Assembly: GCA_025934895.1 (NCBI GenBank)
Contig: JAICWH010000031.1
Span: 1 to 32,697 of the forward strand
Direction of reading: 5' to 3'
Source of the DNA: Nocardioidaceae bacterium
GTDB lineage: Bacteria > Actinomycetota > Actinomycetes > Propionibacteriales > Nocardioidaceae
Length of the DNA: 32,697 nucleotides
The notes below the pieces were generated by a model, which made no database searches, was not told the origin of the DNA, and worked only from the letters and a program-made list of their open reading frames with translations. Below, in pieces: positions 1 to 32,697 of the stretch. The translations under genes and the position numbers were made by a program. Numbering within the stretch: the stretch's first letter is position 1; every line of letters starts with the position of its first letter.

Positions 1-58
1 CGGACTGTAAATCCGTCGGCTTATGCCTTCGAAGGTTCGAATCCTTCACCTGCCACCA
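1..58 (+). tRNA. tRNA-Tyr (GTA), 3' part
   Basis: The window opens inside a tRNA. The anticodon stem-loop reads CGGACTGTAAATCCG with anticodon GTA, which decodes tyrosine. It is followed by a long class II variable arm (GTCGGCTTATGCCTTC), a T-arm with GGTTCGAATCC, the 3' acceptor strand, and an encoded CCA at 56-58. The 5' acceptor strand and D-arm lie before the window. I see no second copy of the tRNA 3' end elsewhere in the window, so there is no sign of an integrated element using this tRNA as an attachment site. Confidence 0.93.
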
Positions 59-295
59 ACCTCGAACAGCCACCCGACGTGGGCTTCCGTCGGCCTTGAG
101 GCTCGTCGTCCGGTCCGGCTCCTTGTGCCACGGCCGGGTCAGCCTGTCCCACCGCGGACAGCCGGGCTCGAGCCTGGCTCGGGTTGACCACCAGTCGGCG
201 GTCACCAGTCGGCGGTACGGCGTCCGCGGGCCGAGGTGCCGCCAGGAGGCAGATGGAGCGCGAGGAGTGGTCCGGAGCGGGTCCGGTGCGCGCTC
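59..295. other. intergenic stretch after tRNA with a 14-bp tandem duplication
   Basis: No convincing gene is seen on either strand. A perfect 14-bp tandem duplication (CACCAGTCGGCGGT) lies at 189-216. I see no clear promoter or hairpin terminator for the tRNA. Confidence 0.5.
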
Positions 296-425
296 GTGAC
301 GATCTTCCACGGTACGTTGCTCGACACGCCGGGAGTCCGTTCTCCGGCGGTGTGCTGCGGGCCGAGCAGGACGGCAGGCTGCTGGTTGCCGACGGCGTCA
401 TCGTCTACCGAGAGCCTTCGAGGCC
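296..425 (+). pseudogene. decayed N-terminal remnant of an amidohydrolase (guanine-deaminase-like)
   Basis: A GTG at 296 begins VTIFHGTLLDTPG, which looks like the start of a guanine deaminase or related amidohydrolase. At about 331-334 the match moves to another forward frame, where it continues as SPFSGGVLRAEQDGRLLVAD and then GVIVYREP, up to about 425. That is the usual first beta-strand region of these enzymes. One base is missing at the junction, and nothing recognisable follows, so the gene has both a frameshift and a 3' truncation. The family call rests on motif memory from about 40 residues. An intact relative elsewhere in the genome would strengthen it. Confidence 0.45.
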
Positions 426-493
426 CTTCGCCTGCGCCACCCCGATAGGGCGAGCAGGCCTGCACCGCGCTGGCCGGCGGCGCGCCGTACCCC

Positions 494-589
494 GCGGACG
501 GGCCGACTCGACGGGGTTTCGGCCTGCGGACGGGCCGACTCGACCGGGTTTCGGCCTGCGGACGGGCCGACTCGACGGAGTTTCGGGCT
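494..589. repeat. three tandem copies of a 32-bp GC-rich unit
   Basis: Three head-to-tail copies of a 32-bp unit lie at 494-525, 526-557 and 558-589. Each begins GCGGACGGGCCGACTCGAC. They differ at only a few positions in the middle and end of the unit. Each copy can fold with GGCCGA pairing to TCGGCC, so the array is a row of small hairpins. It lies in non-coding DNA upstream of the epoxide hydrolase gene. Confidence 0.85.
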
Positions 590-801
590 GGGGGCATCGG
601 CCAGAAAAAGAGCACTAGACCCGGGCGCCCCTGCATCTCTATTTTGTTCCTGGGTACGCGTGCCGCCAAATGGGGGGACTTGTGGCCTGGGGCACAGCTC
701 GTCAGGGTGCCACGACTGCACGAGAACCAGTGCCGGAGCGGGCCCAGGGACCTGGCACGCCCCCTGCCCTGGGGGTGGTCAACACAACGAGGAGGCTCAA
801 C

Positions 802-2043
802 GTGACGCCAACCGGTGACTACGCGGTCGAGGAGTTCACCATCTCGATCCCCGAGGAGAAGCTCCAGGACTTGGACAGGCGGCTCCGCAACACTCGCTTC
901 CCGCAGGACTTCGCCAACGACGACTGGCGCTACGGGTACAACGGCGACTACCACCGCCAGATGGTGGAGTACTGGATCGAGGAGTACGACTGGCGCGACG
1001 TCGAGAAGCGGATGAACGAGCTCCCGCACTTCAAGGTGTCACTGATGGGTGTGCCCCTGCACTTCATCCACGTCAAGGGGGAGAGCTCCAGCAGCATGCC
1101 GCTCCTGCTGCACCACGGGTGGCCCTGGACGTTCTGGGATGTCCGGAAGGTGATCGGGCCGTTGACCAACCCCAGCAAGTACGGCGGGAGCGCCGCCGAC
1201 TCCTTCGACGTCGTGCTGATCTCCCTGCCCGGCTACGGCTTCTCCTCGCCGCTGACGGAGCCGGGCTGGAACTGGTGGCGCACCGCGGACCTGGAGAACA
1301 CGCTGATGAAGGAGGTGCTCGGTTACAGCAGGTATGCGACCGCCGGAGGGGACTGGGGCGCTCTGGTGGCGCAGCAGCACGGCCACAAGTACGAGCAGGA
1401 TGTCTACGGCGTCTACACGCACTTCCCCGCACAGATGAGCCACTACCTCGCTGAGCACCCAGACGCACCTCCCGGAGTGACCTACGACCCGAGGCTCGGC
1501 ACACCCGCGGCCAGCGAGTACGGCGCGGGGGAGGAGGGCTGGTTCGAGCGTGGAAAGCTCTTCGTGGAGAACGAGAGCGGCTACGGCGAGATCCAGCTGA
1601 CCAAGCCACAGACGTTGGCCGCGCTGGTGGCCGACTCGCCGGCTGGCCAGCTGGCCTGGATCACGGAGAAGCGCTACTTCTGGGGCCTGGAGGAGCGCGG
1701 AGTAGGCACCGAGGCCTTCGAACGCGTGTGGCCCAAGGAGGATCTCGTCACCACAGCGGCCGTGTACTTCCTCACCGAGACCGGGGGGACGTCGTCCCGC
1801 TACTACTGGGAGTGCCGCGGCAACCCCTGGAAGCCCTCCCACAACAACTTCCCGGTCGTGGGTGCCCCGACTGCCGTGAGTATCTACCCGGGCGAGATCT
1901 ACAAGCCGCCGAAGGTCTGGACCGAGAAGTACTTCAACCTCCAGCAGTACCGCACCCACGACGACGGTGGCCACTTCGCCCCCCTCGAGGTGCCAGAGAC
2001 CTATGTCGACGACGTAGCGACCTTCTTCCGGCAGTTCCGCTGA
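802..2043 (+). CDS. epoxide hydrolase, microsomal type (alpha/beta hydrolase)
   Basis: A 413-residue protein predicted to open epoxides to diols in the cytosol. The N-terminus (residues 8-110) matches the epoxide hydrolase N-terminal domain, and the rest is an alpha/beta-hydrolase fold. The oxyanion-hole motif HGWP is at 105-108. The nucleophile elbow GGDWG places Asp184 as the nucleophile. The GGHF motif near the C-terminus gives His391 as the likely base. I chose the GTG at 802 because GAGGAGG (789-795) sits six bases upstream and the family similarity begins just after it. An in-frame ATG at 670 adds 44 residues of low-complexity sequence and has no comparable ribosome site. The gene stands alone before the polyol island, and a GC-rich inverted repeat follows it. 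Its natural substrate is unknown. Confidence 0.93.
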   Translation: MTPTGDYAVEEFTISIPEEKLQDLDRRLRNTRFPQDFANDDWRYGYNGDYHRQMVEYWIEEYDWRDVEKRMNELPHFKVSLMGVPLHFIHVKGESSSSMPLLLHHGWPWTFWDVRKVIGPLTNPSKYGGSAADSFDVVLISLPGYGFSSPLTEPGWNWWRTADLENTLMKEVLGYSRYATAGGDWGALVAQQHGHKYEQDVYGVYTHFPAQMSHYLAEHPDAPPGVTYDPRLGTPAASEYGAGEEGWFERGKLFVENESGYGEIQLTKPQTLAALVADSPAGQLAWITEKRYFWGLEERGVGTEAFERVWPKEDLVTTAAVYFLTETGGTSSRYYWECRGNPWKPSHNNFPVVGAPTAVSIYPGEIYKPPKVWTEKYFNLQQYRTHDDGGHFAPLEVPETYVDDVATFFRQFR

Positions 2044-2063
2044 CCTGACGGGGGTTCCACGGG

Positions 2064-2110
2064 CGAGGGTGCTCTGAGGGGTCCGGCTCCTGCGGCTCCG
2101 CCCACCCTCG
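2064..2110 (+). terminator. possible hairpin terminator after epoxide hydrolase
   Basis: A perfect 8-bp stem, CGAGGGTG (2064-2071) and CACCCTCG (2103-2110), encloses a GC-rich loop that can fold further. It begins 20 bases after the stop codon. There is no T-run, as is common in high-GC actinobacteria, so termination is inferred. Confidence 0.45.
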
Positions 2111-2142
2111 TCTTCTCGGCATGTCCAAAATGTGAATCATGA

Positions 2143-2234
2143 TGCAACCATCGAATATTGGTGCTGAGCTCTTGACACCCATCGGTGAGGCCAATCACAC
2201 TATAAATGCCAATTCGTCATTCGAATAAAAATGC
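2143..2234 (+). promoter_or_regulatory. promoter and operator-like sites before first ABC importer
   Basis: TTGACA at 2172-2177 and CACACT at 2196-2201 (18-bp spacer) form a plausible vegetative promoter. An alternative -10, TATAAA at 2201, would need a 23-bp spacer. Upstream, TGCA-N5-CGAATA-N4-TGC lies at 2143-2164. This arrangement recurs before glpD (19655-19676). A second partial copy, CGAATA-N4-TGC, lies at 2222-2234, just after the expected transcription start. These are candidate binding sites for the SorC-type regulators encoded in the window. Confidence 0.5.
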
Positions 2235-2280
2235 AGTCCTTGGGCCACGAACGCGGCTCGGTCCCCGACAAGGAGCTCAG

Positions 2281-3420
2281 ATGTCCCATAAGAGAACCAT
2301 CCGACAGCGGCTGGCCGTCGGCGTGGCGGCGACCGCCGCTCTCAGCGTGGTCTCCGCCTGCTCGACCACCTCCTCCGGAGGAAGCAGTACGCAGAAGCCG
2401 ATCGCCAAGAAGGACATCGTGCTGGTGGCCTCGGTCATCAATACGACCAACCCCTACATGGCCTCCATGATCCAGGGCGCCAAGGCACTCTCGAAGAAGC
2501 TCGGCGTCCCGCTCCAGGTCGTCGACTCCGAAGGCAGCTCGCAGACCGAGATCTCGAAGATCCAGGCGATCATCGCGCAGGGCAAGAAGGTCGCCCTGAT
2601 GGTCAACACGGTGGCTAGCTCGGACGCGCCGCCCATCGTGAGCGCGGTGAAGGCCTCCGGCGGTTACGTCACCATCTGGTGGAACAAGCCGGACAACTTC
2701 AACCCGACGGACGTGGGCAACAACTTCGTGGCCTTCCAGAAGCACCCGGGGGTGACCAGCGGTGAGTGCACCGGCGACCGGCTGGCGGACGGCATGGGCA
2801 ACAAGGGCAACATCCTGGCCCTCGCCGGCGTGCTCGACAGCACCACCAGCCAGACCCGGGTCGCCGGCCTGAAGGAGGCACTCAAGCAGCACCCCGGAGT
2901 CAAGCTGCTGGAGACCCGACCGGGCAACTGGGACCCGCAGATCGCGTTCAAGGAGACCCAGAGCGCCATCGCGAAGTACGGCAACAAGATCAACGGTGTA
3001 TGGGCCGCCGACGACGCGATGATCATCGGTGCCATCGACGCCATCAAGAGGTCGGGGCGGATCAACCAGGTCAAGTTCGCCTCCGACGGCCTGTACCCGC
3101 CGGTCATCGACATGATGAAGCAGCACATGGGCAACGACGCCATCGTGGGTGAGACCTTCCATCGTGGCTACATGGCCGCCGCGATCGGGCTCTACACGTC
3201 CTACCTGGCCGCCACCGGGAAGATCAACCCGTCGAAGCTGCCCCCGGAGAAGCGCAACAGCCTCTTCAAGCTCAGCTGCGTCACTCCCAAGACGCTCAGC
3301 CGATACACCAAGTACGACGCCGACATCAACGGGTGGATCGACAGCCTGATCAAGCACGGGCCCTGGAACACCCAGCCCGTTCCGCTCGTGGGAGCCGGCC
3401 CCGAGAAGCTGCCCTCCTAA
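2281..3420 (+). CDS. sugar ABC transporter substrate-binding lipoprotein (RbsB-like)
   Basis: A 379-residue periplasmic-binding-protein-like lipoprotein that should capture the substrate outside the cell for the importer encoded downstream. The N-terminus is a lipoprotein signal: basic residues, a hydrophobic stretch and the lipobox VVSAC with Cys27. A Ser/Thr/Gly-rich linker follows. The mature part begins with KKDIVLVASVINTTNPYMAS, typical of the ribose/galactose-type (peripla_BP_4) family. ATG 2281 is chosen because AAGGAG sits just upstream and the signal peptide begins there. An in-frame ATG at 2206 would hide the signal. It is the first gene of a long operon, and an intercistronic hairpin separates it from the permease gene. 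The ligand cannot be told from sequence; a sugar or polyol is likely from context. Confidence 0.93.
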   Translation: MSHKRTIRQRLAVGVAATAALSVVSACSTTSSGGSSTQKPIAKKDIVLVASVINTTNPYMASMIQGAKALSKKLGVPLQVVDSEGSSQTEISKIQAIIAQGKKVALMVNTVASSDAPPIVSAVKASGGYVTIWWNKPDNFNPTDVGNNFVAFQKHPGVTSGECTGDRLADGMGNKGNILALAGVLDSTTSQTRVAGLKEALKQHPGVKLLETRPGNWDPQIAFKETQSAIAKYGNKINGVWAADDAMIIGAIDAIKRSGRINQVKFASDGLYPPVIDMMKQHMGNDAIVGETFHRGYMAAAIGLYTSYLAATGKINPSKLPPEKRNSLFKLSCVTPKTLSRYTKYDADINGWIDSLIKHGPWNTQPVPLVGAGPEKLPS

Positions 3421-3453
3421 GCCGCGGTGTCGACTCACACGATCTCTGGGGTC

Positions 3454-3492
3454 TCCGGCGCGCTGGCACGCGACGACGTGACATGCGCCGGA
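3454..3492 (+). promoter_or_regulatory. intercistronic stem-loop between binding protein and permease genes
   Basis: TCCGGCGC (3454-3461) pairs perfectly with GCGCCGGA (3485-3492). Inside the loop CACG pairs with CGTG around CGACGA. The structure lies between the binding-protein stop and the permease start. Such hairpins are known in ABC operons to protect upstream mRNA or attenuate downstream expression, so that the binding protein is made in excess. That role is inferred here. Confidence 0.55.
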
Positions 3493-3526
3493 CCCAGGAC
3501 ACCCAGGAAGGAAACCAGGTGCCGCA

Positions 3527-4567
3527 ATGACTGATACGGACAGCTCCGTCAAGCAGACGGCCACGGCCGACCGCGCCGGGTCGCGGCGGCTCGAAAATCC
3601 CGGCCACCGGCGTTTCGAGTGGAAGAGCCTCGGCGAGCTCGGGGCCCTCATCGTCCTGCTCGTGGTGTTCACGGCACTGAACCCCGGCTCGTTCCTCACC
3701 GGCGCCAACGTCAGGACGGTCCTCGACCAGGCCTCTCAGCCGCTCATCGTCGGGGTCGGAGCGACGCTCGTGATCCTGATGGGCTCGATCGACCTGTCGG
3801 TCGAGGGAGTCATGGGCGCTGCCGGCATGACCTTCGTGCTGCTGTCGGCCAACAGCCGACACACGGTGGATCTCGGGCCGTGGGCCATCGTGGCCGCGAT
3901 GCTGGTCGGCATCGCCTTGGGTCTGCTCAGCGGGCTCATCCACACGCGGCTGAAGGTTCCGTCGTTCATCGTCACCCTGGGCGTGTGGTTCGTCGGACTG
4001 GGCATCGCCACCTTGCTGTTCGGGGAGTCCGCGATCCCGTTCCTCCCGGACGGCAGCCTCAAGTCCTGGCCGACCAACCACACGCTCGGTCTGCCCAACT
4101 CGTTCTGGCTTGCTGCCGTCGTCGTCGTGGCAGGTGCTCTCGTCGCCCGGTTCACCAGGCTGGGCCGCTTCACCTACGCCATCGGCAACAACGAGGAGAT
4201 CGCGCGGGACAACGGCGTTCCGGTCGGACGGTTCAAGCTCTACGTCTTCGTCTTCGCGGGAGCATGCAGCGCGCTGGCGGGTGTGCTGGCCACGCTGGAG
4301 CTCGGCGCAGGGTCGACGACCGTCGGCATCGGCAACCTGTTCCTGACGATCGCCGCCGTGGTGATCGGTGGGACGTCCCTCGGAGGCGGCAAGGGCGGCA
4401 TCCTGCGCACCGCGCTGGGTGTGATGCTGCTGACCGTCCTCAACAACGGCCTGATCCTCACCGGAGTCAGCCCCAACCTCCAGTCGGCCGTCTCCGGGAC
4501 GGTCCTGATCCTGGCCATCGTCGCGGCCTCGTGGCCGAACCGCAGCAGCCTGAGGATCGTGAAATGA
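3527..4567 (+). CDS. sugar ABC transporter permease (RbsC-like), first of two
   Basis: A 346-residue inner-membrane permease of the ribose/branched-chain (BPD_transp_2) family. After a charged 35-residue N-terminal tail come about nine hydrophobic segments. The family motif GATLVILMGSIDLSVEG is near residue 80, and AIGNNEEIARDNG is in the cytoplasmic coupling region. The ATG at 3527 follows an AGGAAGGA stretch. A nearby GTG at 3519 cannot be the start because it reaches a stop after three codons. The stop overlaps the ATPase start (ATGA). A second permease gene lies after the ATPase gene, so this importer probably has a heterodimeric membrane channel. Confidence 0.93.
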   Translation: MTDTDSSVKQTATADRAGSRRLENPGHRRFEWKSLGELGALIVLLVVFTALNPGSFLTGANVRTVLDQASQPLIVGVGATLVILMGSIDLSVEGVMGAAGMTFVLLSANSRHTVDLGPWAIVAAMLVGIALGLLSGLIHTRLKVPSFIVTLGVWFVGLGIATLLFGESAIPFLPDGSLKSWPTNHTLGLPNSFWLAAVVVVAGALVARFTRLGRFTYAIGNNEEIARDNGVPVGRFKLYVFVFAGACSALAGVLATLELGAGSTTVGIGNLFLTIAAVVIGGTSLGGGKGGILRTALGVMLLTVLNNGLILTGVSPNLQSAVSGTVLILAIVAASWPNRSSLRIVK

Positions 4568-6117
4568 CCATGACCAACGGAGCGTCGACGTCCATCCTCG
4601 ACGCGCCCACCCTCAAGCTCAGCAACGTCACCAAGTCGTTCGGTCCGGTCGTGGCCGTGAACGACATCTCCCTGGAGATCCCTCGCAACGAGGTGGTCGG
4701 GCTGATCGGTGAGAACGGCGCAGGCAAGTCGACGCTGCTGAAGATCCTCACCGGTCTCCACCAGCCGGACTCGGGCGTCATCGAGGCCAACGGCAACCGG
4801 GTAACCTTCCGCCGCCCTCAGGACGCTGTCGCTGCCGGCATCGGGGTGGTCCACCAGGAGCAGTCCCTCCTCACCAACCTGTCCGTCGCCGAGAACATCG
4901 CGATGAACGTCGCCTCGTCCAAGGACCGGGCGACCCGCTTCGGCATCTACCGCTGGGGTCGCCTGAACCGGGAGGCAGCCGAGATCCTCGACCGGATCGG
5001 AGCGAAGATCGACCCGCGGACGATCGTGAGCCAGCTGTCCTTCGTGGACCGCCAGATGGTGGAGATCGCCCGCGCCCTCCGGGTCGACGAGATGGTCCAC
5101 GCTGCACCGCTGGTGATCCTCGACGAGCCCACCTCCGTCCTGGAGCGCAACGAGACCGAGATCCTGGAGCGGGAGATCCGGTCCCTCAAGGACGTCGGCT
5201 CGGTCATCTTCGTGTCCCACCGCCTTGACGAGGTGCTCCGGATCTGCGACCGGATCGTCGTGATGCGGCATGGCGAGATCGTCGCCGAGCGTCGTACGGA
5301 CGCCGTGAGCGAGGACGAGCTGTTCCGTCTGATGATCGGCCATGAGTCCCGCGCCGCGAAGCGCCCGACGGGTGACCGGTCCGGCCGTCAGCAGCCGGTG
5401 CTGGAGGTCAAGGGCCTACGCCGCGACGGCGCCTTCAAAGACGTGTCCCTCTCTGCGGCACCAGGACACTGCGTGGCCATCGTCGGCACCCTGGGCTCCG
5501 GGCGTGAGCCGCTCTGCCGGGCCGTCTTCGGCGCCGAGCCGTTCGACGCGGGCACCATCGAGGTCGGGGGCAAGCCGGTCCGGTCGTGGTCGGTGCACAA
5601 GGCAGTGAGCAGCGGTGTCGCCTACGTGCCGTCCGAGCGCCGGGTGGAGGGCATGGTCGGCGGCCTGACCGGAGCCGAGAACCTCACCCTGGCCCACCCC
5701 GGCGGAACCCGACGGGGACCGTTCCTGAAGCGTCGAGCCCGGGCCAAGCTCGCCGAGCAGTGGTACGAACGCCTCGACGTGCGGCCGCGCGACCCGAGGA
5801 TGCGGCTGGGCCGGCTCTCCGGCGGCAACCAGCAGAAGGTCGTGATGGCCAAGTGGCTGCTGGCTGACGACCTCAAGGTCCTGGTGCTCGACCACCCGCT
5901 ACGAGGGCTGGACCCTGGCGCGGCCGAGACGGTGAACGCGCAGATCCGGGCCGCGTGCGAGGGCGGGGCCGCCGTACTGCTGCTTCCCGACACGCTCGAG
6001 GAGGCACTCGAGATGGCCGACGAGATCCTCGTGATGCGTGACGGTGAGGTCACTGCGCGCTTCGACCTGTCCATCGACTCCCCGACGACCCTCGACCTGC
6101 TGGAAAAGATGGTGTGA
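4564..6117 (+). CDS. sugar ABC transporter ATP-binding protein with two ABC domains (RbsA/MglA-like)
   Basis: A 517-residue protein with two fused ABC domains that would power import. Domain 1 has an intact Walker A (GENGAGKST, 49-57), Walker B (LVILDEPTS, Asp187-Glu188) and H-loop (SHRLDE), but its signature is LSFVDRQ (158-164), with Val where glycine is expected. Domain 2 has a normal signature LSGGNQQ (418-424), an Arg-for-Lys Walker A (GTLGSGREP, 308-316, usual for this family) and an unusual Walker B, LVLDHPL, in which His444 replaces the catalytic Glu. One composite ATP site is therefore canonical and the other is strongly degenerate. The start overlaps the permease stop by four bases (ATGA). 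The same frame stays open far upstream, but that stretch is only a shadow of the permease gene. Confidence 0.95.
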   Translation: MTMTNGASTSILDAPTLKLSNVTKSFGPVVAVNDISLEIPRNEVVGLIGENGAGKSTLLKILTGLHQPDSGVIEANGNRVTFRRPQDAVAAGIGVVHQEQSLLTNLSVAENIAMNVASSKDRATRFGIYRWGRLNREAAEILDRIGAKIDPRTIVSQLSFVDRQMVEIARALRVDEMVHAAPLVILDEPTSVLERNETEILEREIRSLKDVGSVIFVSHRLDEVLRICDRIVVMRHGEIVAERRTDAVSEDELFRLMIGHESRAAKRPTGDRSGRQQPVLEVKGLRRDGAFKDVSLSAAPGHCVAIVGTLGSGREPLCRAVFGAEPFDAGTIEVGGKPVRSWSVHKAVSSGVAYVPSERRVEGMVGGLTGAENLTLAHPGGTRRGPFLKRRARAKLAEQWYERLDVRPRDPRMRLGRLSGGNQQKVVMAKWLLADDLKVLVLDHPLRGLDPGAAETVNAQIRAACEGGAAVLLLPDTLEEALEMADEILVMRDGEVTARFDLSIDSPTTLDLLEKMV

Positions 6118-6121
6118 TCCG

Positions 6122-7135
6122 ATGTCCACTCTCGAGCAACCCACCTCACCGACGACGACCCCGCCACCGGAGCAGGTCCGGATCCCACCACGCCGCCGCG
6201 CGATGGACATGTGGGCGTCAGTCGGTCCGGTCGCGGTGTTCATCGTGCTCCTCGCCGTCGTGGCGGTCCTGCGTCCCGCGTTCCTGGGCGGAGGCGGCAT
6301 CGGGATCCTGGCCATCCAGGCCACCCCGATCCTGCTTGTCGCGATGGGGCAGGCGATCGTGCTGCACGTGGGGTCCATCGACCTGTCGAACGCAGCGATG
6401 GCGGTCCTCGCAGCCATCCTCCTGGCCAAGGCGCTGGGTCCGCTCGGTGCGCCGGCTCCCCTCGTGTGCATCGCCGTGGTGACCGTGATCGGGGCCGTGA
6501 ACGGCTGGCTGATCGCCTTCGCTCAGGTCCCCTCCTTCGCGCTGACCCTCGGGACGCTCGGCATCCTGCAAGCCGCATCGCTGGTGATCAGCAAGGCGAC
6601 CACGGTCTACGTCACCGCAAACGGTGACCTTCTGAGCCCGCTGTTCGGGACCGCCCTCGCCAGCCTGCCGGCCGCGTTCTGGGTGGGGGTCATCCTCGCG
6701 GTGCTGCTCTGGGCGATGCTGCGCTTCACCCAGCTCGGGCAGGGTATGACCGCCGTGGGTCTCAACGAGACAGGTGCGCTGTTCTCCGGCCTGCGGACGA
6801 GGTGGCTGAAGGTCCTCGCCTTCGCGCTCTCTGGGCTCCTCGCCGGTGTGGCGGGCGTCATGATCATCGCCCAGGGCGGTGCGGCCTCCACCAACGGCCT
6901 GGGCAGCGACCTGCTGCTGCCGGGCATCGCTGCCGCGATCGTGGGCGGAACGGCCATCACCGGTGGGGCCACCAACCCGGTGAACGTCGTCTTCGGTGCG
7001 CTCACCGTGGCGCTGGTCCCCATCGCGGCAGCGGCTGTGGGAGTGACGCCACAGGCCCAGAGTCTCGTCTACGGCCTCGTGATCATCATCGCCGTCGCCC
7101 TCACCATGAGCCGCTCCAGCGGCGTCGTGAAGTAG
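6122..7135 (+). CDS. sugar ABC transporter permease (RbsC-like), second of two
   Basis: A 337-residue membrane permease of the same family as the gene at 3527. After a Pro/Thr-rich tail it has about nine hydrophobic segments, the conserved AIVLHVGSIDLSNAAM region and a C-terminal GGTAITGGATNPVN stretch. ATG 6122 lies four bases after the ATPase stop. The in-frame ATG at 6038 lies inside the ATPase gene and is rejected. With the first permease, the ATPase and the lipoprotein it makes a complete importer. Having two different permeases in one ribose-type importer is less common than a homodimer. Confidence 0.93.
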   Translation: MSTLEQPTSPTTTPPPEQVRIPPRRRAMDMWASVGPVAVFIVLLAVVAVLRPAFLGGGGIGILAIQATPILLVAMGQAIVLHVGSIDLSNAAMAVLAAILLAKALGPLGAPAPLVCIAVVTVIGAVNGWLIAFAQVPSFALTLGTLGILQAASLVISKATTVYVTANGDLLSPLFGTALASLPAAFWVGVILAVLLWAMLRFTQLGQGMTAVGLNETGALFSGLRTRWLKVLAFALSGLLAGVAGVMIIAQGGAASTNGLGSDLLLPGIAAAIVGGTAITGGATNPVNVVFGALTVALVPIAAAAVGVTPQAQSLVYGLVIIIAVALTMSRSSGVVK

Positions 7136-7177
7136 CAGACCCTCCAGCAGACACACAGACAAGGGAAGACAAGCGAC

Positions 7178-8641
7178 ATGACCGTTCTGGATTCACTGCA
7201 ACCCCGTGAGGTGCTCAGCTTCTTCGAGACCCTGTCCGACATCCCTCGCGGGTCGGGCAACGAGAAGGAGGTGGCCGACTGGGTCGTCGACTTCGCTCGG
7301 AAGCGCGGTCTGGAGGCGACGCAGGACGACCTCCACTGCGTGCTCGTCAAGAAGCCCGGCCAGCACGGCCTCGAAGGCGCCCCTCCTCTGGTCCTCCATG
7401 GTCATCTCGACATGGTCTGTGAGAAGGAGGAAGGGGTGACGCACGACTTCGACTCGGAGCCCATCCGGCTCGTGGTGGACGGTGAGTACATCACCGCCGA
7501 CGGCACCTCGTTGGGAGCCGACAACGGAATCGGCGTCTCCTACATCCTCGCGCTCCTGGACTCCCAGGACATCGCGCACCCGCCGCTCGAGGCGGTGCTC
7601 ACGGCGATGGAGGAGAAGGGCAAGGTCGGGGCCGGCCAGTTCGACACCTCGAAGCTGTCCGGCCGACGGATGATCGACTTCAACTGGATCACCGACAAGG
7701 AGATCCTCGCCGGGTGCAGTGGTGACGTGACCTTCACCGTCGACATCCCCGCGGAGTGGGAGCCGGCCCCCAGCACGCATGACGAGACCCGGTTGCTGAA
7801 GGTCCGTGGCCTCGTCGGCGGGCACTGCGAGTTCGACATCCACCTCGAGCGCGCGAACGCCGTACTCGTGCTGGCGCGCGTCCTGAACGCACTGCTCGGG
7901 CAGTACGACGTGCGCATCAGTGATCCGCACGGCGGAGCCCAGAACAACGCGATACCAGCAGATGCGCAGGTCGTGCTCGCCCTCCGCCATCAGGATCTGG
8001 CGGGCGTCGAGGAGGTCGTCGGCCAGGTCGACCAGGCCCTTCGCGACGAGTATCGCAAGGCCGACCCGGGGATCAGGCTCGAGCTCGAGTCGACCGACGC
8101 GCCCGAGAGGGTGTTCTCTGCCGAGGCCACCGCCCGCTTCGCGCGGCTGACCTCGCTGGTCCCCAACGGTGTCCTCAGCTGGAGCCTCGTCGTCCCCGGC
8201 ATCGTGGAGAGCTCGAACAACCTCGGGACCGTCCGCACCACCGACGACGGTGCCCGGCTGATGTCGACCATCACTGCCGCGGTGACCTCGCGCAAGCACG
8301 AGATACTCGACCGGGTGCGCGCTCTGGCAGAGCTTGCAGGGGGAGGTGTCGCCGTCGAGCAGTACGGCCTCGACGCTCCCGAGTTCCCGTACCAGCCCGA
8401 CTCCCAGCTCCTCAAGATCGCTGCGCAGACGTACCGCGACGTCATCGGCGACGAGCCCGAGGTGCACGTCTCCCAGTGCAGCCTGGAGCTCGGGATGTTC
8501 AGTCAGCGGGTTCCCGGGATGGACACGATCTCCATCGGGACCGAACTGCACGACCTGCACTCCCCGAAGGAGTCGGTCAACCACTCCTCGGTGGCCAAGG
8601 TGTGGCCGCTGGTCCGCGAGCTGGTGAGCCGACTCGGCTAG
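7178..8641 (+). CDS. pepD: aminoacyl-histidine dipeptidase-like M20 metallopeptidase (PepD family)
   Basis: A 487-residue cytosolic di-zinc dipeptidase of the M20 family, PepD (beta-Ala-His dipeptidase) branch. Metal-site motifs are HGHLDMV (His76, Asp78), LGADNGIG (bridging Asp115) and AMEEKGKVGA (Glu145/Glu146). The middle part is the dimerisation lid, and GTELHDLHSPKESV near the C-terminus carries the last metal ligand His. Length is normal for the family. A purine-rich AAGGGAAGA precedes the ATG. It sits in the same orientation within the sugar operon, which is odd for a peptidase. It may release an amino-acid-linked substrate or product, or its relation to the pathway may be incidental. 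Which dipeptide or amide it cuts cannot be told. Confidence 0.88.
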   Translation: MTVLDSLQPREVLSFFETLSDIPRGSGNEKEVADWVVDFARKRGLEATQDDLHCVLVKKPGQHGLEGAPPLVLHGHLDMVCEKEEGVTHDFDSEPIRLVVDGEYITADGTSLGADNGIGVSYILALLDSQDIAHPPLEAVLTAMEEKGKVGAGQFDTSKLSGRRMIDFNWITDKEILAGCSGDVTFTVDIPAEWEPAPSTHDETRLLKVRGLVGGHCEFDIHLERANAVLVLARVLNALLGQYDVRISDPHGGAQNNAIPADAQVVLALRHQDLAGVEEVVGQVDQALRDEYRKADPGIRLELESTDAPERVFSAEATARFARLTSLVPNGVLSWSLVVPGIVESSNNLGTVRTTDDGARLMSTITAAVTSRKHEILDRVRALAELAGGGVAVEQYGLDAPEFPYQPDSQLLKIAAQTYRDVIGDEPEVHVSQCSLELGMFSQRVPGMDTISIGTELHDLHSPKESVNHSSVAKVWPLVRELVSRLG

Positions 8642-8724
8642 CCCGCCCCCTGCGCGACCACCACAAGCGTGATCACTGGCGGCAGTGTCCACGCTCTACG
8701 AATCCTGCTCTACAAGGGAGTCCC

Positions 8725-10203
8725 ATGTCCGTGCACACCTATGCCCTCGAACCGGTCGACGACCTGCTGAGATCCGTTGACCCGGACCTACAGCTCGCTC
8801 CGTGTGGTCTTCGCCGGCTGGTGCTGGGCAGTGGCGCGATCACGGCCGTGGGCGACACCGTTCTCGACCTGCTCGGACAGGAACGCGGTGTCCAAGCCGG
8901 AACCGATCGCCCGCGCGTGACCCTGCTGATGGACGCGACCCGCATCCTCCGGGCCGGCTCCGACCTCAAGGAGCTGGTCGAGCAGCAGCTGGGCGAGCGG
9001 TTCGCCGTGCAGCGGACCGTCCTCGACGACGGCCAGCCTGAGCTGCACGTGGTCGACGAGGTCCTCGACGCAGCTGCGGAAGCGGCCTGCGACGCCGATG
9101 CGATCGTCGCCGTGGGTGGAGGCACCATCAGTGACATCGCCAAGGTCGCGGCCCAGCGCGCACGCAGCCACGGTCGACGGCCGGTGCTTGTCTCGGTCCA
9201 GACCGCCGCATCCGTGGACGGCTACACCGACCACGTGTCGGTGGTGCTTCGCGACGGAGTCAAGAGGACCGTGCCCTCGTGCTGGCCGGACGGAGTGGTC
9301 TCCGACGCCGAGACGATCGCCGGCGCACCGGCCGAGATGAACCGTGCCGGCTTCGGTGAGATGACATCCATGCTGGTGGCACCCGCCGACTGGCGGCTGG
9401 CGTCTCTGGTCGGCACCGACGAGGGGTTCCATCCCGGTCCGATCCGCCTCCTCACGATGGTGGGGGAGGACCTGGACACGTGGAGCCGGGGCGTCAAGGT
9501 CGGCGACCCGGAAGCCGTCGCGGCGCTGACCCGCGCCCTGGCCCTGCGCGGGATCGCGACCGGGGTCGCGGACACGACAGCGGTGCTGTCCGGCATGGAG
9601 CACCTGGTCAGTCACATGCTCGACCTGTACCACACCGAGCACCACCTGCCGATGGGCCTGCACGGGGCCCAGGTGGGCGTCGCATCGGTGGTTGCGGCGG
9701 CTGCCTGGGAGATGCTGTTCGAGCGGATGGCCGCCCACGTGGGACCCCTTCGTCTCGACGGCGCCGCCCTCGACCCGGCACGAGCACGGGCGGGCGTCGA
9801 CGACGCCTTCGGCTTCGTCGACCCGACGGGTCGCATCGCCCAGGAGTGCTGGCGGGACTACTCCGCGAAGCTGTCCACGGTCTCCCGGCTGCGGCCCCGT
9901 CTGGAGCACCTCCTGTCGAGCTGGCCCGCCCACGAGCCGGAGCTGCGAACCCTGGTGCGTCCCAGCCTCGACATTGCCGCCGGGCTGCGTGCTGCCGGGT
10001 CCGCCGCGAGCTTCGCCGAGCTGGAGCCGCGCGTGGAGACCGACCTCGCCCGTTGGGCGGTCCGGCACTGCGCGCTGATGCGCAACCGGCTCACCGTCGT
10101 CGATCTCTTGACGTTCCTGGGCTGGTGGACCTCGACCGACGCCGACGAGGTCCTCGACCGGGCCCGCACCGCCGTGTCCCTGTCTGAGCAAGGAGTGAGC
10201 TGA
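8725..10203 (+). CDS. sn-glycerol-1-phosphate dehydrogenase-like protein (AraM/EgsA family)
   Basis: A 492-residue NAD(P)-dependent dehydrogenase of the iron/zinc alcohol dehydrogenase superfamily, AraM/EgsA branch, which interconverts polyol phosphates and ketose phosphates. The nucleotide-binding loop is VGGGTISD (around 131-137). VQTAASVDGYTDHVS is the typical substrate-side motif. The metal-binding set looks like Glu212 (GFGEM, where relatives usually have Asp), His293 or His297 (EHLVSH) and His313 (GLHGAQ). It is about 100 residues longer than usual; the excess is mainly C-terminal. ATG 8725 follows AAGGGAG, and the longer in-frame start at 8476 lies inside pepD. A FGGY kinase gene starts two bases later, so the kinase product is a likely substrate. 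Confidence 0.85.
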   Translation: MSVHTYALEPVDDLLRSVDPDLQLAPCGLRRLVLGSGAITAVGDTVLDLLGQERGVQAGTDRPRVTLLMDATRILRAGSDLKELVEQQLGERFAVQRTVLDDGQPELHVVDEVLDAAAEAACDADAIVAVGGGTISDIAKVAAQRARSHGRRPVLVSVQTAASVDGYTDHVSVVLRDGVKRTVPSCWPDGVVSDAETIAGAPAEMNRAGFGEMTSMLVAPADWRLASLVGTDEGFHPGPIRLLTMVGEDLDTWSRGVKVGDPEAVAALTRALALRGIATGVADTTAVLSGMEHLVSHMLDLYHTEHHLPMGLHGAQVGVASVVAAAAWEMLFERMAAHVGPLRLDGAALDPARARAGVDDAFGFVDPTGRIAQECWRDYSAKLSTVSRLRPRLEHLLSSWPAHEPELRTLVRPSLDIAAGLRAAGSAASFAELEPRVETDLARWAVRHCALMRNRLTVVDLLTFLGWWTSTDADEVLDRARTAVSLSEQGVS

Positions 10204-10205
10204 CG

Positions 10206-11717
10206 ATGCCCAACGACTATGTGATCGGGGTCGACTGCTCGACGACCGCGTCGAAGTCGGTGGTCTGGAACGCGCGAGGGGAGGCGCTCTCGGCGGACCG
10301 CCGCACCTTCGAGCTGAGCCAGCCACGACCCGGTTGGGGCGAGCAGAACGCCGAGGACTGGTGGACGGCCACAGCCGCCTCGGTGCGGCGGGCTGTCCAG
10401 ACGGTCGACACCTCGCGCATCGGCGCGCTCTGCATCACCCACCAGCGCGAGACCTTCGTCCCACTGGACGAGAGCGGGCATCCGTTCCGGCCCGCCATGC
10501 TCTGGCTGGACACGCGGGCCACGGAGGAGGTCGAGAAGTACGGCACCGATGAGGTGCACCGCATCACCGGGAAGCCGGCGAACCCCACTCCGGCGTGGTA
10601 CAAGCTGCTGTGGCTCGCGGCCCACGAGCCGGACACCATGTCACGCATCGGCCGGGTCGTCGACGTCCACGGGTTCCTGGTCCAGCGGCTGACCGGACAG
10701 TGGGTCACCTCGTGGGCGAGCGCCGATCCGCTCGGGGTCGTGGACATGGCGACCTTCGACTACGACGACGGTCTCCTGAGTGCCGTCGGCCTGGAGCGGG
10801 GCCAGCTGAGCGAGCTGCGCGCCCCGGGCAGCGTGCTCGGTGTGATCCGGGACGAGGTCGCCGCCCAGCTCGGCCTCCCCGCCGGGTTGCCCGTCGTCTC
10901 AGGAGCGGGGGACGGCCAGTGTGCGCAGCTCGGGACCGGCGTCACCAGTCCGGGCCGGGCCTACCTCAACCTCGGCACCGGGATCGTCTCCGGCACCTTC
11001 GACGAGCGGTACTCCTACGGAAGGGAGTACCGCACCCTGTCGGCGGCGGTTCCCGGCGCGTACACGCTGGAGACGTTCATCGGCGGCGGCACCTACAACC
11101 TGAACTGGTTCGTGGAGAAGTTCTCCGGCGTCGACACCCGAGCGCTCGGACTCGACCTCACGCCCGAGCAGGTCCTGGAGACGGCCGCTGCTCGGCTTCC
11201 TCCCGGGGCGGAGGGTCTACTGGCGCTGCCCTACTGGGCGGGTGCCCTGACGCCGTACTGGGACCACAACGCCCGCGGAGTGCTGCTGGGCCTGACCGGC
11301 GTGCACGGCAAGTCCCACGTCTATCGGGCCCTCCTGGAAGGGATCGCCTTCGAGCAGCGACTGCTCACCAACGGGGCCGAGAAGGTGCTGGCCGAGCCGG
11401 TGACCGACCTCGTGGCCCTGGGAGGCGGCTCGCGCAGCCCGGTGTGGTGCCAGATCATCGCCGACGTCATGCAGCGTCGGGTCTCGGTCGTCCGGGAGCC
11501 GGAGAGCACCTGCCTGGGTGCAGGAATGCTGGCCGCTGCGGCTGTCGGGATCCACGAGTCCATCCCGGCTGCCGCCGTCGCGATGAGCGGCGCGTCCGCC
11601 TCGTTCGAGCCCGAGCCGGTGACGGCTGCGGCCTACGACCGGCTGTACGACGTCTACCGGGACATCTACCCGTCGACCCGAGCACTCTTCGCCCGGCTCG
11701 CCGAGGCGACACCGTGA
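10206..11717 (+). CDS. FGGY-family carbohydrate kinase (xylulokinase-like)
   Basis: A 503-residue cytosolic sugar/polyol kinase. The N-terminal FGGY domain begins with the phosphate loop IGVDCSTTASKSVVW and includes ITHQRETFVPLD. The C-terminal domain has SGAGDGQCAQLGTG, where the Asp is the expected catalytic base, and NLGTGIVSG. The LGGGSRSPVWCQIIAD region is typical of xylulokinase relatives. Length is normal. The start lies two bases after the dehydrogenase stop, with AAGGAG upstream, and the stop overlaps the phosphatase start (GTGA), so four enzymes are translationally coupled. Exact substrate is unknown; a pentulose, tetritol or similar polyol is possible. Confidence 0.9.
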   Translation: MPNDYVIGVDCSTTASKSVVWNARGEALSADRRTFELSQPRPGWGEQNAEDWWTATAASVRRAVQTVDTSRIGALCITHQRETFVPLDESGHPFRPAMLWLDTRATEEVEKYGTDEVHRITGKPANPTPAWYKLLWLAAHEPDTMSRIGRVVDVHGFLVQRLTGQWVTSWASADPLGVVDMATFDYDDGLLSAVGLERGQLSELRAPGSVLGVIRDEVAAQLGLPAGLPVVSGAGDGQCAQLGTGVTSPGRAYLNLGTGIVSGTFDERYSYGREYRTLSAAVPGAYTLETFIGGGTYNLNWFVEKFSGVDTRALGLDLTPEQVLETAAARLPPGAEGLLALPYWAGALTPYWDHNARGVLLGLTGVHGKSHVYRALLEGIAFEQRLLTNGAEKVLAEPVTDLVALGGGSRSPVWCQIIADVMQRRVSVVREPESTCLGAGMLAAAAVGIHESIPAAAVAMSGASASFEPEPVTAAAYDRLYDVYRDIYPSTRALFARLAEATP

Positions 11718-12553
11718 CCGCGAGCAGGAGCGGCGCTGTGGCGGTCCCTCCGCCACGGTCGTACGAGGGGTACCTGTTCGACCTCGACGGGACGATCTAC
11801 CTCGGCGACCAGCTGCTTCCGGGCGCCTCCGACCTGGTCACCGCTCTTCGGGAGCGAGGACGCCAGACGCTCTTCCTGTCCAACAACCCCACCCGCGACC
11901 CGCAGATGTACGCCGACAAGCTCGGGCGGCTCGGGCTCCCGACGCCGATCAGCCACATCGTCAACCCGGTGGTGACCATGCCCGCCTGGCTGCTCCGGGA
12001 GGCCGCGGACGCCGCGGTCTTCGTGATCGGCGAGGAGCCGCTGGTCCGAGCCATCGAGGGGGCGGGCATCCGGACGACCACCCGACCCGAGGAGATCGAC
12101 CTCGTCGTCGCCAGCTACGACCGTGGTTTCGACTACCGCAAGCTGCAGATCGCCTTCGACGCCCTGTGGCAGCACCGGCGCGCCCGGTTGGTCGCCACCA
12201 ACCCGGACGCCTACTGCCCGATGCCGGGAGGCAGGGGGGAGCCCGACGCGGCTGCGGTGATCGCCGCGATCGAGGCCTGCACCGGGGTCCGCTGCGAGGT
12301 CAACGTCGGCAAGCCGTCGCCCGTGATGCTGGAGACGGCCCTGGACATCCTGGGCCTCGTCCCGACCGAGTGCCTGATGGTCGGTGACCGGTTGTACACC
12401 GACATCGCGATGGCCGTCGACGCGGGCGTCGACTCGGCACTCGTCCTGACGGGCGAGAGCACCCGAGAGATGGTCGACGCGCTGCCGCCCGATCGACGGC
12501 CGACCCGCGTCCTGCAGCGCATCGACGAGCTGCTGACCCCTGTGCTGACCTGA
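11714..12553 (+). CDS. HAD-superfamily sugar phosphatase, subclass IIA (NagD-like)
   Basis: A 279-residue cytosolic phosphatase. It has all four HAD motifs: FDLDGT (residues 22-27, nucleophile Asp23), FLSNNPT, GKPSPVM with the motif III lysine, and MVGDRLYTDI. The long cap between motifs II and III is the IIA type found in NagD and phosphoglycolate/glycerol-phosphate phosphatases. The GTG start overlaps the kinase stop by four bases. The frame remains open back to 10595, but that stretch only shadows the kinase gene. Having a kinase and a phosphatase in one operon suggests that the phosphatase removes a dead-end or side-product phosphate, or acts later in the route. Confidence 0.9.
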   Translation: MTASRSGAVAVPPPRSYEGYLFDLDGTIYLGDQLLPGASDLVTALRERGRQTLFLSNNPTRDPQMYADKLGRLGLPTPISHIVNPVVTMPAWLLREAADAAVFVIGEEPLVRAIEGAGIRTTTRPEEIDLVVASYDRGFDYRKLQIAFDALWQHRRARLVATNPDAYCPMPGGRGEPDAAAVIAAIEACTGVRCEVNVGKPSPVMLETALDILGLVPTECLMVGDRLYTDIAMAVDAGVDSALVLTGESTREMVDALPPDRRPTRVLQRIDELLTPVLT

Positions 12554-12563
12554 GTGAGGAACC

Positions 12564-13580
12564 ATGAACAGCGAAGCAGTGACCCAGCCCAGCACGGCCC
12601 GGCGGCGGCTCATGGTGGTCGTGGCCCGGTTGTACTACGTGCACGGAGTGCGTCAGCGCGAGATCAGCGAGCGGCTGGGAGTCTCCCAGGCCCGCGTGTC
12701 CCGGGTGCTGCGCCAGGCCGAGGCGGAGGGCGTCGTACGCACCGTCGTCGCGGTGCCCGAGGGGCTCCACCCCGATCTCGAGGACAGCATCGAGCGCAGC
12801 TTCGGGCTCATGGAGGTGCACGTGGTGGAGGTGGCGGCCGGAACGGGCGACGTGGCCGCCTCCCTGGGACGTGCCGCCGCACGCTACTTCGGTGAGGCGA
12901 CGGTCGGCGGGACCGTCGTGGGGTTCACCTCCTGGAGCACCACGCTGCAGGATATGGCGCTCGCCTTCGACGAGCTGCCGCGGACCGGCCCGCGCTACGT
13001 GGTGGAGATGCTCGGCGACCTGGGCTCTCCGGTCCAGCAGCACTCGGCGGCGCGAGCGACGCAGGCGATGGCGACGGCGCTCGGCGCGGAACCGGTGTTC
13101 CTGCGAACTCCCGGAGTCCTCGCCAGCTGGGACCCGACCGTCCCCCGAGACGCCCACGTGCACCGGGCGCTCGGCCTCCTCGACGCGATGGACGTGGCCT
13201 TCCTCGGGGTGGGCCCCGTCGAGACGCACAGCGCGAGCAGACCCGGCGACATCGGCTTCAGCCGCCGACAGCTTGCCCGGGCCCGAGCCATGGGAGCGGT
13301 GGCGCAGCTCAACCAGCGGTTCCTGGACAGTGCAGGCCGCGCCCTGGCAACCCCGTTCGACGACCTGGTGGTCGGGGCCAGCCTGGAGCAGGTCGCGGCC
13401 GCACGCAGACGCGTGGTCATCGCCGGCGGGGCGGACAAGCACGAGTCACTGGCCGCGGTGCTCGCCGGCGGGTGGGTCGACGTCCTCGTCACGGACACGG
13501 AGACGGCCCGGTTCCTGGCTGCGCACGCTCCCGACGCTCCCGAGCTCCGAGCTCTTGCCCCCGTCGGCAACCACGCCTAG
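12564..13580 (+). CDS. SorC-family sugar-binding transcriptional regulator, first copy
   Basis: A 338-residue regulator with an N-terminal helix-turn-helix (RQREISERLGVSQARVSRVL, about 34-53) and a C-terminal sugar-phosphate-binding domain of the DeoR/SorC type (GFTSWSTTL, VVEMLGDLG, PVFLRTPGV, GWVDVLVTDTETA). It closely resembles the product of the minus-strand gene at 18411-19514, including the recognition helix. EryD-type regulators of polyol operons belong to this family. The ATG lies 10 bases after the phosphatase stop, with GAGG upstream. The stop codon TAG overlaps the -10 box of the promoter for the E1 alpha gene, so this gene could influence its own downstream block. Confidence 0.92.
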   Translation: MNSEAVTQPSTARRRLMVVVARLYYVHGVRQREISERLGVSQARVSRVLRQAEAEGVVRTVVAVPEGLHPDLEDSIERSFGLMEVHVVEVAAGTGDVAASLGRAAARYFGEATVGGTVVGFTSWSTTLQDMALAFDELPRTGPRYVVEMLGDLGSPVQQHSAARATQAMATALGAEPVFLRTPGVLASWDPTVPRDAHVHRALGLLDAMDVAFLGVGPVETHSASRPGDIGFSRRQLARARAMGAVAQLNQRFLDSAGRALATPFDDLVVGASLEQVAAARRRVVIAGGADKHESLAAVLAGGWVDVLVTDTETARFLAAHAPDAPELRALAPVGNHA

Positions 13581-13610
13581 AATCGCGATTCAATATGAGA
13601 ATATTTACCC
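13555..13610 (+). promoter_or_regulatory. promoter with operator-like site before the dehydrogenase block
   Basis: TTGCCC (13555-13560) and TAGAAT (13578-13583), 17 bp apart, make a good promoter whose -10 overlaps the stop codon of the SorC gene. Just downstream, TTCA-N5-AGAATA (13589-13603) resembles the TGCA-N5-CGAATA element at 2143 and 19655 and sits at the expected transcription start. Confidence 0.5.
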
Positions 13611-13623
13611 GAAACGAGGCACC

Positions 13624-14610
13624 ATGAACCTATCCCCGCAGACGCAGCTGGAGATGCAGCGACGGATGCTTCGCATCCGGCGCTTCGACGAGCGAGCCTC
13701 GAAGATGGTCAAGCGGGGCCAGATCCCCGGCACCGTGCACACCAGCATCGGACAGGAGGCCCAGGTCGTCGGTGCCTGCATGGCGCTCGGGGAGGGCGAC
13801 TACATGACCGGCAACCACCGCAGCCACGGTCATCCGATCGGCAAGGGCTCGCCGCTCGGCCCGCTGATGGCAGAGCTGGTCGGCAAGGCGACCGGTGTCT
13901 GCGGCGGCAAGGGTGGGTCGCTGCACCTCGCCGACTTCTCGGTGGGCAGCCTCGGCGAGTCGGGCATCGTGGGCTCCTCGATCCCGATCGCCACGGGTGC
14001 TGCGCTGTCCAGCAAGGTACTCGACAACGGGCACGTCTCCCTGGCGTTCTTCGGCGACGGGGCCGCGAACCAGGGGTGCCTCTACGAGGCGATGAACCTC
14101 GCCGGCGTGTGGAAGCTCCCGATCGTCTTCCTCTGTGAGAACAACCAGTACGCACTGTCCACCCCTGCACACACGGTGACCTCCGGTGTCATCGCCGATC
14201 GCGCTGCCGGGTTCGGCATGCCGGGCGTCCGGGTCGAGGACGGCCAGGACGTCCTTGCGGTGTACGACGCTGTGCACACCGCCGTACGGCGCGCCCGCCG
14301 AGGCGAGGGCCCGAGCCTGGTCGAGGTGATCACCTACCGCTACAACGAGCACTCCGAGGGACTCAAGCTCGGCACCGACTACCGCGACCAGGCCGAGCGG
14401 GCCCAGTGGGTCGAGCGGGACCCGATCGTGGTCTTCCGACAGCGGCTGGTCGACGACGGGGTCGCGACCGCGGAGCAGCTCGACGCCCTCGAGGCGGAGG
14501 TGATCGAGGAGGTCGACGAAGCCGTCCAGTTCACAAACGACAGCCCGTTCCCCGACCCCAGTGTCGCCTTCAAGGACCTCTACACCGAGCCGATCGGAGC
14601 ACTCGCGTGA
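13624..14610 (+). CDS. TPP-dependent E1 alpha subunit (pyruvate/acetoin dehydrogenase type)
   Basis: A 328-residue alpha subunit of a two-chain E1 that decarboxylates a 2-oxo acid, or cleaves an alpha-hydroxyketone, on thiamine diphosphate. The TPP motif is clear: FFGDGAANQG (Gly144-Asp145-Gly146) and then ENNQY (Asn173/174). HTSIGQEAQ and GNHRSHGHPI are the usual N-terminal family motifs. Length is close to acetoin dehydrogenase E1 alpha (about 320-330) and shorter than many pyruvate enzymes. ATG 13624 follows ACGAGG. The open frame upstream to 12871 overlaps the regulator gene and is rejected. The stop overlaps the E1 beta start. Acetoin, pyruvate or a related small ketone are the main candidates. 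Confidence 0.93.
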   Translation: MNLSPQTQLEMQRRMLRIRRFDERASKMVKRGQIPGTVHTSIGQEAQVVGACMALGEGDYMTGNHRSHGHPIGKGSPLGPLMAELVGKATGVCGGKGGSLHLADFSVGSLGESGIVGSSIPIATGAALSSKVLDNGHVSLAFFGDGAANQGCLYEAMNLAGVWKLPIVFLCENNQYALSTPAHTVTSGVIADRAAGFGMPGVRVEDGQDVLAVYDAVHTAVRRARRGEGPSLVEVITYRYNEHSEGLKLGTDYRDQAERAQWVERDPIVVFRQRLVDDGVATAEQLDALEAEVIEEVDEAVQFTNDSPFPDPSVAFKDLYTEPIGALA

Positions 14611-15668
14611 CTGTCATGAGCTACCTCGGCGCCATCGGCGCCGCCCAGCGTGAGGCCATGGAGGCCGACCCCAGCGTCGTCATCATCGGCGAGGACGTGG
14701 AGGCCAACGTCTACGGCACCACGGGTGGCGGGAAGTCGCGCTCGGACAAGGGGGACTTCCTCCAGATGTTCGGCAGCAACCGCATCCGGAACACCCCCAT
14801 CTCCGAGGAGGTCATCGTCGGTGCGGCAGCAGGAGCGGCGATGACCGGGCTGCGCCCCATCGTCGACCTGTCGTACTCCAGCTTCCTCTACATGGCCATG
14901 GACCAGTTCGTGAACCAGGTCGCCAAGAACCGCTACATGTTCGGTGGCCAGGCCTCGATGCCGGTGGTGTTCCGCTCGGCGATGTTCTACGGGTTGAACA
15001 CCGGAGCTCACCACTCCGACCGGCCCTACCCGATGTTCATGAACGTTCCCGGCCTCAAGATCGTCGTCCCCGCCACGCCGTACGACGCGAAGGGTCTGCT
15101 CCGAACAGCTGTCGACTCGGACGACCCGGTGCTGACCTTCGAGGCGTGCATCCTGTGGGGCACCAAGGGGGAGGTGCCGGAGGAGGAGTACCGCATCCCG
15201 CTCGGCGAGGCGCGGACCGTGCGTCGAGGCGACGACGCGACGGTGGTGGCCATCTCCAGCGCCGTGCCGGCTGCGATCGCCGCCGCGGAGTCGCTGGCGG
15301 AGGACGGCATCTCGGTGGAGGTGATCGACCCACGCACGCTGGTGCCCTTCGACACCGAGGCGGTCATCCGGTCCGTGCAGCGCACCGGTCGACTGGTGGT
15401 CGCCGACCCGGCGCACCGGACGTGCTCCGCGGCTGCGGAGATCTCGGCGATGGTGGCCGAGGAGGCGTTCGAGTCGCTGCGTGCACCGATCGTCCGCGTC
15501 ACCACGCCCGACACCCAGATCCCCTTCAGCCCGTCGCTCGAGAAGCAGCTCTATCCGAGTGGTCCCAGGATCACCGAAGCCATCCGCCGGGTGATCGGCC
15601 AGCCGACGAGCATGCCGTCGCACGGCGCACGCGACATGGACCAGCTCGCCACCCAGGCCCCGCGCTAG
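14607..15668 (+). CDS. TPP-dependent E1 beta subunit (pyruvate/acetoin dehydrogenase type)
   Basis: A 353-residue beta subunit. N-terminal motifs are GEDVEANVYG and ISEEVIVGAAAGAAMTGLRP. The central part has NTGAHHSDRPYPMFMNVPGL and VPATPYDAKGLL. The C-terminal transketolase domain has EVPEEEYRIPLGEARTVRRG. It would pair with the E1 alpha product as an alpha2-beta2 enzyme. I place the start at GTG 14607, which overlaps the alpha stop as GTGA; ATG 14616 in the same frame is the alternative and loses only three residues. The frame is open upstream to 14406, inside E1 alpha, and that part is not used. Confidence 0.92.
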   Translation: MTVMSYLGAIGAAQREAMEADPSVVIIGEDVEANVYGTTGGGKSRSDKGDFLQMFGSNRIRNTPISEEVIVGAAAGAAMTGLRPIVDLSYSSFLYMAMDQFVNQVAKNRYMFGGQASMPVVFRSAMFYGLNTGAHHSDRPYPMFMNVPGLKIVVPATPYDAKGLLRTAVDSDDPVLTFEACILWGTKGEVPEEEYRIPLGEARTVRRGDDATVVAISSAVPAAIAAAESLAEDGISVEVIDPRTLVPFDTEAVIRSVQRTGRLVVADPAHRTCSAAAEISAMVAEEAFESLRAPIVRVTTPDTQIPFSPSLEKQLYPSGPRITEAIRRVIGQPTSMPSHGARDMDQLATQAPR

Positions 15669-15722
15669 ACGGCACGGGCCGACCCACAACCGAACGACCA
15701 GACCTGACCAAGGAGAACGCAG

Positions 15723-15965
15723 ATGGCGAAGATCGAGGTTCTGCTCCCGCAGTGGGGCATGGGCATGAACGAGGGCACGATCACCAGCTGGCTCAAGAGC
15801 GTCGGCGACACGGTGGCCGAGGACGAGTCGCTGGCGGAGGTCGAGGCGGAGAAGGTCGAGGAGACCCTGGAGGCGCCAGCCTCCGGCACCTTGGCCGAGA
15901 TCGTCGTGCCCGAGGGCGAGACGGTGGAGGTCCGGACCGTCGTGGCCTACATCGAGACGACCTGA
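15723..15965 (+). CDS. stand-alone lipoyl (E2-type) carrier domain protein
   Basis: An 80-residue protein that is just one lipoyl/biotinyl-attachment domain. It begins KIEVLLPQWGMGMNEGTITS, typical of E2 N-termini. The lipoylation site is Lys44 in EVEAEKVEE, in place of the common ETDK sequence. There is no linker, no peripheral-subunit-binding domain and no catalytic domain, so it would act as a mobile acyl carrier between E1 and the separate catalytic core encoded at 16857. AAGGAG stands eight bases before the ATG. Glycine-cleavage GcvH is another small lipoyl protein, but it is about 125 residues with a different fold edge; the sequence here is E2-like. Confidence 0.92.
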   Translation: MAKIEVLLPQWGMGMNEGTITSWLKSVGDTVAEDESLAEVEAEKVEETLEAPASGTLAEIVVPEGETVEVRTVVAYIETT

Positions 15966-15999
15966 CCGAGAGAACCGAGCCGAGACGGAGGAGGACGTC

Positions 16000-16857
16000 A
16001 TGGGACAGGTCGACCCGAGCACGGTGGTCGAGCAGGCGGTCGAGGGCGGCTACGCAGTCGGCGCCTTCAACATGCACAACGAGGAGACGACCGAGGCCCT
16101 GGTGCTGGCGGCCGAGCAGGCCCGGGCTCCGGTCTTCCTCCAGGTGGGGCGGGCGATCGTGCCGCACATGGGGTTGCGCAGGGCCTACGAGATGACGCGT
16201 CGGGTCGCCGAGGCGTCGTCGGCTGACTACGTCATCCACCTCGACCACGGTCCGTGGGAGGAGGTGTTCGAGGCGATCCGCCTCGGCTTCACCTCGATCA
16301 TGTACGACGGAGCGCATCTGCCGTTCGAGGAGAACATCCGGACGACCCGCAAGGTGGTCGAGGTCGCGCACGCGTTCGGGATTCCTGTGGAGGCCGAGCT
16401 GGGCAAGATCCCGGACGCCGACGAGCAGGTCGACTGGGCCTCCTACTACACGGACGTTGCGGAGGCGGAGCGCTTCGTCGACGAGACCGGCGTGGACTTC
16501 CTGGCGATCTCGGTGGGCATCGTGCACGGAGTGCCGCTCTCGGACCCGCAGCCACTCGAGATCCAGCGCGTCAAGGAGATCAAGGCGGCGACCGGCATCC
16601 CTCTGGTGCTCCACGGTGCCTCGGGTGTGCCGAGCGACGAGGTGCGAGCGGCCATGGGCGCCGGCGTGCACAAGTTCAACGCGGACACCGATCTGCGCCA
16701 TGCCTTCCGGTCGGGGATCGAGGCGGTCTGGTCTCAGGGGGACCGACAGCTGGAGGAGGCGTTGGCCGAGGGCCGCGAGCGGATGGTCGCCGCGACCGTC
16801 GAGAAGATGGAGCTCTACGGCTGCGCCGGCACGGCCTCGAGTGCGGCGGCGCAGTGA
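16000..16857 (+). CDS. class II (zinc) ketose-bisphosphate aldolase family protein
   Basis: A 285-residue TIM-barrel aldolase of the FbaA/GatY/IolJ family, which cleaves ketose (bis)phosphates to dihydroxyacetone phosphate and an aldehyde. Metal and catalytic residues are in place: HLDHG (catalytic Asp82, zinc ligand His83), Glu133 (VEAELG), His176 (GIVHG) and His205 (LHGASG). The usual YDGS motif reads YDGA (102-105). GGAGGA precedes the ATG. The stop overlaps the start of the E2 core gene (TGATG). The gene lies between the two halves of the split E2, so the aldolase product may feed the E1/E2 complex. Whether it acts on tagatose-, fructose- or another ketose phosphate is unknown. Confidence 0.92.
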   Translation: MGQVDPSTVVEQAVEGGYAVGAFNMHNEETTEALVLAAEQARAPVFLQVGRAIVPHMGLRRAYEMTRRVAEASSADYVIHLDHGPWEEVFEAIRLGFTSIMYDGAHLPFEENIRTTRKVVEVAHAFGIPVEAELGKIPDADEQVDWASYYTDVAEAERFVDETGVDFLAISVGIVHGVPLSDPQPLEIQRVKEIKAATGIPLVLHGASGVPSDEVRAAMGAGVHKFNADTDLRHAFRSGIEAVWSQGDRQLEEALAEGRERMVAATVEKMELYGCAGTASSAAAQ

Positions 16858-17525
16858 TGACGGCGTCCGAGGAGCAGAAGGAAGGCGTCGTCACTCCGCT
16901 CAAGGGCATCCGGCGGACCGCCGCGCGACGCATGGTGACCGCCTGGGAGGCTCCCGTCTTCCACCTCTCCATGGACGTGGACATGTCGACCGCCCTCGGC
17001 GTGAAGGACCGCGTGGCCGGGGCGACGGTGACCGACGCTCTGCTGGCCGCGTGCGCACGGGCCCTGGTGGCGCATCCCGCCCTCAACGCGCACTACCGTG
17101 ACGAGGCCGTGACGACGTTCGACCGGGCGCACGTCGGCATGGCGGTGGCCACTGACGCGGGGCTCGTCGTTCCGGTCATCCACGAGGCCGACCTCCTCGA
17201 CCTGGCGGGGATCGCGCAGGCCCGCCGCGACCTCGCGACGCGTGCTCGTGAGGGCCGGCTGGCGATGGCCGACGTCACGGGCGGCACGTTCACCGTCTCC
17301 AACCTCGGCATGATGGGCATCGACTACTTCGATGCGATCCTCAACGTGCCGCAGGTGGCCATCCTCGCGGTGGGTGCGACCCGGCAGCGGTACGTGTGGA
17401 ACGACGGTGAGCCCGCCTGGCGCCCCCTGGCCGGGCTCACGCTGACGTGCGACCACCGCGCCGTCGACGGCGCCACGGGCTCCCTCTTCCTCGCCGACGT
17501 GCGCCGACAGCTCGAGACCGGCTGA
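16857..17525 (+). CDS. free E2 catalytic core (2-oxo acid dehydrogenase acyltransferase)
   Basis: A 222-residue protein that corresponds to only the catalytic C-terminal domain of a dihydrolipoamide acyltransferase. The start, PLKGIRRTAARRMVTAWEAP, is where the core begins in full-length E2. VTGGTFTVSNLGMMGIDYF is conserved, and the active site is CDHRAVDG (His200, Asp204). It would move the acyl group from the lipoyl arm to CoA and form the cubic or dodecahedral core. No lipoyl domain or E1/E3-binding domain is present. ATG 16857 overlaps the aldolase stop by one base; GTG 16854 is an equally possible start one codon earlier. The frame upstream is a shadow of the aldolase gene. Confidence 0.92.
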   Translation: MTASEEQKEGVVTPLKGIRRTAARRMVTAWEAPVFHLSMDVDMSTALGVKDRVAGATVTDALLAACARALVAHPALNAHYRDEAVTTFDRAHVGMAVATDAGLVVPVIHEADLLDLAGIAQARRDLATRAREGRLAMADVTGGTFTVSNLGMMGIDYFDAILNVPQVAILAVGATRQRYVWNDGEPAWRPLAGLTLTCDHRAVDGATGSLFLADVRRQLETG

Positions 17526-17545
17526 GGTCACGGACGCCGACAGCC

Positions 17546-18418
17546 GTGGACCCTGCCGTGTCGAGCGCTGACCAGCTCCTGAGCCAGGAGCTGGTCAGCT
17601 GGCCCGTCGGCTCGGCGGGCGTCACGCTGCTCGACCGCTCGGGACCCGTGGGGTCGGCTGGTGACTCGGGTCCCTATCCGTGGGCCTCGGTCACCAAGCT
17701 GCTGACGGCCCTTGTCGCCCTGGACGCGGTCCAGACCGGCGCAGCCGACCTGGACGAGCCCGTCGGTCCGCCAGGGGCCACGCTGCGGCACCTGCTGGCG
17801 CACGCGTCAGGGGTCGCCCGCGACAGCGACACGGTCAAGGCACCCCCCGGTCAGCGACGCCTCTACTCCAACCGCGGCTTCGAGCTCATCGCCGAGCACC
17901 TCGAGAGCCGGGTCGGGCTCCCGTTCGCCGAGCAGCTGCAGCACCGGCTCCTCCGGCCGCTGAGGATGACGGGCACCCGCCTGGAGGGTTCGCCAGCCCA
18001 TGGAGCGTCCGGCCCGGTCACCGACCTGGCTCTGCTGGCCCACGAGCTGCTGCAACCCACGTGGTTCCCGGTCGAGCTGGTAGCGACCGCGACGAGCCCC
18101 GCGTTCGAGGGGCTCGCCGGGTTGCTGCCCGGGTTCGGCAGGCAGGCGCCGAACGACTGGGGCCTCGGCTTCGAGCTGCGCGGCCACAAGTCGCCGCACT
18201 GGATGTCTCCGGACAACTCGCCGACCGCCTTCGGTCACTTCGGGCAGTCGGGTGCGTTCTTGTGGGTGGACGCGGAGGCCGGGCTGGCCCTGGTGTCCGC
18301 CGGAGACACTGCCTTCGGTCCTTGGGCTTCGACGTGGTGGCCCCGGTTGTCGACCCGGGTGCTCGCACGGTCGCGTCAGGGCGGGCACCCGCCACGTCAC
18401 GACCGTCAGCTCAGCTGA
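17546..18418 (+). CDS. serine hydrolase, beta-lactamase/transpeptidase-like (class C fold)
   Basis: A protein of about 290 residues of the serine beta-lactamase-like superfamily (PF00144). The nucleophile motif is PWASVTK (Ser48-x-x-Lys51), the Tyr motif is LYSN (Tyr107-Ser-Asn109), and GHFGQSG stands where the third motif is expected. No signal peptide is visible, so it is probably a cytosolic esterase, amidase or lactonase and not a secreted beta-lactamase. The start is uncertain: GTG 17546 and GTG 17558 are both in frame, and neither has a strong ribosome site. It is the last gene of the dehydrogenase block. Its end overlaps the convergent SorC gene by eight bases. A role in hydrolysing a lactone or ester intermediate is possible but unproven. 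Confidence 0.82.
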   Translation: MDPAVSSADQLLSQELVSWPVGSAGVTLLDRSGPVGSAGDSGPYPWASVTKLLTALVALDAVQTGAADLDEPVGPPGATLRHLLAHASGVARDSDTVKAPPGQRRLYSNRGFELIAEHLESRVGLPFAEQLQHRLLRPLRMTGTRLEGSPAHGASGPVTDLALLAHELLQPTWFPVELVATATSPAFEGLAGLLPGFGRQAPNDWGLGFELRGHKSPHWMSPDNSPTAFGHFGQSGAFLWVDAEAGLALVSAGDTAFGPWASTWWPRLSTRVLARSRQGGHPPRHDRQLS

Positions 18419-19514
18419 GACCAGTCCGCAACGGGACTCCGTTTGACTTCTGGGTTGCCTTCTGAATTGCCTTCTGGGTTGTCTTCTGGGTTGTCTTCTG
18501 GGTTGCCCTCTGCGACGTCCTCACGCTGCGCCGGCGAGGCGTCGCGGTCGAGCGCGGATCGGGGCCCGACATCAGGAACTCCGCGGTGTCGGTGTCGGTG
18601 ACGAGCACGTCGACCCAGCCACCCGCCAGGGCTGCACGGATGGCCGCGTGCTTGCGAGTACCGCCGGCCACCGCCCAGCGTCGTCGTGCGCTTCGCAGCT
18701 GATCCAGGGTCACCCCGATGACGAGGTCATCGAGGTCGGACTCGACCGCGACGCCGTCGGCATCCAGGAAGTGAAGGCAGAGCTCGCCGACGGCACCGAG
18801 GTCACGCATGTGCTCGAACTGGCCGTCCGTGAAGAAGTTGTCGCCGGAGCGCAACACCGGATCCACCTCGCATGCGCCGATCCCGACGAGCGCCAGGTCG
18901 ACGGAGTCGAGCAGCTTCAGAGCCTCGACCGCGTACGGGTCCCGGCTCAGCAGGAGCTCTCTCATGTCGGTGCTGGACACGACGCCGGGCGTGCGGAGGA
19001 ACACCGGTTGACCACCGGTGAGGGTGGCGAAGCGCTGTGTCGAGCGGTCTGCGTCGTGCTGCAGATCCGGAGGCCCCAGGTCGCCCAGCATCTCCACGAC
19101 ACGCTGCGTGCGCGTGCGGACGGGTTGCAGAGCCTCGACCATCAACCGCAGGGTCTTGCTCCAGGAGGTGAAGCCGATGGCCGGGACGTCGAACGCGATC
19201 TCCTGGAACAGGGCCGCCATCGTGTGTGCGAGGTCGCGGTTCAGCTCCGCCTCGTCGTCACTGACGGCGTCGATCACGTGCACCTCGCTCACCCCGTAGC
19301 GGGCCTCCACCCGTTCCTCCAGGTCGGCGTGGCTGTGCTGGGGTACGGCGACCACCGTGCGAACGACGGAGGACTCCTCGGCCTGGGTGAGCAGGCGGGA
19401 CACGCGCGACTGCGAGATCTGCAGGCGCGCTGCGATCTCCGTCTGGCGCATCCCATGGGTGTGGTAGAGCCGCGCCACCTTGATCATCAGCCGCTGGGTG
19501 TCAACGCTTGCCAT
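18411..19514 (-). CDS. SorC-family sugar-binding transcriptional regulator, second copy, with C-terminal repeat tail
   Basis: A 367-residue regulator similar along its length to the one at 12564: helix-turn-helix RQTEIAARLQISQSRVSRLL (about 23-42), and sugar-binding motifs GFTSWSKTL, VVEMLGDLG, PVFLRTPGV and GWVDVLVTDTDTA. After the domain ends (about residue 315), a tail follows with a Thr-Gln-Lys-rich tetrapeptide repeat (ATQKTTQKTTQKAIQK), encoded by a 12-bp tandem repeat. The first copy lacks this tail. The gene is divergent from glpD, with operator-like sequences between them, and so is the likely regulator of glpD and of itself. ATG 19514 is supported by family alignment and by a GGAGAG sequence upstream. 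Confidence 0.92.
   Translation of the reverse strand: MASVDTQRLMIKVARLYHTHGMRQTEIAARLQISQSRVSRLLTQAEESSVVRTVVAVPQHSHADLEERVEARYGVSEVHVIDAVSDDEAELNRDLAHTMAALFQEIAFDVPAIGFTSWSKTLRLMVEALQPVRTRTQRVVEMLGDLGPPDLQHDADRSTQRFATLTGGQPVFLRTPGVVSSTDMRELLLSRDPYAVEALKLLDSVDLALVGIGACEVDPVLRSGDNFFTDGQFEHMRDLGAVGELCLHFLDADGVAVESDLDDLVIGVTLDQLRSARRRWAVAGGTRKHAAIRAALAGGWVDVLVTDTDTAEFLMSGPDPRSTATPRRRSVRTSQRATQKTTQKTTQKAIQKATQKSNGVPLRTGLS
18447..18506 (-). repeat. five tandem copies of a 12-bp unit inside the SorC gene 3' end
   Basis: On the + strand the unit is CTTCTGGGTTGC or a one- to two-base variant, at 18447, 18459, 18471, 18483 and 18495, with a sixth decayed partial copy after. The unit length is a multiple of three, so copy-number change would add or remove four residues without a frameshift. 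The array ends about 35 bases from the stop codon. Confidence 0.9.
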
Positions 19515-19612
19515 CGAGTCGCAAATCTCTCCAGTCTCGTCCGGTTGGACGGTTCACCGACTCAGTCTAGGTCGTCGGGAGTGCGATCGCAGGTAGGCGG
19601 CGGGGTCCACTC

Positions 19613-19676
19613 TTGACAGACGGAACTGAGCGGTCGAGACTCGATACACGATAATGCAGTTAGCGAATAAAGATGC
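19613..19676 (+). promoter_or_regulatory. glpD operon promoter and operator-like site
   Basis: TTGACA (19613-19618) with GAGACT (19636-19641), 17 bp apart, gives a plausible promoter with a start of transcription near 19648. TGCA-N5-CGAATA-N4-TGC follows at 19655-19676. It matches the element at 2143-2164 in all thirteen defined positions. A repressor bound here would block early transcription. The regulator gene divergent from this site encodes a SorC-type protein. Confidence 0.55.
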
Positions 19677-19705
19677 CTTGGAGTGAAGGAGAGAGGGCAC
19701 CATCG

Positions 19706-21349
19706 ATGGAGGACCTCAGCATTCCCTTCGACCTCGTGGTCGTGGGCGCCGGGATCAACGGGCTGGGCATCGCTCGGGACGCGGCAGCGCGGGGCGTACG
19801 GGTGGCTTTGCTCGAGCAGGACGACATCTGCAGCGGAGTGTCCGCCTGGTCGGGCCGGCTGGTCCACGGAGGCCTTCGCTACCTCGAGCACCGTGACTTC
19901 GCCCTGGTGCGGGAGTCCCTCCGCGAGCGCGAACGGCTGTTCCGCCTGGCCCCGCACCTCGTCAAGCCGCTGCGTCTGCTGATGCCCCTCTACTCGCACA
20001 ACAAGCGACCTGCCTGGATGATCCGGCTGGGCATGGTCGCCTACGACGTCCTGTCCTTCGACAAGCGGACGGGACGACACGAGGTCCTGGACAAGGACGC
20101 AACCCTCCGGCGCTTCCCGGGGATCGCTCAGCGAGGCCTCGCGGGTGCAGTTGTCTTCACCGACGGGCAGGTGGAGTACGCCGAGCGGCTGTGTGTCGAG
20201 GTCGCCGTGGCGGCCGCTGGTGACGGAGCGGTGATCCGCACCAAGGCCCGGGTCGAGGAGCCCATCCTGGAGGACGGGCGCATCGCTGGGGTGCGCTTCC
20301 GCGACACCACGACGGACAGGCTGCACGAGGTCCACGCACCCGTGGTGCTGAACGTCGCGGGACCCTGGATCGACCGGATCTTCCGTTGCGGCGCTCCGCC
20401 CCAGCCCAGGCTCAACGGAGGCACGAAGGGCAGCCACCTCGTGGTCGACCGGTTCCCCGGAGCGCCGAGCGATGTCGTCTACTACGAGTCGAAGACCGAC
20501 GGTCGGCTCGTCCTGGTGATCCCGTGGATGGGCCGCTACCTCATCGGCACCACCGACATCCGGTTCGACGAGGACCCCGGCGAGGCCAGGTGCGACGAGG
20601 ACGAGATGACCTATCTCCTCGATGAGGTCAACCAGCTGATACCCCAGGCCAGGCTCACTCCCGACGACGTCCTGTTCACCTACTCCGGCGTCCGGCCGCT
20701 GCCGTATGCGCCCGACGTCGAGGAGTGGGAGATCCCCCGGAGCCACGTGCTCCACGACCATGCACCCGACCTGCCGGGACTCGTCACCGTCGTGGGGGGC
20801 AAGCTGACGACCTACCGTCAGCTCGCACAGGACGCGGTCGACGACATCCTGAAGCGACTCGGTCGCAAGAAGCTGCGGTCGGTGACCGCAGGCCTGCCAC
20901 TTCCGGGTGCGGTGGGTGACCTCGGCCAAGCCAGGGACTTCCTGGTCCACACGGACATCTCGCCGCGCACCGCCGACCGGCTGGTCGCACTGTACGGCGG
21001 GCGGTCGCTCGACGTGGTGGCGCTGGCCCTTCAGGACCGCGAGCTGCTGACGGTGCTGCACGAGGGCACCGGTGCTCTGGGAGCCGAGCTGGTCTTCGCG
21101 ATCCGCCACGAGTTCGCGAGGACGCTGACCGACGTGCTCGCCCGGCGCATGCTGCTGGCGTTCGAGCCCGACCACGGACTGGAGGTCGCCGAGCGAGCGG
21201 CCGCCCTGCTCGGTGAGAGGCTGGGCTGGGACCAGGACCGGCAGACGGCCGAGGTGGCGGAGTACCGGGACTGGCTGTCCCGCCTCGCTGTCCCCGGTCG
21301 CGCGCGGCAGCCCGCGGTCTCCGACTCGCTGGCGGACGCGTCCCGGTGA
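19706..21349 (+). CDS. glpD: FAD-dependent glycerol-3-phosphate dehydrogenase family protein (GlpD-like)
   Basis: A 547-residue flavoprotein of the GlpD/EryB family, which oxidises glycerol-3-phosphate or a tetritol phosphate at the membrane and passes electrons to quinone. The FAD-binding motif is VVGAGINGLG (Gly14, Gly16, Gly19). RLVHGGLRYLEHRDFALVRE and GGKLTTYRQLAQDAVD are hallmark segments. The C-terminal helical domain is complete. I chose ATG 19706 because GAGAGGG lies eight bases upstream; ATG 19673 in frame falls within the operator-like site. The stop overlaps the kinase start (GTGA). Glycerol-3-phosphate is the default substrate, but the SorC/FGGY/ABC context resembles erythritol-type loci, where EryB is a close relative. 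Confidence 0.9.
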   Translation: MEDLSIPFDLVVVGAGINGLGIARDAAARGVRVALLEQDDICSGVSAWSGRLVHGGLRYLEHRDFALVRESLRERERLFRLAPHLVKPLRLLMPLYSHNKRPAWMIRLGMVAYDVLSFDKRTGRHEVLDKDATLRRFPGIAQRGLAGAVVFTDGQVEYAERLCVEVAVAAAGDGAVIRTKARVEEPILEDGRIAGVRFRDTTTDRLHEVHAPVVLNVAGPWIDRIFRCGAPPQPRLNGGTKGSHLVVDRFPGAPSDVVYYESKTDGRLVLVIPWMGRYLIGTTDIRFDEDPGEARCDEDEMTYLLDEVNQLIPQARLTPDDVLFTYSGVRPLPYAPDVEEWEIPRSHVLHDHAPDLPGLVTVVGGKLTTYRQLAQDAVDDILKRLGRKKLRSVTAGLPLPGAVGDLGQARDFLVHTDISPRTADRLVALYGGRSLDVVALALQDRELLTVLHEGTGALGAELVFAIRHEFARTLTDVLARRMLLAFEPDHGLEVAERAAALLGERLGWDQDRQTAEVAEYRDWLSRLAVPGRARQPAVSDSLADASR

Positions 21350-22836
21350 GCGCGCGATACGTCGTCGCTCTCGACGAGGGCTCGACCAGTGCCCGGGCCG
21401 TCCTGGTCGACCTCGACGGCGAGATCGTCGCGGAGGCCAGGAATCCCGTCGTCCCGCTGTTCCCCCGACCACGGTGGGTCGAGCTCGATCCGATCGCGTT
21501 GTGGGAGGCGCAGCGGCGCAGCCTGGAAGAGGCCATGTCCAAGGTCGGGGCAGTCACCGACGACCTCGCGGCGATCGGCATCACCACCCACCGCGAGACC
21601 TGCCTGGTATGGGATCGCCGGACCGGTGAGCCGGTTCACCCGGCGCTGATGTGGATGTCGAAGCAGACCGACCCCGTCGTGGCCCGATGGCACCTCGACG
21701 GGCTCGACCGCGAGTTCCGGGCGCGCACCGGCCTGTTCAACGACTCCTTCTTCAGTGCCGCCAAGCTGGCGTGGATCATGGAGAACGTGCCCGGCGTGCT
21801 CGAGCGAGCCGAGGCCGGCGAGCTCGCAGCCGGTACCGTGGACACCTGGCTGCTCTGGCAGCTGACCGGTGGTCGCGCACATCTGACCGACCACAGCGAG
21901 GCGTCGCGCACGGCGCTCTTCTCGCTCGAGCGGCTGACCTGGGACGAGGAGCTCTGCAAGGCGTGCGGCGTGCCGCCGCAGATCCTGGCACCGGCGCGGG
22001 CCTCCGACGCCCAGTTCGGTGAGATGCGTCCCGGAGACGTGGGTCTGCCTGGCTCCGCGGCGGTGCCGGTGACCGCGGTGATGGCCGACCAGCAGGCGGG
22101 CATGTTCGGCCAGGCGTGCTTCGAGGAGGGGTCGGCCAAGAACACCTTCGGAACCACCGGGGTCCTCACCGCCAACAGTGGCGAGCGTTCGAAGGTCCTG
22201 CACGGACTGACCGCCAGTGTCGGCTGGACGGTGGCTGGAACGACCGCCTACGAGATCGAGGGAGTGGTGTTCCACGCCGGACAGACACTCCAGTGGATGC
22301 GTGAGCGGCTGGGCGTCCTCGGCCCCGATGCGGACGTCGAGCAGGTTGCGCTGAGCGTTCCGGACACCGGCGGGGTCTATGTCGTGCCCGCGTTCGCCGG
22401 GATGAGCGCGCCGTACTGGGAACGGGACGCACACGCGAGCATCGTCGGTCTCACGCTGGAGTCCGGCGCCGAGCACGTCGTGCGAGCCGGCGTCGAGGCG
22501 ATGGCCTACCAGACCCGCGACAACGTGGAGGTGCTGGTGGCCGGAGGGACACCGGTTCCCGAGCTGAAGGTCGATGGTGGGGCCGCCCGCAGCAACCTGC
22601 TCTGCCAGTTCCAGGCGGACGTGCTGGGTGTCCCTGTGCGTCGCCCGGCCGAGCTGGAGCGGACCGCGCTCGGCGTCGCTCATGTCGCGGGCATGACCGT
22701 CGGGCTGTGGAAGCAGGGCGACCTCAGTGACCGCTGGGTGGTCGACCGGGTCTTCGAGCCGGAGATGCCGGAGGCCCGGCGCGAGGAGCTGTACGCCGGA
22801 TGGCAGCACGCGGTTCGCACCGTGATCGGTCGCTGA
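21346..22836 (+). CDS. glpK: glycerol kinase-like FGGY kinase (GlpK family)
   Basis: A 496-residue kinase that aligns well with glycerol kinase: DEGSTSARAVLVD (phosphate loop), TTHRETCLVWD, GTVDTWLLWQLTGG, MADQQAGMFGQACFEEGSAK with the catalytic Asp, NTFGTTGVL and MAYQTRDNVEVL. In the glycerol-contacting region of E. coli GlpK, where DPYFSG contains Tyr135, this protein has DSFFSA, so Tyr is replaced by Phe. The phosphate loop and the segment after it also differ from standard glycerol kinase. A related polyol is therefore possible as substrate. The GTG start overlaps the glpD stop by four bases. It should supply the phosphorylated polyol for the dehydrogenase. Confidence 0.88.
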   Translation: MSARYVVALDEGSTSARAVLVDLDGEIVAEARNPVVPLFPRPRWVELDPIALWEAQRRSLEEAMSKVGAVTDDLAAIGITTHRETCLVWDRRTGEPVHPALMWMSKQTDPVVARWHLDGLDREFRARTGLFNDSFFSAAKLAWIMENVPGVLERAEAGELAAGTVDTWLLWQLTGGRAHLTDHSEASRTALFSLERLTWDEELCKACGVPPQILAPARASDAQFGEMRPGDVGLPGSAAVPVTAVMADQQAGMFGQACFEEGSAKNTFGTTGVLTANSGERSKVLHGLTASVGWTVAGTTAYEIEGVVFHAGQTLQWMRERLGVLGPDADVEQVALSVPDTGGVYVVPAFAGMSAPYWERDAHASIVGLTLESGAEHVVRAGVEAMAYQTRDNVEVLVAGGTPVPELKVDGGAARSNLLCQFQADVLGVPVRRPAELERTALGVAHVAGMTVGLWKQGDLSDRWVVDRVFEPEMPEARREELYAGWQHAVRTVIGR

Positions 22837-22860
22837 GCCTCGGAAGGGAGGGCACCGCTC

Positions 22861-23265
22861 GTGATGGCGCCGGCTCCGGAGGGCCGCAGGCTGCTCCGTC
22901 TGGAGGTCCGCAACGCTGCGACGCCGATCGAGAAGAAGCGGGAGTGGATCAGGACCCGGGCGAGGTTGGGGCCGCAGATCGAGAACCTGATCCTGGGGAT
23001 GGGGGAGACCCGCGAGGAGGTCTCCCAGGCGCTGGTCGACCTGCACGTGGCCGGCTGCGAGCTGGTCACCATCACCCAGTGCCTGCGGCCCTCCCTGCGA
23101 CACCATCCGGTCGAGCGGTGGGTCCGGCCGGAGGAGTTCGTCGAGCTCCAGGACGAGGCCACCGAGATCGGCTTCGCCGGCGTGCTGTCCGGGCCACTGG
23201 CGCGCTCGTCGTACCGTGCCGGACGCCTCTACCAGCAGGCGCTTGCCAGCAGGGTCGGCACGTGA
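22861..23265 (+). CDS. LipA-like protein with internal deletion of the radical-SAM core
   Basis: A 134-residue open frame. Residues 4-38 match the N-terminal segment of actinobacterial lipoyl synthase ([19 protein letters not shown]). Residues 42-131 match its C-terminal segment ([50 protein letters not shown]). The roughly 200 residues between, which carry both iron-sulfur cysteine motifs and the SAM-binding part, are absent. The join is near 22972-22983 and is in frame. The serine of RSSY that contacts the auxiliary cluster remains, but there is no cluster to contact. It cannot be a lipoyl synthase. The frame is unbroken, has AAGGGAGG upstream and is coupled (GTGA) to the lipoate ligase gene, so it may be a functional accessory protein. 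A recent deletion product is the alternative. ATG 22864 is another possible start. Confidence 0.85.
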
Positions 23266-24065
23266 CTGCTGCGTTCGGGGCCCACGACGTGGCCGTCGTC
23301 CGGGGCGCACCGCGAACAGCCGACGCAGACGTCGCGCTGGTAGCCGCCAAGCTGGCCGCGCTGAGGGTCGGCGGGCGAGCCGAGCTGAACCTCACCCAGC
23401 CGCTGTCGACCGCGGCGTTCAGCCGTCGGGACTCGCTCCTGCCCGGGTATGCATCCGCCCAAGACGCGGTCCTGGCACGCGGGTTCTCTCCGGTCATCCG
23501 CCCCGTGGGTGGCCACCTCGCCGTCTACGACGCGGGGGCACTGGTGCTGCACCTGTGGGCGCCGCATCCCGAGGCCCGGGTGCAGATCCGCCACCGCTTC
23601 GAGCTGTTCGGCGCCGCGGTGGTGCAGGGCCTTCGACGGCTGGGCGTCGACGCGCGCCTGGGGCCGGTGCCGGGTGAGTACTGCGACGGTGAGTTCAGTG
23701 TCAACGACTCCGGACGCGCCAAGCTGGTGGGCACCGGGCAGCGGATCACCGGCGCCGGCTTCCTGTTCAGCGCCGTGGTGATGGTCCAGGACGCGGGTCC
23801 GGCGCGCGAGGCGCTCACCGCCGCCTACGCGAGCCTGGGGCTGACCTTCGACCCTCGGACCGTCGGATGCGTCGCCGACCGGGTGCCGGGCGTGACGAGT
23901 GAGGAGGTCTGCGAGGAGCTGATTGCAGCACTCGGCGGGGTCGTCCCGCTGATGCCGGCGGCGGGCGAGACGCTGCCGCGACCGACGTACGGCGTCCAGC
24001 CGACATCCCAAGTGAGAAGGAGAAGTGGAACATGGCCACTGGCCTCGACAAGTATGCGGACATGA
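23262..24065 (+). CDS. lipoate-protein ligase A family protein
   Basis: A 267-residue protein of the biotin/lipoate ligase fold that would attach lipoate or octanoate to a lipoyl-domain lysine. [13 protein letters not shown] (residues 80-92) matches the lipoate-binding RxxGGxxVYH loop. [20 protein letters not shown] supplies the conserved lysine (Lys154) of the active site. An N-terminal stretch and a C-terminal part of moderate length complete a typical small LplA. GTG 23262 overlaps the stop of the LipA-like gene; the longer frame upstream only shadows that gene and glpK. The last 34 bases overlap the BKACE gene. The free lipoyl protein at 15723 is the obvious client. LipM-type octanoyltransferase, which uses a cysteine, is less likely. 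Confidence 0.86.
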
Positions 24066-24979
24066 AGCCGAGCTGGGACTACCCGGTCATCATCGAGTCC
24101 CACATCAACGGAGTCCGCTCGAAGGAGATGAACCCCAACACGCCGACGTCGTACGACGAGATCGCCGAGGACGCGATCCGTTGCTGGGAGGCAGGAGCCG
24201 GTGCTATCCACGCGCACAACACGAGCTTCGACCTGATGGGCGAGGATGCCTACGTCGACTACATGCGCACGTGGGAGAAGGTCCTGGAGAAGCACCCGGA
24301 CATCACCTGGTATCCGACCACGTGCAACAACCTTCGGCTCACGGGGGACGAGAACGGCCTCCAGCACGTCCCCTACCTCGTCAAGAACGCGAACGTGCGG
24401 ATCGCCTGTGTCGACACGGGTCTCACGCTGTTCGCGACCCACCAGGACGCGGACGGCTACCTCTCCGGCCCGGAGTTCGGGTTCAACTACGAGCGGGTCG
24501 CCAGCCAGATCAGGATGCTGCGCGAGCACGGCTCGCCGATGGTCTTCGGCATCTACGAGCCCGGGCACCTGCGGCACGCCATGCACTACGTCAACAAGGG
24601 ACTCTCCACTCCAGGCTCGATGTGGGACTTCTACCTCATCGGGGACTACGGCCTCACCGCCATGGAACCCATCGGGACCAACGGCGTGAAGCCGAGCCTC
24701 GAGAGCCTGTACTACTACCTCTGGATGATCGAGGAGGCTCAGGTCACCCATCCCTGGTACATCTCGATCTGGGGACAGGGCGCCCTCGACGACACTGGCA
24801 TCCTGCGCAGGGCGATCGAGCTCGGCGGGCACATCAAGACGGGGTTGGAGCTGTTCTACGACCCGGACCGCAACCCGACCAACCTCGAGCTGCTCCAGCA
24901 GGCGCAGGAGATCGCCCGAGAGGTCGGGCGACCCATCGCGACCCAGGACGAGGCGAGGGCGCTGTACAACATCGCCTGA
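24032..24979 (+). CDS. beta-keto acid cleavage enzyme family protein (BKACE, formerly DUF849)
   Basis: A 315-residue TIM-barrel zinc enzyme. Family members condense a beta-keto acid with acetyl-CoA and split the product to acetoacetate and a new acyl-CoA; Kce of lysine fermentation is the best known. AGAGAIHAHN gives the metal ligands His60 and His62. IIESHINGVRSKEMNP at the N-terminus (with the family's early His) and the C-terminal IKTGLELFYDPDRNPTN are typical. Length is normal (about 275-315). A good ribosome site (AGAAGGAGAAG) lies just before ATG 24032, within the end of the ligase gene. It is the last gene of the glpD operon and could remove a beta-keto acid made in the pathway. The actual acid is unknown. 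Confidence 0.88.
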   Translation: MATGLDKYADMKPSWDYPVIIESHINGVRSKEMNPNTPTSYDEIAEDAIRCWEAGAGAIHAHNTSFDLMGEDAYVDYMRTWEKVLEKHPDITWYPTTCNNLRLTGDENGLQHVPYLVKNANVRIACVDTGLTLFATHQDADGYLSGPEFGFNYERVASQIRMLREHGSPMVFGIYEPGHLRHAMHYVNKGLSTPGSMWDFYLIGDYGLTAMEPIGTNGVKPSLESLYYYLWMIEEAQVTHPWYISIWGQGALDDTGILRRAIELGGHIKTGLELFYDPDRNPTNLELLQQAQEIAREVGRPIATQDEARALYNIA

Positions 24980-25000
24980 TCCCTCGGCACACGCGACCCG

Positions 25001-25026
25001 CAGCCGGCGCCGGGGAGCGCCGGCTG
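25001..25026. terminator. strong bidirectional hairpin terminator
   Basis: CAGCCGGCGC (25001-25010) and GCGCCGGCTG (25017-25026) form a perfect 10-bp stem with a six-base loop, extendable by ACCCG/GGGT flanks. It lies between the convergent BKACE and permease genes, 22 bases after one stop and 8 bases from the other. It can therefore serve both operons. Confidence 0.8.
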
Positions 25027-25033
25027 TGGTGGG

Positions 25034-26086
25034 TCAGGCCAGGAACCGCGACCGACTGCCCCGGTCGGTGAGGACCGCGACGATGATCGCGATGCCGATG
25101 ACAACGGGTTGGAGGTTGGGGGACACGTTGAGCAGGGACATCCCGTTGTTCAGGACGCCGATGATCAGCAGCCCGATGAAGGTGTTCAGCATCCCGCCCG
25201 ACCCACCGGACAGGCTGGCTCCCCCGATGACCACGACGGCGATGACGTTGAGCAGGTCGGCGGTGCCCGCGGTCGGCTGCGCGGAGTCGAGGCGGGAGCC
25301 GACGATGACACCGGCCAGCGCAGCGAGCAGCCCGGCGAAGACGTAGACGGCGATCTTGATCCGGGTCACGTTGAGCCCGGACAGCCGTGCCACCTCCGCG
25401 TTGCCGCCCACGGCGTACAACGCGCGCCCACTAGGTCGGAAGTTGAGCCAGAACGCGGCCACCAGGTAGACCGCGACGAGGATGATCGCCTGCAGCGGGA
25501 TGCCTGCGACACTGTTGCTGGTGAGCGCCAGGTACCACCCCGGGAAGCCGTTGATCGGGTTCCCGTCGGTGAGGTACAGCGCGAGGCCGGCGCAGGCGGA
25601 CATCGTGGCCAGCGTCGCGACGAACGGCTGGATGCGGCCGTACGTCGAGAGGACTCCGTTGACCAGCCCGACCAGCGCACCGATGACCAGACCCGCGACC
25701 ACACACACCGTGAAGGGCAGGCCGTGCTGGCGGAACAGCCAGGCGCTCGACATCAACGACAGCGCGAGCGTTGAACCGACCGAGAGGTCGATCCCGCCGA
25801 TGAGGATCACCAGGGCGGCCCCCACTGCCATGATCCCGATGTCTGCGTTCTGGCTCACGATGTTGGTGAGGTTGCGCTGGGTGAAGAAGTAGGGGGACAA
25901 GAAGGAGAGCACCACCACCACGACGATGAGTCCAAGCAGCGGCCCCGGCATGGCGCGGAACGCGCGCAGTGCCACGGCGAGGACGCGCCGGTCCTGACCG
26001 GCGACGGCTTCGGAGGGTCGGGCCGTGGGGGAGGTCGGTCGTTGGCGTGCGGTGGATTCGCTCCCGGTCCGGTTCGTCGTGGCCAT
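25034..26086 (-). CDS. sugar ABC transporter permease (RbsC-like), second importer
   Basis: A 350-residue inner-membrane permease of the ribose-type family. A Thr/Ser/Arg-rich tail of about 35 residues is followed by about nine hydrophobic segments. ALVILIGGIDLSVGS and AVGGNAEVARLSGLNV are the classic RbsC motifs, and GGASLSGGSGGMLNT is near the C-terminus. The ATG at 26086 is two bases after the ATPase stop. It is the last gene of a three-gene operon read leftwards, and a strong hairpin follows. Unlike the first importer, this one has a single permease, which would form a homodimer. Confidence 0.94.
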   Translation of the reverse strand: MATTNRTGSESTARQRPTSPTARPSEAVAGQDRRVLAVALRAFRAMPGPLLGLIVVVVVLSFLSPYFFTQRNLTNIVSQNADIGIMAVGAALVILIGGIDLSVGSTLALSLMSSAWLFRQHGLPFTVCVVAGLVIGALVGLVNGVLSTYGRIQPFVATLATMSACAGLALYLTDGNPINGFPGWYLALTSNSVAGIPLQAIILVAVYLVAAFWLNFRPSGRALYAVGGNAEVARLSGLNVTRIKIAVYVFAGLLAALAGVIVGSRLDSAQPTAGTADLLNVIAVVVIGGASLSGGSGGMLNTFIGLLIIGVLNNGMSLLNVSPNLQPVVIGIAIIVAVLTDRGSRSRFLA

Positions 26087-26088
26087 GG

Positions 26089-27648
26089 CTACCTTCCTGC
26101 GGTCGTGGCGGCGGTCGGAGAATCAGTGGTGGATCCGAGCGTGGGGGTCTCGGGACGGTCGGACGCGACGGCCAGCTCCATCACCCGCTGCGGGGTGGCC
26201 TCGAAGCGGCTGAGGATCCCGCGTTGGCGCCCCCCGGACATCACCAGCACGCGATGCGAGAGGCCGAGCACCTCCTCCAGCTCGGAGGAGACGACGATGA
26301 CCGCCATGCCCTGCTCGGCGAGAGTCCGGATGATCTCGTAGATCGCCATCTTGGCACCGACGTCGACGCCGCGGGTCGGCTCGTCGACGATCAGCACCTT
26401 CGGGTCCTTGATCAGCCACTTGCCGATCAGCACCTTCTGCTGGTTGCCGCCCGACATGGACTGGACCGGCAGACTCATGTCGCCGCGGATGTCGAGCCGT
26501 GCCCGCTGCTCGTCGCCGACCCGGCGAAGCAGGCGCTGTGTCACGACGCCGCCGGTGGCCAGCTCACGTTCCCAGGGGAGAGTCAGGTTGGCCGAGGCCG
26601 AACGGTCGAGGTTGAGGCCCTGTCCCTTGCGGTCCTCGGGGACCATGACGACGCCGGCCCTGATCGCAGCGCGGGGTCCCGACGTCGGAAGCCGGGCTCC
26701 CTCCACGATCACCTCACCCGCGTCGGGTCGGTCCACGCCGGCGATCGCCCGGACGACCTCGGTCCGGCCGGCACCGACCAGGCCGGCTATCCCGAGGACC
26801 TCTCCGGCCGCGACGCTGAAGCTGATGTCGGCGAAGGCCCCGCGCCGGCCCAGACCACGCACCTCCAGGACGACCTCGTCACGGCTCGGCTTGGGCGGCA
26901 CGTGCTCGTAGGTGAACTCGCGGCCGACCATCGCGTTGACCAGTGACTCCTTCGCAACGCCAGCCTCACTCCAGTCGGCGACACGGGCCCCGTCTCGTAG
27001 GCAGACGATCTCGTCGGAGACGGTGCGTACCTCATCGAGTCGGTGCGAGATGTAGACGACGCCGACCCCACGCTCGCGAAGCGCCCGGATCCGGTCGAGC
27101 ACGTGCTCTGTCTCGGTCTCGCCGAGGGATGCGGACGGCTCGTCGAACACGACGTACCGAGGCTGACGGCTGAGCGCCTTGGCGATCTCGATCTCCTGCT
27201 GCATCGCCATCGACAGGCCACGAACGAGGCGCCGGGGGTCGATGGCCACGCCCAGGGACGAGAGCACCTCTTCCGCGTCGCGACGCATCTGGTCACGGTC
27301 GACACGCCCGCGGCGGTGCGGGAGCCGCCCGAGGAAGATGTTCTCCGCGACCGACAGGTCCGGAAGCAGCCGGATCTCCTGGTGGATGAGGACGACGCCC
27401 TCGCGCAGAGCCTCCGAGGGGGTGCTCGGCGCGTAGTGCCGGCCGTCGAGCGTCATCTCCCCCGAGTCGGGTCGGACGACTCCGGTGATCACGGAGCTGA
27501 GCGTCGACTTCCCCGCACCGTTCTCACCGATCAGACCCACGACCGTGCCCGGACGGACCCCGAAGTCCACCGACTTCAGCACGGTGACCCCGCTGTAGCT
27601 CTTGACCAGCCCGACGCAGACCAGTCCGGTGTCGTCTCGACGGCTCAC
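26089..27648 (-). CDS. sugar ABC transporter ATP-binding protein with two ABC domains, second importer
   Basis: A 519-residue double ATPase of the RbsA/MglA type. Domain 1 has Walker A GENGAGKST (41-49), signature LSMAMQQ, Walker B FDEPSAS and SHRLDE. Domain 2 has the family's usual Arg Walker A (GLVGAGRTE), signature MSGGNQQ, and a normal Walker B VDEPTRGVD with its glutamate. It thus differs from the first importer's ATPase, whose domain 2 lost that glutamate. The start is GTG 27648, overlapping the binding-protein stop by four bases. It should energise the permease encoded immediately downstream. Confidence 0.95.
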   Translation of the reverse strand: MSRRDDTGLVCVGLVKSYSGVTVLKSVDFGVRPGTVVGLIGENGAGKSTLSSVITGVVRPDSGEMTLDGRHYAPSTPSEALREGVVLIHQEIRLLPDLSVAENIFLGRLPHRRGRVDRDQMRRDAEEVLSSLGVAIDPRRLVRGLSMAMQQEIEIAKALSRQPRYVVFDEPSASLGETETEHVLDRIRALRERGVGVVYISHRLDEVRTVSDEIVCLRDGARVADWSEAGVAKESLVNAMVGREFTYEHVPPKPSRDEVVLEVRGLGRRGAFADISFSVAAGEVLGIAGLVGAGRTEVVRAIAGVDRPDAGEVIVEGARLPTSGPRAAIRAGVVMVPEDRKGQGLNLDRSASANLTLPWERELATGGVVTQRLLRRVGDEQRARLDIRGDMSLPVQSMSGGNQQKVLIGKWLIKDPKVLIVDEPTRGVDVGAKMAIYEIIRTLAEQGMAVIVVSSELEEVLGLSHRVLVMSGGRQRGILSRFEATPQRVMELAVASDRPETPTLGSTTDSPTAATTAGR

Positions 27649-28640
27649 TTGAAGGACTGTGCGTCTGGGCCGTAGAACTCCTCGACCTTGTGGTGCATGA
27701 CAGTGTCCTTGTCGATGAGCACGGTCTTCTGGTACTGCTCGGCTGGGATGTCCTGACCCTTGCCGTTCAGCAGGGCGACAGCGTTCCGCACTGCGAGCCG
27801 GCCCATCTTGTAGGGCTGCTGGGCCATCGTGGCCTGCGTCAGACCGCTCTTCACCGCGTCGAACATGGTCGGGAACCCGTCGATGCCGACCGAGAAGATG
27901 TTCTTGCCGGCCTCCTTGGCGGCCTTGGACGCGCCCATCGACATCGCGTCGCTCTCACCGAAGACTGCCTTGAGGTCGGGATGGGCGGTCAGGATGTTCT
28001 GCGTTGCCTTGAAGGCCTGGGTCTCGTCCCAGTTGGCCGTCTCCTGCGCGACCACCTTGATCTTGGGGTTCCTCTTGATCGCCTGCTGGCAGCCCTTCGT
28101 GCGCTGGATCTCGGCCGTCGACCCGAGCACACCGTGCAGGATGGCGATCTTTCCGCGGTTGCCGATCTGCTTGAACATCCACGTGCAGAGCTGGTCGGCC
28201 GCCTTGACGCTGTCGGTGGCGATGTAGGTCTTGAGGTCACCCTGGCCGTTCTCAGGTCGCTGGTCGACTGCGATGACCGGGACGTTCGCCTGGTTGGCGG
28301 CTCGGACGCCGGCCGCAGCGGCGGTCGAGTCCTGCGAGGTGAAGATCAGGGCCCCGACCTGCTGGGTCAACAGGTCGTTGACCTGCTTGACCTGTTCGGA
28401 GGAGTCGTTGTTCGCCGAGCTGATCTTGACCTTGTAGCCCTCCTTCTTCGCCTCGTCCTTGATGCCTGCCACCTCGGCGACGTAGAAGAGCGACTTCTGG
28501 TCGGCCACCGAGACGCCGATCACTTTCTGCCCGCCGCCAGCGGTAGAGGACGAGCCGTTGCCACAGGCGGCGAGAGACGTCGTGGCCAGGGCCGCGGACG
28601 CGAGGACGATGGCACAGTGCCTGGTCGAGCGTGAGGTCAT
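27645..28640 (-). CDS. sugar ABC transporter substrate-binding lipoprotein, second importer
   Basis: A 331-residue RbsB-like lipoprotein. The signal peptide ends in SLAAC (Cys26), followed by a GNGSSS linker. The mature protein starts with KVIGVSVADQKSLFYVAEVAG and contains KVNQ-type hinge regions and FTSQDSTAAAAGVRAANQAN, all typical of the ribose/autoinducer-2 binding family. I chose ATG 28640 because GAAGGG lies nine bases upstream and the signal peptide begins there. ATG 28700 in frame would place 20 residues before the signal and lies within the promoter. It resembles the first importer's binding protein only in family features, so the two importers may take different sugars. Confidence 0.93.
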   Translation of the reverse strand: MTSRSTRHCAIVLASAALATTSLAACGNGSSSTAGGGQKVIGVSVADQKSLFYVAEVAGIKDEAKKEGYKVKISSANNDSSEQVKQVNDLLTQQVGALIFTSQDSTAAAAGVRAANQANVPVIAVDQRPENGQGDLKTYIATDSVKAADQLCTWMFKQIGNRGKIAILHGVLGSTAEIQRTKGCQQAIKRNPKIKVVAQETANWDETQAFKATQNILTAHPDLKAVFGESDAMSMGASKAAKEAGKNIFSVGIDGFPTMFDAVKSGLTQATMAQQPYKMGRLAVRNAVALLNGKGQDIPAEQYQKTVLIDKDTVMHHKVEEFYGPDAQSFK

Positions 28641-28671
28641 CGAGAAGAGCCCTTCGACGAGTGCGAATGGA

Positions 28672-28728
28672 TATTCAATTAGCAACTGAATATGACACAT
28701 TCTGAGCGAGAAGGTGCGGCATCGTCAA
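28672..28728 (-). promoter_or_regulatory. promoter with palindromic operator before the second importer
   Basis: Read on the minus strand, TTGACG (28728-28723) and CAGAAT (28704-28699) are 18 bp apart and form a promoter. A perfect inverted repeat, TATTCA-N9-TGAATA, lies at 28672-28692, at the expected transcription start. The half-site TGAATA resembles the CGAATA/AGAATA cores of the sites at 2152, 13598 and 19664, in the same position relative to the promoter. Confidence 0.55.
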
Positions 28729-29200
28729 GAGGGAATGCGAGGGCGTGGCCGGGAGCGGTGCCCTGGCTCGTCCGATCGACTCAGACGTCGGACATCTCGG
28801 TGACTGCGACCGCGCGGACGCCGGGCAACCCTAGGCCAACCCGCCGCGGATCGCCAGGCACCGTCGCCGCCGATAGGGGTCAAGCTCGGCTCGTCTTCCC
28901 GGGTCCTCGGGACATCGGTATCAGGTGCCCGGGTCGCGGCCGGACAGATCCTGGGATCGCCGTACGACTTGTGCGGCCTGACGCGAACCTGCCCGATGAC
29001 CACCGTCCGTTCTCCCGCTCCGGACCTGGGCTCCACGCAAGGCCGGCGGCACCGCCGCGTACCTCGGCTATGGGTGTGCTGGGCAGCGGACTGTTCGGCC
29101 TGCTGACACAACGTGCGCACGGAATCTCCGCGCGCCTCGCCAAGGCCCCGCTGCCTCGCGCGCCCAAGCCGTTGCACTCGCGCGGACGCCGGGCTGGGCA
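28729..29200. other. non-coding stretch, no supported gene
   Basis: Open frames on both strands are rich in Arg, Pro, Ser and Gly, have no ribosome site and no family motif. They are the kind that arise by chance in high-GC DNA. I see no RNA gene or mobile element. Confidence 0.5.
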
Positions 29201-29226
29201 CACCGCAGGCGTGCGGACCTGCGGTG
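29201..29226 (-). terminator. hairpin terminator after YceI-family gene
   Basis: CACCGCAGG (29201-29209) pairs perfectly with CCTGCGGTG (29218-29226) around an eight-base loop. It lies about 25 bases past the stop codon of the minus-strand gene. No T-run follows. Confidence 0.55.
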
Positions 29227-29250
29227 CTGGAGGCTGTCCGGAGACGTGGC

Positions 29251-29838
29251 TCACCCCTGGCTGCGGAGAACCGTCTCGATCTCGATGGCGAGGGCGATGT
29301 CCTTGCTGACCAGCACGCCGCCGGCCTCGAGCGCCACGTTCCAGGTGATGCCGAAGTCCTCTCGGTTCAGCTGTGTCGTAGCCGAGAAGATGGCGCGGTC
29401 GCTGCCCCAGGGATCGCGGACCTGGCCCTCGAAGACCACCTCGAGTGGGACGCGACGGGTGACGCCATGGATGGTGAGGTCGCCCAGCACCCTCCCACGG
29501 TCGCCGGCCCAGTCCACGCCGACGCTGCTGAAGGTCGCTTGGGGGAACCGGACGACGTCGAAGAGCTCGGTCGATCGCAGGTGGTCGTCACGAATGTCGT
29601 TCCCCGAGTGGACACTGGCCATGGCGATGACCACGTCCACCTGCGAGTCGTTCATCTCCTCCCCGACGATGACCGTTCCTCGGACGTCGGTGAAGTGGCC
29701 GCGGACCTTGGTGAACATGAGGTGGCGGCCGGTGAAGGCCACGTCGGTGTGGCCCGGGTCGATCTCCCAGACGCCGGCGCGGGGAAGCAGGACGCCGTCG
29801 GTGACGCGGGCCGCGTCGGGCGTTGTGGTGACAGACAT
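29251..29838 (-). CDS. YceI-family lipocalin-like protein
   Basis: A 195-residue YceI-family protein. Members fold as a beta-barrel that binds a polyisoprenoid or similar amphiphile, often in stress responses. AGVWEIDPGHTDVAFTGRHLMFTKVRG at the start, with ASVHSGNDIRDDHLRS and GDLTIHGVTRRV later, is diagnostic. No signal peptide is seen, so a cytosolic location is likely. ATG 29838 is chosen for the upstream GGAAGG; a longer in-frame start at 29913 lies in the operator region. It is divergent from a MarR gene with two operator-like repeats between them, so it is probably that regulator's target. Confidence 0.92.
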   Translation of the reverse strand: MSVTTTPDAARVTDGVLLPRAGVWEIDPGHTDVAFTGRHLMFTKVRGHFTDVRGTVIVGEEMNDSQVDVVIAMASVHSGNDIRDDHLRSTELFDVVRFPQATFSSVGVDWAGDRGRVLGDLTIHGVTRRVPLEVVFEGQVRDPWGSDRAIFSATTQLNREDFGITWNVALEAGGVLVSKDIALAIEIETVLRSQG

Positions 29839-29887
29839 GAGAGGTTTCCTTCCTCGCCGGCACGGGGCCGGCGTGTCCTCGGATAGG

Positions 29888-29950
29888 TGTGTGTGCATAC
29901 ACATTCCTAGCATCAGGAACTGGGGACGTCAAGGTGTGTGCGCACGCACA
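29888..29950. promoter_or_regulatory. paired operator-like sites between YceI and MarR genes
   Basis: Two 16-bp near-palindromes, TGTGTGTGCATACACA (29888-29903) and TGTGTGCGCACGCACA (29935-29950), agree at 13 of 16 positions, with centres 47 bp apart. A TAGCAT box at 29959-29964 is placed so that transcription would start at the MarR ATG, suggesting a leaderless mRNA. MarR binding at the second site would cover the -35 region. Confidence 0.6.
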
Positions 29951-29970
29951 TGATGCGCTAGCATGCGAGG

Positions 29971-30426
29971 ATGACCCCGGCCTTCGACCCTGTCAGCGCA
30001 TGGTCGGCTCTGTTGCGGGTGCATGCCGCCGTCGTCCCCAAGCTCGGTCGCGCCCTGGCTGATGCAGGTCTTCCGATCTCCTGGTATGACGTCCTCCTGG
30101 TCCTCAACGCCGCTCCACAGCGTCGGTTGCGGATGACGGATCTGGGGGACCGAGCGGTGCTCAGCAGGGAGCAGGTCAGCCGCGTCGTCACGGAGCTAGA
30201 ACGCGCCGGACTCGTCGAGAGGCAGGCCAACCCTGACGACAGACGGTCGTGGTTCGCGGTGGTGACGGCTCAGGGGCGAGTTCGCCTGCGTGCGGCGGCA
30301 CCGACCTATCTCCAAGCGATCGAGAGTCACTTCACCAGTCATCTCACCCCCCGGGAGCTCCATCTGGTCGCACGGGCACTGGGCAAGGTGCTGGAGGCAG
30401 AGGATCCCGACCTGAGCTCATCGTGA
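29971..30426 (+). CDS. MarR-family transcriptional regulator
   Basis: A 151-residue winged-helix regulator. The DNA-binding core is RRLRMTDLGDRAVLSREQVS with the wing NPDDRRSWFAVVT, which includes the DxR motif of the family. N- and C-terminal helices form the dimer interface. No ribosome site stands at a proper distance from ATG 29971, and TAGCAT lies seven bases before it, so translation of a leaderless mRNA is likely. It presumably represses itself and the divergent YceI gene through the paired sites at 29888 and 29935. The inducing ligand is unknown. Confidence 0.92.
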   Translation: MTPAFDPVSAWSALLRVHAAVVPKLGRALADAGLPISWYDVLLVLNAAPQRRLRMTDLGDRAVLSREQVSRVVTELERAGLVERQANPDDRRSWFAVVTAQGRVRLRAAAPTYLQAIESHFTSHLTPRELHLVARALGKVLEAEDPDLSSS

Positions 30427-30932
30427 CGGAGTGCGGACCGTGGGTGCGCAGCACCTTCGGTTCCTCGGAACGGTTGCTGTTGCGCAGCCTTCGGGTCTCC
30501 TAACAGTTGCTGATGAGGGACCTGTCGTGGGTGGAGGTCGTCTTCGACGCCCTGACGGAGCCGGTGCGTCGCCCGAACCTGGAGCTGTTGACGGCGGGGA
30601 TCGCAGCCCGTTGGCTCGCGGGACCGGCGGCCACCCGAACATGCGCCTGTGGCCGGTAGGCCCGCGCAGGCGCCTGGTCGCGCAGAGCCGCATGTTGGTG
30701 TGGCCGGCAGTCACCGTGGGGGCGATCCGCCGCCGTGGCCGGACACTGCCAGGGGACGCCTCGGGCCTGGGTGCGACGACCGTCCAGCCCTCCTCACCCG
30801 CTGAGGGCGTCGCCTCAGCGCGGTGCCGCCCTTCCGAAGCGACGTCACTGCGACGGGTTTCCCGCGTTCAGGACTGGCCCCAGGCATCTTCAAGGGCCAG
30901 CCCTGTCGGCAGCCGCCGAGGAAGGCCGGTGG
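30427..30932. other. non-coding stretch with a long imperfect inverted repeat
   Basis: No supported gene. GGCCACCCGAACATGCG (30629-30645) and CGCATGTTGGTGTGGCC (30689-30705) form 17-base arms matching at 15 positions, 43 bases apart. This may be a hairpin or the trace of a lost element. A 48-codon frame at 30513-30659 (MRDLSWVEVVFDALTEPVRR and on) has a protein-like start but no ribosome site or known family. Confidence 0.45.
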
Positions 30933-31436
30933 TCACCGATGCCCCGCGACGGCTGGCTCGTCTCGGTCGCTCAGGCCGATCCGTGCGGCTGCGGTCTGGC
31001 CGTTTCGGCCGATGAGAGTGTGTTCACCGGCCGAGGCGAGCCCGAAGACCGGCATGTTGGCGTAGATCGCCTCGAACTCCCCGGGCTGGACTCGGTAGGT
31101 CTCATGCCAGATCCCGACGTCGCCAGATCTGCCGATCGCGGTGTTGAACCGACGCCACGGCTCCAGGTGCGGCAAATCCCTGTCCTTCGCGAACCGGTCG
31201 AGCGAATCGAAGTCGCGCCAGTACTGCACCAAGATCGTCGTCCGGCCGAACCAGGATTGGTAGCCCAGGCAGCCGAGCTCCGGATGCTCGTCGAGCACAC
31301 GCAGCATGCGCGGCATGGCTGCAGCGACAGGCACCCACTTGTGGAGCTTGAGCGGGCGGTTGATTCGCATGCCGATCAAGAACACGACGAACTCGCCGTC
31401 GATAGCGGCACTGTAGCGGCCGGGCTGAACAGCCAT
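30933..31436 (-). CDS. DUF4188-family protein (monooxygenase-like, heme-free dimeric fold)
   Basis: A 167-residue protein of the DUF4188 family, related to small ferredoxin-like alpha-beta barrel proteins and sometimes annotated as monooxygenases. Recognisable parts are FVVFLIGMRINRPLKLHKW, LGYQSWFGRTTILVQYWR and IWHETYRVQPGEFEAIYANM. No catalytic role is firmly known for the family. AAGGAG lies six bases before ATG 31436; an in-frame start at 31502 has no support. The gene is divergent from a MarR gene with a palindrome between them, which suggests control by that regulator, perhaps in response to an aromatic or toxic compound. Confidence 0.85.
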   Translation of the reverse strand: MAVQPGRYSAAIDGEFVVFLIGMRINRPLKLHKWVPVAAAMPRMLRVLDEHPELGCLGYQSWFGRTTILVQYWRDFDSLDRFAKDRDLPHLEPWRRFNTAIGRSGDVGIWHETYRVQPGEFEAIYANMPVFGLASAGEHTLIGRNGQTAAARIGLSDRDEPAVAGHR

Positions 31437-31503
31437 CGGAGCTCCTTCGGGGCAGGGGCCCGGACGGCAGGACCCTCGGGGGTGGCGATGCGGTGACCGC
31501 ATT

Positions 31504-31521
31504 TACTGCGAGTTCGTAGTA
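31504..31521. promoter_or_regulatory. imperfect palindrome, candidate MarR operator
   Basis: TACTGCGAGTTCGTAGTA is an 18-bp palindrome with seven of nine pairs matching. It lies between the divergent DUF4188 and MarR genes. TAGTAC at its right edge (31517-31522) could be the -10 box for a leaderless or near-leaderless MarR transcript, so binding would shut off transcription. Confidence 0.55.
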
Positions 31522-31531
31522 CCCTCCCTAC

Positions 31532-32101
31532 ATGGTGCGAAGTCACAGTTCTGTTGTCAAGCCGCTGTCGCCGACCGACATCAGCGACCGGAACGTTGAC
31601 ACGTTGTTCATGGTGTGGCTGGTGTCGCGTTCGACGGCCGGGCTCCTCGACAAGGCGCTTCGCCCGGTCGACGTCAGCGCCGACGAGTTCGCGATCTATT
31701 CGATCCTCAACAGGGCACCCGGTATCACTCCTAGCGAGCTGGCGAGGTGGATGGCCGCCCCGGCGACGACGGTGTCGAGCTACCTCAAGCGTCTTGAGAC
31801 GCGAGGACACCTCGTCCGCCTGGCACATCCCCAGGACCGGCGCTCCTACCGCCTCGCCCTGAGTGATAGCGGAGAGCTCAAGTACCAAGCGGCGACGGCG
31901 CTGTTCGCGCCGGTCCGCTCGAGAGTCACACGCCGGCTCGCCGCTGAGGAAGGTGACGTGCGTAGCGCATTGCTGCGGCTGCGCGCCGTCCTCGACGAGG
32001 TTCGGCAGCGAGCGGACCAGGACCTCGCCGACACCTCATCCGTCCCGTCTTCGCAGGCAGGCCCGGCGCCGCCACTGCAGCCGGGTCAACAGCCAGCATG
32101 A
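31532..32101 (+). CDS. MarR-family transcriptional regulator
   Basis: A 189-residue MarR protein. The winged helix reads PGITPSELARWMAAPATTVS followed by SYLKRLETRGHL and the wing HPQDRRSYRLALS. A Pro/Gln-rich tail of about 25 residues after the last helix is not part of the family fold. There is no clear ribosome site before ATG 31532. It is unlike the MarR protein at 29971 outside the DNA-binding core. The likely target is the divergent DUF4188 gene through the palindrome at 31504. Confidence 0.9.
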   Translation: MVRSHSSVVKPLSPTDISDRNVDTLFMVWLVSRSTAGLLDKALRPVDVSADEFAIYSILNRAPGITPSELARWMAAPATTVSSYLKRLETRGHLVRLAHPQDRRSYRLALSDSGELKYQAATALFAPVRSRVTRRLAAEEGDVRSALLRLRAVLDEVRQRADQDLADTSSVPSSQAGPAPPLQPGQQPA

Positions 32102-32306
32102 CGCCGAGGAGGGCGTCGAACCGGTCGGGTCCCAGCCTGCTGGAGGATGTGACCGGACAACCTGGCCAACATGAGCAGAATCACCGTGATCGACAACGTC
32201 ACGGCGAGGATGTTGAGCTCGTGCGCGTAGAACCAGTTCCGGTCCCGCAGATCCCGAGCTGCTCAGATGCAGCGTTCTGCAGCAGTCGATACCGTAGGGT
32301 GCCCCG
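32102..32306. other. gap with a possible membrane-protein fragment on the minus strand
   Basis: The minus strand is open from 32262 to 32086 and reads RDRNWFYAHELNILAVTLSI and then TVILLMLARLSGHIL, a single hydrophobic helix with charged flanks, ending at a stop that overlaps the MarR 3' end. A GTG at 32202 is the only clear start. It may be a decayed membrane-protein end or a very small membrane protein. Nothing else is seen here. Confidence 0.35.
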
Positions 32307-32697
32307 ATGAACGAACGTCCGCCCTTTCCGCCGTTCACGGCCGAGACCGCCGTGCAGAAGACGCGCGCAGCCGAGGACGCCTGGAACACCTGTAACCCGG
32401 AGCGGGTCTCGCTCGCCTACACGCACGACAGTCGTTGGCGCAACCGGGACACGTTCCTGCATGGCCGGGACGACATCGTGGCATTCCTGCATCAGAAGTG
32501 GGCCCGCGAGCTGGAGTACCGACTGATCAAGGAGGTCTGGACCTACGGCTACAACCGGATCGCGGTTCGGTTCGCGTACGAGTCACACGACGTGAACGGC
32601 CAATGGTTCCGATCGCACGGCAACGAGAACTGGGAGTTCGACGAGCGTGGCCTGATGCGCCAGCGGCACGCCAGTATCAACGACATCGCGATCGACA
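32307..32697 (+). CDS. DUF1348/NTF2-like family protein, 3' end outside window
   Basis: The frame from ATG 32307 is open to the window end (130 codons) and reads [20 protein letters not shown], then [32 protein letters not shown] and [20 protein letters not shown]. This is the DUF1348 family of the SnoaL/NTF2-like cone fold, usually about 150 residues, so only some 20 are missing. Members are small cytosolic proteins without a firm function. TAGGGT at 32295-32300 lies six bases before the ATG, and no ribosome site is present, so a leaderless mRNA is likely. Confidence 0.88.

Follow-up and report, generated by a model that had tools for sequence, protein, structure and literature searches.

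The stretch of DNA analyzed here (the window) comprises 32,697 nucleotides of contig JAICWH010000031.1 from a Nocardioidaceae bacterium, and it encodes the E2 component of a 2-oxo acid dehydrogenase-type system as two separate proteins, a free lipoyl protein and a free acyltransferase core. We consider it probable that the system is a dissociated one that works in sugar or polyol breakdown, with E1, a free E2 trimer, and a shared E3 all served by a lipoyl carrier that diffuses among them. 2-Oxo acid dehydrogenases are usually held to form complexes because a lipoyl arm anchored on the E2 core allows intermediates to be channeled. Here, the tether and the docking domain have been lost, and with them probably the cage of E2 cores, yet the system has been kept and appears to have moved between phyla, and its natural fused and unfused relatives make the importance of tethering for catalysis testable. 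The cluster also marks an uncharacterized sugar or polyol pathway with its own lipoylation genes.

The E2 is encoded by two intact genes separated by an aldolase gene

The five genes of the system follow one another on the forward strand:

13624..14610, + strand: E1 alpha (E1α), a thiamine-diphosphate enzyme of 328 residues (Pfam E1_dh, 2.5e-80)
14616..15668 (alternative start 14607), + strand: E1 beta (E1β), 350 residues (Pfam Transket_pyr, 1.8e-32; Transketolase_C, 1.3e-34)
15723..15965, + strand: free lipoyl carrier protein, 80 residues, with Lys44 (Pfam Biotin_lipoyl, 3.3e-20)
16000..16857, + strand: class II DHAP-type aldolase, 285 residues, complete (Pfam F_bP_aldolase, 5.8e-84 over residues 8-277)
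16857..17525, + strand: free E2 acyltransferase core, 222 residues, with CDHRAVDG (Pfam 2-oxoacid_dh, 2.2e-65)

The first-pass annotation had described an E2 split into a lipoyl protein and a core, with the aldolase gene between them and both E1 genes directly upstream, and the coordinates and the Pfam and NCBIfam matches, the Pfam ones far stronger than expected by chance, bear this out, including the TGATG overlap shared by the aldolase stop and the core start. All five reading frames are intact, and E1α contains the thiamine-diphosphate motif GDG...NN. The lipoyl protein and the core each consist of a single domain, Biotin_lipoyl and 2-oxoacid_dh, respectively. As the annotation had also stated, the binding domain and linkers are missing: a Pfam profile search of the five cluster proteins gave no E3-binding domain, while three such domains occur in the genome, all on contigs other than that of the cluster, and no linker between the lipoyl protein and the core is encoded in the five-gene stretch. 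It was likewise correct that no E3 gene is found in the window; a dihydrolipoyl dehydrogenase is encoded on contig C203 of the same genome (TIGR01350, 462 bits, above the cut-off). Since the host keeps conventional E2s elsewhere (several full-length lipoyl E2s) as well as a KGD-like protein, the split is a property of the cluster and not of the organism.

The free core lacks the hydrophobic C-terminal knob

The AlphaFold model of the E2 core, computed as a monomer, has a mean pLDDT of 88.8 and superimposes on the pig PDC E2 core (Z score 28.3; 1.5 Å for 193 residues). All of the aligned cores share the catalytic DHR and DG residues, and by sequence and model the window core is predicted to have the CAT fold with the catalytic His and Asp. 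Besides a lipoyl domain and a binding domain, it lacks a C-terminal knob, an absence that the first-pass annotation had overlooked. In the alignment with the human E2 chain of 647 residues, the core stops opposite residue 642 and is thus five residues short at its end. To place this among other E2s, 121 E2-core open frames (duplicates included) were sorted by the presence of a lipoyl domain in the same frame, which gave 102 fused cores. A pattern search for the PxxMLx-type ending, the hydrophobic end that docks E2 trimers to one another, found it in 80 of the 102 fused cores versus 1 of 16 unfused ones. We take this one core to be L115, which lies outside the clade of the window core; it was called split by a simple BLAST rule, has a normal knob, and was not counted as split. 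The knob-and-socket contact between trimers, and its loss in actinobacterial E2s, has been described for the OdhA/AceF system (PMC10415282). Because the knob is missing, we infer that the free E2 core would be a small soluble trimer.

The split arrangement is conserved in related and distant genomes

Four further genomes of the family have their genes in the order E1α-E1β-lipoyl-aldolase-core, with core identities of 71-76%; in one of the four the locus lies on a contig of 4.44 Mb. Had close relatives carried a fused E2 here, this would have spoken against the split, but none was found; the relatives carry the split too. Free E2 cores of this clade were found at 13 loci (12 in the core tree described below plus L149) in Actinomycetota and Alphaproteobacteria. 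Varied versions occur in Geodermatophilus (L063), a Micrococcales MAG (L064), another family of the class (L149), and Nonomuraea (L096), and the alphaproteobacterial versions are in a Rhodobacterales MAG (L065), Palleronia (L066), and on a Shinella plasmid (L060). The gene order proposed for actinobacteria is thus present there, and the split is not confined to them.

E1 genes are in view at 12 of the 13 loci, and in all 12 the gene directly after E1β encodes a free lipoyl protein. The interval between lipoyl and core genes at these loci contains the aldolase alone (six loci), GlpD and the aldolase (three), GlpD, GlpK, and the aldolase (two), or nothing (Nonomuraea); the loci with GlpD or GlpD plus GlpK are L060, L063, L065, L066, and L149. 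At 11 of these loci the aldolase gene immediately precedes the core gene, and the two often overlap by 4 bases; the predicted co-translation of aldolase and core is conserved. At the Nonomuraea locus no aldolase gene was found within about 10 kb, and on an Arthrobacter plasmid the E3 gene lpdA, and not an aldolase gene, lies directly before the free core gene. These gene-order counts indicate that the carrier goes with E1 and the aldolase usually with the core, and that the split arrangement does not depend on the aldolase.

One might suspect that misassembly, decay, or insertion of the aldolase gene had disrupted an originally fused E2, as the genome is in 247 contigs and the neighboring lipA is a remnant. 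Given five intact frames and the recurrence of the arrangement in four related genomes, in other families, and in other phyla, we regard the chance of such an artefact as negligible. Assembly error in particular was rejected, because the same split is present at conserved loci in relatives and across phyla.

In a search based on E1, E1α above 75% identity was present in 4 of 395 genomes of the class, that of the window included, so the system is sparse. There was no such cluster in the surroundings of a Rhodococcus match (H4), and a search of viral contigs with the aldolase gave no match. Two copies of the split system are plasmid-borne (Shinella and Arthrobacter), and these copies, together with the spread over two phyla, point to horizontal transfer.

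The free cores of the clade probably derive from one split

A tree was built from 118 cores. In it, the split cores of this group, 12 in number, formed a single clade (SH-aLRT 99), with fused E2s from uncultured Actinomycetota as its sister group (support 93). A single supported clade next to fused E2s, along with two plasmid copies, suggests that one split event, followed by horizontal spread, probably gave rise to the free cores of this clade. Three unfused cores outside the clade (L052, L061, and L150) look like separate split events; the tree was a quick one with long branches, and these three are not firmly placed in it. At L052 (positions 5847-12100) the order is lipoyl-E1α-E1β-aldehyde dehydrogenase-E2 core-HpcH aldolase-lipA, accompanied by CoA-transferase and ABC transporter genes. 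L061, on plasmid p2 of Gemmobacter fulvus, has adjoining separate genes for E1α, E1β, lipoyl protein, and E2 core, with GMC oxidoreductase and ABC transporter genes as neighbors.

The lipoyl carrier is accompanied by lipoylation genes

Lys44 is invariant across 17 aligned free-standing lipoyl proteins and is predicted to be lipoylated. The protein scored 20.4 bits with GCV_H (PF01597), below the cut-off of 22.2, and far more strongly with Biotin_lipoyl; its best NCBIfam match, far below cut-off, was the acetoin dehydrogenase E2 model. Lipoylation genes, which the first-pass annotation had also overlooked, are linked to the cluster downstream:

22864..23265, + strand: lipA (lipoyl synthase) remnant, with in-frame loss of about residues 42-218 and with them the radical-SAM cysteines
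23289..24065, + strand: LipL-like octanoyl/lipoyl transferase (Pfam LplA-B_cat, 8e-9), with a motif beginning EYCDG

The LipL-like protein matched NCBIfam NF053589 (8.6e-8, below the cut-off) and the structures PDB 2p0l (1.4e-4) and 2p5i (2.4e-3). Its motif EYC.G...GR.K..G..QR recurs in relatives, which are present in clusters L042, L063, L064, L096, and L149. In the lipA remnant, the reading frame runs from about 41 N-terminal residues straight into the C-terminal 90. The lost region is intact in the lipA gene of L039, located after glpK, and the gap is either a real deletion or a collapse in the draft assembly. Other clusters with a lipA gene are those of Shinella, Agrobacterium, and L052. 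Elsewhere in the host genome there are further genes of the LipB/LplA and LipA types; the best matches of the two types are neighbors on contig C76 and are candidates for the housekeeping enzymes, which makes the LipL-like gene of the window an additional one. Dedicated lipoylation has precedents: a ligase of its own serves the free carrier LbpA (PMC6067878), and an acetoin dehydrogenase cluster of Pelobacter carbinolicus includes its own lipoate genes, acoS and lipB (PMC3543383).

Neighboring genes point to sugar or polyol breakdown, and E1 has an altered active-site loop

The genes on both sides of the system resemble those of sugar and polyol metabolism in their profile matches:

8725..10203, + strand: Fe-ADH_2/glycerol-1-phosphate dehydrogenase-like protein, which accompanies the system in most relatives
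10206..11717, + strand: FGGY kinase (XylB-like)
11738..12553, + strand: HAD-IIA phosphatase
12564..13580, + strand: SorC-type sugar-binding transcription regulator (Pfam Sugar-bind, 5.3e-38)
19706..21349, + strand: GlpD-type FAD dehydrogenase
21346..22836, + strand: GlpK-type FGGY kinase

This set of neighbors (ABC sugar transporters, FGGY kinases, a HAD phosphatase, Fe-ADH, GlpD, GlpK, the aldolase, and SorC regulators) points to a cluster that would break down a sugar or polyol by phosphorylation and then cleavage to DHAP plus an aldehyde. Two further window genes recur near the system, one for a beta-keto acid cleavage enzyme (24032-24979; 81-89% identity in relatives) and one for an epoxide hydrolase (EHN; 802-2043).

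The E1α proteins of the split group have GNHRSHGHPI and an EHSEG loop; the corresponding sequences in fused relatives, L067 for example, are STHRAHGH and GHxxxDP. Because the active-site loop is altered, the substrate of the split-group E1α probably differs from that of the fused relatives, and the loop argues against plain pyruvate. One possibility, to which we give somewhat less than even weight and which is compatible with a diffusing carrier, is that E1 cleaves an acyloin or oxidizes an aldehyde instead of decarboxylating a 2-oxo acid. The loss of the GHxxxDP pattern is in keeping with this, as are the acetoin dehydrogenase model at the top of the lipoyl protein's NCBIfam matches, the aldehydes that aldol cleavage would probably yield, the lack of an obvious 2-oxo acid producer in the cluster, and the known acetoin dehydrogenase cluster with dedicated lipoate genes (PMC3543383). 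On the other side, both E1α and E1β matched pyruvate dehydrogenase models best, below the cut-offs, and the substrate cannot be read from the sequence.

Some relatives combine E1 and the free lipoyl protein with other partners

In Sphingobium RAC03 (L153) and Croceicoccus marinus (L154), E1α and E1β are followed by a free lipoyl gene (50-56% identity) with no E2 core gene beside it, in operons that also hold SDR, cupin, and M24 peptidase genes. The same Sphingobium plasmid also encodes an E2 of full-length size, which sits with its own E1 genes roughly 30 kb away from the E1 and lipoyl genes. The lipoyl gene of Agrobacterium pAt15955 (L155) and Rhizobium RCAM05350 (L156) follows the E1 gene or genes and is itself followed by an α/β hydrolase gene rather than an E2 core gene; the Agrobacterium E1αβ is fused, with lipA nearby, and epoxide hydrolase and FGGY kinase genes are near the Rhizobium locus. 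The 52-kb plasmid of Rubrobacter indicoceani (L152 and L175) encodes E1α, E1β, the lipoyl protein, GlpD, GlpK, the aldolase, Fe-ADH, an FGGY kinase, BKACE, and an aquaporin, and no E2 core was detectable on it. Loci L046 and L055 have a class II aldolase and an FGGY (GlpK-like) kinase with a fused E1αβ and a full-length E2, and L055 additionally encodes a RuBisCO-like protein and triosephosphate isomerase.

We tentatively entertain the broader idea, without favoring it, that a horizontally spread sugar or polyol pathway uses a modular E1-carrier unit with its own lipoylation enzymes and interchangeable acyl acceptors, perhaps with an acyloin or aldehyde as the E1 substrate. In this view the acceptor would be the CAT-fold core in the window; its position is taken by the α/β hydrolase gene in Agrobacterium, and in Sphingobium and Rubrobacter the lipoyl gene has no neighboring acyltransferase gene.

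A diffusing carrier is the probable explanation of the split E2

In the mechanism we propose, E1 (α2β2) would act on a carbonyl intermediate and reductively acylate the 80-residue carrier on the lipoyl group of its Lys44. The carrier would then diffuse to the free E2 core, presumably a trimer, where the acyl group would pass to CoA, and the dihydrolipoyl carrier would be reoxidized by the shared dihydrolipoyl dehydrogenase of the cell. Carrier diffusion, the trimeric state, the acyl-CoA product, and the use of a shared E3 are the inferred parts of this scheme. What favors a diffusing carrier is that the split is kept, with a free lipoyl gene after E1β in all 12 loci with E1, that the catalytic DHR/DG residues and the lipoyl Lys are invariant, and that an E3 gene is present in the genome itself. 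The use of lipoyl groups in trans also has a precedent, since OdhA needs AceF (PMC10415282). Against it are the absence of an E3 gene from most copies of the cluster and the conserved adjacency and overlap of aldolase and core genes in most loci, which could mean physical contact. Because the Rubrobacter plasmid has E1, the lipoyl protein, and most of the pathway genes and no E2 core, the carrier may also work without the core.

The first-pass annotation had left the choice between a diffusing acyl carrier and an aldolase that bridges the parts. Diffusion fits best, and bridging is not supported as a rule: an obligatory role of the aldolase is unlikely in view of the Nonomuraea split, which lacks it, and the variable GlpD and GlpK inserts. 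A stable noncovalent complex, in which the aldolase (or E1) serves as a scaffold and channels its product to E1, would nonetheless be in keeping with the position of the aldolase gene directly before the core gene. We judge it unlikely: the Pfam model accounts for the only domain of the aldolase, the neighbor of the core gene in Arthrobacter is lpdA and not the aldolase gene, and no aldolase gene is near the lipoyl-core pair of Nonomuraea. It is similarly improbable that the core is acylated from the lipoyl domains of the full-length E2s of the host, with the free lipoyl protein serving E1 in a reaction whose final acceptor is not CoA. The OdhA precedent, the several lipoyl E2s of the host, and the lipoyl genes next to E1 without a core in Rubrobacter, Sphingobium, Croceicoccus, and Agrobacterium are consistent with such a division. 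The occurrence of core and lipoyl protein together in 12 loci of two phyla argues the other way, and a core that is transferred from host to host would be best served by a carrier that comes with it.

Comparison with known lipoyl-dependent systems

We found no description of the split E2, the gene combination, or the pathway in the open-access literature, so an account elsewhere is possible; an E1-lipoyl-E2 system without a covalent tether, a docking domain, and probably a core cage is probably a new variation on a known system. It shares with the canonical PDH, ODH, BCKDH, and acetoin dehydrogenase complexes the E1α and E1β subunits, the lipoyl Lys, a CAT-fold core with DHRxxDG, and an E3 in the genome, but differs from them in that lipoyl protein and core are separate and the peripheral subunit-binding domain, the linkers, and the C-terminal knob for a 24- or 60-mer are lacking. 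The actinobacterial OdhA/KGD proteins with AceF likewise have a core without its own lipoyl domain, and actinobacterial E2s are reduced to trimers (PMC10415282, PMC7568260). However, the OdhA core forms one protein with E1 and depends on lipoyl domains that are tethered within AceF, whereas E1α, E1β, and the E2 core are separate genes here, and AceF loses its trimer contacts by a three-residue insertion, the split core presumably by a shortened end. GcvH of glycine cleavage and LbpA of sHdr sulfur oxidation are free lipoyl carriers too, the latter also with linked lipoylation genes (PMC6067878), while the window protein is an E2-type lipoyl domain and its partner a CAT-fold acyltransferase core. 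The acetoin dehydrogenase cluster of P. carbinolicus is similar as a catabolic E1/E2 cluster with its own lipoate synthesis genes (PMC3543383); the neighbors of the window system are instead sugar and polyol kinases, the aldolase, GlpD/GlpK, and ABC transporters. The aldolase itself resembles class II ketose-bisphosphate aldolases in its full domain (TIGR00167, 226 bits versus a cut-off of 215.6) and its metal-site and DHAP-site motifs (HLDHG, VHG, HGASG, and NADTD), with PDB 8q57 and 8q58 as the nearest solved structures by sequence, and is unlike them in that its gene lies inside an E1-lipoyl-E2 operon.
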